Assembly: GCA_907163375.1 (NCBI GenBank)
Contig: CAJQUW010005788.1
Coordinates: 62,001 to 126,000, forward strand
DNA from: Prostheceraeus crozeri
Taxonomy: Eukaryota; Platyhelminthes; Polycladida; Euryleptidae
Length of the DNA: 64,000 bases
Reading direction: 5' to 3'
The notes beneath the pieces are model-generated. The model was not told the DNA's origin. It worked only from the letters and a program-made list of their open reading frames with translations, and did no database searches. Positions 1 through 64,000 of the stretch are shown here, piece by piece. The stretch's first letter is position 1, and every line of letters begins with the position of its first letter. The position numbers and the translations under genes are program-made.

Positions 1-216
1 ATCAACACGTAGATATCGTGGATTTAAGTCATTTCATCGACAGGGTCATTTCGTCGATGGTTCGTTTCATCTATGTCTGTGGCCAGAGTCAGAAGACATT
101 GAAGTCCTCGATAAAGTTCAAAGACTCATAGCTTGATGTCTATGAAATATTGAGTTAGGTTATCATTTTAACTATTTATGGATGCATGATGCTCTTGAAC
201 AAATACCAATATAACA

Positions 217-313
217 TTAACATGGATTTTTGAGGGCAACAATGTAGGACATTTGAGGGTGTGCACGCGCCTCAAAAATGTCCTACATTGTTGCCCGAAA
301 AAAACGATGTTAA
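217..313. repeat. Foldback / inverted repeat
   Basis: Two arms of about 42 nt (217-258 and 270-313) are near-perfect reverse complements around a loop of about 11 nt. The core GGGCAACAATGTAGGACATT at 235-254 is mirrored at 278-296. A third, direct, diverged copy of the core lies at about 346-357. It sits just upstream of the probable LINE 5' region, and no TIR/TSD structure is obvious. It could be a small foldback element or a structured part of a repeat. Confidence 0.8.
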
Positions 314-809
314 TAGTATTGTGCGTAATTAATGTGGTCTGGGCAGCAATGTAGGGAAAAAGCGAGCAGCAAAATGCTATGAATACATACTCTCCGTGTG
401 CGCTGGTCGTGTACGCTCCGTGCAAGTGACAGCCATCTTGGTTTTTCGTGATTTCTACCTGAACATCACTACTCTTGTGAATAATTTTTATATGATTTCG
501 GCCCTCTCGCTTCGCTGAGCATCGTGATTCATTCGGATATATTCGTCGGTACGCCGCATCCATCGAGTGATATCCCATCTTCCTCATTCTTGGCTGTTGT
601 ACGTGACTGTTGAAAGTTCGCTGCCTCGCTGTCGTCGTTCCTAAAATCAATACTGTCCCTTTGTATCATTTCTTGTGGAAGATTGCGTAGAATTGGTGCG
701 GTCATCCACCTTCAACTCATCAACGACTGACTGGTCTGTTGGAATCGGTGTTGGACTTACTTCCAGAGGTTCAAGACTTCCATTCCCGTTAAATACAATT
801 TTTTTTGAC

Positions 810-1403
810 ATGTCACCAACAGCTTGTGTAGTGACAACGGATGACATACTAAAGATGACAGAAGAAGAACTTATCAATCGCAAAAGTGTCTCAAAAAAGG
901 AAGTTGTAAAGGCTTTGTTTCTTTTGAAGAATCAGATAATTTCTCGTCCATCTGATATGAAAGAGACATCAGACATGGATTCCTTACTTCAAATATTTGA
1001 AAGCAAATTGATCAAGCATATTCAGCCTCTTACTGAAAAGATCGAAACCATAATGCAAAAGTACGATGATTTGTCCCAAAAATATGAATCTTTGCTTGAG
1101 AAATGCAACGACCTTCAATCGGACCGTGTAGGCTTGGACTACAACTCCATGTGCACAGAAATACAACAGAGAATAATAAGAAGGGAGAATCTTGTTATTT
1201 CTGGGGTACCCGAATCAATTGGTACACCAGAAGAAAGAAGAGAAAGTGACTTGGAGGCTATTCGGAAAATCGCCAGTGCCCTCAACTGCGACTTACCTTC
1301 AGACTGCAACTGTGATAGACTTGCCAGTCCTAAAGACGGTCAGAATCAAGGAAACCCTAGACTCATACGCTTAAAGTGCCCGAGCGAAAATAGCCGAAAC
1401 TAA
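810..1403 (+). pseudogene. LINE ORF1 (coiled-coil RNA-binding protein), decayed
   Basis: From the ATG at 810 the frame encodes about 197 residues. It starts with a charged N-terminal region, then a heptad-rich coiled coil (roughly residues 60-125), then an L1-ORF1-like stretch containing RRENLVISGVPES. This order is typical of CR1/L1-type ORF1 proteins, which coat the element RNA. An open frame extends upstream to 675 but only with a GTG. The frame breaks near 1390-1403. The expected continuation (YKNVFINPDYTKHER) is seen in another frame at about 1420-1465, so the ORF carries a frameshift. Confidence 0.7.
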
Positions 1404-1502
1404 ATTCTAAGAAATGTAATCCAATACAAGAACGTCTTCATCAACCCCGACTACACCAAGCACGAACGTGAACAAAACAAGCTTCTCAGACAGCAATTAA
1501 AA

Positions 1503-2063
1503 ATGCGCAGAGACAACGGCGAAAGAGTCCGATCAAAGCTGGAAAAGTCGTATTGGTCAATCAAGATAATTTGGCTCAGAATTTTCGATAAAGTTTTTAC
1601 CGAAGAAAGTTACACCGCTTCCAGTAATAACATTATTACTTCAGTAAATGCTCGTTCTCTATTACCCAAAATAGATGAGTTGAAGCTTTGTGTTTCCATT
1701 AAAAGACCAACGTTAGTATGTGTAACGGAAACTTGGTTTAACGATAGTATTACGAACACTATCGCACAAATTCCCGGTTATGTATTGTGCCGATCGGATC
1801 GAAATAATCGTCGCAGCGGCGGTGTAGCGGTTTACCTCAGTGCCGAAGTCGATTTTATTGATATCACTGAATATTTTCAGTTTCCTTCGTGTGCTAATGT
1901 ACTGGTTCTTGAAATAATGACTTTTCAAATTATACTGACATGTGTATATATCCCACCAAATGTCAGTAATGATTTGAATAATGCGATTTATTTAACTTTA
2001 CTAAAAATCGTCGACGATTATATCATCAATACTCCTATTCATCCACAATATTTCTTATCTTAA
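1503..2063 (+). pseudogene. LINE ORF2, APE-type endonuclease part
   Basis: The translation contains the start of an exonuclease-endonuclease-phosphatase domain: SVNARSLLPKIDELK, then VCVTETWFND (the catalytic Glu motif of APE endonucleases), then SGGVAVYL and CVYIPPN. These are the usual N-terminal motifs of CR1/Jockey ORF2. The reading stops at 2063, where the sequence becomes abruptly G-poor. The endonuclease resumes after 3660 (GNTLDHVLVSNDL, then SDHLML), so the domain is split and non-functional. Confidence 0.8.
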
Positions 2064-2409
2064 AAACCCAAATAACTATCATCATATCTTTCATCATACA
2101 CAAAAAAATAACCCTTTTATAACAAAACTTACTCCATATTCAAACACAACAAAACAGCAAAACACTTACAAAAAACAACACAATACATAAATCTTTTCAC
2201 AAACTCCTCCACCAACTAACCCTCCTAATCAATCCCCAATAACACTCCTCAACCACCCCTACCCTTTTCCAAACCTCCACACACATCATCCCACACTCCA
2301 ACCGTCCCTCCGCACCCGCCCTCTCAACCTCTCCCCCCACACTCCACCCTTCTCGTACAATTCACTCTCTCGACACTCTCCTACAACATTTGTGCGCTCT
2401 CGCTCTCGG

Positions 2410-2442
<33 letters not shown>

Positions 2443-2640
2443 CTCCCCCCCCCCCCACCCCCCCCCCCCTCCCCCTCCCCTCCCTGTGTGTGATGTATTT
2501 CTATTTATTCAACTCTTTTCCCTACTTAATCATTACTCACCCCCCCTACCCCTCAAACCTCCCCCACCACTTCCTATACTCCACCTACTAGCTCAACTCA
2601 ACCTCCCCCCCCACACTCCGCCCACCCCCCCACTTTCATT
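2064..2640. other. G-depleted low-complexity block with (GT)n and poly-C
   Basis: By my count 2061-2400 contains only nine G on this strand. It is followed by a (GT)n run at about 2414-2442, poly-C/CCCCT tracts at 2443-2485, and further C-rich, G-poor sequence to 2640. The compositional edge is sharp on the left, directly inside the LINE endonuclease, and on the right, directly inside the mariner transposase. No coding similarity is visible. Either a strand-asymmetric simple-sequence expansion or a badly resolved assembly segment would explain it. Confidence 0.85.
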
Positions 2641-2645
2641 CCAAG

Positions 2646-3378
2646 ATGATAGATATGATAAGGAATATAGCTTCGATCGCGCTCTTTCGTTTTCAGTTAA
2701 GGTCACGGCGAACTGATCGATTAATGAACAATACTTGTCACTGTCCACTCGACCTTCAAAGAAAGAGAAATGAGTCCGTTCTCCAGACATTGCAGCCCAG
2801 ACACCGATTTTCTGAGGATGAAGTGAGGTTTCGACATACTGATGTGGATTCTCCGACAACCAACATCGCGTATTTTGCGAGTTCATGTATTCAGAGAGAT
2901 GAAACCAAGCTTCATCACTCCAAAAGGATGTTTTCAAAAACTGAGGATCATCATTGGTCACGGCAATAAGCCAATCACAAAATATCGATCGCTGCTCGTA
3001 GTCATTCTGCATCAGTGTGTGCATCACACAGGTCTTACAGGGAAACAGATGCAAAACTTTTCGACAAATCTTCTGAACACTGGAGTAGGACATGTCGATT
3101 TGTTGGGAAACTTTTCAGAGCGATTTTTGAGGACTGTTTATAAGTGCACCTTGAACAGCTGCGACATCTTCATCATCGAAGGACGGTCTTCCACTGCGTC
3201 TTCGATCATGCACGGATCCCGTTTCTCGAAATTTATCGACCAATCTCTTAATTGTTGAATCGTGCGGAACAGGAGCGGATGGATTGAGTTGAAAGAGAGC
3301 ACTCTTTGCTATAGAATAGCTTCCAGAACGAAAATAATTTTCAATCAAGCACACTCGTTCAGCAACGTTGTAAGCCAT
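2646..3378 (-). pseudogene. mariner-like transposase, 3'-truncated, one internal stop
   Basis: Read leftward from the ATG at 3378, the protein has an N-terminal helix-turn-helix region (AERVCLIENYFRSGSYSIAK, then STIKRLVDKFRETGS and RRSGRP). It then has the first part of a DDE/D catalytic domain (WSDEAWFHLSEYMNSQNTRC, with the first catalytic Asp in SDEAW). An in-frame TGA at 3115-3117 splits it; the neighbouring residues suggest an original CGA arginine, a CpG transition. Homology is lost at about 2650, before the second catalytic Asp, where the G-depleted block begins. It sits inside the LINE endonuclease. Confidence 0.85.
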
Positions 3379-3599
3379 TGTGAGTGACGAGGTGAAATGA
3401 AGTGAAGCGAAGAATGATGTGTCTGACGCATTCGTATGTAGATATGCTAAGCCTGAAATTTCAAATGTTCATATCTATGTAAAAAGTTGATCACATGGCG
3501 CAATCAGGTAGTCACGAGACAACCCGTCCTTCAAATGCTCATATCTATGTTCACATCTATTGTATATAATCACGACAGATGATATTCGATTCAATTTAA

Positions 3600-3657
3600 A
3601 CTCATTTAAACTCAAAACAAAGCATTTTCTTCACTTGCGTGACTTTATGATCACCCG
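3600..3657 (-). repeat. Probable terminal end of the mariner element
   Basis: The stretch ending CACCCGG just before TA at 3658-3659 reads on the minus strand as a start of CCGGGTGATCATAAAGTC, resembling mariner terminal inverted repeats. LINE coding sequence resumes directly after the TA. The partner terminus at the left cannot be seen in the G-depleted block. Confidence 0.5.
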
Positions 3658-3659
3658 GT

Positions 3660-5795
3660 ATTATTACAAGGGCCACTCGTTTGGGGGAACACTTTAGATC
3701 ATGTTCTTGTCTCCAATGATCTGAAAGGGTTATACGATGAAAACAATGTTTCATACGACGCACCACTGGCCAACTCAGATCACTTGATGCTAACATGCAG
3801 ACCTAATGACGCTTACATATCTTCCGCAGTTAATTCTAGTAACTGTCATAGAATATATGACTTCCGACGTTCTCATCTGGATTGGTTATTCTATGAGGCG
3901 GGTCAAATTGACTGGAAATCGTTCATTGATTCCGCAGGGCCTGATATCGACGAGCAATGGAGCATCTTTCAAGAATCATTAACTGCATTGATAGATAACT
4001 GCATTCCAAAGGTTGACGTATGGATGACATCAAGGGATAAGGAATGGGTGACTCCAATACTCAAAAAGATGATAAATGACCGCTGGGAGGCCTATAGAAG
4101 TCGTGACTGGACTAGATACAATTTTCTAAAATCAAAAGTTAAAGAAGAAATTAATTATTCTAAACAAATTTGGGCCACTAGAATGATGTTAAACACTAAT
4201 GGATTATGGAAAATAGCCAAGAATCATTATAACTTGACGACCAATGACCCTATGTCAAAGCTGGTGTCTGACCATGGTTCTGTCGAGGGTTTCCTACAGA
4301 GTTTAAGGTCGTCTACGTCAGATTTGTTCTCAGATGATAGCAATTTTACTCATGATGAACTTATTGATGATCACTGGAATTGCACGATCTTCGAGTATGA
4401 TGTTCTGAAATTTCTGCAGAAACTGCCAACGAATAAGGTAGCAGGGATGGACAACATTCCTAATCGTATTTATAAAGAACTAGCTCTGATTATCTATCAG
4501 CCACTGACTATGATATACAACAATTCTTGCAAGCAAAGAAAGTTTCCCGGCGAATGGAAGAAAGACATTTTTGTGCCAATTCCGAAGACTTCTCCTGCAG
4601 TCATGGATAAGCTAAGATTTATAACTTTAATTCCTACTCCAGCTAAAATTTTTGAAAAATTAATGCTCCAGAACACGAATCAGTTCTTCTTACATGCTTT
4701 CGGACCTGAACAACACGGATTTAGTCGGTCAGCCTCGACAACGACGGCATTGATTCAAATCACGGAACATACCAAGAGACACTATGACGATTCATCCTTA
4801 TTTGGGAGTGCAATTATCAGTTATGATCTCAATCGTGCTTTTGATTGTCTGCTTCATGGTTTAGTCATACAAAGAATGATCCGAGATGGCTTCCCTGGAG
4901 GATTTCTTCTCTGGATGAAATCTTACCTGGAAAACAGAAGTGTCAACATTCGTATTCGTCAAAGTTATTCTGGAACGATTACCATTGAAAGGGGCATTCC
5001 AAAAGGTTCGGTCATGGGACCATCTATATTCAACGCATTTGTAGGTGATTTCCGATGCTACTAACCTGTGGAAACACTATAAAGTACGCTGACGACATGA
5101 CTGTAGTAATGCCTATTGACCAATGATCCAGTAGCCATTCGATCGAAGCTTGATGACGAAACTCGTCATATGGAAAGTTGGTGCAAAAATAACTCATTGA
5201 CCTTAAATGTTCAAAAGATGAAGATCCTTCTCATGACTAGACGTCCAGCAAGACTTGAAGAGCCTTTAGTCATCACTCAGGTCAACAAATTGAAGAATCT
5301 GGGGATGTACCTAAATGAAAAAATGAATTTCAGTGACCACATCAGCACTTTGAGAGTCAAAGGAGGTAAAAAATGCATATATTGAGACGCCTGAAAAGCC
5401 TAGTAACAACAGCTGAACTGCATGAACTATACACCACGCTGATTCGTTCATTGTTTGAATACGCTTCACCAGTTTTTATCGGTCTAAGCAAAGATGAGAA
5501 GCACATTTTACAAAGAATTGAAAATCGAGCACACAGAATAATTTACAATATCGAGCATAGCTGTGATCGACGGTGTCGCTGCGCAGATGAATCGCTAGAT
5601 CAAAGAAGAGAATATGCTTCAGTGAAACTTTTTAGACAGATTGAAAGTAACTCGTACCACTTTGCATAACTAAATTCCAGAAAGGCTGTGTTTTACTTAA
5701 TAAGCTTCGGGTGCCATTATCAAGAACTTTAATTCGTTCCCGCTCCTTCTTTCCATGTGCTACAAAAATTATGAATGGATAAATGCTTTGTGATT
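3660..5795 (+). pseudogene. LINE ORF2, end of endonuclease plus reverse transcriptase
   Basis: The remainder of the endonuclease (LDHVLVSNDL, SDHLML) leads into an RT domain. Visible RT blocks are NKVAGMDNIPNRIYK, YDLNRAFDCLLH (normally SYDLSKAFD), GIPKGSVMGP and the catalytic KYADDMTVV at about 5077-5106. The thumb follows (LTLNVQKMKILLM, VNKLKNLGM) and then a C-terminal region reaching LRVPLSRTLIRS near 5740. Frameshifts at about 3690, 5060, 5118, 5370 and 5670 mean it cannot make a functional enzyme. The catalytic YADD is still readable. Confidence 0.85.
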
Positions 5796-6060
5796 TCTTT
5801 TATCAATGTCTTAGAGATTGAACCTATTTCATGTAAAATGTCGATTCCCATTGGTTGAAAATATACACTTTCTTTCTTTATATGCAGATATACGCTGAGA
5901 TTTCTTAAATATCTTTCACATGCTTTGAAACAGATAACATCATTGCTGAACACATTGTTCAGGGAGTAGAACGGTTCCGCGGATTTGATCATGGAAATGG
6001 TCATTCCGTATTTCGTGCAAATGTGTAATAAAAATATGGGGATAGGGGCACCCGAAAATT

Positions 6061-7591
6061 ATTAGATGTCAATAAAAACTTTCCGTTTTGCTGATATATA
6101 TATGTACTCGTCATTCATGTAGCGTATAGCTTGCGTAATGTGAGAATGAATTCGTTAAGTCTCTCTTTTCATTTTCAGAAAAGTTTTTCTATCAGTTTTT
6201 CATTCATATATTTTACAGTTTCAGACAATTTTTTTCTATTATTTGGATTTTTCCGACTGTAAGTTGTTTTAGGCAACTTACAAAAGTTTCAGCAGCAAAA
6301 TATGTAAAATTCCGAAAAATGTCAAATTATATGAAAAAAATAAAAATCCGAGCCCAGATTAGAAACTGTATAAACATGTTGATGAACAGCTTCTCTTCTA
6401 CATTTATATAAAATGTTTTCACTGATATAGACTATAGAAACTTCCGCATTATTGTGAACTGTCTCTGAATGTGTAAGAAATTGAAGAAAGCATTTGAATT
6501 TTGAATTTTCTCTATTGAGGAACTCGTATTTTAGAAAAATGCCTAGCCAAAATCAGATAATATAATATCGATGAATATAAGTAGCATGAAAAAGTGGGCG
6601 TTTGGGATTTCCGCGGATTTTGAAGTCACGCGTTCTACTCCCTGATTGTTGCCTTCTCTTTTCCACAATGTGCCATAGCTAAATTGCGCACGATATATCA
6701 TTCACCTGTCGAAGTTGAGCAAAGTTGATTGATCTTAGCACTGAAGATAATGTCTGGATGGTCAATTATCGCACCAAAGTGAACAACCTTCTAATGTTGA
6801 AATAAAAGCTTGTAGAAAAGATTAACCCGGCTTTCTGGCTGTTTTGAGATGGTGTACCCTGGGGACCATCCTTGCTATTCATTTCAAATTAATACCTTAT
6901 CTAGTTTCTTACGGTCTCATCTCGATAATTTATTTCTCATATCACTTATTTTGTATTATTGTTCATATTTGAATTGCACGATCTTCTCAACGTGTTAGAA
7001 GATATATAATTATATATGTAATTATGGTGCTTCCTTCTGATGCAATATCACACTATGAGTCAGCGGCAGGTGTCTTAAATCATATTGTCATTTTAAGAAT
7101 TGAGGTTCAAAAGGTGTGTTCTTCAACTTTGAAGTGCCTCTCACATGAAGGTAGTTTATATTGTAAATCTCATTTTCGTAAAACTGTTGTAATAATCAGG
7201 GTGACCACAAGTCGCATATGTGTGTGAATTGTACGTTGAAAATTTCTTCAGATAGGATGGACACCCTGAATAATCGATTTGATCGACTGCTTCCTGGTAT
7301 CTTTCCTTTGATGACCTTTTTATATGCTTGATTTTCTCGGTCTATTGTTCAATGACGATATTTGTACATTCGTATTTTCTATCAACTTTTGAGTGAACTA
7401 ATAGGTAAATTCGTGCATTTGCTATTATCTTTTAAATTGAATTTCTTAACATAGATCAATTGATCAAATATCACACTCAAATCTTGTTCTTGTTTGTGAT
7501 TCGAAATACTGGATTCCTCATCAAAGATAGAGCTTCTGTCTTGCATTACCCTTAGAATGACTGGAAAATATTAAGTGCCTTGTATTTTCAG
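6061..7591. other. Non-coding stretch upstream of the PEX19 exon
   Basis: AT-rich sequence without convincing coding potential. Its 3' end supplies the splice acceptor of the next feature (TGTATTTTCAG ending at 7591). I could not find earlier PEX19 exons here or further upstream, so this is probably intron. Confidence 0.5.
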
Positions 7592-8026
7592 GCCACTTTG
7601 AGAAAGCTGAATGAAGATGTGGCGGATACACACGGTTCTCAAGCTTCAGCATCACCAGACACAAGCGATCCTTTGGCACCCTTCATGGAGCAAATGCTGT
7701 CTGCTTTGCTATCACGAGAAGTTCTATACGTCCCTCTAAAGGGAATCACAGAAAAGTATCCCTCATGGATCGATGAGAATGCGACCACTCTACCCCCGGA
7801 GAAAGTTGCCTCCTATAGACTACAACTGAGTTTGATGCAAGATGTGTGCAAAGAATTTGAGAAAGCAACCAGCAGTGAACCAAACACAATGAAAATCTTT
7901 GAACTTGTTCAGAAGATGCAAGAACTTGGTCCCCCACCTGAGGATCTCGTGGGTGTAGGTGACGATAATTCATCACTTCCTCCTGCACTCGCACAAGGTT
8001 CTGTTAGTGGCTGTCCTACGATGTAA
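7592..8026 (+). CDS. PEX19: PEX19 C-terminal exon (peroxisomal biogenesis factor 19)
   Basis: The exon begins in phase 0 after a polypyrimidine/CAG acceptor and encodes 144 residues. It contains the hallmark helical block of PEX19: SREVLYVPLKGITEKYPSWI, then LPPEKVASYRLQLSLMQDVC and MQELGPPPEDLVG. It ends with CPTM, a CaaX farnesylation motif as in PEX19 of other eukaryotes. PEX19 is the cytosolic chaperone and import receptor for peroxisomal membrane proteins: it binds their targeting signals, and farnesylation tunes that binding. Only this last exon is in view, so the N-terminal PEX3-binding part is missing or lies outside. The reading is intact. Confidence 0.92.
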   Translation, partial: ATLRKLNEDVADTHGSQASASPDTSDPLAPFMEQMLSALLSREVLYVPLKGITEKYPSWIDENATTLPPEKVASYRLQLSLMQDVCKEFEKATSSEPNTMKIFELVQKMQELGPPPEDLVGVGDDNSSLPPALAQGSVSGCPTM

Positions 8027-9363
8027 TTTGTTAATCATCAAATGAGTCAGATCAATTAGGATGTCTCAATATGTGACTCCTCAGATTATAAATGTTATCA
8101 GCCGTACTACTTACATTCAATGCAATAGTAGGATGACATCAATCTTCTGTAAATAGAATGAAGAAGAATTGAATGTGGGATATTTAAATATTTCAGTAGA
8201 TAGCATTCCGCATGTCAAAATGCATTGAAACTTAGCCTAATATATTTCGTGAATTCAAATTCAAATATTTGGTATTACTTATCCACCATCACATATTTGT
8301 CAATGAACAGTATTTTTCAAGAGGGAGAGAGATGACGTAAACGTAATCTTTTACACGCTCAATCTCGATAATTATGGTTAAGTTGAAAAACAAGGATAAT
8401 CGCGTTGATTGCATTGTGTATAAGTAATTCACAGCAGATTAAAGAAATGAGAAAATGGACATGTTCGAATGCTTAACCAGATAGCTTTGCTAACTGTTGC
8501 GACCAACTTCAAGAAAAGCAGTTAAAAAGTGTTGGACCCTTCATGAACCCTGAGAACTCTTTGTCTACATTTCTTATTTACTTTGTATTCAAATTCTTAA
8601 AAGTTAAAGTAGGGGGGAATGAAGCAATATACTACTTTTGACAGACTTCTATTTACATTTTCGCGCACCTGAAATTTTCAGGGTCTGTTGACGTTGAATG
8701 ACCTTTTGTGAAATATTTTTGGCATCATATTTGATTTTATTGTTTTTGATCATCCATTCTGATTTATATAGCATTTTCTGAACAACATCGCATTTTCAAT
8801 CAATTCAGCATGTAAATTGTATTTTAATCTGATAGAGGTATTTATTAATTTGGAAGAAGACAATATTTTAGTGTAATTAAATGATTTTACGATCTGGTTT
8901 ATATTATTTCCAGTGAGATATGTGGGAAGTTTTCCCTCTTTAGGGTTATTAGAAACTTTGTTATGGTATGCAGAAGAATACTTTTCGTCGACATTCAAAA
9001 TGCATTAAGCTTAAGAATTTTTTGCATGTGATTGGGCAAGTAACCCAGCATATTTCGCATAATTTTGCATAATCGCATGTTTCCAGTATTTTACATAATT
9101 ACATGGTATGATAATGCTTAATTGATTTCGTCCTACAAGTCACACACAACTATGTATCGCCCGTTCTTAGATTTCTTTAAGTAAGGACATGTTTCTGCCA
9201 ATAAGATCTTGTAATATTCTCAGCCAATGAGGTATCACCTGCTGTGTGGTTGCCCTGATGTCTAATTATAGAAGAGAGCCTAGGCATCGCAGAATGCGTG
9301 TATTTACTACCTACAAGGCGACTGCATTCTGACATTCATTGCAGAGTATCAAGCTTATAAATT
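8027..9363. other. PEX19 3' UTR and intergenic sequence
   Basis: AT-rich sequence after the PEX19 stop. No canonical AATAAA is obvious close to the stop. The part around 9040-9110 has repeated GCATAATTTTGCATAATCGCA-type words just upstream of the next pseudogene, possibly belonging to that repeat. I see no further gene. Confidence 0.5.
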
Positions 9364-11050
9364 ATGCCTAAAACTGCTCGTTCATCAACGGCGAAAGCGC
9401 GAATGTAGTTCGCGGAATTACCAGGTGGAATTCAAGTGTATGCCCTCGCAAGATCAATTATTCTGTTTACTATGTAATGACTGCATTTTTTTGGAAAAAG
9501 ATCCGTGGTCGCAGCTCACAGACGAAGTGCAAAGCATTTGACAGGAAAAGAGAAGCAAGATGTACAAACTTCATCAAGGGGAAAGTGACGCACAACTTCA
9601 GGTAACCAACAATGCTCCACCAATTTGATCCATTCTGTTTCGACGTCGCTAAACAAGGAAGTGATTTCAAAGACAGACTAGTACAGCGTTTCTTTCCCCG
9701 ATATGCCGCTGTACAAGTTGAACAACCCATGTATTAAGGATTTTTTTCAATTTTTTGACCTTCGTTTGCCATCAGAATCTGCCTGCAGAGCGCGAGTGTC
9801 CACATTAGCTGACTCCAGCCTTGAATGGATTAGACAGCATCTCATGGTCAAACAGTTGTTTATGGTTATTTACGAGACCGAGATTGATGGCAAGAAATAT
9901 TTTAATATTTTGGTTGGAAGTATTGGTGAACCTGCAAAGACATCCCTTTAGACCTCAGCCACACTGCGAGCTTTAGCGTTTCCAAGCAAAGCGTTTTGCA
10001 GCAAATATAAAGTCATCATTGCAGCAGTTGTATACTGCCACACTACGAGCAATGCAAACCAGAGCAATTGATAGCTTGCGGAGATTCGTTTGCTCGGGAC
10101 GCTTGTGTTTGCTTTGCTTTCAGTGTGGCGGAGGCCTTACGATTGCAAGTTAGTGTATGAAAGCATTGATGAGACCTACGTCACTCATACTGTGAAAAGT
10201 TTCGGTTCTGATCGAGAAGATTTTGTTCTCTTAATATCCGACGCAACACGTTATATGACAGCAGCGGGTCGAGTGTTGAAAGAGTTTTATCCCCGGCTTC
10301 TTCGCGTAACTTGTGTAGCGCATATTATACATAATTGCGCAGAGAAAGTCCGTGCCTATTTCACTGATGTCGATAATTCGATTTCACGTGTAAAAGCGGA
10401 GACAGTGAATAACAGTTCAAGAAGATACATCTTCACCCAAATTGGAGCTCCTCCAGAACCTGCTGTCACCGGTTGGACATCAATGTAAAAAGCTGCCATG
10501 TACTACGCGTCGAATCTTCCCGGTGTGACAGAAATTGTGCATAAACTCAAAGGTGACTGTCTTTTGGTTGCTCGCGCATAAGAAGCGATTGCTGATCTAA
10601 GCACTTCATCCTTGTTGATGGTCATCAAACGAGATTATGAGTGTCTCATAGAGCTCATATCGATGGCTGAACCGTGGTGCTTTGCTATTGCTGAGGCTTG
10701 GAAGCAATTGTCTTCGCTTGGTTTTCATGAGGATGTTTGCGGAATACAGATATATTTGAAGAAGAGATTAGAATTTAATACGGACTTACAAGTCATTTCG
10801 AAACAGAAACGAAATGACATCTCTCCTTCTACTTACGTGTAACTTCATAAATGCCAAGCAACATCGACATCTGTGGAAGGAGTTTCTCCATATTGTGAAA
10901 AAGCTGTTGGTACAAAAGATTTTTTGTACCTGAAGATGATTGCTGGATGGCGATCGAAAAATTTTGTACATAAGAAAAATAATAATTAAGATCTTTAAAA
11001 ACCTGACTCTTTCCGACTCAACTATTACGCAATGACTGGTCAGGGCATTT
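9364..11050 (+). pseudogene. CGGBP1/hAT-like transposon protein, heavily decayed
   Basis: Starting at ATG 9364 (MPKTARSSTAKARM, then a stop), pieces in several frames follow in order. They are DFFQFFDLRLPSESACRARV (about 9735-9795), QLFMVIYETEIDGKKYFNIL (about 9850-9915), then FVLLISDATRYMTAAGRVLK, RVTCVAHIIHNCAEK, IGAPPEPAVTGW and FHEDVCGIQIYLKKRLE. The end (NDISPSTY, then CQATSTSVE) resembles the hAT C-terminal dimerisation region. From memory this layout matches a repeated family annotated as CGG-repeat-binding-protein-like in many invertebrates. There are many stops and frameshifts. I did not find terminal repeats. Confidence 0.7.
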
Positions 11051-12965
11051 TCCAAATAGTTAATTTTGCTTGCTTGGTTTTTTAATATTCTGGGTTATAG
11101 GTCTCGCAGTGCACTTGGTCTTCCTCAACCCTATTGTTCGGGTTATTTTTTAATGTAGCATTTGCAGCTTGTTAATTGTTATTTTTGTATCATTATTTTG
11201 ATAACAATAAATACATTTGTACTAAGAAACGGACAATTTAGTCAAAAATCGATGCATTACATCCTTAATCAGTAGGATTCGAATGAATTTCTTCGGAAGT
11301 ATTTCTATCCATTTTTGTATTGAGATATCTGAAATACATGCATTTGTAAGTCTGAAAATGATTATATCGCTATAGATGTGACTCAGCTGCAGTAGTTTGA
11401 TTATAGTATAAGGGGTCATCTTATGATAATTTAAACTTCCATTATCAGTATCGCTAACTTTTCATATACGATTGCAGAGACTCAGCTCGTTCGGACATGT
11501 AATAGAATCCATGCCCTTGTGAACTGGCACAGCTTAATCTTTATGATTATCAGTCGCACGGCTAATCCAGGAAAGCAAAACACAGAGAAATTTGTTGTGC
11601 AGCCCTTCAGCTTGCTCGGTTATTCTAGTTATTTTAAGGTAGTTGCGACCATTCCCAGCCGTACTGACTGTCGAGTTCTTACAGAACGAAATGCAGCGTC
11701 TGCGGCTGCCAAGGATTGATTGCATTGCGCAAGATTTTCTACAATAGCTATTATTTTGATGAGATAATAAATGATGAATATACTCGTACAAATCTCTCAA
11801 CCATAATCTAGTTAAATTTAGAACCGTCGATCATTTTTCCGTAGTGTTACATTTTCGTTTCGCAGTATCACCAGATTGAATAGCACAGGTTGTTTGTTTG
11901 GAGGGTATTACCACTTCGATGCCGGAATGCTCAACAGGTGTGGTGATTTGTGGTTTCGCAAAGTTTTACGAGGGCTTGTTGCTACGTCAGGCGCATATCG
12001 TGCAAGGAACAAAGACGCTGCAATTCTGAATGCTTTCTTTTAGAAAATTGCAGGTGAGGAAGGTCAGATGGTCACATGGACATACATATATACGTCAATG
12101 AATGATGGAATTCATGATTCAAATTTGCTTTCTATTCATGGTCATGTTGAATCATTGAACAAAATTCCAGGGAAGAATTGGAATCATTGGACCATTCGAA
12201 GATAACATGAGGGCAGGTTTGAAAATGGATTCAGATGCAAGTCAAATGAAATGCTAATAAAAAAATTATCTGAAATTGGAATGACTCTTAAAGTATGATA
12301 AACAATCCCGATGACCGTATTCTGAACGCCTTTGGTGTTCCCCTGAAAGGTAAGGGATCAACTCCAGATATGCAACTTTTGACTTCCAATTCCAGATTGA
12401 TTTCTGGGCCGGTCTTCCTGGTGGCAACATTGGTAGATGTTTCACTTCACATCTACAAGTAACATGTAAGCTAGCAAACGGAAAGCCTGATAATACAAGA
12501 AGTAAACACCTTTGAAACCCTCGAAAAAATTGTCTGTTGTTGTCTCCCTAAAAATGTTGGTGGAGATATTTCATTCGACTAAAGAGATATTTTTAACTCA
12601 GTCAGTAGAGATGGATTGCAACTTAATATAGCCCACCCCTAAATATAATATATCCAACGATGCAAGCGCGTTCTTTTTAACATTTTCAGAATTCTTCTGA
12701 GATACTGAAGAAATGCATCAAAAAGAGAGATTTCCTAATCATTAGTGAAGAGCATTTCGCAAACATTATATAACAGCGAAAGAAGCATAATTTCAAGACA
12801 TTTGTAAGAGAAAAAGAGGTATTAAATGAAATTTTGAATAAAATTTAACCGCAGCACGCAGAGAGGCTTAAAAGAATGATCGACTCAAAAGTTTCAGCAT
12901 GGCTTTATGTTTAACCTCTTTCAATTCATCACTTTGAATTATCAGTCGATCAATTCAGAAATTCA
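11051..12965. other. No recognisable gene
   Basis: AT-rich sequence. Short open frames (for example 11519-11719) resemble nothing I know and lack supporting structure. A patch around 11880-12010 has higher GC and might be an old coding relic, but I could not identify it. Confidence 0.4.
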
Positions 12966-13400
12966 TTAGCTTTGCGATATGGCAGACCGCTGCTATGCAT
13001 CCAGCCTGTTTCTGATGGCTGTGGAGATTTTTTTGACCTAATACCACGGACTTAATTGCAGGCGTGGAGGTCTTGTTAACCGCAATGACATGAGGGACAG
13101 GAATGTTGCCAAGGAACGTGTGACTTGTGTTCCTGTTGAGGATGAGAACGCGAATGGTCTGCGGGCAGACAGCCTTGTTTTAGGGGTTTGGTCTAGCCAG
13201 ACGACACTGGCGTTGTTGGATATCCAGGTCCTGAACCCTGACGCTGCGTCATTCCAGCCAAACCATCTCTAACACTCAATAATGCTTAAGCAATCAAAGA
13301 GAGTAGGTATAAAGAATCGTGCGAGGTATAAAGATCAGACTTTGCTCCTTTAATCTTCTCCGGTGATGGTCTGCGTGCACCACACGCGGACTCAGAAAGC
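12966..13400 (+). pseudogene. 3' relic of a retroelement polyprotein
   Basis: In several frames the segment keeps, in order, LALRYGRPLLCIQP, CRRGG followed by RNDMRDRNVA, then NANGLRADSLVLGVW, LLDIQVLNPDAASF and FAPLIFSGDG. I recognise this series as the C-terminal region found downstream of the RT in a common invertebrate non-LTR group. The usual pattern there is a CxCG...H..C.RGG zinc-like motif, RHNE.RD, DVRV.NP.A.SY, then F.PL.FS..GG. It is full of frame breaks, GC-richer than its surroundings, and clearly dead. Assignment to a particular clade is not possible. Confidence 0.6.
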
Positions 13401-16400
13401 ACATCGCAACACTCATAAGTCATAAGTGACAGTGTTCCTTCGGAAACGTGGCAGTTGGAGTCAAAGCAAAGTCATGCATTGCAATAAAGAGCTTTCTCAC
13501 ACTATCTTCGTGATTCGCGCAACAAATTGCATAGTTCTATTGATTTGATGATGCTGCAGGGTTGCCTTCCTTAAAATTTAAAGCTTTGATTTCCTTGACT
13601 AGAATTTAACATTCCTTTTTCTCCTGTAAAGTGTATTATATTGTGTCTCTATATTTTGTTGTATGGAATATTCAATGTCTATGGCATATTAACGGAGCAG
13701 AAGGATCATTCACTTTTCGAAGTTGTATGCTTCTGTATCAAACATGAAGTCTAGCACTCATCGCCTTCTGGTGAAAGGATTGTATTTTCTTTGCATATCA
13801 TCATTCAAGAAGGAGATTGAAGTCTCCGACGTTGACCTAGAGATTTGCGTTTTCAGTGAAAAGCCTTTAAATCTAGCCAAAATTTTTATGGCAACCTGAA
13901 AGGCTAAACATTTGCACTCATTATATGCTGATACACTAAATTTCACAGAAGATTTCGACCTAACTGATTGCGATGTGCAGTACAACTCACTTATGTCTAA
14001 TTTTTTAGTCGTGGACGTTTTCAAATGATGAGAAAGTAGAAACACGAAAACAATAACATATCAATGCGGGAGATGAAAATTCATGTCATTTGAGACAATG
14101 GACATGATGACTTGCACAAATGTTTGATTGCAGTGCTTGCCGAAAATATGGTTTTATACCATACCTTAATTCTGTTGCTATGATTAGTGCACATAAGTCG
14201 ATTAAAATTAGTGTGAAAAGTTGATAGAATGGTTTGTCAGGTTGAATTTACGTTCCTAAAATAACAACTACTTAATTGTGATGTAAGTTATCTAACATTT
14301 TTTTCTAGACTGAAAATTAGACACAATTTGTTGAAAGGGTTAAGAGAAACAAAGTTATGGTCACAAAGCTCATGAGATGTCATGTTTAGAGCAAGCTTGT
14401 ATTTACAGAACCAACTGCAACTGACAGTTTGGAACTGAGGAGTAATTTGCTAAGGCTGAATGTAATGAAAGTAACGATGAAGTTGATGAACGGTCTGGAA
14501 AACCTGGAATATAAAATGAATTTCGTTTTATCGAGGAAGTCAGGGAATTTCAGAAATTTTCTGGAAATTTGTGATCGATTTAAATGCTGTTGTTTTTAAT
14601 GAAAAATATCACAAAAATCTTAATATGAATATGAAAGCAGGAACGTTCAGTCTGATTTTATTTTGTGTGTAAGATAGGCATAACATGATGCAATGCGAAC
14701 GAACGATCTGATGTCCAGGAACTTGCACATGCATCAGCCTGACGTCTTAAAATGCAACCGTTAAAGGTGGAACCGTGCATTATTATTTTGAACAAAATTC
14801 TTGAATGAGATTTCACTGCCTGGCACAGAAAGGGATAGGAAAAGAAAATAAATGATTGATTTTACTTCGCAAATTCATGTTTTCCTACAAGTACTGGTAC
14901 CGCTCCAATGTAGAACCCTTTCGAGGCATTCATCCCTTGATCTAGACATAACGCTACGGGAAGCATCCTCTCTCGTCATCTTCAATGGTCAAGCAATTTT
15001 GGCCAAATGCAATTAGATGAAAATTAATGCAATCCAGTTTCGCAGCAGATGGAGTCAATTTGTCCCTTTTGAGACCCCGGTCCTCATTTGACAACCAAAC
15101 TTCGATACGCATGACCATCAGCACAAACTCTCCAAGCAATTCGAAATACAGACAAAATTTTATCGTGGAACTAATCTAAAAGAATTTATGATGAATCTGT
15201 GTTATTTCAACTATCAAATGATTTTTAAGGCCATCAAAATGATTTCAGGGAAGGAAAGGAAGTGACTTTCAAAGAAAGAAAGAAACTTTTCAAATAAGCT
15301 GGTGATTGAGATTTAATTGCGGCCATCACTGATAGCACAACGACCATTATAGCTTCGTAATATGAAAAAGCGTTGTATGTAATTTATTAGATGTTATGAA
15401 GTTGTCACATTTCTTTATTAGCTGCTATTTGTTTGCCGTTCATTGGCCGTCTTCTGCATATACATTAATGGAAGCCTATACAAGTTTGGGATTTCATATG
15501 ATGTTTGTGTGACTCAATACTTCCCGACTAGTTGAACAGAATATGTGGATAGATACCCCGATCAAAATTTAAGTCGGATAGCCAACAATTACTGCCAAAT
15601 GGTGAATGAATTTCTCATCGAAACGTTGGCCACATACCTCCGTCAGACAGCATTTTCTATGAATTTACAACCAGACTTCGATTTTATTAATCAATTGCAC
15701 AATAATTGTTGAACTTCATAGTTAGCAAATCATAGCGAAATAGTTCTCCACAATGTAACTACTCTGAAGCTCCTTATGTAATTTTTTATTGTATTAATAA
15801 CTCCATTTGCTGTCGTGATTGGTGCATTTAACTCTATGGGTGCATTTTATCATGGTACGCAGTCAGGGTAACGACCTGGATAACTTGGAAAAGTCATGGA
15901 AATTCATTCTGACTTGGCAAGTCATGAAAAATCGTCGCCACCCTGGTAATGACAACTTAATGTGATGAAAATGCCTTGGTTTTTTTGTGTTTGGGAAGAA
16001 CCAAGGAGATTTGATCTTATGTATGTTACTTTAGGTGATATATTTTGACATGCACATGCATATACGTGATCTTCAGGCACAGTGCTAGGTTACACAGAAC
16101 TTCTTGATACTGAAGACATTTGCTCACAGGTAGATGACATAGTGATAGATAGATGCCTATACATTTTACGAGTATATTATCTTCATTTCAATTTTTTATA
16201 TGCTCTTTTGATGTGTGTAGAAGTTGATTGAATTGGTTCATTTGCACGTAACCAAGACTTGGAAAGTGAAAGTTCGTGCAAGGAAATTTTTCATGCCTAT
16301 ATGGAGGAATTCTTCGCATAAAAAGGAAAGAATGCGACAGCACTTCATCAACAGTCGTCATTTGCTGTTAAAACTAATTGTGCCCATAGCTATGCAACGT

Positions 16401-17045
16401 TTCTAATTTTGCCATAATTTTCTTACCCATAATATGAGCTGGAGTAAATGACCTGAAATATAGTAAAATACACGCAGTTAAATTTAGTGGGACGTTCACA
16501 TCCTGTAGATTTTTGAAAATCTAAAATACAAAAGCGTGATGTTTGCCGCCATCTAGGCTGATACCGTTTGGTTGCAGAATGCAGAATAGACGGAACATCC
16601 GCAGTGCTGAAAGATATTCCGATGTCATTTCAATGTAGTGTCTTGGAGCTATTCCTGAATTAGATTTGCTCCATAAAGGATGAAGATCCTGCTTGGTGAC
16701 CACAACGGAACTTTTGTGTGACACAAATAAGAGCTTCACTGCGGTGGCCCCACTACAGTGCGAAAGTCTTCGTCATCAACTTTATCCAGAAATTTTAGTA
16801 TTGTCTACTTATATTTCTAAATCTATGGTGCAATAATATAGGAATAATGAAGATATATTACCTTTCAAATGACAGCCTAAATCGTCGGCGCGTAGCGCCA
16901 GACTTTAGAGAGGGTGTCAGTAGTTGCAGATCATTGATAGCAGATTTCGGATCACCATCTAATATCTCTTTATCAAAATACCATGCTTCGAACTGAGACT
17001 AGTCTCACGGAGTAATTCAGCGTTACAGTTGATGTTCATCATGGT
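13401..17045. other. No recognisable gene
   Basis: Low-GC sequence with only short chance-like open frames (13758-14045 minus, 14954-15139 minus, 16224-16406 plus). I see no domain, RNA gene or bounded repeat in it. Confidence 0.4.
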
Positions 17046-18010
17046 TTGTTGCTTAGCCCGTTACTTGTCATCTTTGTATTGTACGCCATCGCCAGGGACG
17101 TCTGGTGTGAACTACCGAGGAACCTCCTCTACGCGGATGACTTAGTTGTGTCATCTGAGAGTGAGGACGAACTGATTAGAAGAGTGACGAACTGGAAGAG
17201 AGAATTGTCATCAAAAGACTTAAAGATCAATGCATTCAAGTCCAAGGTAATGTTGTGTACAGCTGATGGCAGTGAATCGATTGCCAACAGTGAAAAACCA
17301 TGTGCGGTCTGCCGTCAAGGTGTCGGTAGCAGCTCTATACGTTGCACTATGTGCAAGTCATAGGTACACAACAAATGCAGTGGTATTAAAGGAAGCCCCG
17401 CTCAAGCAAGTACGTCTTTCGCATGTGACCGCTGCAAAAAAATGTGAGATACAGAAGATCACAATGGTGAGCTACTTGTGAATGATTTAGGTTGCGGAAC
17501 AGTTTTATTACGTGGGCGATGTTATCAGTGGCACTGGAGGAACTGAGGCAGCGATGGCGAAGAGGGAAGAGCCAAAAGGGAAAGTTTTTGACGCGTGTGT
17601 AAGTGGACGTTTATTGTACGGCAGCGAAACCTGACCTGTGAAACGTCGCGACATCGAAAGACTGGAGAGTGCTGGCATAAGGATAGCAAGATGGATGACT
17701 GGCGCGTCATTTCGAGATCGCCGCAAGAATGAAGATATTCGACTTGCGAAAGGTCTGAAATCTGTTCATTGTGCACTGCAGGAAAATTGCGTACGATGGT
17801 ATGGGCGCGTGAAGAGGAAGGATCGACAAGAATATGTCTGAAGTGTAATGGAGCTAAATGTGAATGGTGTTATTAATGGAGGAATAACTGCTCGGTGAAG
17901 TAGACCTAAAAGCTGCTAGGTTCCAACTTCAAGACGCGGCCAATCGAGATCTGTGACGAGCGGCTCTGGGAAAACCGCCCAACCCTCCTAGCCGGGACAA
18001 ATAGACGTTG
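17046..18010 (+). pseudogene. LINE reverse transcriptase fragment with PHD-like cysteine motif
   Basis: The fragment opens in the RT palm with NLLYADDLVVSSESEDEL (catalytic YADD) and passes LKINAFKSKVMLC. It then shows a Cys-rich module typical of one invertebrate LINE group (KPCAVCRQGVGSSSIRCTMC, then VHNKCSGIKGS and CDRCKK). The tail continues in other frames with RRDIERLESAGIRIARWMTG and ends in a stretch resembling the usual GRPKK...DAQDR C-terminus at about 17900-18000. The catalytic palm is incomplete, frames are broken, and the 5' part of the element is absent. Confidence 0.75.
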
Positions 18011-19605
18011 AATGTATAGTGAAAGAGTGTGGTTTGAGTTCCACATCGAGGTGGAGGGCTCCCTTTCGAAGAGCAACATTGACCGCTAACTTTCTCATCG
18101 TATTTCAAAGAACGATGGGGCACACCCTTCATCACAAATCATTCTTTGATGAAGAAATCAGTTGAGTAGCTTCAAATAATGGTATGATTTCGTTTAGCAG
18201 CTTTCCCTGAAATTCAAGGTTCACGAAGAAGTCATCTTCGAAAGAAGACATCAAGTACCAATAAACTCTAAAAGCAAATTCGAGACTTTCAAATATCTTT
18301 TTCAAAACTTTTTTACCTTGATTTTTGAAGTTCTCATGTCTTCGCCATTTATTATTGCTCTTGACTTTGTCATGGGTACAATTGAATGCAGATTCGATAC
18401 TAATGCGTCTAATGATAATCCGTAGAGGGGAATCTGACCCACAGCAAGTACGACTTCTTAAGGCAGAAATTGCAGTTGAATGCCGCTTCAGTAGTAATTT
18501 CATCTCGGTAGATAACCAAATGACCGTTGTATCTTTCTGTCTTCCATACGTTGTGTAATTTTATTTGTTCCTTTCTCTATTGCATCGACTTGTTAACAAA
18601 GTCATCAAGAGCATTGATCGTGATTCTTGAGTGTCAGCGATTCAATGTCAAAGCGCTAACAGAGACATCTGACCTCAGACAGACATGGAGTAATACTGCA
18701 ACTTTATACTATGTGGTCGTACATCATAGAAATTCACAGCAATAAAACCTCTAGAATGGAAATTAAGCTTCATGTAATGCACAATAACGGCACATAAATC
18801 GCACGCATTTTCACTTAGATGCACCTGCCAACGTCTGTATCATTGGGTTAGAATCAGTCACATGAGTAAATCGAAGCTTTTAATTGGCTCTTCATGCCCC
18901 AACTTAGTTCCCTCGGATGTGCCGTGACCTTGAGTCAATTTCCATTCTAGCGAACTTCAGATAAACAGTTTATTTCTATGTCGTACATGTATCGAAAAGG
19001 TCGACAAATTGAATTTTTGCCGCTTTTAACAGAAACACGCAGAGAATGGTGTCAGAAACAGGACGCTCCTACCGCCGCAACTCATGCGATGCACATATCG
19101 ACAGAGGGATTGAACTTATTTCCGAATGTGTTCATCTAGTGTGTTCGCATTTATCGTGTATGCAATCGAACAGTAAGATTAAGTACGAATGCATCATGTT
19201 TCATTAGTTATAAATCTTCAGTTTTCAAAAAATAGTAGGAAAAACGGGGGGGGGGGGGCGGGGACGCTCATCTCACATATCTTCAACCAATGCTGAGTAC
19301 TGAAACTGGACGGTTGAGAAATGAATGTAGAATTTCCATCAAGCTAATTGTTGTTTTGGTCATTGCAAGGAATCAGTATTGTAAAGATCTATAGGGATGG
19401 AGGAGAAACTGATATTTTCGTTAAGTTATCTACATGTATACCCATTTATTTGACTTGTGGACTGCACTTGTTTGATTTTTTAGGAAAGTAAGAATTGCTG
19501 TTCAATTTTACACAACATAGTACTTATACATAGGACTGAATAGCATTTCAATAAGTTTATCATGACAAGCGAGCGACAAAAAGTCGACAAACTAAGCAAT
19601 ACCTA
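18011..19605. other. No recognisable gene
   Basis: Non-coding AT-rich sequence. A poly-G run of about 13 bases interrupted by one C occurs at about 19247-19263. Short open frames at 18132-18558 have no recognisable content. Confidence 0.4.
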
Positions 19606-20010
19606 CAGCTGTGGTGAGAAGTTAACGATCAGTTGTAAAAAAAGCTGCTTTGTCTAATTCATTATTGAGAATGTATGGGCTCATATGAAGCGATGCGAAG
19701 TTTCTGAACAACATTCAACATCCTACGAATCGTTGTGTGAAGCAATCAAGAAGGTCTGGGTAGAAGAAATCACCACTGAATATTGCCAAAAGCTGTACTG
19801 GTCGATACCGAGAAAAATCAAAGCAATTCGTGCAGAGAGAGGTAAGACAACTAATACTAATTAACTTTTTTTAACATTGAACTTTACGTATATTCTACAA
19901 TTACGAGTAAATATAGCTCTTTCGTGAATTTCTGTAGATCCATAGTATAGTGTTTGAATTGGAAAAAGTAGCTTTTTTTACAACTGATCGTGAACTTTTC
20001 ACCACGGCTG
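19606..20010 (+). mobile_element. Tc1-type deletion derivative with intact ends
   Basis: 46-nt terminal inverted repeats at 19606-19651 and 19965-20010 match at 42 of 46 positions and begin CAGCTGTGGTGA and CAGCCGTGGTGA. The element is flanked by TA (19604-19605 and 20011-20012), the Tc1/mariner target duplication. The interior keeps only the 3' end of a transposase gene, so this is an internally deleted, non-autonomous copy lacking everything upstream of the last catalytic residue. Confidence 0.9.
19658..19864 (+). pseudogene. Tc1 transposase C-terminal remnant
   Basis: An uninterrupted reading to TAA 19862-19864 gives FIIENVWAHMKRCEVSEQHS, then a middle part, then EEITTEYCQKLYWSIPRKIK. IENVW corresponds to the block holding the third catalytic residue (Glu) of Tc1 DDE transposases. 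The CQKL..S.PRRI block is the usual C-terminus. The first two catalytic aspartates and the DNA-binding domain are absent. Confidence 0.85.
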
Positions 20011-20012
20011 TA

Positions 20013-20395
20013 AGGGCGCTTTCATGCTTGTTGCCAACTGAGATGTAGTTTTCCATGCCTGAACTTTTTCCTATCTTGAAACTGTCACTTTATATGTATA
20101 TACTTCATTTTGCATCCCACATCCCCGATATAATACAGGGCGAAAGCATCCAATCACCATTTTATCATTAAGATTAGTAGAATGTCATCCATGTAAGGTA
20201 GAAAAGGCAAAAATTACGTATCGTTAACATAATTGATCTTGACGATATTGGCAAAGGCGTGTGTGCTATCACTTGTAAAAATTGAAAGGCAATGAACGCT
20301 CCATTTAAATGTTGTTGTTTTGAGCATATGAAGATTCTTCCTGATTCTCTGCTATCTTAGGTCTCTTGTCTCACATCATCTTATTGTCCTTTCAG
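20013..20395 (+). other. Probable 5' intron or upstream region of RPP30
   Basis: No coding content. It ends in a good splice-acceptor-like tract (TTATTGTCCTTTCAG, ending at 20395) only a few bases before the RPP30 start codon, suggesting a 5' UTR intron. The upstream exon is not identified. Confidence 0.4.
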
Positions 20396-20401
20396 AATGT
20401 A

Positions 20402-21430
20402 ATGGATGGTTACTGTGATTTGTGCATCCACGAGGGCACCCAGACCAAAGAAGTGTTGGAGCGGTTGTTTTCGTATGGCATCTACTATGTTTGTATTAAT
20501 CGAACTGTTAATCTCTATGGATACGAAACTGAAAATGGAAAGTCCATTACCATGTCTTCAAGCAATAAACAAATGAAAAAGTTCAAAGAAGACATGACAA
20601 AAGAAATGAGGCCTATTGATCTTTCCACACTCGACGATACTAACCTGTCCAAGTATTCACGAGTCCATGGTGCTCGTGCGAAGATTCTCAGACGATTAAC
20701 CGTTGCTTTTAGTGAGGTAGAACTTTTCAAATTGTTAACGAAAACTTTCGTCAAAGAATTAAGAAATAACTTCGATATATTGGCGGTATCCCCAGGCTCA
20801 CCGTCTGCATTTGCATTTTGCTGTGATAATGTGAAGGACATCGATTTGATTCACCTCAATAACGTAGAGAAAAGGGGGTTTCGACTGACACATCACCTTG
20901 TACGCAGAGCGAGATCAATAAATCTTAATTTTGAAATCCTTATTAGTCCAATGTTGGCCAGCTCCTCTAGCCGGTCCTACACGGTGTCATTGGCACAGAA
21001 TTTTATTGACATCACCGGGGGGAAAGGTTTGATTATTTCAAGTGGCTCTCATTCAGTGTGGGACGTGCGGAATCATATGGGCTTAATCAGTATAGCTACC
21101 ATGCTTGGTGTTCGCCCAGACTTGGCCTCGCGTTGTGTGCGTGATAATCCTCAGGCTGTCTTGAAACATGGATTAACTCGAACTCGAACTGTATTTGGTG
21201 CCATAGCGATTACGAAATTGGAAAGCCAACCTGGTGTAAAATCAGTGACCTGTGTTAATAGTGAAATTGGCATAAAGCAGACAGCAAGACGAGAAGACAC
21301 TCACAATCGGAATTGTGAAACTTTACAGCGCACAAACAACCATCGGAAAGGTTTTATTGACCTCGATAAATCGGAAGAGCCTCTTCAGAAAAAACGCAAG
21401 AAGAACAAGCATGAAAAGGACATGGATTGA
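20402..21430 (+). CDS. RPP30: RPP30, RNase P/MRP protein subunit p30
   Basis: The ATG at 20402 opens a 342-residue ORF. It aligns along its length with the p30 family: N-terminal MDGYCDLCIHEG, then LFSYGIYYVCINRTVNL, RAKILRRLTVAFSE, FDILAVSPGS and DIDLIHLNN. A FEILISPMLASSSSRSYTVS block, GGKGLIISSGS and a C-terminal VLKHGLTRTRTVFG complete the TIM-barrel-like fold. p30 is a protein subunit of nuclear RNase P and RNase MRP, acting in tRNA 5' maturation and pre-rRNA processing. The last 50 or so residues are basic and lysine-rich, suiting nuclear localisation. The coding region has no intron, which is unusual for an animal RPP30 and raises the possibility of a retrocopy, but the reading is intact. 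A minimal ATG-TAA overlaps the start codon at 20397-20402. Confidence 0.93.
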   Translation: MDGYCDLCIHEGTQTKEVLERLFSYGIYYVCINRTVNLYGYETENGKSITMSSSNKQMKKFKEDMTKEMRPIDLSTLDDTNLSKYSRVHGARAKILRRLTVAFSEVELFKLLTKTFVKELRNNFDILAVSPGSPSAFAFCCDNVKDIDLIHLNNVEKRGFRLTHHLVRRARSINLNFEILISPMLASSSSRSYTVSLAQNFIDITGGKGLIISSGSHSVWDVRNHMGLISIATMLGVRPDLASRCVRDNPQAVLKHGLTRTRTVFGAIAITKLESQPGVKSVTCVNSEIGIKQTARREDTHNRNCETLQRTNNHRKGFIDLDKSEEPLQKKRKKNKHEKDMD

Positions 21431-21784
21431 ATTAATGCCGGAATTTCATATTACGATTTATATACCCGTTTGATACAGATATTTTTGGAGAAATTGTTGT
21501 TTTCTTCTCTGCTTCATTGACATGTAGGATTTTAGTTCATTTTGTGAATGCTAAGTTTGATACATACATGTGGGTGTGGTGAGCATGCTGCGCTATGTGG
21601 TTGTATATAGCATACAATCCAGATTTAACGTTCCTCCGTCTTTTCGCTGAAAACTTCAAATTTTAGAAACCTGAAAACACAATTTTCATAAGTCGAATAT
21701 AAGTGTTATAAATATATTAGGGTTAAAGGGTGTGATTTGTAAGAGCGTTGGGTGTTTACCACAACGAATCAAAAATTCATCGTC

Positions 21785-22035
21785 ACATAAAATAAAATAA
21801 ATGAATAAACCTTGTTTATCCTCGGGAGTACATTAGGCGAGGAGCCTTTCTTCCATGTGCCGAGTCTATTTATCCCACTCATTCTTTCGTGCAGAGTGTT
21901 TAGCAAGAAAGCAGAGTGCACCTATTTCAAAAGTCTTAGGTTTGACCTGACCAATGTTTGAACACAGGTATCCCGGACGCAGAACGATCACTCTACCAAA
22001 AGGCCACTGCGACGATGCCTTGTTAATTATGTAAG
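21785..22035 (-). repeat. tRNA-derived SINE
   Basis: Read on the minus strand, the head at about 22020-21955 looks like a tRNA gene: a box-A-like TGGCCTTTTGGTAGAG and a box-B-like GTGTTCAAAC with intervening D-loop-like sequence. An unrelated body follows, containing GCTAAACACTCTGCACGAAAG, resembling the conserved central region of SINEs seen in several invertebrates. The end is an A/T-rich tail of TTTATTTTATT units near 21785-21800. It lies in or beyond the RPP30 3' UTR. No clear target duplication was found. Confidence 0.7.
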
Positions 22036-23646
22036 TGTGAATAACTGTTGCAAGCGATGACCGCACATGGAAAAAATTTACAAATTTTGTGATATATGCA
22101 GCATTTTTGAAATTTAATTGGAAATATACACTAATTATACATGAATTTTAAAATTTCGCATAAAACGACTGAACCTTAAAATTTTGCATATTTTTTTATT
22201 AAAATATTTATCTGATTGAGTTAAAATAGTGCAAAATGGTTGATGATTACGATTATTTTTCTTAACTTGTCATATTATTGGCATTGTGGTTTATGAATAG
22301 CAAGGGTTTTACAAGTTTGCTTCAGTTTAATGTCCTCGATACTGTTATGACTAGAAAATCATGCCAAACTTCAGATCTTTTCATCTGATGATATCGTAAC
22401 AGTACTTACAAGAGAATGTGTGCGGGTCTTATCTTTTAGACCCACCTGATGCGGAAAAAGCCGCCTTCACCCCCCAATAAACGAAGCTTTCATTGTACTT
22501 TTCCATGGGGCACATCAGTGTATTAATATCACATGTGTAATGAAAATTCTTAAAACTTATATGACCTCAATTCTTGAAATTCCACAATACAACAACCGTG
22601 AAGTATTTTTGTTAGTGGGACAACCCTGATGAATTTTTAGTGAGAGATCTAACTGTTGCCCAAATAACTACTGCCGAGATGATTTCTCGATAACTTTCTC
22701 GATAAAGAGATCTTTCTCGAAAAATATGCCCTAACATGAGAAAGCACTCGACTAACCTCTATGACATCTTACTGATCTACTCTATGGTTGAAACTGCTGG
22801 CTCAAAGAGTACTAGGTCGTAGGAAGGTTATTGTTAATTCATTCTCATTGGGAGGATCATCAATTATGTCACCAGGTTTGACTTGACGATGTGGTTTGGG
22901 CGTCTTTGATGGGACTGATTCAAGCAGTTACAGTCAGAGTTCGATTGCATGCGATAAAATGGTAACCGACAAAACTCTGGGTTTTTCGAGTGTTGAATAT
23001 GGTGAATGAACCCTCTTTTTCTAAGGGCTTGGAAGAGATTATGATGACACGAAAAATTGTTCCAATGCGTTAAGTACACTTACGGCCACCGGTGAGCCTC
23101 CTAAAGCATGGGCTTTTACGCATTTATTTGAAGAACAGATGGAGAATTTCCGTGAAACTCTCATTTTTGAACTCATCCGTGCAAAAATCGCAGCAGTCAG
23201 TGATTTTTTAATGCTATACCCATGTGGAATGTACGATTCATTTACTCGGCCAGTACATGATAATTTGAACATGTTTTAGGCTAAGCATCGACTAAATGTG
23301 ATAATTGGGCGCAGTCATAATAATAATAATATCTGTATTTCACAAGAAAATGCGTGACCCAATTAAAGGGCATAACATAGGAAATCATATCATCACAGTA
23401 ACATTGGAGAGTAGTTTACAGTGGCATTGTGCAACGAAACATTTGTTGCATTACAGCAAGTCATCACCAAAGATCAAGTTTGTTAAACAGATTACGAATT
23501 ACATTTTTAAAAAGTTAAACTGAAGGAACATTGATTTCTTCATCTGACAACATATTTCAAAATTTGGAGATATATACCGTAAAGAAGTATTGTCTGCAAT
23601 TATGATCATGACGTGGCAAAAGGGCCTTCATCATATTTTAAGGTGG
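22036..23646. other. No recognisable gene
   Basis: AT-rich sequence with GCATAAAA and TTTTGCATA words at 22155-22190 similar to those upstream of the 9364 pseudogene. Open frames at 22864-23523 are short and unrecognised. Confidence 0.4.
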
Positions 23647-23654
23647 GATTGAAG

Positions 23655-26010
23655 CAGGGCTGTGGAGCCGGAGCCGAGCCGGAGCCGGAGCCTTAAGGAG
23701 CCGATGGTTTTGGTCGGAGCCGGAGCCGATTTATCACAAAGGCTCCGGCTCCGACTCCGGCTCCGATAGTTTGAGTTTTGATATAAATCTAGAATTTTGA
23801 ATGTTATTAATTGGCATCATAAAAAAATTAAATCATTTGAAATCTAAAGATATGTCTTTTAAGTATACCAATGATCTGTCCTCCACGATATCTTTCTCTG
23901 CAGTTGCCGCCTTCTTTTGTATTATATTTATTATATATTTACACACATGTGTAATATTTTTTTATTGCATATGTTTCGTAAGACTAATTTCCATATTGAC
24001 AACGTATTCTCCAAAATCCATTAATTTGAAGACTTGTTATATGCATGCTAACTAGATGATTGTAGATTCCTAGAGACAAGTCGCCAGTCATTTATGTACA
24101 CATTTCCAGTTCAGTCAGCAAAGATAATAGCTACATTTCTTGCGCAATGTCTTAAATCTAATACGGTTACTATGTAGGCTATCATCTATCGGTATGGCTA
24201 CTGGCAGAAGCTACTGGCATCTGTGACAATGCCAATTTCCTTAGATTGTATTGTAGGCTCTTGTGCAGTCCCCCCACCTACATTTTTCAAAACAATCGGT
24301 TATTCAATTTGATCAATTTTGATTGGAGGGATAACTCTTCACACTCACACGAATGACCTGACTACAAGTCCTCACATGGCTATAGCAATAAGCGATCCCC
24401 AGCCACTTCTAGTAGCGCCCTATTATTTTAATTAAAGGTATCTCATTCACAATGAATTTCCTTTGACTTCAAAATTCAAAGGGTATATTTCAATGCGAAA
24501 AACCCGAAGGCAAATTACAATGTTGACTTGCTGACGAAGTTTGCGACCAGCATGACATCGCAATTACCCACGTAGATTTTTACAACAGCACGGAATGCTT
24601 CACTCAAACCGGTGATGCTGAAACGGACATCCAATGGTGCTGCATCTTTTGACCAGAGAAAAAATGGGGGGGGGAGGACTGCACAAGAGCCGTATCGTGT
24701 AATAATATTTCACCAAATGTCATTCCCCCAGATTTCAAGAATTTTCATTATTATTTTTTCCGTCTGTCAACACCTTATGCTGATATCATGCTGACTTATA
24801 TGTAAACAATAAAAAAAGACTGAGACGCTCTCAATAAAGGCGCCTTTTGACCTCCCTTTTCTATTGTCTGTGACATTAAACCGCACTCGCATTCGAAAGC
24901 TAGCAAAGTAGATGGGATTTCTGCTCGGTGCTCGCAGTCAAATTTTTATTATGCATAGCACCCTGCAACATACTGTGTGATACTCCGAGTTCAGTTTCAT
25001 CAGCCTAACCATCATCAGAGGAATAGTGGCAATGTGTTATATATAAATTGAATATAATAATATACATGAATCATTGACGAATTATTTAGTGCAACTTTAC
25101 GCCATAATGAAAAATACGAAATTAATATAATGTAAGTTAGGCCTTAACTTATTAAGTATGCTGCATAGAATTACAAAAGTTGTCCTAAATTAGATATTTT
25201 TAATTTTTTTAAGTATAATTTTCAATTGTACATTTCTAGCCTACACTGCAATGAGGCTATCTAAATTACAATTTCTACAGATGATGAGTCGTGGGCTACC
25301 CACCGATCATATTATTCATGGACTAACAGACTATTGAATAAAGGCAATAACAAATAACAATAACAACCTAAGCTAGCCTATATACACTTTAATATTCAAT
25401 GAAGCAATTGATATCTTTATTGATAAGGTATATTTGGCTATATAGCCGATACCCTTTCATGTTCGAGTAGATACAGGCCCTATAAGCTATTTAGAGGCAT
25501 ACGCTATCCAGTTTCATATTCAAGCTTTGTAAAAAAACTTATACTACTATTCGGCCCCTGTGACGGCTAATTAGGTATATCATCATCACTCATGTGGTCA
25601 AATTTAATGTAGCCTCGTAGTAGACTGGTTGCAGGCTAGGCCAATTTATATTTAGCCAGTGCGGGAGATCTTTATCTAATTTAACCAATCCTGGCTATAA
25701 CTTTATTTTATCTTTCAGAGATAGTCAATTCATGCAAAAATATATGACAAGTATGTTATTTGTCATTATATTAGGCTATTATCATTTTTGTTATTAACTT
25801 AAGTCGTTGCTTGTTAATGAAAACTAATTTGATGATTGTAGCAAGCCTCTAAAGGCCACACCGTTATCCAAAAACCCGTTCAACGGATCCAGGATAACCA
25901 GCATAGATAGAACCTGAATTTGAAGTCGGAGCCGGAGCCGAGCCGGAGCCTTTCACATCAGTGTCGTGGAGCCGGAGCCGATGAGATAACGCATCGGCTC
26001 CACAGCCCTG
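23655..26010. mobile_element. Non-autonomous hAT element with GGAGCC-rich ends
   Basis: The termini are inverted repeats CAGGGCTGTGGAGCC (from 23655) and GGCTCCACAGCCCTG (to 26010). An identical 8-bp duplication GATTGAAG lies at 23647-23654 and 26011-26018, diagnostic of the hAT superfamily. Both subterminal regions are packed with GGAGCC/GGCTCC hexamers in both orientations (23664-23767 and 25927-26004). The 2.1-kb AT-rich interior encodes no transposase that I can recognise, so the element depends on one supplied elsewhere. Confidence 0.92.
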
Positions 26011-26346
26011 GATTGAAGTAATGCTGTTGTTGTTTTTTTGTAAGCCAATATATTTCTACGACTAAGCGTCGTTATCATCAGGGCACATATTATAAAATAT
26101 GATCATGACATTTTGGACATAGACGAAAATAGTTACCTCGAGTTATAGATACATTGGAAATCTCAAAAAAAATCATACCTGTTGATATCAGTTTGCTTAT
26201 GAACAATTTTATACATAAAAATAAGATGACAACGTAGTCAGCGAGCTTTGAGTGACAACAAGTTAAGAGTGCGGAGTCTGTCGCGGTAATCCAAATGACT
26301 TATATGATAAAAAGATTTAGAAATACGTCTCTGAACACTCGATCAG

Positions 26347-29300
26347 CAGTGGCGGACGCAGAAATTTCTGGTAGGGGGGTGGGGATGATTGGTGTTGTAC
26401 TCAAGCAGCCAAACAGGTGTCTCAATGCTCTAGTTGAATAAATCCGTAGATTCAAATTCAGGCACGGCATTATGCTTTACAATTCAACAGTCATAAGTTA
26501 CATCTTCTTTTCAAACAAGCTTATTAGTTGACAACAATTTGTTATAGCATTGATAGTCTTTGGGTATCAGCAATCATTTCAGCCTATTTTCCTAGAATCA
26601 TTGAGAAATCTCATAAAGGCAAGAAATTTGACTGCAATATTCATGGGACCTAAGGCTAAATTTGTAATTGTGTAGTCTTTATAAATCCATTCCTTTAAAA
26701 TGCAATATAAGTTAGCGATAACGCAATAATGTTTTCATATGACGATTACTTGTGGCTTATTAAAGCAGCTATAGCTTACATGTATATGCATACTATGATC
26801 AGCACAGTAGGCTCTTTGAAGGCCTAAACGATTGAATTCCATTTGATAAATGATCATCGTTTTATTTATAAAAATGAAATCAAAACAGGGAATTCATGAA
26901 AGAATAAAGTCAGTTCGCCTTTTATACTTGTTGGCGAACACATCTATCACATGCTCAATGTCAATTCTAATTTCTGGGTGGATGTACATTAAGGCAAGTC
27001 CAGTCAAACGTTCATCTGACATTCTTGATCGCAGATAATCCTTCAGCAATTTCATGGCACCAAAGGCCCTTTTTGCAGAGCAGGTTGTTACCGGAATCGT
27101 GCAAAATATCTGGAGCATCTTCTTGATAGTGGGCATCCTGAAATAAATTCAAAAAATGTGCGGAAGTTTGTGTTACAGATATTCAAATCATGAATCATTA
27201 ATGTTTCCATGAATTATTAATTATTTTCCTGTAATTATTAATCCTGAATTATTAGTCCTGTCCTGTAATTAGTCATTTTGTAAATTCCATTCTGAAATTA
27301 ACATAGCATTTTTAAACAGAAATGAAAGCAAGTCTGACAAGTAGGGCCTAGACCTAGGGCCTTTACTGTCAATATTTTCAATTGCAATAGGGCCTCCTAG
27401 GTATGTAGCCTACTAAAAGTACATTGAATGCGGAAATTATTGAAAGATCCTACTATATCACAGTGAATCGCTAACAAACTGAATTGTATTTTGTAGCTTT
27501 TTAGTCATACACTTCCATGTGATTACTTACCTTTCGGGCACTAAATCAAGAGCTTCCAAAGGTGTAGTTGGGGTGTGATTTCCACTTTGTCAGAATCGCA
27601 ACCAATTGAGGAATTCAATCCGCACCTCCTCTTCATTTGGTGAGCCCAAAATTGCCTTGTACATTTCGAAGGCTGGGAGGAGATCATTCCATGTACTCGA
27701 GTTGAAGTTGGACGGAATCAGGGCAGTTATCTTTGATACCAGTGTGAAATGGGATGAAAAGTGAGATCGAAAAGATTCAAGTATGGTATCAAGATACGGA
27801 AACCAAATAGCTCTCCTGAAGTATTGGTCTTCATTGTCAGAAGGCACATTGGTTCGATGCGTTTGCCGGAGTGCAAGGCGTGGTACATGGATAGTAGCTC
27901 CCACAGAGCTTGCTAACCTCTTAGCTGCTTCGAAGGGTCCATGGGCTTCATCTGTCCATTCCGCATCATCCTTGCGCCATGTTTCCAAAGTAGATATGAC
28001 GAAATCGACGTTTTCCACCGCGTTAACCAAGTCTTGGTTGACAGTTTGCAGATATCTTGAGACGGATGCGGTCAGAGCCATAACCTTCTGGGCAGAAGAG
28101 AGAGCTACGATGAGTGTGGGCTCGGTGATTGAACGCAGGCAGGATCTTGAAGTGTCAGCAGTTTTACGGTCAGTGCAAGACAGGAGTCGTTCGAGACATT
28201 CAGCGATGTGCCTATAATTGCAGCAGAAAGTGAGCAGTGCATCATGCCGTTGGATAAATCGTGTTTCACAAAATCCTTTCAGACTTTCCATTGGGCTGCC
28301 AGCTTCTGAGAGAATTTCCCGGAGAGCTTCTCTTCTTTTGCCGGAGTGATTGAAGAAGTTAGTGGCGTCTTTCACTGATTGAAACATATCTCGAATTTCT
28401 GGGACCTCATTTGACGAGTTTAGGACTAAATTCAACACATGACTGCTGCAATGAACATAGAACGCAGAGGGACACATTTCCTGGATCCGCTGTTGAACCC
28501 CGCTCACATGGCCTGACATGGTTGATGCTCCATCATATCCCTGACCTACCAAATAATCCAGATCAAAGTTTTTGGATTTCAAATTGTCCATTATTTCATT
28601 TGCAAGATTCTCCGCAGAAAGATCGATCACGCTTTTGAACTTCATAAATTCCTCTCTTATTCTATTGATTCCATTTTCTCGGCTTACAAATCTGACGCAT
28701 AGGCAGAGCTGTTCTTTGTGAGAAGAGTTTGTGGTCTCGTCTGCAATTATGGAGAAGTATCGGGATTCATCAATATCATTCTTTATGCTTCTGAATACAG
28801 AGTCTCCACATATTTCAATCAATTCATTTTGCGTCGTCTTTGATATGTAAGTCGCATTCTTGTTTGCCTTTTCTAGATGCTCTTTGAGGACATTATCTCC
28901 CTCGTCGACCCGATATTCCAGCAGAGCTCTAAAGTTGCCCTCTTCCTTTTCTATTTCTTTACTCAGATCCAGCTGTCCATGATCGCGATGTCCGCGGAGT
29001 GCTATTCCGATCCTTCCACACAGAATTATTGTTTTGATGATGGGTATCAGGCGATTTCTTGAGTCTTTGACATTCTGTCTGTGCTGACTATTTATCTGAG
29101 AATAGACATCCATCGATGGTTTGTTCAAGATTTGCAGGAACAGGTCAGCGAATTCTTGTGAGGCTTTGTGATACTCCGTAGATAGATGGCACGAAAGATA
29201 TCCTCCTGCTCCAGTGAGATGGCTGTATTTGTTGAGGATAGATCCTACTAGCTGACCAGGTTCTGTTAATTTTCCTCTGTTGTTCTTGCTGTTTTCACCT

Positions 29301-31563
29301 CCAAACAGCACACATGGAACGCACAATAATCCTTGCGCACTTGGTGAGTATTTGAAACAATCATAGATTCCTGACATGTGCTGAATTCCCAAGTAGACTC
29401 TTTGTGGACGCTTGCCACCTTTCTGCGTGAAAGGAAAATCGAATTCCTTTGTTGGCATCCAATGCTCAGTTAGTAGACTCTGCTTGGTGGATTTATCCAA
29501 TCTTGTCACCATACTTGAATCTTTTTGACCTTTCCTAAAGACACAGCCTATATCATTGTCTGAGCACAATGTCATACGCTCGCTTGAAGATGGAGGTGTT
29601 GATGTGGAAGAAGTGACACAAGTAATGGGCCTGTTGCATGGAGCGTCATCCGATGATGTTGTCACACTGATGCTGTTGTCCACAGTGGATGTATTGGGTT
29701 TGGATGATAGGCCTACTCCCTTTGAGAAGAAGTCGGAAATTAATCGCATTTTCTTATTTGGCACCTCACCAGACATACTTGTTGTAAATGAAATGAAATG
29801 GAACTTAGGCCTAGTTAGCTTATGAAATAATAAAGACTAGTTCCCAAACAAAATACATGTAGTCTTGAGCCTACATGTACATGTACAATGTTGTACATGT
29901 AATGTACAATTGTATATGCATGTCCATGGATAATGGATAACATAGGCCTATAGTAGCTACTAGTTTCAAATAAATGGCATATTGTATTATAAGCTTATAC
30001 ATGTATTAGCTGGTAATACAAATACTATGTATTTGCCAGGTTGTCGTCTGTTTTTGCAATCTGCTATGTTCTAAAGAATTTGCCTTCGTTCTTGTGCCTT
30101 ATTACAAGAAACAGTCTCATAGGTCTCATGGCTAACTTTTGTCCAAAATTTAATTTTTACTGATTTTTCTTTGGAATTTTATAAATCTGATGTGAAGAGC
30201 AAATTACTCGTCATTTTTTGTTTATTCTTGTGGAAAATCAACGCAGAACAAAATAGTTGAAAAAATTGGCTGTGAGACTTACTGCTAATGTACATGTAAC
30301 CTCAGCGACTTCTCAAAAGTAACTGGAAATACAAGTTCAAATTTTACCCCTAACTTAACTACTTCCGAGATGAGGCGCGCTACTGACTCATGACCGGAGC
30401 TGCTGGCGAATCGATCGCAACTTTAAACTTCCGTCTCCACTCTCAGGTAGGTCCTTCTCAGATGGCATCCGATCAGGGTACCTGCTAGCTTCTCAGACTG
30501 TCAAAGTTGTTGCTTTCGACACTACACCCAGACAGGTCATCCGGACGAAGTAGGGGAGGAGTTCTAAATTTGCTATTAAAACATACAGTAAGTGGTGGCC
30601 AGCCGTCACTGGGGTCATCCTACTTCTCATGGCCAAGTCGGTGGTACAGTAAGCCCTTGAGTTATTCTTCCTCCGGCGAAGCTTCGATAGCGGAGCTCTT
30701 CCGCTTTGCCACCAAAGAGGAACACCCAGGCAGTTACCCGGGGCCGAGGTCCCTCACGCCGGAGTTAGTCGAATCTGCTGTCAGAAACGACGCAGCGACA
30801 GGGCTTCTGATGCCGCTGAGGGGGTTACCCCATACCGTATTGTACCACCGACCTTGAATGTGAATGCATCATTTCATCATTTTCATCTTCAAAATTTGAA
30901 TACTTACTTCTTTAAATCAAAATAACCAATGATGAAGGACAGATAGGGATGAAAGTTTGCACGAAAAGTAGCAGCAGCAATTCAACTTGGCTCTCCTCTC
31001 AGTTGACATCGTTTACAAAGCTATCAAGAACGAATAATGCGAGAATGTGCAAATCATGCGTTCTCATTGGAAATTCAGGAACAAGTGGATAGCTCACTCG
31101 CCACTCGCCGCTCGCGTAATTCGGTTGGTCGTCAGGTCCAGAATCACTTATTCAACCTAAACGAAATCTTGCCGGAGTTGATAGGAATAACATCTGCATA
31201 TTACATAATTCAAGCAGAACTTCTAAAATCGGCATTAAACAGCAGGTCACCTGCGCCTCGTGCGTCAGGGATGCTACAGTTTAATGTAAGCAAACTTCTG
31301 CAGAGACCTCTTCATTCCTTGGTTAGAGGTTCTCTCCTTTCCTTAATTCATGTCTCCATGCTGATAAGAAATCCAAATGTTTATTATATAATAACAAGAG
31401 AAACTGGGCCAAATATGTTTCAGAATTCAGACTACCATCATTATTTGTACTTCTAAAGTACTAATTGCCAAAATGTATTGCTTGCATTTACAATCCACAA
31501 TCAAGTTTGAGCTGGTGGGGGGGGGGGATGCATCCCGGCATACCCCCCTTGGGTCCGCCGCTG
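26347..31563 (-). mobile_element. hAT element carrying a ZMYM1-like transposase
   Basis: Ends are CAGTGGCGGACGCAG at 26347 and an inverted GGGTCCGCCGCTG ending at 31563. They are flanked by a perfect 8-bp duplication TCGATCAG at 26339-26346 and 31564-31571. The 5.2-kb element contains a two-exon transposase gene on the minus strand (26894-29776). About 1.8 kb upstream of the gene (29777-31563) is non-coding as far as I can tell. It includes several TACATGTA words (29856-29900, 30000, 30291) and a GC-rich patch at 30430-30860 that I do not recognise. Confidence 0.93.
26894..29776 (-). pseudogene. hAT transposase (TTF zinc finger, DUF4371, dimerisation), one nonsense codon
   Basis: Exon 1 starts at ATG 29776 and runs to a splice donor at 27531/27530 (GAAAG then GTAAGT). 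Exon 2 is 27137-26894, after acceptor TTATTTCAG. Domains in order: a TTF-type zinc finger region (SGIYDCFKYSPSAQGLLCVP, residues about 130-210), and a DUF4371-type RNase-H core. The core has SIIADETTNSSHKEQL (first catalytic Asp) and YLVGQGYDGASTMSGHVSG (second). Exon 2 holds the C-terminal hAT dimerisation domain (TIPVTTCSAKRAFGAMKLLK, then LRSRMSDERLTGLALMYIHP). An in-frame TGA at 27590-27592, 20 codons before the donor, is the only break seen; the flanks suggest a former tryptophan. Related animal genes are annotated zinc finger MYM-type protein 1-like. Confidence 0.88.
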
Positions 31564-31571
31564 TCGATCAG

Positions 31572-32593
31572 TTTGATATTTTTCACTTTATGCGGACACG
31601 ACAAAATATTGCAATATTCTAAAGCGCTACGAACGTGCACCTTGTACAAAAAAACAACCGCGTTTGGTTCTAAATAATTAAAAGATCGACGAATCAGGCC
31701 TAGTTGTCTTCGAGCTCGATTTACAATGTTTACTACATGAGAATCAAATGAAAATTCATCATCAATATATATCCCGAGATCTTTGTATATCTTAACAACA
31801 GGAACGATTATAAAACCATGAAGAGTAGAAAGCCATGTTGCGAAGAAGATATAATCTTATTAGCGTAACAGTGATCAATAATAGCACGTCTAGGAATCCT
31901 TTCCATTACACGACAAATGAAACTTGATTAGGTTGAAACGATCATGCAATCATAGTTCTTTTCAAACTTCAGTTGAAATTATTCAAATTGTTGGCACATG
32001 CTTGTATTTCAATGCAAACATGAATATCGTATTAATAAGAAATATCTCATACATCATGTGTGTAATGTCTGCATGTGTATGTTAATAGATACGTCTTAAA
32101 ATAGCATTTTAAAATTCGAAGCCTCCAATTTTGGCAGATGTTTTAAATAATAGCGGATTTGGCTATGAATGTACGTAGAAGATACTTAATTTGTGCTTTG
32201 AGCACGACTCAAATATGCGTGTGTGAATAGTGAAAGATCCAGATTTAAAGGTATCCATTTCAATGTATCTGTACGACCTGCAGATACCCAAGGAATTCAA
32301 CGTATAAGGAAATTACACAGAAATGACTGCATGTAAAAATTCTCATTTACATTGCATTATAATATGTTTGCGAACAGAAACAACAGCACGAATTGTTCAC
32401 AGAAAATAAACAGGTTGTTGCTCCCTTAAATCATTTTGCTCACTTTGCCTGATTTGCGAGGAGATCGAATCATTCGTTGGTGTCCTCAACAACGCGTTCA
32501 CTTATTTTCCACCAGTATCTTCTGTGACCACCAACTTTCGGGTGATAGTTAGCCAAGTGGCAATTATTCATTAAGGCTATTATCCGGCTCACA
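31572..32593. other. No recognisable gene
   Basis: AT-rich intergenic sequence following the hAT element. No supported ORF, RNA gene or bounded repeat seen. Confidence 0.4.
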
Positions 32594-32712
32594 CCAACTT
32601 GAGATGAGGTAGTTGCTGCAGATGTTTAGATCTCCTGTCTTTGGCAGTATCACTATAACCGACTTGTTCCATTCATCAGGAACTTTCTCTTCTGACCAAA
32701 GTGTCTAAATAT
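32594..32712 (-). pseudogene. Short LINE reverse transcriptase relic
   Basis: On the minus strand the segment translates to LWSEEKVPDEWNKSVIVILP followed by KTGDLNICSNY. This closely resembles the RT region just before the palm in RTE/Jockey-like LINEs, where the usual wording is EEKVPDEW..G.IV.LPKKGDL..C.N. It is only about 40 residues long and is followed by stops. Confidence 0.7.
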
Positions 32713-34394
32713 GCTTCAGACTATGCTTGACTGCATATATTGACCAGGGTAATTCCATGAAATACGCACTGACGTTCTGACACAAAGTCGTCATTTCTCA
32801 CCATGAAGAAGTGGGACGATTTCCATGAAAATGCACCATACCATGCCAGATTACTTTGAAATATTAATCACTTTTCAAACATTTAATAGTCGTACTTCTT
32901 TCGATGTTGGGGGTCAAAAGGTCACTGTAACGCATGGACGTGCGCAAAATTTTCATTTTCATTTACAAAATTACATTAGATTTGCGAATATAGAATTTCA
33001 CAAATGAATTAAAGTAGTCATAATTCCCGCTCCGTTTGATTTTCGCATTTTCTCAATCGATTATCTACGAGTAAGTGAAATTCCGTTCGATTATCATACT
33101 TGTGAAACATCCCCTCCCCCCACCCCCATTAGAACAGTGTGTCCAAGGATGTCGTCTCGTAGAATCACATTTCTGATTTGGGCAAATGTAGCATTTTTAG
33201 CATAATATTCGCATCCGCACATTATGTATGAAAACAATCCAGTGATGCCCTCCCCATGGTAGAGAATTGCAAAGGCAGCTCGTCATGTCTTCAGTGACAT
33301 GTCGTTGTCACATATGATTGCCTCTCGAGATTTCTTTCATCTCTGCCAGGAATATTTTATTGTATTCTAAAATTTGTTCGTATTGTTCTGTATAGGACGG
33401 CCTCAATGTGATAGTTGATACAGTTGCAGTTTTAGATCATGTCTAGTTCAAAATTAGATGTGTCTGTTGACCCAGTACTTCAGATTTTATTTTTCTATCA
33501 TATTGATTTTCATGGTCATTTTGTAATAGAGTGGCGATCAACTAGTCAGGTTATCAGTGTGTTTTATGCAACTTTTTTAAACACAATTTCCGCTAAATTG
33601 TACTCAAGACTTTTTCGATAATCAATGTTTCTGTAGCTCAATCCAAATCGAGCAATTAAAGTATCTCCGTTGTCAATGTTGCATGGACCTCATAAGATTT
33701 TCCACAGCATTGAAATCCACACAAGAGTCTTAATACTGGATGTCTGTGTGTATGCGTTTGTATCAAAAACTGAGTTCCTATTATTATTATTAGTCGACTC
33801 AAAAATTACAAAACTTGGCTCGATTTCTAAACGTGCGAATTCAATTCAAGCCAATTTCAGGATGAAAACGTGAGAACTTTGGTTAATTGTTGGAAATGTG
33901 AGAAGCAGGGTGATTTGTTTTTAGAAAATGGAAAAATGTGACTTGTTGAGAAGTATTGCTGCCTTTTCATCCTATTATACGCCACGCGGATGTGTCAGAA
34001 TGGGCTTAGATGCATTTCGATATTTTACGCTTCTTTAAGTTCACATAAAGCTATCACATGCAAATATTGAATCAAATCTAGTTGAGCTACATGTCTGCAA
34101 TCAAAATGAATTTGTTGAGTATCAAGATTCACTATTCAATTATATCACAATCGTTACGTATGTCCTTTCCTTCTATATTTATCTAGTAGGCTATATATTT
34201 GCAAAAAGCTGTAAGCACAGTGGAACTTCCTTTATCAGTGTATTAGTTAGGCTGCAATTGTGACAACGACTCGACGAAAGGAGTACAGCTATGAATGGAT
34301 AACTCCATCAACTATCATCTGGAAGAGAGCACTTTGCGTCGTGATGGTCACAACGACATTGACAATTCCATCGTGCAAAGGGTTTCCAAAGTTT
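32713..34394. other. No recognisable gene
   Basis: AT-rich sequence with short chance-like ORFs (32825-33007, 33439-33873, 34260-34502). Nothing supported. Confidence 0.4.
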
Positions 34395-34405
34395 TTAACC
34401 CTTAC

Positions 34406-34616
34406 TTTACCATGGGGTGTCTACACACCCCAAGACGTCACATTTTTTGTGTATTTCTTTAACTGGATAAAGTCCGATGATGCCCTGCCAGTTTATCCTT
34501 GAGGTGAATATCACTAAAAAGTTACAGTAATAAACTTTTTGAAGTATGAAGTAATTTCGCGGTGAAAATGTTTTTGAAAAATGTAGCGTTGTTTACCATG
34601 GGGTGTATCACACCCC
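34406..34616. repeat. Left subterminal hairpin repeats of the piggyBac element
   Basis: TTTACCATGGGGTGT occurs at 34406-34420 and 34592-34606, each time followed after 3-4 nt by ACACCCC, giving a 7-bp stem (34414-34431 and 34600-34616). An inverted relative is near the right end. The arrangement suggests transposase or host-factor binding sites. Confidence 0.75.
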
Positions 34617-34709
34617 AAATATATATTTGGTAACGAACAACAATGGAGGTTTATGATTGTATTCTGAATGATCCTAAAAAACAATTGGTATTCAATTTTC
34701 TACAGTCAA

Positions 34710-36083
34710 CAACGTGGACATTTTATGATAGCGTGTTCAGCACACACGGTCGTTTGACAAAAAACACATTTTTTTAGATTTTCTGTCACGTTCTCTTGGA
34801 CAATGATCGCATCGCCTTTGTTTCGGTACCAGTTCGATGATAGGCCTCATTGGCAACCTTGCCGGCTCAAGTGCGTTGCCCTCTCTGCAACCAATAAGAG
34901 ACTTTGACAATTGAAGTAGAAAGCGTTTTCGAACTTCTCCACTTCTTTGTTCATATTCTGGATGCATCTAGAGGAATAAAACCAGTGCGTTGTACGAGCA
35001 GATGTTCAGCAAATTCATGAACAAAGTCAGAGGCCAACGATTGCTTTTTCGAATGCAATTATAATTTCGCACCAGTTGGTCTGGTGTGTCCACACCGCAC
35101 TTCCTTTATTGTAATCAAGAATGATTTGAGGTTTTCTTGACTCATCATTTGAAATGTCGATGTCGTGATGGTTGGTCGACAGAAGAATGACTGCTTTATT
35201 TTTCTTCGGGACGTAGGATACAATTGTTGCTTTGTCTTGAAATCCGAATACACTGGTAAATTGGTGCCTAGTTGAATCAGGCATCATTTCCGAAGGTAAT
35301 TCGGTTTTACTACGACGAATGGTGCCCGTCATAGTGATTTGACGTCCAAGAAGATTTCTTGTAAGCTGAAAGCTTGTAAAAAGATTGTCCATATAGATGT
35401 GACGGCCAGATCCTGTGCAGAAATAGGTCAATTGAAGTACAACACACTGACCTTGATCTCTTTCCGGAACATCACCAACTCTTCCTAGGTAAGGCTGTAA
35501 ATTGAGAGAATAATAGGTTTTTGAATCACATAAAGCCCATAACTTTATTCCATAGCGGCCTGGCTTTGAAGGGATGAACATTTTAAAAGGACAGCGCCCT
35601 CGGAAACTGACAAGCTGTTCGTCTGCAGTCAATTCAGATCCAGGTGAATAGTTAGCTCGAAATTTAGTCACAATTTCTTCGAAAATACAGCGCAAAGGTG
35701 CAAATTTGTCTTGAGAATTTCTTTCACTCCGGCAATCAAATCGAAGATAACGTAGAAGTTGAGTGAATCGATTTCTGGCCATGGAATCATTGAATATTGG
35801 CCTTCCCTCGGCCGCACTCCAGAGGTCAGTCAGTCGAGTTTTGTTCTCATACAAAGCAGCAGCAAGAAGCAACAGACCGAAAAAAGAATATAGTTCTTCT
35901 ACATTTGTTTCTTTCCAAGTATGTGTATGCTCGCTAGCTTCCTTATTGGTACATTCAGCTATCTTCTGAACAAGACTGGGAGAAATGAATAATTTGAAGG
36001 CTTCCTCAGGTGATGAACCACAGTGTCTTTGAGCATGCTTAGTAGGACCACTTTGATTTCGAATATAGACAATAAATTGCTAC
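34710..36083 (-). pseudogene. piggyBac transposase, frameshifted and without its N-terminus
   Basis: An open frame can be followed from a stop near 36083 to about 35110 with the piggyBac core. It runs SFFGLLLLAAALYENKTRL, ADEQLVSFRGRCPFKMF (first catalytic Asp), KPGRYGIKLWALCDS, then IYMDNLFTSFQL (second Asp). The third Asp block (GVDTPDQLVRNYN) is present at about 35095-35060 but in another frame, showing a frameshift near 35110. A TAG then interrupts before HPEYEQRSG. The C-terminal Cys-rich module (RRCDHCPRER, then CVFCQTTVCAEH) needs one more frame change at an A-run near 34770. The N-terminus before QFIVYIRNQSGP is lost. All three aspartates survive as codons. Confidence 0.88.
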
Positions 36084-36098
36084 GACTCTATGATAAGA

Positions 36099-36171
36099 TT
36101 CCATGGTATAGTGGTTAGAGCTGCAGACCATGAAGTAGTATGACACAGGGTCGAGTTCTGAGTCGACCTAC
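36099..36171 (+). tRNA. tRNA-like sequence (pseudogene or SINE head)
   Basis: A 73-nt stretch contains a perfect box A consensus (TGGTATAGTGG at 36104-36114) and a T-arm-like GGGTCGAGTTCTGAGTCGACC with a weak box B. It is followed by T5 at 36173-36177, a possible Pol III terminator. I cannot fold a convincing anticodon arm by eye, so a real tRNA gene is unlikely. It lies inside the piggyBac element, next to the point where the transposase N-terminus is lost. Confidence 0.4.
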
Positions 36172-36639
36172 CTTTTTCCCTTATATTATTTATAATGTAA
36201 AATCATATATTTTCTCAATTACAAATGTGAGAGTCAGGTATGTGTATAGTTAGGATGCGTCTGTTTACCCTTCGAAAGATTAAAATTTCAGGATTAGAAA
36301 GATCTGTCGTTACATCAGTCGATTATCCTACACTGATCCTACATATAGTCACTTAGTTTTTCAAGATAAATTAGAGTTTCCTGATACTTCGTGCAGTAAA
36401 TACCATTATAGTCAGAATCCAATAAATTCATACTCACTTTTTCTTGACATATCCACCGCTATATACAGACAAATTTTTCACAAATCGTTTTAGAAAGAGA
36501 ACGTATGCAGGTGATATAATGCCAGTCAGCAGGTGAAGGATTTTCCGAAACGGTGATTAAATTTAGTTTAATTAAAACAAAAACTTGCGAAAACTGACTA
36601 AGATTGATTAAAAGCATTTACAACAACCGATTGTGAATT

Positions 36640-36665
36640 GGGGTGGATCGCACCCCATGGTAAAC
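36640..36665. repeat. Right subterminal hairpin repeat of the piggyBac element
   Basis: GGGGTG at 36640-36645 pairs with CACCCC at 36651-36656 and continues into ATGGTAAAC, the inverse of the left-end motif TTTACCAT. It lies about 30-55 bp inside the right terminus. Confidence 0.7.
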
Positions 36666-36700
36666 CATGTTACTTTTTTTCTTGGTAAAGTAAGGATTAA

Positions 36701-39700
36701 AGTGAAAGAGGACCTGTTGGACGATTCAGAACCTGTAGTCATGACAAAAGAATCTCGTCTGTGCATACTCATACTGTGCCTCCAAGTTCAGGCGCGACAG
36801 AGTGCTAGTGATGCAGCTCCTGGCTTGTACAATGATAAAGCCGTGAGGCTTTCCTTCGGACACTTTTAGCAGCACCATTTTGACTTGACAGCAGATCGAG
36901 GCCCCAACTTTCAAACTATCAAACCAAAATCCATCAACCAGCAAAGTCATCCATGAGTGGCATTTGTATTTGTTTGGAGTCTCAGTGACGTGGTGCATTT
37001 TTAAAAAGTCATGTGTAATGGGCAAGAAATGTTCGATGTTTTGGATTCTCTGTCCAACATTCAGGGACAAGCACGTGTTATGTCAGTGAAAACCATGTAA
37101 GATGCAGTCATTAGCACCTCGCAGAAAATGATCATTAGCATATTCAAATATACAGGCAGCTGAAATGACGGTCCTTTGCAGCCACAAACATGGATTTCCT
37201 TGCGTCTATCTGAATAAATCTAGAGGTGACAGAATTCTATCTCAACCATTGTTTGTAATGGCAGCAAGTGATAAGGATTGATATGGAGGCTATTTGTCTA
37301 TCTTTGGCTATCTTGATTGGCCAAACACGCGCAATGCATGAAGTTATTCGATCGCATTAAGGGAGCATGCGAGCTGCAATTGTTACATCGGAGACTGAAC
37401 GTATGTCAGTCAGTGAAAATTACATATCTTCGACTCAATCAAATTCATTATATGAAAATACTATTCACACCGTTCGACTCCTTACGATCTAGATTTTCTG
37501 ACTGTACGTTTAATGTGGTGTCGATATCGTAATTCGTCAGAATTCGACTTCAATTTACATTGCGCTCATTGGAAAATTGATTTTCTTGTGTCTAGTATTG
37601 GCCGTGGCCATCAGTATTGAGAAATGTCATCACTAGACACCAACACGCGGACATATCAGTTTGTCTCTGTCCGCGGATAAACAAAAGTAAACTAAGAGAT
37701 GGAAACAGAAATGAAGCATTGCTTAACTTAAGAAGCAAATACTATCAGTTAGGTTGTCCAAGGCAAAACAGGGATATATTGAGTCACTGTGATTGACATG
37801 AGAGGTGCCAAATTACTTGAAGACGAACCTTGTGGCGATCATCAACATGTCAGAAAGCTTGTGTTGTTTGATGTGGTACAAAGTAGTATGGCTCAATATG
37901 AGAAATTCAAACACGTTCGTTCATTATTATGGGTGATATGAGAAAATGTGAGGAATTGGTAAACGGAACTAACCATCCCTGCTATTTGCATAAAAGATGT
38001 TAAATGTTAGTCATCTCAATGTCAAATCCAATTGACATTGATTCAATTTACAAATAATTTAAACTAAAGATTATCCTATTCATTTTGCGACGGCAGTTCC
38101 GAATTACGATTTGATTAAATCCGATTCTACAAAATGTTCCCATTGATCAGCTATTAGACAATCTAGTCGCCCACATTACATAGTCAATTATCAGGATTAT
38201 TGTTTGATGCTGAGTAAAGTACGCAAGCACATTTCATAAATGATCTGAAATTAAATCGGTGGTAGTTAGTTGTGCTTTTGAAATATTTCTTGCAATGTTA
38301 CTTAATATTCATTAAGTTACAAAAACATCAATATTATATTGTAGACATTTGTTCTTCAACGCTGATTCAAATTGTGTTGTCGACTAAGCAATGTTTCAAG
38401 AAAAGCAGATTTGTTGTCACCACCTTAGGTCAAATAATTATTTGCATTTTCCATATAATTTTGGGATTCGCACCAGTCCATCTAGGACATTGAGCCCCAT
38501 CACGAATATGTGAATCAGTGCCTGAAGCAATTGCGCAAAAAGTGATTTCACTTCCCTTCCTGAGCAATTAGTTTCCTATTCAATCGCTTATCCGTGTGAA
38601 AAACTTGTATATATTGTCCAATCAATCTCTGAACAAGACCATCTGTTGTGAAAGGATATAAAGTCGCATCAAATTTCTATCACCCATAATTGATTTCCCT
38701 ATTGAAAGGAACTCATGTCGCAATGTGAAGTTAGATGTAAGGAAAGAGATGCAGTGGAAGATGTACCCTAGAAAAATGCTCAGGATACAAGAAGACGGGA
38801 GCTGAAGATCACATGAAGCAAGCTTAAGACATTATATCGGAGTCGTCCGTAGCAAATGATGAACTTGACAAAGTTTGCGGTCAAAAGGAAAAGACGAAGA
38901 ATCGTGGACAATGTGGTGAACCTAGCACTAAGCGCAAGCATCGAAGACTTAAGTGATTCCTAAAAGACCAAGGACTGAATGAAGTTATTCAGATGTGAAA
39001 TATGTCTTAGTTTAAAGTGTAATCATTAACATGAGAATAAAATACTGTAATCCTAAACATTAGATGGTAAAAATTCTAAAGACAGGGCATTTCTACTGAC
39101 TGAGTCTAAGTATGCCATTTCTACTGACTGAGTTAATGTGACAGATGACGTCAAATCAAGATTAGAGATTTCTAGTCAAATCAAGATGAGACATTTCTAG
39201 TCAAATCAATAGTTTGTTATTTGGCATGATTTATCCCTGCGATATCCGGTTTAGACAGAGGAGTGATTTTGATTAATTACTTCATGTCTGAATATTTTAT
39301 AGCTGGTTACGTCAGCTGAGATGAAATATTCAATTTCAGTGCCGGCTACTTTCAGAACACCAATAAAAATATATTTGTGTGTTTCAGCAGACAGTTACTT
39401 TGGGTTTATGCATGATGATGCTGCTGATGAACCGCAATTCGTCCGACCAGGATTCGAGCAAAAGTCAACTAGAAAGCTCGCAAGTGCTGTTGCTTGATAT
39501 TAACAAATCTGTTTTTTTCCGATAAGGAATTATGAGCAACTTCGAAATATTTACCTGGTAAAGCGGATCGAATCAAAGCATCTTTTGTAACACAGGAGCT
39601 ACTGCGAAAGAGTACCTGCTTAACTTTCTAGCCAACTTGTGCTAGAAGTACAAACCCAAGTTACACGAGTTGTAGTCGGGAAAGAGCTTGATTCCTTATG

Positions 39701-41436
39701 AACTTATTTTGTGACTTTATTTTACCGGTAGACCTATGTATCACATGTTGACAACATGAATTGAGCTCTATGGTTTCTCAACAGAATTTGCTGTGTTCTC
39801 TAAAGTTAATGGATTGCTTATTAGATTTTGCTTCGATTTCGCTGAAATTAAAAGTGATTTTCTGTTTGGGTTATTCAAGCAACATTTATGACTTTCTGAA
39901 AGCCACTTTGAACAAAATCAGTGAAACTAGATGACAGTGTTTTTTAGTAGATACGTCTTTCTTTGAGATTTATCTAGTTTTATAATCTAATCGCGCATTT
40001 TACACTTTGTGTATTGTTATAGACCCTTCATTATGAGCCATCTAAAATTTTTCATCACGTTATCGTGTTTATAATTTCCAGGACCTATCTATGAAAGTTT
40101 TCATATCTTAAGTGACCGATTAGAAAATCATGTATTTTGTATATTGTTCAAGTTTAAGTGGAACTTTTTGCGATACGGGCTTTTCCCATTTTTACAACAG
40201 ATACATCGTTTTCAATGAAAGTATTCAGACTGTAATCTTGTTTTATTTTTCATAATATATTTCATTCACTGAAGAATGAATAAAAACCGTAAGAGTGAAG
40301 CTGCAAGAATGTGCTAACTTACAAAAAAATTGATTAAAATAGATAAATTAAATGTACTGCAAAATAAATACAGGCGATGAAAGTAATGCAAACATGAACT
40401 GACAAAAAGAGTGTCTTTAAAATTGATATAAATTCTGAAGCAGAAAAAAGGGATTATATCAACGATGTCGGAAAGAAGTCTTATTTTCTGCTACCAAATT
40501 TTTTTCGGACTGTGCAAAAAAATGAATTTTGGGTTTGGCAACGCTGATGTGAATCATTGAATATTGGGTGCGCGCCCAGTTCTGAATAGATTGCTGTTAA
40601 AGCGCAAAAAATACAATTCTGGTTGTCAAGTTAACCCACAAGATATATAACTCCAAAATGAATCTTTCTAGTTGTCTCACTTACTCATTTTTTCACATTA
40701 AGATGGTCCATGTTGCGAGTGCGACGATATACTATAATTGTAAATTACTAGAATTACAAGTAAGAATATTATTAATAGAGAAAGAATATCATTATTTGTA
40801 CAATTAAGAATATTTTATAATAGAATATTTCTAAAATTACCATAATACATGTAACTAGAATTACAGCATACATGAATCATGATTCAAAGGAAGTTTGCAC
40901 AAGTAAGACAACAACTCTGAAAGCAATCACATTTAAATATAGAATCTGCAGTCATAAATCTGATAGTTAGGTTCCGTGGTATCTAGCGTGCTACAAAAAT
41001 TACATAGTCCCATCTTTCACAATCGGTAATGACTTAATTCTAAGTCAATCTATATTAGTTCAAATGTGATTGTTACATCTCGTCATCACACTCGCTGAGG
41101 ATTGTGAGTAGATCCTCGCGTATTTTCGTTTCCTCGGATGATGGAAGCCTACTTGCGCAGTGAATAATTCATTTTGTTTCACGTTTCCAATCCTCTGTAG
41201 GTGAACTCATTGAACACCGTCGTTATTGTCATGCAGGTTGTCTTTTCTGAACATGAATTCGGTGATGGGTATGGAAACGCTCTATGTCGGTGGAATCCGT
41301 GCTTGTCAAGGAATGCAATTTTCATTTCAGGCAAGTAACCTTTTACGCACCTGTGAGTTTGAACTCCCTGGGTTCTGTTTTCTCTTGACTGTACTAACAC
41401 AGGCTCATTTGAAGCCCAGGTTGTATTTATATATAT
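36701..41436. other. Long stretch without recognisable genes
   Basis: AT-rich sequence. 36726-37070 on the minus strand is open for 114 residues, with a phrase KMVLLKVSEGKPHGFIIVQ that looks protein-like, but I do not recognise a family. 38740-38960 and 39385-39500 are slightly GC-richer and may be old coding relics. A perfect short repeat (TTTCTACTGACTGAGT) occurs at about 39087 and 39117. Confidence 0.4.
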
Positions 41437-41546
41437 AAATATATGTAATTATAGTAATTAAATCAATATACATATAATTATATCAATATAATATTAACAT
41501 AATTATATATATACACAGTATATATATATATATATATATATATATT
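41437..41546. repeat. (TA)n-rich microsatellite
   Basis: Runs of ATATATAT with interruptions, densest at 41519-41546. It is one of three TA-rich tracts bordering PLE sequences here (the others near 45410-45437 and 46040-46099). Confidence 0.9.
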
Positions 41547-41811
41547 GGTTGTTAAACGTCTTTTATATGCATGTAATCTTTTATGCATCTTTATTGACAT
41601 TTGATCAATATTTGATATTAGTAATAAAAGATTTAGTTAAGATTTTCTGTGTTTTTTCGCGGACCTTTTTCACCATGTTGCTTCTGTCTACATACCAGTT
41701 ACCCATTGAAATTCATGCAAGAATTGCTTTATGAGCCAGCTGATGCTGCATACAAAGTTGGGTTGAGTAATGAATACACAGAAAAAAATTAAATCTGCGT
41801 AAAACTCTGCC

Positions 41812-44223
41812 GCTCTGAACTTAATCTCGAGATTATTGGCGCAATTTGCAATGTGTTTGCTTACTGTTAATACGGCATAATGTCTGTTGTTAATATGTTG
41901 CTGGTGTACGGTTAATCGGTTTCTGAACATGTCACCGGATTGGCCAATATAATATTTGTTACAACCGTTACAGAATAGAGCGTAAATAATGTTATGGGAA
42001 AGGCAATTCAGATTTTGTTTGATTTTAAACGTTTTCATTTTACCATTTTTGAAATTAATTGTTTCACCTATGATAATGGAACAGCAGCTACATCGTTTGT
42101 CACCACATTTGGTTATTCCTTTGATTGTTTTCCGATTTTTAACATTAGGTTGATTAAGTAGAGATGGAGGTTGTTTATAAGATTTTTTGAAGTTATAATC
42201 TATGAACCGGTTTGATAATTTTAAGCTCTCAGTTGCTGGCTTAATAACTTTGTTGTATGTGTTGGGATTGTTTTTGTTATAACGAGTAGTAAAATATATC
42301 GTTTTCTTTGTGCTTCTTTCAGTGTTTTCTTGCGTTCTTGTTTCCAGTTTAGAGAGATGAGTTTCTGCTTTTTTAAAAGCATTGTCAATTAATGTTAAAG
42401 GATATTTTAGCTTTATCAAATTACCGGTAGTTTTCAGTTTGTGTAATTGAACTACTTTGGCCTTATCATTAGAGACAATCATATGTATACGACGAGCTAA
42501 AGTGAAAGGGATATTTCTCAACGTGTGTGTTGGATGGCTTGAATAGAAGGGATCGTAATTGTAGTTGTTCGTCTTTTTGTAATAGATATCCGTTTCTATA
42601 CCATTTTCACTCTTGTATACTTAAACATCGAAAAAAAATTTAGTTCTCTATCGTTAAATTCCATAGTAAAATTGATAGAGGGATGTAAGTTGTTGACTAA
42701 CTCAAAAAATTGTTTAAATTGCCGAATTTCGTGTCCCATATAATGAAACAATCATAATATATGAAACATATATCGCAACCAATTGTCACTGATTTTAGCG
42801 GAAATGTTTGACTCATAATAATCAGCAATTGTTTGATACATTTTGTTTTCTAGGTACCCCATGACTAAATTCGCATATGTAGGGGCCATGGCTGTGCCCA
42901 TTGCAGTGCCAGAATTCTGAAGGTAGATATCGTCCTCGAAATGAAAATGATTGTTTTTTAGTATAAATTCAATAGAATCCAAGATGAAAGCATTGGAGAA
43001 CCTACTTGAAATCTTTAATCGATGTTTGTATAACCAAAAGTTAATTGCTTCAAGTCCTAATTCGTGAGGTATACTTGTATACAATGATGCAACATCCATA
43101 GAAACAAATATTATGTTAGGGTTGATATCTTGATATTCTCTTAGCTTATGAATAAACATAAATCTGTCTCTGCAGTAACTTTTCATTTCGGGAACTTGTG
43201 GTTTCAGCAGATCATTAATGAATATACTAAGGTGACTTGTTGGACTGTAGCAGGAAGATATGATAGGACGGAATTTTCAATTGCCCGGAGGTTTTAATGT
43301 AATACATCCATAATCGTCAGCTAGATATTTCTCCAAATAATCGTTAATTTTGTGAACTTTCGGTAGACCGTATATATAAGGCATCGCAAAATTGAAATGT
43401 GTCAAATAGTCGAATTCATGTTTTGAGAAGTTACACGTAAACCGAAAATTATAGCAAAGTTTTTTCACCTTTTTCATGGTTTCATAGGGATGATAATCAT
43501 TTATTTTTCTATATATCAATTGATCCAAAAGATGTTCATTTAGCATAGCATTTTTGTAAAAGGTGTAATCCATTATGACGAATATTCCACTCTTATCAGC
43601 CTTTGTAATATGGATGTCTGTCATTTGTTTTAATGCTTCTAAACCATTATATTCCAATTTAGTTAAATTGTAGCTGCTGGGTTTTTGCTCATTTTTAATG
43701 TTACCTACTTTGTTATCAATTAAATCAATAATTTGATCTAGCGCTACATTGTTACCTTTAGGTGGCATAAAATTCGATTTGTCACATCTAATGTCAATCC
43801 ATGGTATGTCATTAGTTGTCACTGTGTCTTCATTGAAATAATCTTCCAAACGTAGAGATCTACAGAAATTAACTGTATCATATTCGAATTCGTCTGTGTT
43901 TCTCCGTGGAATTGGAGCAAATTTGATACCTTTACACAGTACTGATTTACATTTGTCATCTAATTCCCTCGATGATAAATTAATTGTAGAGACATTGTTT
44001 ACTATAAAAAAAGGAAACCCATTGACTTCATTGTTGTCGTTTACATGGTCTTCGTTTTCGTTTTCAAAATTCGAATAATTATCGAAATATGTTTTTGAAT
44101 CATTCCACCATTCAAAATGTCCATTATTATGTCCAAATCTGTTTCTGTTATTAGTTTGATTGTAATTAGTTCTTTTAAATTGATTTCTTCTGTCGTATGG
44201 ATTTTGATTTCTTCCGAACTTTT
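41812..44223 (-). pseudogene. PLE family A, minus-strand copy (RT and partial GIY-YIG)
   Basis: Read leftward it starts with an N/R/Y-rich basic region (FKRTNYNQTNNRNRFGHNN). It continues in the same frame into the PLE N-terminal motif INLSSRELDDK...KGIKFAPIP, then ADKSGIFVIMDYTFY and MPYIYGLPKVHK. RT motifs follow (SMDVASLYTSIPHELG, GTAMGTAMAPTYANL). Damage: an in-frame TGA at about 43274, a wrecked YxDD motif at 42750-42775 (only YYDCFIIW is readable in a shifted frame), and a TAA in the DV*VYKSENG block at about 42622. The C-terminal nuclease region keeps CGDKRCSCC and YALFCNGCNKYYIG but is cut near 41812 before the catalytic Glu region. The enzyme is dead in both domains. Confidence 0.88.
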
Positions 44224-45226
44224 TTGAGTTAGTCAACAACTTACATCCCTCTATCAATTTTACTATGGAATTTAACGATAGAGAACTAAATTTTTTTTCG
44301 ATGTTTAAGTATACAAGAGTGAAAATGGTATAGAAACGGATATCTATTACAAAAAGACGAACAACTACAATTACGATCCCTTCTATTCAAGCCATCCAAC
44401 ACACACGTTGAGAAATATCCCTTTCACTTTAGCTCGTCGTATACATATGATTGTCTCTAATGATAAGGCCAAAGTAGTTCAATTACACAAACTGAAAACT
44501 ACCGGTAATTTGATAAAGCTAAAATATCCTTTAACATTAATTGACAATGCTTTTAAAAAAGCAGAAACTCATCTCTCTAAACTGGAAACAAGAACGCAAG
44601 AAAACACTGAAAGAAGCACAAAGAAAACGATATATTTTACTACTCGTTATAACAAAAACAATCCCAACATATACAACAAAGTTATTAAGCCAGCAACTGA
44701 GAGCTTAAAATTATCAAACCGGTTCATGGATTATAACTTCAAAAAATCTTATAAACAACCTCCATCTCTACTTAATCAACCTAATGTTAAAAATCGGAAA
44801 ACAATTAAAGGAATAACCAAATGTGGTGACAAACGATGTAGCTGCTGTTCCATTATCATAGAAGGTGAAACAATTAATTTCAAAAATGGTAAAATGAAAA
44901 CGTTTAAAATCAAACAAAATCTGAATTGCCTTTCCCATAACATTATTTACGCTCTATTCTGTAACGGTTGTAACAAATATTATATTGGCCAATCCGGTGA
45001 CATGTTCAGAAACCGATTAACCGTACACCAGCAACAAATTAACAACAGACATTATGCCGTATTAACAGTAAGTAAACACATTGCAAATTGCGCCAATAAT
45101 CTCGCTATTAAGTTCAGAGCAGCTCCCTTTTACCAGATGCCACCAAGTTGCAATAGGATTGCTAGGGAGAAGAAAGAAAAATATTTCATTACTATGCTTA
45201 AGCCAGACCTTAATTCTGATACGTGA
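44224..45226 (+). pseudogene. PLE family A, plus-strand partial copy (RT end and GIY-YIG)
   Basis: This copy starts inside the RT (FELVNNLHPSINFTMEFNDR) exactly where the minus-strand copy ends, head to head. It shares the same TAA in the DV*VYKSENG block (about 44307). Beyond that the reading is open to TGA at 45224: TLRNIPFTLARRIHMIV, the zinc-like CGDKRCSCC module, then the GIY-YIG nuclease. The nuclease has YALFCNGCNKYYIGQSGDMF, the Arg/His of RNRLTVHQQ and the Glu-bearing REKKEKYFITMLKPDLN. GIY-YIG endonucleases nick DNA to prime PLE reverse transcription. The domain looks complete here, but the RT is mostly missing. Confidence 0.88.
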
Positions 45227-45331
45227 ATTATTTTTCGTTTAATCTCTATGCTCAAAGGTAGCCATGTAATAAGTTTATATTTTTGTAGATTTCTATTATG
45301 ATGTAGCCTTATTTTTAAAAAATAAAGCATT

Positions 45332-45376
45332 ATTCCCTTGAAAAGTCTCGAGAAGAGACGATACCGGTAGGGAAAT
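45332..45376 (+). ncRNA. Decayed hammerhead-like motif, PLE family A 3' end
   Basis: Stem I TTCCC (45333-45337) pairs with GGGAA (45370-45374). The core reads TTGAAAA where CTGANGA is expected. Stem II is GTCTC/GAGAC (45345-45349, 45355-45359). GATA replaces GAAA. Stem III is the palindrome ACCGGT (45363-45368), followed by A at the cleavage position. Layout matches the other PLE motifs here, with three core bases lost, so probably inactive. Confidence 0.6.
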
Positions 45377-45436
45377 ACTTAGATTGTTTTGATTTGGGTT
45401 AATCATTTCTTATATATATATGTATACAGTATATAT

Positions 45437-45677
45437 ATGGTGACCATTTTCGCTCTAGGATCAGAGTACATCGCCAACAAGTTCGGTGCAAGAGCTACCA
45501 AAATCTTCTTGTAAGCGAACATATATCGATATGTGCGAAAGATCATAAGCCTCCCTTTTACGCTATGCCACTTGTCAAATTACTAAGTAATAGTAGTAGG
45601 TTTGTACGAGAGGAAAAAGAAAAGCGATGCATTAAAATCTTAAAACCATCATTGAATAAGATGATTGATAAGTGAGC
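45437..45677 (+). pseudogene. PLE family D, 3' fragment with the end of a GIY-YIG domain
   Basis: The translation gives RVHRQQ, LLVSEHISICAKDHKPP, FYAMPLVKLLSNSSRF and REEKEKRCIKILKPSLN, ending at a TGA near 45677. This matches the second half of the PLE nuclease (His/Arg helix, S.H...C segment, then the Glu-containing RE.EK....LKP.LN block). It differs in sequence from families A, B and C, so it is a separate family truncated at its 5' side in a TA-rich tract. Confidence 0.75.
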
Positions 45678-45792
45678 TATGTTATTATCTATTTTTATTA
45701 CTGATTTCTATTCCTATATTCTACGAGATTCGATGCACTGATTTTGAAATTTATGTTGTGTAGTATATACTGTACTATGAATAAATTTATTT

Positions 45793-45833
45793 GCCCGTGA
45801 CAAGCCTGACTGACAGGTGAAACCGGTTTGGGC
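45793..45833 (+). ncRNA. Degenerate hammerhead-like motif, PLE family D 3' end
   Basis: GCCC (45793-45796) faces GGGC (45830-45833) as stem I, with one extra T. The core is GTGACAA. Stem II is GCCTG/CAGGT with a G-T wobble (45804-45808, 45814-45818). GAAA is intact at 45819-45822, and stem III is the palindrome ACCGGT (45822-45827). Two core positions deviate from the active consensus. Confidence 0.5.
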
Positions 45834-46039
45834 TATATCATTTGTTTTTCTTTGCAATTTCTGAATGATTTTATTTTCACTTATTTTTGTCCATTTTGAA
45901 ATTACTTCTCTTTGTTTATACATATATATGTTTATGCTGACGATTTCTATATATTTATATATTGTTGTCTGATGATCGGTGGCATTCATGTCATCCGTGA
46001 AACTTTAAGAAACAACAATGAATGATCTAGCTGAAATTT

Positions 46040-46042
46040 TAT

Positions 46043-46099
<57 letters not shown>
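46040..46099. repeat. (TA)n microsatellite at the 3' end of PLE B1
   Basis: Nearly pure TA repeats with one interruption. The 3' end of the minus-strand B1 copy (GTTCT on its sense strand) joins it directly at 46100. Confidence 0.95.
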
Positions 46100-46103
<4 letters not shown>

Positions 46104-46199
46104 CAATAATAGTAAGAACTCAGTATTTGGAAATGTATATAAAAAGTTTGAATGCAAAAAACCAAACGAATGAAACTTTCAAGAAAACTTGATTTTTCA

Positions 46200-46241
46200 G
46201 CACGAGCGCTTTCATGTATTGTGCATACAATCTTCAGGTGC
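46200..46241 (-). ncRNA. Hammerhead ribozyme motif, B1 3' region
   Basis: On the minus strand: stem I GCAC (46241-46238), core CTGAAGA, stem II TGTAT-GCACA-ATACA, GAAA, stem III palindrome AGCGCT, C at the cleavage position, then GTGC (46203-46200) closing stem I. All universally conserved core bases are present. Confidence 0.8.
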
Positions 46242-46311
46242 ATAAAAGTGACATCAAAATCTTTTTAAAATTCATATCAGTACATACATAAAAAGTTCAT
46301 AGAAATTCATG

Positions 46312-48620
46312 TTACTTGGCGTTCAGCTTGGGATGGAATAGGTCAATAAAATATCTTTCTTTAACTTTTCTAAAAATATCTGTGACATTATGCATCTTGT
46401 AAAAAGGGAAGATGGTAAAACGTCCATGGCTGCATTCATCTAAATGTTTACTTAAACTAATTTTACGGTATTCTGGAATGTTAATTTGCTCCTTGTGGAT
46501 TCTACAACGTTCTCTTATTGTGTTACCTGTTTCGCCAATATAAAACTCATTACAACTGGTACACGTAATTACATAAATGACGTTTTGAGTCGAACAATTC
46601 ATGTTATTTTTGATTTGAAATTGTTGATCATTGAAGTTGTATGTGTTACCTTCTCTCAAATAATCACATGTTCCACATCTTGCATCATTACATTTCTTTA
46701 CGAGGAAATCACTATTTGTATAAAATTTCGATTTACACAATATGCGTTTTAAATTCGATGGTTGTCGCTTGCTATTAATGAATTTTTTGCTTTCAAATAT
46801 ACATTTAGTTTGTTGATCACTTTTCAAAGTTATATTAATAGAATTAATCATTGGATATATGTTTGTGTTTCTAGGATTGTGTGTAGATATAAAGGGTATG
46901 GTAAGTGCATTGTTACTTTTCGAATTCGCGTTTAGAAGTTCAGTTCTATTTAATTCTTTAGCTCGCTTAATACCATCTGAGATAAGTTCGTCAGGGTATG
47001 CTTGTTTTTGAAGAAACGTTTTCAATTCTGAAAGACGGGACTCTTTTCGAGATTCATCATTCACAATAGTGCAGATTCTTCTGGCAAGGTTATATGGGAT
47101 GGCTCTTTTGGTATGCCTGGGATGATTGGAGTTGAAATGGAGGTATTGTTGAGTGTCTGTAGTTTTATAAAAAACATCTGTCACAACTTTGTCATTTTTC
47201 TTCATTATCAAAATATCCAAAAAAGAGATTTGTTCTTCGTTCGTTTCCATTGTAAATTGTAAATTGCAGTTCAGTTGATTAAGTATTTGATTAAAGATTC
47301 TCAATTTTTCATTGTCAAAAATCCAGATGATGAAGCAATCATCGAGATACCTCTTCCAGTTTTTCTTCACATACTCACAATCTTCTTCACCCCATAAGTT
47401 TCTTATTTTGTCATATAGTTGAATTTCTAAGTAAGCAAGGGTAAGGGTTGCATAGGTTGGGGCAACAACTGTACCCATTGCTGTACCTTTTACTTGCGCA
47501 TAAAAGTCATTTCCAAAGGAGAAATTGTTGTTTGTTAGTACCAACTTTAAACTTTCAATGATAAATTCTTGTTGAAAACGTTCATTGATAACGTTCGAAT
47601 GTAGAGATGTCCAATATTTAATTGATTCTATGCCTAAGTCATGGGGAATATTGGTGTACAAGCTCACTACATCGAAGGTAACCAGCTTGGCATTTTCATC
47701 AATGGAGTCTGGTAAGAATTTTAGGAAGTCTAAGTCATCTTTCACGAAGCTTTCTACAAATTGACATAAGGGTTTCAACAATATATCCAATAATCTACTC
47801 AAGCGTTGTGTCGGACAATTAGGACCACCAACAATTGGTCGAAAAGTCAAATCATGAGGGCTGACGTTTTGTATATACTCGGAGTTTTGTTCATTGATTG
47901 AGTTTCTGATCGATGAGGATTTATGGATTTTAGGTAGACCGTAGAAATTACTTTCTTTACTTTCGAATTTAGTTAAGTAGTCCTTTTCTTTCGTAGTAAG
48001 AGTTTGTGATATTGGGTTTTTGATTAACTTTTTTATCTTTATCATTGTTTTTCTATCGGCATCTTCATTGACTTGTGAATAGAAGTTTGAATCACTTAGC
48101 ATATTTTTGATATGCATTTCATAAAACTCTTTGTCCATAACAACTACGGCTCCTCCCTTGTCGGCTTCTTTGATAATGATGCTTTCATCAGACGATAGGC
48201 TGCGTAATGCATTTTTTTCTTTGATGCTTATATTTCCTTTTATTTTCTTTTTCCCATTGTTCAGATCAACACATTCCAATGTATCACATAATGTATCCAA
48301 CAAGTGGTTTCTCCCTCTTGGAGGATTAAAATTAGACTGATTTTGAATCAAGTTAATGCGTTTGTCACAGCTTCATGAAAAAATTCAGATAGTCTTAAAC
48401 GCCTGGTGTAAGTTTTGATATCTGTTGAAAGTTCACAATTATTTCCTCGTGGAGTAGGGGCAAATTTGAGACCTTTGGATAATAGTGTGATTTCTGCATC
48501 ATTCAATGGTCGATGAGATAGATTAATAATTTTTGGCTTCACATCAGGTATTCCATTTGTTTCTTTGTTCTCCGTTGAGGTATTCTCCTCGCAGCATTCA
48601 TCTTGCCTCCCCCTAAAAAA
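46312..48620 (-). pseudogene. PLE-B1 ORF2: reverse transcriptase and GIY-YIG, frameshifted
   Basis: From the overlap with ORF1 the frame reads NGIPDVKPKIINLSHRPLND and KGLKFAPTPRGN, then breaks at about 48351-48358 from loss of one base relative to B5. It resumes for 679 uninterrupted residues. These show KEADKGGAVVVMDKEFYEMH and NFYGLPKIHK, then RT motifs TFDVVSLYTNIPHDLGIE and GTAMGTVVAPTYATLTLAY, and the catalytic YLDDCFIIW at about 47350. Next come LARRICTIV, the Cys module CNDARCGTCDYL, and the GIY-YIG nuclease VIYVITCTSCNEFYIGETGN. Its Arg/His helix is IRERCRIHKEQ and its Glu block is KERYFIDLFHPKLN. All catalytic residues survive; only the deletion disables it. Confidence 0.92.
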
Positions 48621-49762
48621 TGATTTTGGGGGTGTTGAATATGAAGATTTTGAGGATTCTCATTTCTTGCATGTTCGGCATCATACTGGTTTCGTGAGTT
48701 CAAACGAGTAGGTGGATACATGTAAGTTTGAGATACATGTGTAGGCTGGTATCGACGAGAATAGCGTTGATGTTGATAATTGAATTCACCTTGTCGGTAT
48801 CGATGATCTCTGTTTGTTGAGCCATGATAATTTCGAATTGGTTTGTTTGGATTTGTCTTTTGGAAGTTTCGTGAATTATATTGATAGTTGTATTGTCGTC
48901 TATTATAATTTGGTTGAAATTGATTTTGCATGCTGTTTTTAACTACAGATGCATAAGTCTTCCTCTCACTTGGTGCAGTATAGTTCATGCTGTCATTATT
49001 ACGAGATTTAATCGTGTCTGTTCCATAACGTCTTTCATAATCTAGTAGCCAGGACTCAGTATATCTCCAGCGGTTGTATGAGACATTTTCTTCCTTTTTA
49101 CAGTCGATTGACCACATTTGTAATAACATTTCATTGACAATCCCTGTTGAAGAATTATTTATGATGTTGATCATTTCATAGTCACAATCATTCACATCTT
49201 TCAAGTGTTTTTCTGATCTTGAGTAAAGAATTTGAATTTCACCATTCATTCTTTGTATTGCAACACTTGTTCGAATTTTGTTTTCCTCTTTCGGTTCATT
49301 TTTGATATGTTTCATTCTGAATTTCATTGGAAGCACTGGATTTTCTCTGTCCACCCAATTTTCATACATTTGAGCCATCCGCTCATTGCGTAACTTGTGC
49401 CAATAGGACATTTTTCGCTTTTCGAGATAATCTTGCCACTCGTACATCATTTTCATTTTGATCTTCTCCGCTTCTCTTTTTAGAGTTAACTCGTTGACTT
49501 CACTTTGAATTTGTTGTTGTTGAATTATAGTTTTTGATTCTTCTAGTTGTTTGGCTTGAGTGGGAGAGTGAATTTCTTCATTTTCCTTCTGCTCATGTTC
49601 ATTGCATTTCTTCTGATTCAAAATCTCACATAGAAGTTCATTTGTAGTTATTATTTTGTCAATGATAATATTCATTTTATTCATCATTGTTTCAAAATAT
49701 TCCTTCTCATCCTTTTCCTTTTTTGAGCTGTCACTGTTTGCTTTTCGTTGATTTTTTGTCAT
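48539..49762 (-). CDS. PLE-B1 ORF1, nucleocapsid-like protein
   Basis: 407 residues from ATG 49762. Residues 1-105 are charged and Q/E/K-rich with coiled-coil character. Residues about 105-250 form a conserved W/Y/E-containing region (MMYEWQDYLEKRKMSYWHKL, then MAQMYENWVDRENPVLPMKF). Residues about 285-385 are strongly basic and N/Q/R/Y-rich (NYNRRQYNYQYNSRNF), as in single-strand nucleic acid binders. I know no family name for it. By position and composition I infer that it coats the element RNA. The stop overlaps the ORF2 frame, and the slippery heptamer lies 26 codons before the stop. Copies B2 and B5 encode essentially the same protein. Confidence 0.8.
   Translation of the reverse strand: MTKNQRKANSDSSKKEKDEKEYFETMMNKMNIIIDKIITTNELLCEILNQKKCNEHEQKENEEIHSPTQAKQLEESKTIIQQQQIQSEVNELTLKREAEKIKMKMMYEWQDYLEKRKMSYWHKLRNERMAQMYENWVDRENPVLPMKFRMKHIKNEPKEENKIRTSVAIQRMNGEIQILYSRSEKHLKDVNDCDYEMINIINNSSTGIVNEMLLQMWSIDCKKEENVSYNRWRYTESWLLDYERRYGTDTIKSRNNDSMNYTAPSERKTYASVVKNSMQNQFQPNYNRRQYNYQYNSRNFQKTNPNKPIRNYHGSTNRDHRYRQGEFNYQHQRYSRRYQPTHVSQTYMYPPTRLNSRNQYDAEHARNENPQNLHIQHPQNHFLGGGKMNAARRIPQRRTKKQMEYLM
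48614..48620 (-). promoter_or_regulatory. -1 frameshift slippery site, B1
   Basis: T TTT TTA on the minus strand, with TTT and TTA as zero-frame ORF1 codons, followed by GGG GGA. C5 upstream and G5 downstream form an inverted repeat around it. It lies inside the ORF1/ORF2 overlap. Confidence 0.7.
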
Positions 49763-49884
49763 CGCAAATACTGGTAATGAATACAGAACAATAATAGTAA
49801 GAACTCAGTATTTGGAAATGTATATAAAAAGTTTGAATGCAAAAAACCAAACGAATGAAACTTTCAAGAAAACTTGATTTTTCA

Positions 49885-49926
49885 GCACGAGCGCTTTCAT
49901 GTATTGTGCATACAATCTTCAGGTGC
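49885..49926 (-). ncRNA. Hammerhead ribozyme motif, B2 3' region
   Basis: Same structure and bases as in B1: GCAC/GTGC stem I (49926-49923 with 49888-49885), CTGAAGA, TGTAT/ATACA, GAAA, AGCGCT palindrome. It is located about 123 nt upstream of the B1 ORF1 start codon. Confidence 0.8.
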
Positions 49927-49996
49927 ATAAAAGTGATATCAAAATCTTTTTAAAATTCATATCAGTACATACATAAAAAGTTCATAGAAATTCATG

Positions 49997-52306
49997 TTAC
50001 TTGGCGTTCAGCTTGGGATGGAATAGGTCAATAAAATATCTTTCTTTAACTTTTCTAAAAATATCTGTGACATTATGCATCTTGTAAAAAGGGAAGATGG
50101 TAAAACGTCCATGGCTGCATTCATCTAAATGTTTACTTAAACTAATTTTACGGTATTCTGGAATGTTAATTTGCTCCTTGTGGATTCTATAACGTCCTCT
50201 TATTGTGTTACCTGTTTCGCCAATATAAAACTCATTACAACTGGTACACGTAATTACATAAATGACGTTTTGAGTCGAACAATTCATGTTATTTTTGATT
50301 TGAAATTGTTGATCATTGAAGTTGTATGTGTTACCTTCTCTCAAATAATCACATGTTCCACATCTTGCATCATTACATTTCTTTACGAGGAAATCACTAT
50401 TTGTATAAAATTTCGATTTACACAATATGCGTTTTAAATTCGATGGTTGTCGCTTGCTATTAATGAATTTTTTGCTTTCAAATATACATTTAGTTTGTTG
50501 ATCACTTTTCAAAGTTATATTAATAGAATTAATCATTGGATATATGTTTGTGTTTCTAGGATTGTGTGTAGATATAAAGGGTATGGTAAGTGCATTGTTA
50601 CTTTTCGAATTCGCGTTTAGAAGTTCAGTTCTATTTAATTCTTTAGCTCGCTTAATACCATCTGAGATAAGTTCGTCAGGGTATGCTTGTTTTTGAAGAA
50701 ACGTTTTCAATTCTGAAAGACGGGACTCTTTTCGAGATTCATCATTCACAATAGTGCAGATTCTTCTGGCAAGGTTATATGGGATGGCTCTTTTGGTATG
50801 CCTGGGATGATTGGAGTTGAAATGGAGGTATTGTTGAGTGTCTGTAGTTTTATAAAAAACATCTGTCACAACTTTGTCATTTTTCTTCATTATCAAAATA
50901 TCCAAAAAAGAGATTTGTTCTTCGTTCGTTTCCATTGTAAATTGTAAATTGCAGTTCAGTTGATTAAGTATTTGATTAAAGATTCTCAATTTTTCATTGT
51001 CAAAAATCCAGATGATGAAGCAATCATCGAGATACCTCTTCCAGTTTTTCTTCACATACTCACAATCTTCTTCACCCCATAAGTTTCTTATTTTGTCATA
51101 TAGTTGAATTTCTAAGTAAGCAAGGGTAAGGGTTGCATAGGTTGGGGCAACAACTGTACCCATTGCTGTACCTTTTACTTGCGCATAAAAGTCATTTCCA
51201 AAGGAGAAATTGTTGTTTGTTAGTACCAACTTTAAACTTTCAATGATAAATTCTTGTTGAAAACGTTCATTGATAACGTTCGAATGTAGAGATGTCCAAT
51301 ATTTAATTGATTCTATGCCTAAGTCATGGGGAATATTGGTGTACAAGCTCACTACATCGAAGGTAACCAGCTTGGCATTTTCATCAATGGAGTCTGGTAA
51401 GAATTTTAGGAAGTCTAAGTCATCTTTCACGAAGCTTTCTACAAATTGACATAAGGGTTTCAACAATATATCCAATAATCTACTCAAGCGTTGTGTCGGA
51501 CAATTAGGACCACCAACAATTGGTCGAAAAGTCAAATCATGAGGGCTGACGTTTTGTATATACTCGGAGTTTTGTTCATTGATTGAGTTTCTGATCGATG
51601 AGGATTTATGGATTTTAGGTAGACCGTAGAAATTACTTTCTTTACTTTCGAATTTAGTTAAGTAGTCCTTTTCTTTCGTAGTAAGAGTTTGTGATATTGG
51701 GTTTTTGATTAACTTTTTTATCTTTATCATTGTTTTTTCTATCGGCATCTTCATTGACTTGTGAATAGAAGTTTGAATCACTTAGCATATTTTTGATATG
51801 CATTTCATAAAACTCTTTGTCCATAACAACTACGGCTCCTCCCTTGTCGGCTTCTTTGATAATGATGCTTTCATCAGACGATAGGCTGCGTAATGCATTT
51901 TTTTCTTTGATGCTTATATTTCCTTTTATTTTCTTTTTCCCATTGTTCAGATCAACACATTCCAATGTATCACATAATGTATCCAACAAGTGGTTTCTCC
52001 CTCTTGGAGGATTAAAATTAGACTGATTTTGAATCAAGTTAATGCGTTTGTCACAGCTTCATGAAAAAATTCAGATAGTCTTAAACGCCTGGTGTAAGTT
52101 TTGATATCTGTTGAAAGTTCACAATTATTTCCTCGTGGAGTAGGGGCAAATTTGAGACCTTTGGATAATAGTGTGATTTCTGCATCATTCAATGGTCGAT
52201 GAGATAGATTAATAATTTTTGGCTTCACATCAGGTATTCCATTTGTTTCTTTGTTCTCCGTTGAGGTATTCTCCTCGCAGCATTCATCTTGCCTCCCCCT
52301 AAAAAA
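49997..52306 (-). pseudogene. PLE-B2 ORF2: RT and GIY-YIG, two frameshifts
   Basis: Same domain order as B1 with YLDD and GIY-YIG residues retained. It shares the one-base deletion near 52040. It has an additional inserted base in a T-run near 51731-51737, so the reading splits into pieces of 127 and 594 residues. A private substitution in the nuclease helix gives IRGRYRIHKEQ. Confidence 0.9.
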
Positions 52307-53448
52307 TGATTTTGGGGGTGTTGAATATGAAGATTTTGAGGATTCTCATTTCTTGCATGTTCGGCATCATACTGGTTTCGTGAGTTCAAACGAGTAGGTG
52401 GATACATGTAAGTTTGAGATACATGTGTAGGCTGGTATCGACGAGAATAGCGTTGATGTTGATAATTGAATTCACCTTGTCGGTATCGATGATCTCTGTT
52501 TGTTGAGCCATGATAATTTCGAATTGGTTTGTTTGGATTTGTCTTTTGGAAGTTTCGTGAATTATATTGATAATTGTATTGTCGTCTATTATAATTTGGT
52601 TGAAATTGATTTTGCATGCTGTTTTTAACTACAGATGCATAAGTCTTCCTCTCACTTGGTGCAGTATAGTTCATGCTGTCATTATTACGAGATTTAATCG
52701 TGTCTGTTCCATAACGTCTTTCATAATCTAGTAGCCAGGACTCAGTATATCTCCAGCGGTTGTATGAGACATTTTCTTCCTTTTTACAGTCGATTGACCA
52801 CATTTGTAGTAACATTTCATTGACAATCCCTGTTGAAGAATTATTTATGATGTTGATCATTTCATAGTCACAATCATTCACATCTTTCAAGTGTTTTTCT
52901 GATCTTGAGTAAAGAATTTGAATTTCACCATTCATTCTTTGTATTGCAACACTTGTTCGAATTTTGTTTTCCTCTTTCGGTTCATTTTTGATATGTTTCA
53001 TTCTGAATTTCATTGGAAGCACTGGATTTTCTCTGTCCACCCAATTTTCATACATTTGAGCCATCCGCTCATTGCGTAACTTGTGCCAATAGGACATTTT
53101 TCGCTTTTCGAGATAATCTTGCCACTCGTACATCATTTTCATTTTGATCTTCTCCGCTTCTCTTTTTAGAGTTAACTCGTTGACTTCACTTTGAATTTGT
53201 TGTTGTTGAATTATAGTTTTTGATTCTTCTAGTTGTTTGGCTTGAGTGGGAGAGTGAATTTCTTCATTTTCCTTCTGCTCATGTTCATTGCATTTCTTCT
53301 GATTCAAAATCTCACATAGAAGTTCATTTGTAGTTATTATTTTGTCAATGATAATATTCATTTTATTCATCATTGTTTCAAAATATTCCTTCTCATCCTT
53401 TTCCTTTTTTGAGCTGTCACTGTTTGCTTTTCGTTGATTTTTTGTCAT
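52225..53448 (-). CDS. PLE-B2 ORF1, nucleocapsid-like protein
   Basis: Intact 407-residue frame, identical in translation to B1 ORF1 as far as I compared: an N-terminal coiled coil, a W/Y-rich middle and a basic N/R/Y-rich tail. The T TTT TTA heptamer is at 52306-52300, in the same phase. Because the ORF is intact in B1, B2 and B5 while ORF2 is broken in B1 and B2, several copies could supply ORF1 protein. Confidence 0.8.
   Translation of the reverse strand: MTKNQRKANSDSSKKEKDEKEYFETMMNKMNIIIDKIITTNELLCEILNQKKCNEHEQKENEEIHSPTQAKQLEESKTIIQQQQIQSEVNELTLKREAEKIKMKMMYEWQDYLEKRKMSYWHKLRNERMAQMYENWVDRENPVLPMKFRMKHIKNEPKEENKIRTSVAIQRMNGEIQILYSRSEKHLKDVNDCDYEMINIINNSSTGIVNEMLLQMWSIDCKKEENVSYNRWRYTESWLLDYERRYGTDTIKSRNNDSMNYTAPSERKTYASVVKNSMQNQFQPNYNRRQYNYQYNSRNFQKTNPNKPIRNYHGSTNRDHRYRQGEFNYQHQRYSRRYQPTHVSQTYMYPPTRLNSRNQYDAEHARNENPQNLHIQHPQNHFLGGGKMNAARRIPQRRTKKQMEYLM
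52300..52306 (-). promoter_or_regulatory. -1 frameshift slippery site, B2
   Basis: T TTT TTA in ORF1 phase on the minus strand, followed by GGGGGAGG, identical to B1 and B5. Confidence 0.7.
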
Positions 53449-53570
53449 CGCAAATACTGGTAATGAATACAGAACAATAATAGTAAGAACTCAGTATTTG
53501 GAAATGTATATAAAAAGTTTGAATGCAAAAAACCAAACGAATGAAACTTTCAAGAAAACTTGATTTTTCA

Positions 53571-53612
53571 GCACGAGCGCTTTCATGTATTGTGCATACA
53601 ATCTTCAGGTGC
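53571..53612 (-). ncRNA. Hammerhead ribozyme motif, B3 3' region
   Basis: Identical to the B1 and B2 motif (GCAC/GTGC, CTGAAGA, TGTAT/ATACA, GAAA, AGCGCT). It lies about 123 nt upstream of the B2 ORF1 ATG. Confidence 0.8.
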
Positions 53613-53682
53613 ATAAAAGTGATATCAAAATCTTTTTAAAATTCATATCAGTACATACATAAAAAGTTCATAGAAATTCATG

Positions 53683-54762
53683 TTACTTGGCGTTCAGCTT
53701 GGGATGGAATAGGTCAATAAAATATCTTTCTTTAACTTTTCTGAAAATATCTGTGGCATTATGCATCTTGTAAAAAGGGAAGATGGTAAAACGTCCATGG
53801 CTGCATTCATCTAAATGTTTACTTAAACTAATTTTACGGTATTCTGGAATGTTAATTTGCTCCTTGTGGATTCTACAACGTTCTCTTATTGTGTTACCTG
53901 TTTCGCCAATATAAAACTCATTACAACTGGTACACGTAATTACATAAATGACGTTTTGAGTCGAACAATTCATGTTATTTTTGATTTGAAATTGTTGATC
54001 ATTGAAGTTGTATGTGTTACCTTCTCTCAAATAATCACATGTTCCACATCTTGCATCATTACATTTCTTTACGAGGAAATCACTATTTGTATAAAATTTC
54101 GATTTACACAATATGCGTTTTAAATTCGATGGTTGTCGCTTGCTATTAATGAATTTTTTGCTTTCAAATATACATTTAGTTTGTTGATCACTTTTCAAAG
54201 TTATATTAATAGAATTAATCATTGGATATATGTTTGTGTTTCTAGGATTGTGTGTAGATATAAAGGGTATGGTAAGTGCATTGTTACTTTTCGAATTCGC
54301 GTTTAGAAGTTCAGTTCTATTTAATTCTTTAGCTCGCTTAATACCATCTGAGATAAGTTCGTCAGTGTATGCTTGTTTTTGAAGAAACGTTTTCAATTCT
54401 GAAAGACGGGACTCTTTTCGAGATTCATCATTCACAATAGTGCAGATTCTTCTGGCAAGGTTATATGGGATGGCTCTTTTGGTATGCCTGGGATGATTGG
54501 AGTTGAAATGGAGGTATTGTTGAGTGTCTGTAGTTTTATAAAAAACATCTGTCACAACTTTGTCATTTTTCTTCATTATCAAAATATCCAAAAAAGAGAT
54601 TTGTTCTTCGTTCGTTTCCATTGTAAATTGTAAATTGCAGTTCAGTTGATTAAGTATTTGATTAAAGATTCTCAATTTTTCATTGTCAAAAATCCAGATG
54701 ATGAAGCAATCATCGAGATACCTCTTCCAGTTTTTCTTCACATACTCACAATCTTCTTCAGG
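53683..54762 (-). pseudogene. PLE-B3 ORF2 3' part (YLDD to GIY-YIG)
   Basis: Open from the truncation point to the TAA at 53683, about 359 residues. It includes YLDDCFIIW, the Cys module and a complete GIY-YIG nuclease. Fingers and most of the palm are missing. Private changes include AYTDELI (others AYPDELI). Confidence 0.9.
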
Positions 54763-55717
54763 AATACCTGATGTGAAGCCAAATATTATTAATCTATCTC
54801 ATCGACCATTGAATGATGCAGAAATCACACTATTATCCAAAGGTCTCAAATTTGCCCCTACTCCACGAGGAAATAATTGTGAACTTTCAACAGATATCAA
54901 AACTACACCAGGCGTTTAAGACTATCTGAATTTTTTTCATGAAGCTGTGACAAACGCATTAACTTGATTCAAAATCAGTCTAATTTTAATCCTCCAAGAG
55001 GGAGAAACCACTTGTTGGATACATTATGTGATACATTGGAATGTGTTGATCTGAACAATGGGAAAAAGAAAATAAAAGGAAATTAAGCATCAAAGAAAAA
55101 AATGCATTACGCAGCCTATCGTCTGATGAAAGCATCATTATCAAAGAAGCCGACAAGGGAGGAGCCGTAGTTGTTATGGACAAAGAGTTTTATGAAATGC
55201 ATATCAAAAATATGCTAAGTGATTCAAACTTCTATTCACAAGTCAATGAAGATGCCGATAGAAAAACAATGATAAAGATAAAAAAGTTAATCAAAAACCC
55301 AATATCACAAACTCTTACTACGAAAGAAAAGGACTACTTAACTAAATTCGAAAGTAAAGAAAGTAATTTCTACGGTCTACCTAAAATCCATAAATCCTCA
55401 TCGATCAGAAACTCAATCAATGAACAAAACTCCGAGTATATACAAAACGTCAGCCCTCATGATTTGACTTTTCGACCAATTGTTGGTGGTCCTAATTGTC
55501 CGACACAACGCTTGAGTAGATTATTGGATATATTGTTGAAACCCTTATGTCAATTTGTAGAAAGCTTCGTGAAAGATGACTTAGACTTCCTAAAATTCTT
55601 ACCAGACTCCATTGATGAAAATGCCAAGCTGGTTACCTTCGATGTAGTGAGCTTGTACACCAATATTCCCCATGACTTAGGCATAGAATCAATTAAATAT
55701 TGGACATCTCTACATTC
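54763..55717 (+). pseudogene. PLE-B4 ORF2, 5'-truncated first part
   Basis: Begins at GGAATACCTGATGTG, the ORF1/ORF2 overlap, in head-to-head contact with B3. Encodes the PLE N-terminal motifs and the RT up to SLYTNIPHDLGIESIKYW, where family C is inserted. Several indels relative to B5 disrupt it: loss of T near 54905, an added T near 54934, the shared deletion near 54957, and a 1-base loss near 55085. It is therefore older or unconstrained. Confidence 0.9.
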
Positions 55718-55830
55718 AGGATGGCCGCCAACAGGAGGTTCTTCATACTTCAGTTGATGCCAAAAACAGCTTTCGTCTCTCCTTGAAATTTATTGACCAG
55801 ATTAAAATAGTTAATTAAAAGATATGTACG

Positions 55831-55870
55831 ACCCCTACGCGTTTCGAGCGTTTGCTCTTCCTCAGGGGGT
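55831..55870 (-). ncRNA. Hammerhead ribozyme motif, PLE C full-unit 3' region
   Basis: Minus strand: stem I ACCCC (55870-55866) with GGGGT (55835-55831), core CTGAGGA, an extra A, stem II GAGC-AAAC-GCTC, GAAA, stem III palindrome ACGCGT, A at the cleavage position. The core is complete. The single A bulge before stem II is shared by both C copies. Confidence 0.8.
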
Positions 55871-55947
55871 AATTCGCTAAAAACCAACTGATCTGGCCGT
55901 TCATGTGGGCTGCTTATATACGTACAGTGCTAACGGTCGAGAGATGT

Positions 55948-58587
55948 TTAAAATACCGTCAACTCTTTTCTTCGATTGATTTTTGGAATCAACTGTTTAA
56001 TGTAACGAGCTTCAGTCAGTCTAGTGTCCAATGCATCTTTGCACTTATCAAGAATTTCAAGGTCAAAGTCAGTCAAACGTTTTGATCTACATTTCAGACA
56101 ATGTTCTGCCATAGCACTCGAATCAACATTACCTTTATCTACAGCACGCTTGTGTTCATTAAAACGATGCTTAAAAGGACGCGAGGTTTGACCAATATAG
56201 AAATCTTTACAATGATGGCATGTAAATTTGTATACCAAAAACCGATCTGTACACTTCATCTTATTAGGCAAACTCTCACAAACAAGGCAACTTTCGTGTT
56301 TTTCTACTTTTTGTTTGAATTTCAAGGCATTATATAAAGTTTTATTAGGGGAGCTAACAAGATTTATCGGTAACTCGTATTTTTTAATTAATTTGCGGAT
56401 ATCACGATCAGTTTTATCGTTAACAAATCCGAGTTTTAAATATGTATTGTTTTTACGTATTTCTTTGCATCTTTTACTACTTTTCTTATGTTTTCGTTTC
56501 ATTGAAAATCCATTTTTACTTAATTTAGTTTCAAGTTTATTAAAAGCTACCTTGCAATTAGCTTCGTTGCTACATCTTCTCTTTACGTAGTTGATGCTGT
56601 TATTTACGTAATTGTTTTTGATATGGTTAGGCACGTAACTATCGCTGCGCAGTGAAATACCCGAATGTATTTCTTTCTCAAACCATTTATAATTCATACT
56701 GCCTTCTTTCACCGTGATGCTTATGTCCAAGAAATTAAGTGTAAGGTTTTTTGGAACTTCCAGAGTAAATTCAATATTCTCATCGATGCCATTAAAAGTC
56801 CTTAATATTACATCAAAGTCGAAGTCTTTGTCAAAGGGACCCATAATTACGTCATCAATGTATCGAGCATAAATGCTTGGAGATATATTGTGCTGTGATT
56901 TCAAAAGTTGCAGAGCTTTACTTTCAATGCTATGCATAAACAAAACCGCAAAAGGCGGACTAAAATGGGCTCCCATAGGACAGCCTTTAATTTGAAGGTA
57001 ATTTTTGCCATTATATTCGATCTCGTAGTTAAAACATACAAACTTGAGCATTTTTTCAATTGATTCTAAATCAATGCCAAAGTTATTTATTTTGTTCCAA
57101 TTTTCCTTCGTAAACTCTATGACTGCCACAATAGCATCCATGATCGGTATACTTGGGTATAGATTTTTCACATCTAAGGATATAAAAGTTGAATTTTCAG
57201 TTATTGGGAAGTTATTGCTGTTTAACCGCTCAATAAGATTTTCAGTGTTTGTGATGTGTGAAGGGACTAAGGTCATAAGTTGAGACACGATTTTGCTCAA
57301 TAACCAGTCTACTTTTTCCGTGGGATTATTTATGCATGAGGCGATCGGCCGCAAAGGATAGACTCCGTTATTTGCCATTTTATGATCTTTCAACGTAGTC
57401 CTAAAAGTGGCTGGTTCTGTACCACAACTTAGTAATTTCTCGATTTCTTGTTTTTTTAGATTATTTTTGCAAACTGATCTAATAATTACATTAGCCTGGG
57501 TTTCTAACTTTGCGACGCTAGACTTTTTTAGCTTTTTGTAGGTATTTTCATCATTCAATATCTCTTCGGTGCTTTTTGTCAACGTTTCTCTTTCAATGAC
57601 TTGTAGTCTGTTAGTCTTATCTGTAGGAACCACAGTAAGGTCATTTTGTTCTAGAAACTTACGAGAAACAATTATATCTTTTTGAATTTGCTTGTTTTGC
57701 TGTTTCTGAGACTGTATTAGCTTCATCACCTCAGCACGAAAAAGCTGTAGATTAGTTTCTTGGTTTTCGTTCATTCTAGGAGGCAAATTAACTTTATTCT
57801 TACTAAATGGAACACTTATGTTCCCCTCATCCGAGCAATCATTTTCAAACACTGTACTCCATCTCATACGATAAGTAAGCTTGTCTAACTCTTTTTCAAC
57901 ATCACTAACAAAGTGTTTGTTAACAATATGAGGCACTCTGAATTTAGGACCTTTTTCCAAAAGGCTATTAAGAGTTGACGGTATCTTATCATCTCCACCT
58001 AAGGAAACAGACTCATCGAAAACAAGACTAGTTCTCAAATGCTCCGAAGAAGGACACAGAAAGTCATCCTCGTACTGAAAAGGAAAAGTAGGAGCTCCAT
58101 CAACACGGCACTTCTTGAGAGGTACAGGATACACTTCTCCACCAGTGATAGCACTCCACTTCTTTGTATGGGTCTCGTAGGTTTCATTCTCCAGCCGTCT
58201 CACCGCCGTCTCCAGCTTCTTGAGAAATTCTTGGACTTCTTCTGGCTTCCAACTCCGAACCAGGTGAAGATACCCATATCCTCTTCTCGCTTCTTGATCT
58301 TCTTTCTTACGTTGTAATTCCCTCATTTGAGTACGTAGGACTTCTTTCTCCAAATTGATTTTCTTTCTCTATATAGCTTCTGTCCACTTCGATAGATCGG
58401 GAACTTTGACCGCCGCGCACTTGGGAACCACATTGTGGGACAGGCATGCCGCAATGAACGCAGTGTTGAGTTGGTTTTTCACGTATTTCACTTGATCATT
58501 TGCGAATTGGATCACGTTAGATCTTGACCATAGGTTCTGATCAACGGTATTGACATACAGGATGGCCGCCAACAGGAGGTTCTTCAT
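55948..58587 (-). pseudogene. PLE family C polyprotein: RT and GIY-YIG, one in-frame TAG
   Basis: From ATG 58587 the frame reads MKNLLLAAIL, then FANDQVKYVKNQLNTAF and SHNVVPKCAAVKVPDL, a typical PLE N-terminal region. It meets TAG at 58369-58371 and then continues open for about 806 codons to TGA/TAA near 55948; the first ATG after the TAG is at 58326. Later motifs: VVPTDKTNRLQVIERE, TTLKDHKM, LRPIASCINNPTEKVDWLLS, RT SLDVKNLYPSIPIMD, KGCPMGAHFSPPFAVLF and catalytic YARYIDDVIMGPF (about 56860). At the end come the Cys pair CLVCES, the nuclease VYKFTCHHCKDFYIGQTS, the Arg/His helix and Glu in TEARYIKQLIPKIN. It is diverged from A and B and belongs to another PLE lineage. Only the TAG separates it from a full ORF. 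Confidence 0.9.
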
Positions 58588-59217
58588 ACTTCAGTTGATG
58601 CCAAAAACAGCTTTCGTCTCTCCTTGAAATTTATTGACCAGATTAAAATAGTTAATTAAAAGATATGTACAACCCCTACGCGTTTCGAGCGTTCGCTCTT
58701 CCTCAGGGGGTAATTCGCTAAAAACCAACTGATCTGGCCGTTCATGTGGGCTGCTTATATACGTACAGTGCTAACGGTCGAGAGATGTTTAAAATACCGT
58801 CAACTCTTTTCTTCGATTGATTTTTGGAATCAACTGTTTAATGTAACGAGCTTCAGTCAGTCTAGTGTCCAATGCATCTTTGCACTTATCAAGAATTTCA
58901 AGGTCAAAGTCAGTCAAACGTTTTGATCTACATTTCAGACAATGTTCTGCCATAGCACTCGAATCAACATTACCTTTATCTACAGCACGCTTGTGTTCAT
59001 TAAAACGATGCTTAAAAGGACGCGAGGTTTGACCAATATAGAAATCTTTACAATGATGGCATGTAAATTTGTATACCAAAAACCGATCTGTACACTTCAT
59101 CTTATTAGGCAAACTCTCACAAACAAGGCAACTTTCGTGTTTTTCTACTTTTTGTTTGAATTTCAAGGCATTATATAAAGTTTTATTAGGGGAGCTAACA
59201 AGCTAACAAGAGAGCTA
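58559..59217 (-). mobile_element. PLE family C, 5'-truncated upstream unit
   Basis: Contains the last 125 or so codons of the C polyprotein (58789 to about 59166, from KFKQKVEKHESCLVCES to the end) and the complete 3' region with hammerhead. In the minus direction it precedes the full unit and ends with the sequence that includes that unit's start codon. Near-identical to the same part of the full unit. Confidence 0.92.
58672..58711 (-). ncRNA. Hammerhead ribozyme motif, PLE C upstream unit
   Basis: ACCCC/GGGGT stem I (58711-58707, 58676-58672), CTGAGGA, bulged A, GAGC-GAAC-GCTC stem II, GAAA, ACGCGT palindrome. Only a loop base differs from the other C copy. It lies about 85 nt upstream of the ATG at 58587. 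Confidence 0.8.
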
Positions 59218-59231
59218 ACATCTCTACATTC

Positions 59232-60516
59232 GAACGTTATCAATGAACGTTTTCAACAAGAATTTATCATTGAAAGTTTAAAGTTGGTACTAACAAACAA
59301 CAATTTCTCCTTTGGAAATGACTTTTATGCGCAAGTAAAAGGTACAGCAATGGGTACAGTTGTTGCCCCAACCTATGCAACCCTTACCCTTGCTTACTTA
59401 GAAATTCAACTATATGACAAAATAAGAAACTTATGGGGTGAAGAAGATTGTGAGTATGTGAAGAAAAACTGGAAGAGGTATCTCGATGATTGCTTCATCA
59501 TCTGGATTTTTGACAATGAAAAATTGAGAATCTTTAATCAAATACTTAATCAACTGAACTGCAATTTACAATTTACAATGGAAACGAACGAAGAACAAAT
59601 CTCTTTTTTGGATATTTTGATAATGAAGAAAAATGACAAAGTTGTGACAGATGTTTTTTATAAAACTACAGACACTCAACAATACCTCCATTTCAACTCC
59701 AATCATCCCAGGCATACCAAAAGAGCCATCCCATATAACCTTGCCAGAAGAATCTGCACTATTGTGAATGATGAATCTCGAAAAGAGTCCCGTCTTTCAG
59801 AATTGAAAACGTTTCTTCAAAAACAAGCATACCCTGACGAACTTATCTCAGATGGTATTAAGCGAGCTAAAGAATTAAATAGAACTGAACTTCTAAACGC
59901 GAATTCGAAAAGTAACAATGCACTTACCATACCCTTTATATCTACACACAATCCTAGAAACACAAACATATATCCAATGATTAATTCTATTAATATAACT
60001 TTGAAAAGTGATCAACAAACTAAATGTATATTTGAAAGCAAAAAATTCATTAATAGCAAGCGACAACCATCGAATTTAAAACGCATATTGTGTAAATCGA
60101 AATTTTATACAAATAGTGATTTCCTCGTAAAGAAATGTAATGATGCAAGATGTGGAACATGTGATTATTTGAGAGAAGGTAACACATACAACTTCAATGA
60201 TCAACAATTTCAAATCAAAAATAACATGAATTGTTCGACTCAAAACGTCATTTATGTAATTACGTGTACCAGTTGTAATGAGTTTTATATTGGCGAAACA
60301 GGTAACACAATAAGAGGACGTTGTAGAATCCACAAGGAGCAAATTAACATTCCAGAATACCGTAAAATTAGTTTAAGTAAACATTTAGATGAATGCAGCC
60401 ATGGACGTTTTACCATCTTCCCTTTTTACAAGATGCATAATGTCACAGATATTTTCAGAAAAGTTAAAGAAAGATATTTTATTGACCTATTCCATCCCAA
60501 GCTGAACGCCAAGTAA
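59232..60516 (+). pseudogene. PLE-B4 ORF2, second part after the C insertion
   Basis: Resumes at GAACGTTATC exactly where B4 was interrupted. It is open to TAA at 60516: GTAMGTVVAPTYATL, YLDDCFIIW, Cys module CGTCDYL and a complete GIY-YIG nuclease ending HPKLNAK. Before the insertion and the upstream indels it belonged to the same gene as 54763-55717. Confidence 0.92.
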
Positions 60517-60750
60517 CATGAATTTCTATGAACTTTTTATGTATGTACTGATATGAATTTTAAAAAGATTTTGATGTCACTTTTATGCACCTGAAGATTG
60601 TATGCACAATATATGAAAGCGCTCGTGCTGAAAAATCAAGTTTTCTTGAAAGTTTCATTCGTTTGGTTTTTTGCATTCAAACTTTTTATATACATTTCCA
60701 AATACTGAGTTCTTACTATTATTGTTCTATATTCATTACCAGTATTTGCG
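60517..60750 (+). promoter_or_regulatory. pLTR-like junction between B4 and B5
   Basis: The 234 nt between the B4 ORF2 stop and the B5 ORF1 ATG combine the B4 3' region (to about 60728) and a 22-nt B5 leader. It contains a hammerhead motif (60587-60628) and a TATA-like TTTATATA at 60685-60692. The same junction recurs at 49763-49996 and 53449-53682. In PLEs this repeated region is thought to act as a promoter; that role here is inference. Confidence 0.5.
60587..60628 (+). ncRNA. Hammerhead ribozyme motif, B4 3' region / B5 leader
   Basis: GCAC (60587-60590), CTGAAGA (60591-60597), stem II TGTAT/ATATA with one G-T wobble, GAAA (60615-60618), AGCGCT (60618-60623), C at 60624 as cleavage base, GTGC (60625-60628). 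Confidence 0.78.
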
Positions 60751-61974
60751 ATGACAAAAAATCAACGAAAAGCAAACAGTGACAGCTCAAAAAAGGAAAA
60801 GGATGAGAAGGAATATTTTGAAACAATGATGAATAAAATGAATATTATCATTGACAAAATAATAACTACAAATGAACTTCTATGTGAGATTTTGAATCAG
60901 AAGAAATGCAATGAACATGAGCAGAAGGAAAATGAAGAAATTCACTCTCCCACTCAAGCCAAACAACTAGAAGAATCAAAAACTATAATTCAACAACAAC
61001 AAATTCAAAGTGAAGTCAACGAGTTAACTCTAAAAAGAGAAGCGGAGAAGATCAAAATGAAAATGATGTACGAGTGGCAAGATTATCTCGAAAAGCGAAA
61101 AATGTCCTATTGGCACAAGTTACGCAATGAGCGGATGGCTCAAATGTATGAAAATTGGGTGGACAGAGAAAATCCAGTGCTTCCAATGAAATTCAGAATG
61201 AAACATATCAAAAATGAACCGAAAGAGGAAAACAAAATTCGAACAAGTGTTGCAATACAAAGAATGAATGGTGAAATTCAAATTCTTTACTCAAGATCAG
61301 AAAAACACTTGAAAGATGTGAATGATTGTGACTATGAAATGATCAACATCATAAATAATTCTTCAACAGGGATTGTCAATGAAATGTTACTACAAATGTG
61401 GTCAATCGACTGTAAAAAGGAAGAAAATGTCTCATACAACCGCTGGAGATATACTGAGTCCTGGCTACTAGATTATGAAAGACGTTATGGAACAGACACG
61501 ATTAAATCTCGTAATAATGACAGCATGAACTATACTGCACCAAGTGAGAGGAAGACTTATGCATCTGTAGTTAAAAACAGCATGCAAAATCAATTTCAAC
61601 CAAATTATAATAGACGACAATACAACTATCAATATAATTCACGAAACTTCCAAAAGACAAATCCAAACAAACCAATTCGAAATTATCATGGCTCAACAAA
61701 CAGAGATCATCGATACCGACAAGGTGAATTCAATTATCAACATCAACGCTATTCTCGTCGATACCAGCCTACACATGTATCTCAAACTTACATGTATCCA
61801 CCTACTCGTTTGAACTCACGAAACCAGTATGATGCCGAACATGCAAGAAATGAGAATCCTCAAAATCTTCATATTCAACACCCCCAAAATCATTTTTTAG
61901 GGGGAGGCAAGATGAATGCTGCGAGGAGAATACCTCAACGGAGAACAAAGAAACAAACGGAATACCTGATGTGA
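60751..61974 (+). CDS. PLE-B5 ORF1, nucleocapsid-like protein
   Basis: 407 residues from ATG 60751, as in B1 and B2 with one change near the C-terminus (KKQTEYLM instead of KKQMEYLM). Coiled-coil N-terminus, W/Y-rich middle, basic N/Q/R/Y-rich tail. It is followed in the -1 frame by an unbroken ORF2, so B5 is the best candidate for an active family B copy. Upstream lies the B4 3' region with hammerhead and TATA-like sequence. Confidence 0.82.
   Translation: MTKNQRKANSDSSKKEKDEKEYFETMMNKMNIIIDKIITTNELLCEILNQKKCNEHEQKENEEIHSPTQAKQLEESKTIIQQQQIQSEVNELTLKREAEKIKMKMMYEWQDYLEKRKMSYWHKLRNERMAQMYENWVDRENPVLPMKFRMKHIKNEPKEENKIRTSVAIQRMNGEIQILYSRSEKHLKDVNDCDYEMINIINNSSTGIVNEMLLQMWSIDCKKEENVSYNRWRYTESWLLDYERRYGTDTIKSRNNDSMNYTAPSERKTYASVVKNSMQNQFQPNYNRRQYNYQYNSRNFQKTNPNKPIRNYHGSTNRDHRYRQGEFNYQHQRYSRRYQPTHVSQTYMYPPTRLNSRNQYDAEHARNENPQNLHIQHPQNHFLGGGKMNAARRIPQRRTKKQTEYLM
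61893..61899 (+). promoter_or_regulatory. -1 frameshift slippery site, B5
   Basis: T TTT TTA; codons 61894-61896 (TTT) and 61897-61899 (TTA) are in ORF1 phase, followed by GGG GGA GGC. The -1 frame is open from 61854 (after a TGA at 61851-61853) to the window end. CCCCC at 61881-61885 and GGGGG at 61900-61904 bracket the site. Confidence 0.75.
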
Positions 61975-64000
61975 AGCCAAAAATTATTAATCTATCTCAT
62001 CGACCATTGAATGATGCAGAAATCACACTATTATCCAAAGGTCTCAAATTTGCCCCTACTCCACGAGGAAATAATTGTGAACTTTCAACAGATATCAAAA
62101 CTTACACCAGGCGTTTAAGACTATCTGAATTTTTTCATGAAACTGTGACAAACGACATTAACTTGATTCAAAATCAGTCTAATTTTAATCCTCCAAGAGG
62201 GAGAAACCACTTGTTGGATACATTATGTGATACATTGGAATGTGTTGATCTGAACAATGGGAAAAAGAAAATAAAAGGAAATATAAGCATCAAAGAAAAA
62301 AATGCATTACGTAGCCTATCGTCTGATGAAAGCATCATTATCAAAGAAGCCGACAAGGGAGGAGCCGTAGTTGTTATGGACAAAGAGTTTTATGAAATGC
62401 ATATCAAAAATATGCTAAGTGATTCAAACTTCTATTCACAAGTCAATGAAGATGCCGATAGAAAAACAATGATAAAGATAAAAAAGTTAATCAAAAACCC
62501 AATATCACAAACTCTTACTACGAAAGAAAAGGACTACTTAACTAAATTCGAAAGTAAAGAAAGTAATTTCTACGGTCTACCTAAAATCCATAAATCCTCA
62601 TCGATCAGAAACTCAATCAATGAACAAAACTCCGAGTATATACAAAACGTCAGCCCTCATGATTTGACTTTTCGACCAATTGTTGGTGGTCCTAATTGTC
62701 CGACACAACGCTTGAGTAGATTATTGGATATATTGTTGAAACCCTTATGTCAATTTGTAGAAAGCTTCGTGAAAGATGACTTAGACTTCCTAAAATTCTT
62801 ACCAGACTCCATTGATGAAAATGCCAAGCTGGTTACCTTCGATGTAGTGAGCTTGTACACCAATATTCCCCATGACTTAGGCATAGAATCAATTAAATAT
62901 TGGACATCTCTACATTCGAACGTTATCAATGAACGTTTTCAACAAGAATTTATCATTGAAAGTTTAAAGTTGGTACTAACAAACAACAATTTCTCCTTTG
63001 GAAATGACTTTTATGCGCAAGTAAAAGGTACAGCAATGGGTACAGTTGTTGCCCCAACCTATGCAACCCTTACCCTTGCTTACTTAGAAATTCAACTATA
63101 TGACAAAATAAGAAACTTATGGGGTGAAGAAGATTGTGAGTATGTGAAGAAAAACTGGAAGAGGTATCTCGATGATTGCTTCATCATCTGGATTTTTGAC
63201 AATGAAAAATTGAGAATCTTTAATCAAATATTTAATCAACTGAACTGCAATTTACAATTTACAATGGAAACGAACGAAGAACAAATCTCTTTTTTGGATA
63301 TTTTGATAATGAAGAAAAATGACAAAGTTGTGACAGATGTTTTTTATAAAACTACAGACACTCAACAATACCTCCATTTCAACTCCAATCATCCCAGGCA
63401 TACCAAAAGAGCCATCCCATATAACCTTGCCAGAAGAATCTGCACTATTGTGAATGATGAATCTCGAAAAGAGTCCCGTCTTTCAGAATTGAAAACGTTT
63501 CTTCAAAAACAAGCATACCCTGACGAACTTATCTCAGATGGTATTAAGCGAGCTAAAGAATTAAATAGAACTGAACTTCTAAACGCGAATTCGAAAAGTA
63601 ACAATGCACTTACCATACCCTTTATATCTACACACAATCCTAGAAACACAAACATATATCCAATGATTAATTCTATTAATATAACTTTGAAAAGTGATCA
63701 ACAAACTAAATGTATATTTGAAAGCAAAAAATTCATTAATAGCAAGCGACAACCATCGAATTTAAAACGCATATTGTGTAAATCGAAATTTTATACAAAT
63801 AGTGATTTCCTCGTAAAGAAATGTAATGATGCAAGATGTGGAACATGTGATTATTTGAGAGAAGGTAACACATACAACTTCAATGATCAACAATTTCAAA
63901 TCAAAAATAACATGAATTGTTCGACTCAAAACGTCATTTATGTAATTACGTGTACCAGTTGTAATGAGTTTTATATTGGCGAAACAGGTAACACAATAAG
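61893..64000 (+). CDS. PLE-B5 ORF2: reverse transcriptase and GIY-YIG (runs off window)
   Basis: From the slippery site the -1 frame is open for more than 700 codons to the window edge. It keeps HETVTNDINLIQNQSNF uninterrupted where B1, B2 and B4 have a one-base deletion. Order: INLSHRPLND...KGLKFAPTP, KEADKGGAVVVMDKEFY, NFYGLPKIHK, RPIVGGPNCPTQRLSR and RT motif TFDVVSLYTNIPHDLG. Then come GTAMGTVVAPTYATL, catalytic YLDDCFIIW (about 63164-63190), LARRICTIV, Cys module CNDARCGTCDYL and the start of the nuclease (TSCNEFYIGETGN at the edge). No ATG occurs in this frame until about 62376, so fusion by frameshifting is favoured. PLE RTs copy the element RNA at nicks made by the nuclease. Confidence 0.9.

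What the first reader, a model, noticed from the sequence alone, without database searches (positions are those of the whole stretch)
61851..61974. HIV-type slippery heptamer joins a capsid-like ORF1 to the RT of a Penelope-like element
Seen: in family B, ORF1 and ORF2 overlap, with ORF2 in the -1 frame. The overlap opens after a TGA at 61851-61853 and closes at the ORF1 stop at 61972-61974. T TTT TTA at 61893-61899 is in exact zero-frame phase, followed by GGGGG, and sits in a C5/G5 inverted repeat. ORF2 has no ATG near its start. The same site is at 48620-48614 and 52306-52300. Known: T TTT TTA is a classical -1 ribosomal frameshift heptamer of retroviruses, and PLEs are usually described with a single RT/EN ORF or separately initiated ORFs. 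Inferred: ORF1 and RT-EN are made at a fixed ratio by frameshifting, a Gag-Pol-like strategy in a PLE. Caveats: copies are near-identical, so this is one observation; I could not find a convincing downstream pseudoknot by eye.
Basis: partly seen in the sequence, partly recalled or inferred. Interest (0 to 1): 0.88.

Follow-up and report, generated by a model that had tools for sequence, protein, structure and literature searches.

The report
Likely frameshift in Penelope-like retrotransposon
A mobile element of an animal genome, of the Penelope-like kind, probably makes its reverse transcriptase by letting ribosomes slip back one base near the end of a first gene, as retroviruses do; protein relatives support the site, but the slip itself has not been measured.

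Summary
In family B, ORF1 (60751-61974) overlaps an RT/GIY-YIG ORF in the -1 frame. T TTT TTA (61893-61899) is the only canonical in-phase heptamer in the open overlap; ORF2's first in-frame ATG (62376) lies inside RT. The two minus-strand copies share the site but have a broken ORF2.

New evidence: ORF1 relatives have tails only 15-25% identical to the window's, yet FLGGGK, encoded at the heptamer, is invariant in the 8 (of 9) that reach it, and ORF1 ends 14-22 residues later. An oyster RT protein starts RRRQTE after its M, the -1 reading of GGGKPN. None of the 120 listed RT relatives is long enough to be an ORF1-RT fusion.

Against: no relative's DNA could be read; no downstream hairpin or pseudoknot was found; TTTTTTAG|G also resembles a 3' splice site; many more distant relatives have a possible ORF2 start; family A keeps an N-rich stretch in frame with RT. 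ORF1 is predicted as long helices plus a disordered basic tail; 'capsid-like' has no support. Best reading: programmed -1 frameshifting in a PLE lineage, about 0.65.

The parts
60751..61974 (+). ORF1, 407 aa: long-helix N-terminal part (about residues 3-247) and an N/R/Q-rich tail predicted disordered
   Evidence: relatives P0001-P0009
61854..64000 (+). ORF2 in the -1 frame, RT domain; most of the GIY-YIG part lies beyond the window end in this copy
   Evidence: complete C-terminus with GIY-YIG seen in the minus-strand copies
61854..61974 (+). overlap open in both frames
61893..61899 (+). T TTT TTA heptamer, zero-frame phase (proposed -1 frameshift site)
61891..61911 (+). codons of HFLGGGK; FLGGGK invariant in the 8 of 9 relatives that reach it
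61881..61904 (+). C5/G5 inverted repeat around the heptamer, probably not conserved
   Evidence: fold; relatives' residues
61980..61997 (+). KIINLS, start of the conserved ORF2 N-terminal block
61899..61901 (+). rival reading: possible 3' splice site TTTTTTAG|G, exon from 61901
   Evidence: rank 4 of 112 AG sites in 60450-62450
48539..49762 (-). ORF1 of copy 1; heptamer at 48620-48614
46312..48351 (-). RT/EN frame of copy 1, cut off from the overlap by a one-base deletion
52225..53448 (-). ORF1 of copy 2; heptamer at 52306-52300; its ORF2 is broken at two places

Best explanation
Family B is a two-ORF Penelope-like retrotransposon. Ribosomes translate ORF1, a long-helix protein with a basic, disordered tail that probably binds the element's RNA. 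At T TTT TTA, which begins 79 nt before the ORF1 stop codon, a fraction slip back one base and continue in the -1 frame, giving an ORF1-RT-EN fusion (my estimate about 1,150 aa) beside a majority of ORF1 protein alone. Shown: the frames, the heptamer and its phase, no ORF2 ATG before the RT domain, and conservation of the encoded block in relatives. Inferred: the slip, its rate, the fusion's use, and ORF1's role.
For: Heptamer in phase in the open overlap; T TTT TTA in the last 40 codons in 0.0008 of codon shuffles. Nine ORF1 relatives found; 8 of 9 reach the C-terminus and all 8 carry [HY]FLGGGK (4 H, 4 Y; P0002/P0005 and P0006/P0008 are close pairs, so about 6 lineages). The tail upstream is only 15-25% identical to the window's, and ORF1 ends 14-22 residues after the block. 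FLGGGK makes up 6 of the 9 invariant tail positions over these 9 rows, in a stretch predicted disordered. P0019 (Saccostrea cucullata, 54% identical to the RT query) begins MRRRQTE, with KVINLS 29 residues after the first R against 27 in the window; RRRQTE is what GGGKP[NSK] can give in the -1 frame (25 of 5,000 shuffles over 51 segments, pattern chosen after seeing it). FFR, the -1 reading of TTTTTTAGR, is in P0062 and P0099 (1 of 5,000 shuffles reach two; also post hoc). None of the 120 listed RT relatives (of 1,005 matches) exceeds 899 aa, though by the tool's length rule fusions up to about 1,251 aa were eligible. The four closest RT relatives, P0010-P0013, have no called start ahead of the conserved block.
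Against: No relative's nucleotides were seen, so FLGGGK could be conserved as a peptide. Four downstream segments fold no better than shuffles (z -1.3 to +1.1), and a crude H-type pseudoknot scan found none. Any canonical heptamer in the last 40 codons is common (20.6% of shuffles). The M before RRRQTE in P0019 means that gene model either has ATG there or was spliced; either weakens it as a slip-site witness. Many more distant RT relatives show a possible start close ahead of the block: 68 of 120 align with a first residue ahead of KIINLS, some of these by misplacement. Family A (38% identical over 235 columns) has its RT frame open about 75 codons upstream to the inversion junction, with the other two frames closed. 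Two of the three local copies have a broken ORF2.
Confidence: 0.65

Rival explanations
1. An intron joins the frames: TTTTTTAG|G is a 3' splice site, and spliced RNA encodes either a shortened ORF1-RT fusion or RT with a start codon from an upstream exon, while unspliced RNA makes ORF1.
For: PLEs can keep introns (PMC3846280, passages). The AG at 61899-61900 ranks 4 of 112 by a simple weight matrix and has the right phase for some donors. The oyster model P0019 starts MRRRQTE, which fits an exon ending ATGAG joined at this acceptor (inference).
Against: The two strongest donors in ORF1 (61724, 61544; scores 7.8, 7.5) are in the wrong phase for 61901; compatible donors are weak, best 3.9. The best in-phase pairs overall use an acceptor at 62068 (10.4 against 8.9 for 61901), which would cut out the conserved KIINLS block. 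The stretch before 61901 holds AAAA in the window, and relatives encode His, Asn, Lys or Tyr there, which makes a poor pyrimidine tract. Splicing does not explain GGGK conserved after the site.
Confidence: 0.13
2. ORF2 is made separately: re-initiation at the ORF1 stop, internal entry, or a non-AUG start such as the GTG at 61971.
For: The ORF1 stop overlaps ATGTGAAG and a GTG in the ORF2 frame. Many more distant relatives have a possible start 1-31 residues before the conserved block.
Against: The ATG at the stop is in the ORF1 frame, and the first ATG in the ORF2 frame is inside RT. It does not explain the invariant block at the heptamer.
Confidence: 0.13
3. FLGGGK is a peptide motif of ORF1 with its own function; the heptamer is a by-product and local ORF2 copies are decaying frames.
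For: Protein conservation alone cannot separate this. Two of three copies have a broken ORF2. CAT TTT TTA has a chance of about 0.12 given HFL.
Against: The block sits in a predicted disordered, fast-changing tail. RT frames without a called start ahead of the conserved block are seen in other families too, though called starts depend on the gene caller.
Confidence: 0.06
4. Transcriptional slippage at the T6 run adds a base to some RNAs, giving the same fusion.
For: A T6 run lies at the site.
Against: T6 is short for slippage by RNA polymerase II (recalled), and the phase and trailing A fit tandem codon slip better.
Confidence: 0.03

Closest known systems
Canonical Penelope-like elements with a C-terminal GIY-YIG endonuclease
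   Same: RT followed by GIY-YIG, head-to-tail tandem units of about 3,686 nt
   Different: described with a single ORF (PMC3846280 and PMC11167929, passages); here an upstream ORF1 overlaps RT in the -1 frame
Gag-Pol -1 frameshifting of retroviruses and LTR retrotransposons
   Same: U UUU UUA is the HIV shift site, and 28 of 51 surveyed animal elements had pol in the -1 frame (PMC5009743, passages)
   Different: not an LTR element; ORF1 matches no Pfam family; no downstream structure found
Athena/Terminon PLEs of bdelloid rotifers
   Same: PLEs with extra ORFs, some coiled-coil (PMC6431247 and PMC5408684, passages)
   Different: endonuclease-deficient and telomeric; no -1 ORF1-RT overlap is described in the passages seen
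LINE-1-like ORF1/ORF2 organisation
   Same: helical ORF1 with a nucleic-acid-binding look ahead of RT (recalled analogy)
   Different: L1 ORFs do not overlap; ORF2 is separately initiated (recalled)

Membership tests
Penelope-like element (C-terminal EN) | reverse transcriptase domain | tested here: met
   PF00078 above cut-off
Penelope-like element (C-terminal EN) | GIY-YIG endonuclease after RT | tested here: met
   PF01541 above cut-off at residues 590-676 of the copy 1 frame
Penelope-like element (C-terminal EN) | tandem / pseudo-LTR arrangement | tested here: met
   head-to-tail copies at 3,685-3,686 nt spacing; pseudo-LTR ends not mapped
Penelope-like element (C-terminal EN) | hammerhead ribozyme in the terminal repeat | tested here: inconclusive
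   no Rfam hammerhead match up to E 1 in the window; not universal in PLEs (recalled)
Programmed -1 ribosomal frameshifting | X XXY YYZ heptamer in zero-frame phase in an open -1 overlap | tested here: met
Programmed -1 ribosomal frameshifting | conservation of the site in diverged relatives | tested here: inconclusive
   encoded residues invariant in the 8 of 9 relatives that reach it; nucleotides not available
Programmed -1 ribosomal frameshifting | downstream stimulatory structure | tested here: inconclusive
   no significant fold in four segments, no pseudoknot by a crude scan without positive control
Programmed -1 ribosomal frameshifting | fusion protein produced at a defined ratio | not testable with these tools
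   needs reporter, profiling or mass spectrometry
Gag / capsid protein | capsid fold or Zn knuckle | tested here: inconclusive
   no Pfam family for the window's ORF1; fold searches

The most novel reading that the evidence does not exclude
A whole lineage of mollusc PLEs has evolved a Gag-Pol-like expression strategy: an RNA-binding ORF1 protein made in excess and an ORF1-RT-EN fusion made by conserved -1 frameshifting at T TTT TTA GG, in a retroelement class related to telomerase rather than to retroviruses.
Probability: 0.5. Interest if true: 0.75.

Novelty: new variant of a known kind. Interest (0 to 1): 0.62.

Why it matters
PLEs are described as single-ORF elements with an RT related to telomerase (passages). 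A conserved frameshift would mean that the ORF1:RT ratio matters for them too, that the RT is tethered to a probably RNA-binding partner, and that retroviral-type recoding arose or spread outside LTR elements. It could also explain why called RT starts fall inside the conserved block in many sequences. I found no report of PLE frameshifting in the held library; the main recent PLE survey (Craig 2021) is not held, so this absence is weak.

Tried and rejected
Relatives' DNA: the search for related loci on viral contigs and genome contigs, and tblastn of P0010 on plasmids and phages, gave no relative. A DNA pattern scan gave 22 viral contigs; tblastn with the nine ORF1 relatives showed no match better than E 0.13.

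C5/G5 hairpin as a stimulator: folds well alone (z -2.2) and within 61860-61980 (z -2.1), but it would enclose the heptamer, and the relatives lack the Pro codon that makes the C run. Rejected as conserved.

P0106 (VVVVFRRRTPQRR) could be a -1 reading of FLGGG, but the match is loose; not counted.

Full report
What is there. The window end holds a tandem unit (3,685-3,686 nt spacing) of a Penelope-like element, family B. ORF1 runs 60751-61974; the RT frame is -1 relative to it, opens after TGA 61851-61853 and stays open to the window end. RT and GIY-YIG domains are recognised by Pfam in the minus-strand copies, in that order. T TTT TTA at 61893-61899 is in zero-frame phase and followed by GGGGG; the 12-mer occurs three times, once per copy, against 0.01 expected.

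Chance. ORF1 has three canonical in-phase heptamers: two A-rich ones near its start and this one. Of 20,000 codon shuffles, 0.08% put T TTT TTA in the last 40 codons, 4.3% put any canonical heptamer in the open -1 tail, and 20.6% put any canonical heptamer in the last 40 codons. Given HFL, this codon choice has a chance of 0.12. So the window alone is suggestive only.

Copies. Over 60517-64000 the three copies differ at 11 sites. Copies 1 and 2 lack one base at the place equivalent to 62155, 262 nt after the start of the heptamer; copy 2 also has one extra base. Their RT frames are therefore disconnected from the overlap, and only copy 3 is open. The copies count as one observation.

Relatives of ORF1. 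Two searches of 5.8 billion proteins gave nine ORF1 relatives (sources jgi, ena, lgn; hosts not given). Eight reach the C-terminus, and all eight carry FLGGGK after H (4) or Y (4). P0009 ends before the region. The tail before the block is 15-25% identical to the window's, against 41-60% in residues 95-252. FLGGGK supplies six of nine invariant tail positions. ORF1 ends 14-22 residues later. The model puts residues 250-407 at pLDDT below 50. An invariant six-residue block exactly over the heptamer, in a disordered fast-changing tail, is what a nucleotide constraint would look like; a peptide motif cannot be ruled out without DNA.

Relatives of ORF2. Of 1,005 matches, 120 were listed. Named hosts among these are oysters (Saccostrea) and mussels (Mytilus), plus bacterial records of clam symbionts that I take to be host contamination (inference). 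The block KIINLS..GLKFTPTP is conserved, with nothing conserved before it by eye. By alignment, 52 of 120 called starts lie within or after KIINLS and 68 before it, though some of the 68 are misplaced, for example P0010 and P0011. Called starts depend on the gene caller. The four closest, P0010-P0013, have no called start ahead of the block. The longest of the 120 is 899 aa; a fusion of about 1,150 aa (my estimate) would have been eligible, so none of those listed is ORF1 in frame with RT. No FLGGG or LGGGK occurs in the first 200 residues of any of the 120.

A junction read from protein alone. GGN GGN GGN AAR CCN AAY read in -1 gives [RWG]x3 [QKE] [TA] [QKE]. P0019 of Saccostrea cucullata starts M-RRRQTE and has KVINLS 29 residues after the first R, against 27 in the window. 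One such match in 51 segments was reached by 25 of 5,000 shuffles; FFR in P0062 and P0099 was reached by 1 of 5,000; the looser [RWG]x3[QKE] was reached by 1,070 of 5,000. I chose these patterns after looking at the sequences, so the figures flatter the result. P0099 looks like a gene model with an unrelated upstream piece (inference). The M of P0019 may be a real ATG or come from a predicted splice at TTTTTTAG|G; the DNA would tell.

Structure. Four downstream segments fold no better than shuffles (z -1.3 to +1.1); two segments that include the C5/G5 hairpin fold better (z -2.1 and -2.2). A crude H-type pseudoknot scan found none; it had no positive control.

Splicing. Slightly better in-phase pairs (10.4 against 8.9) use an acceptor at 62068, which would remove the conserved block. 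PLEs can keep introns (PMC3846280, passages), so splicing is the main rival.

Counter-case in the window. Family A, 38% identical over 235 columns, has its RT frame open for about 75 codons upstream of the block, through an N-rich stretch, to the inversion junction near 44220, with the other frames closed. Its 5' end is lost there, so it either fuses ORF1 and RT in one frame or shifts further upstream.

ORF1. The model of residues 1-255 (mean pLDDT 82.6) is long helices; the 155-residue tail has 26 K/R against 8 D/E. An RNA-binding, oligomerising role is inferred. 'Capsid-like' is not supported.

Literature. Passages were seen in PMC3846280, PMC11167929, PMC5408684, PMC5009743, PMC9033089, PMC8969392 and PMC6431247; other papers only as search listings. 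In those passages PLEs are single-ORF elements, or carry accessory ORFs in Terminons. No PLE frameshift was found, with the limits stated above.

Verdict. Observation confirmed; -1 frameshifting is the best reading at about 0.65, with splicing and separate initiation at about 0.13 each.

Noticed in passing
41688-45226: Family A PLE fragments in an inverted arrangement (arms 42068-42709 / 44220-44861); its RT frame continues upstream through an N-rich stretch, unlike family B.
   Followed up: partly
46043-46100: A (TA)29 microsatellite directly abuts the end of the minus-strand family B array.
   Followed up: no
46096-64000: Family B copies lie in two opposite tandem clusters (minus 46096-54760, plus 59218-64000), nearly identical, so probably recently formed.
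   Followed up: partly
55948-58353: A third, different PLE frame of 801 aa with RT and a GIY-YIG match below the Pfam cut-off; no ORF of 150 aa or more is listed directly upstream.
   Followed up: no
20366-21430: An uninterrupted 354-aa ORF covering the whole RNase P subunit p30 domain (PF01876), a host gene or a copy of one.
   Followed up: no
27590-29776; 35027-35872; 3784-5064: Other likely mobile elements: a DUF4371 protein, a DDE_Tnp_1_7 transposase, and a separate reverse transcriptase.
   Followed up: no
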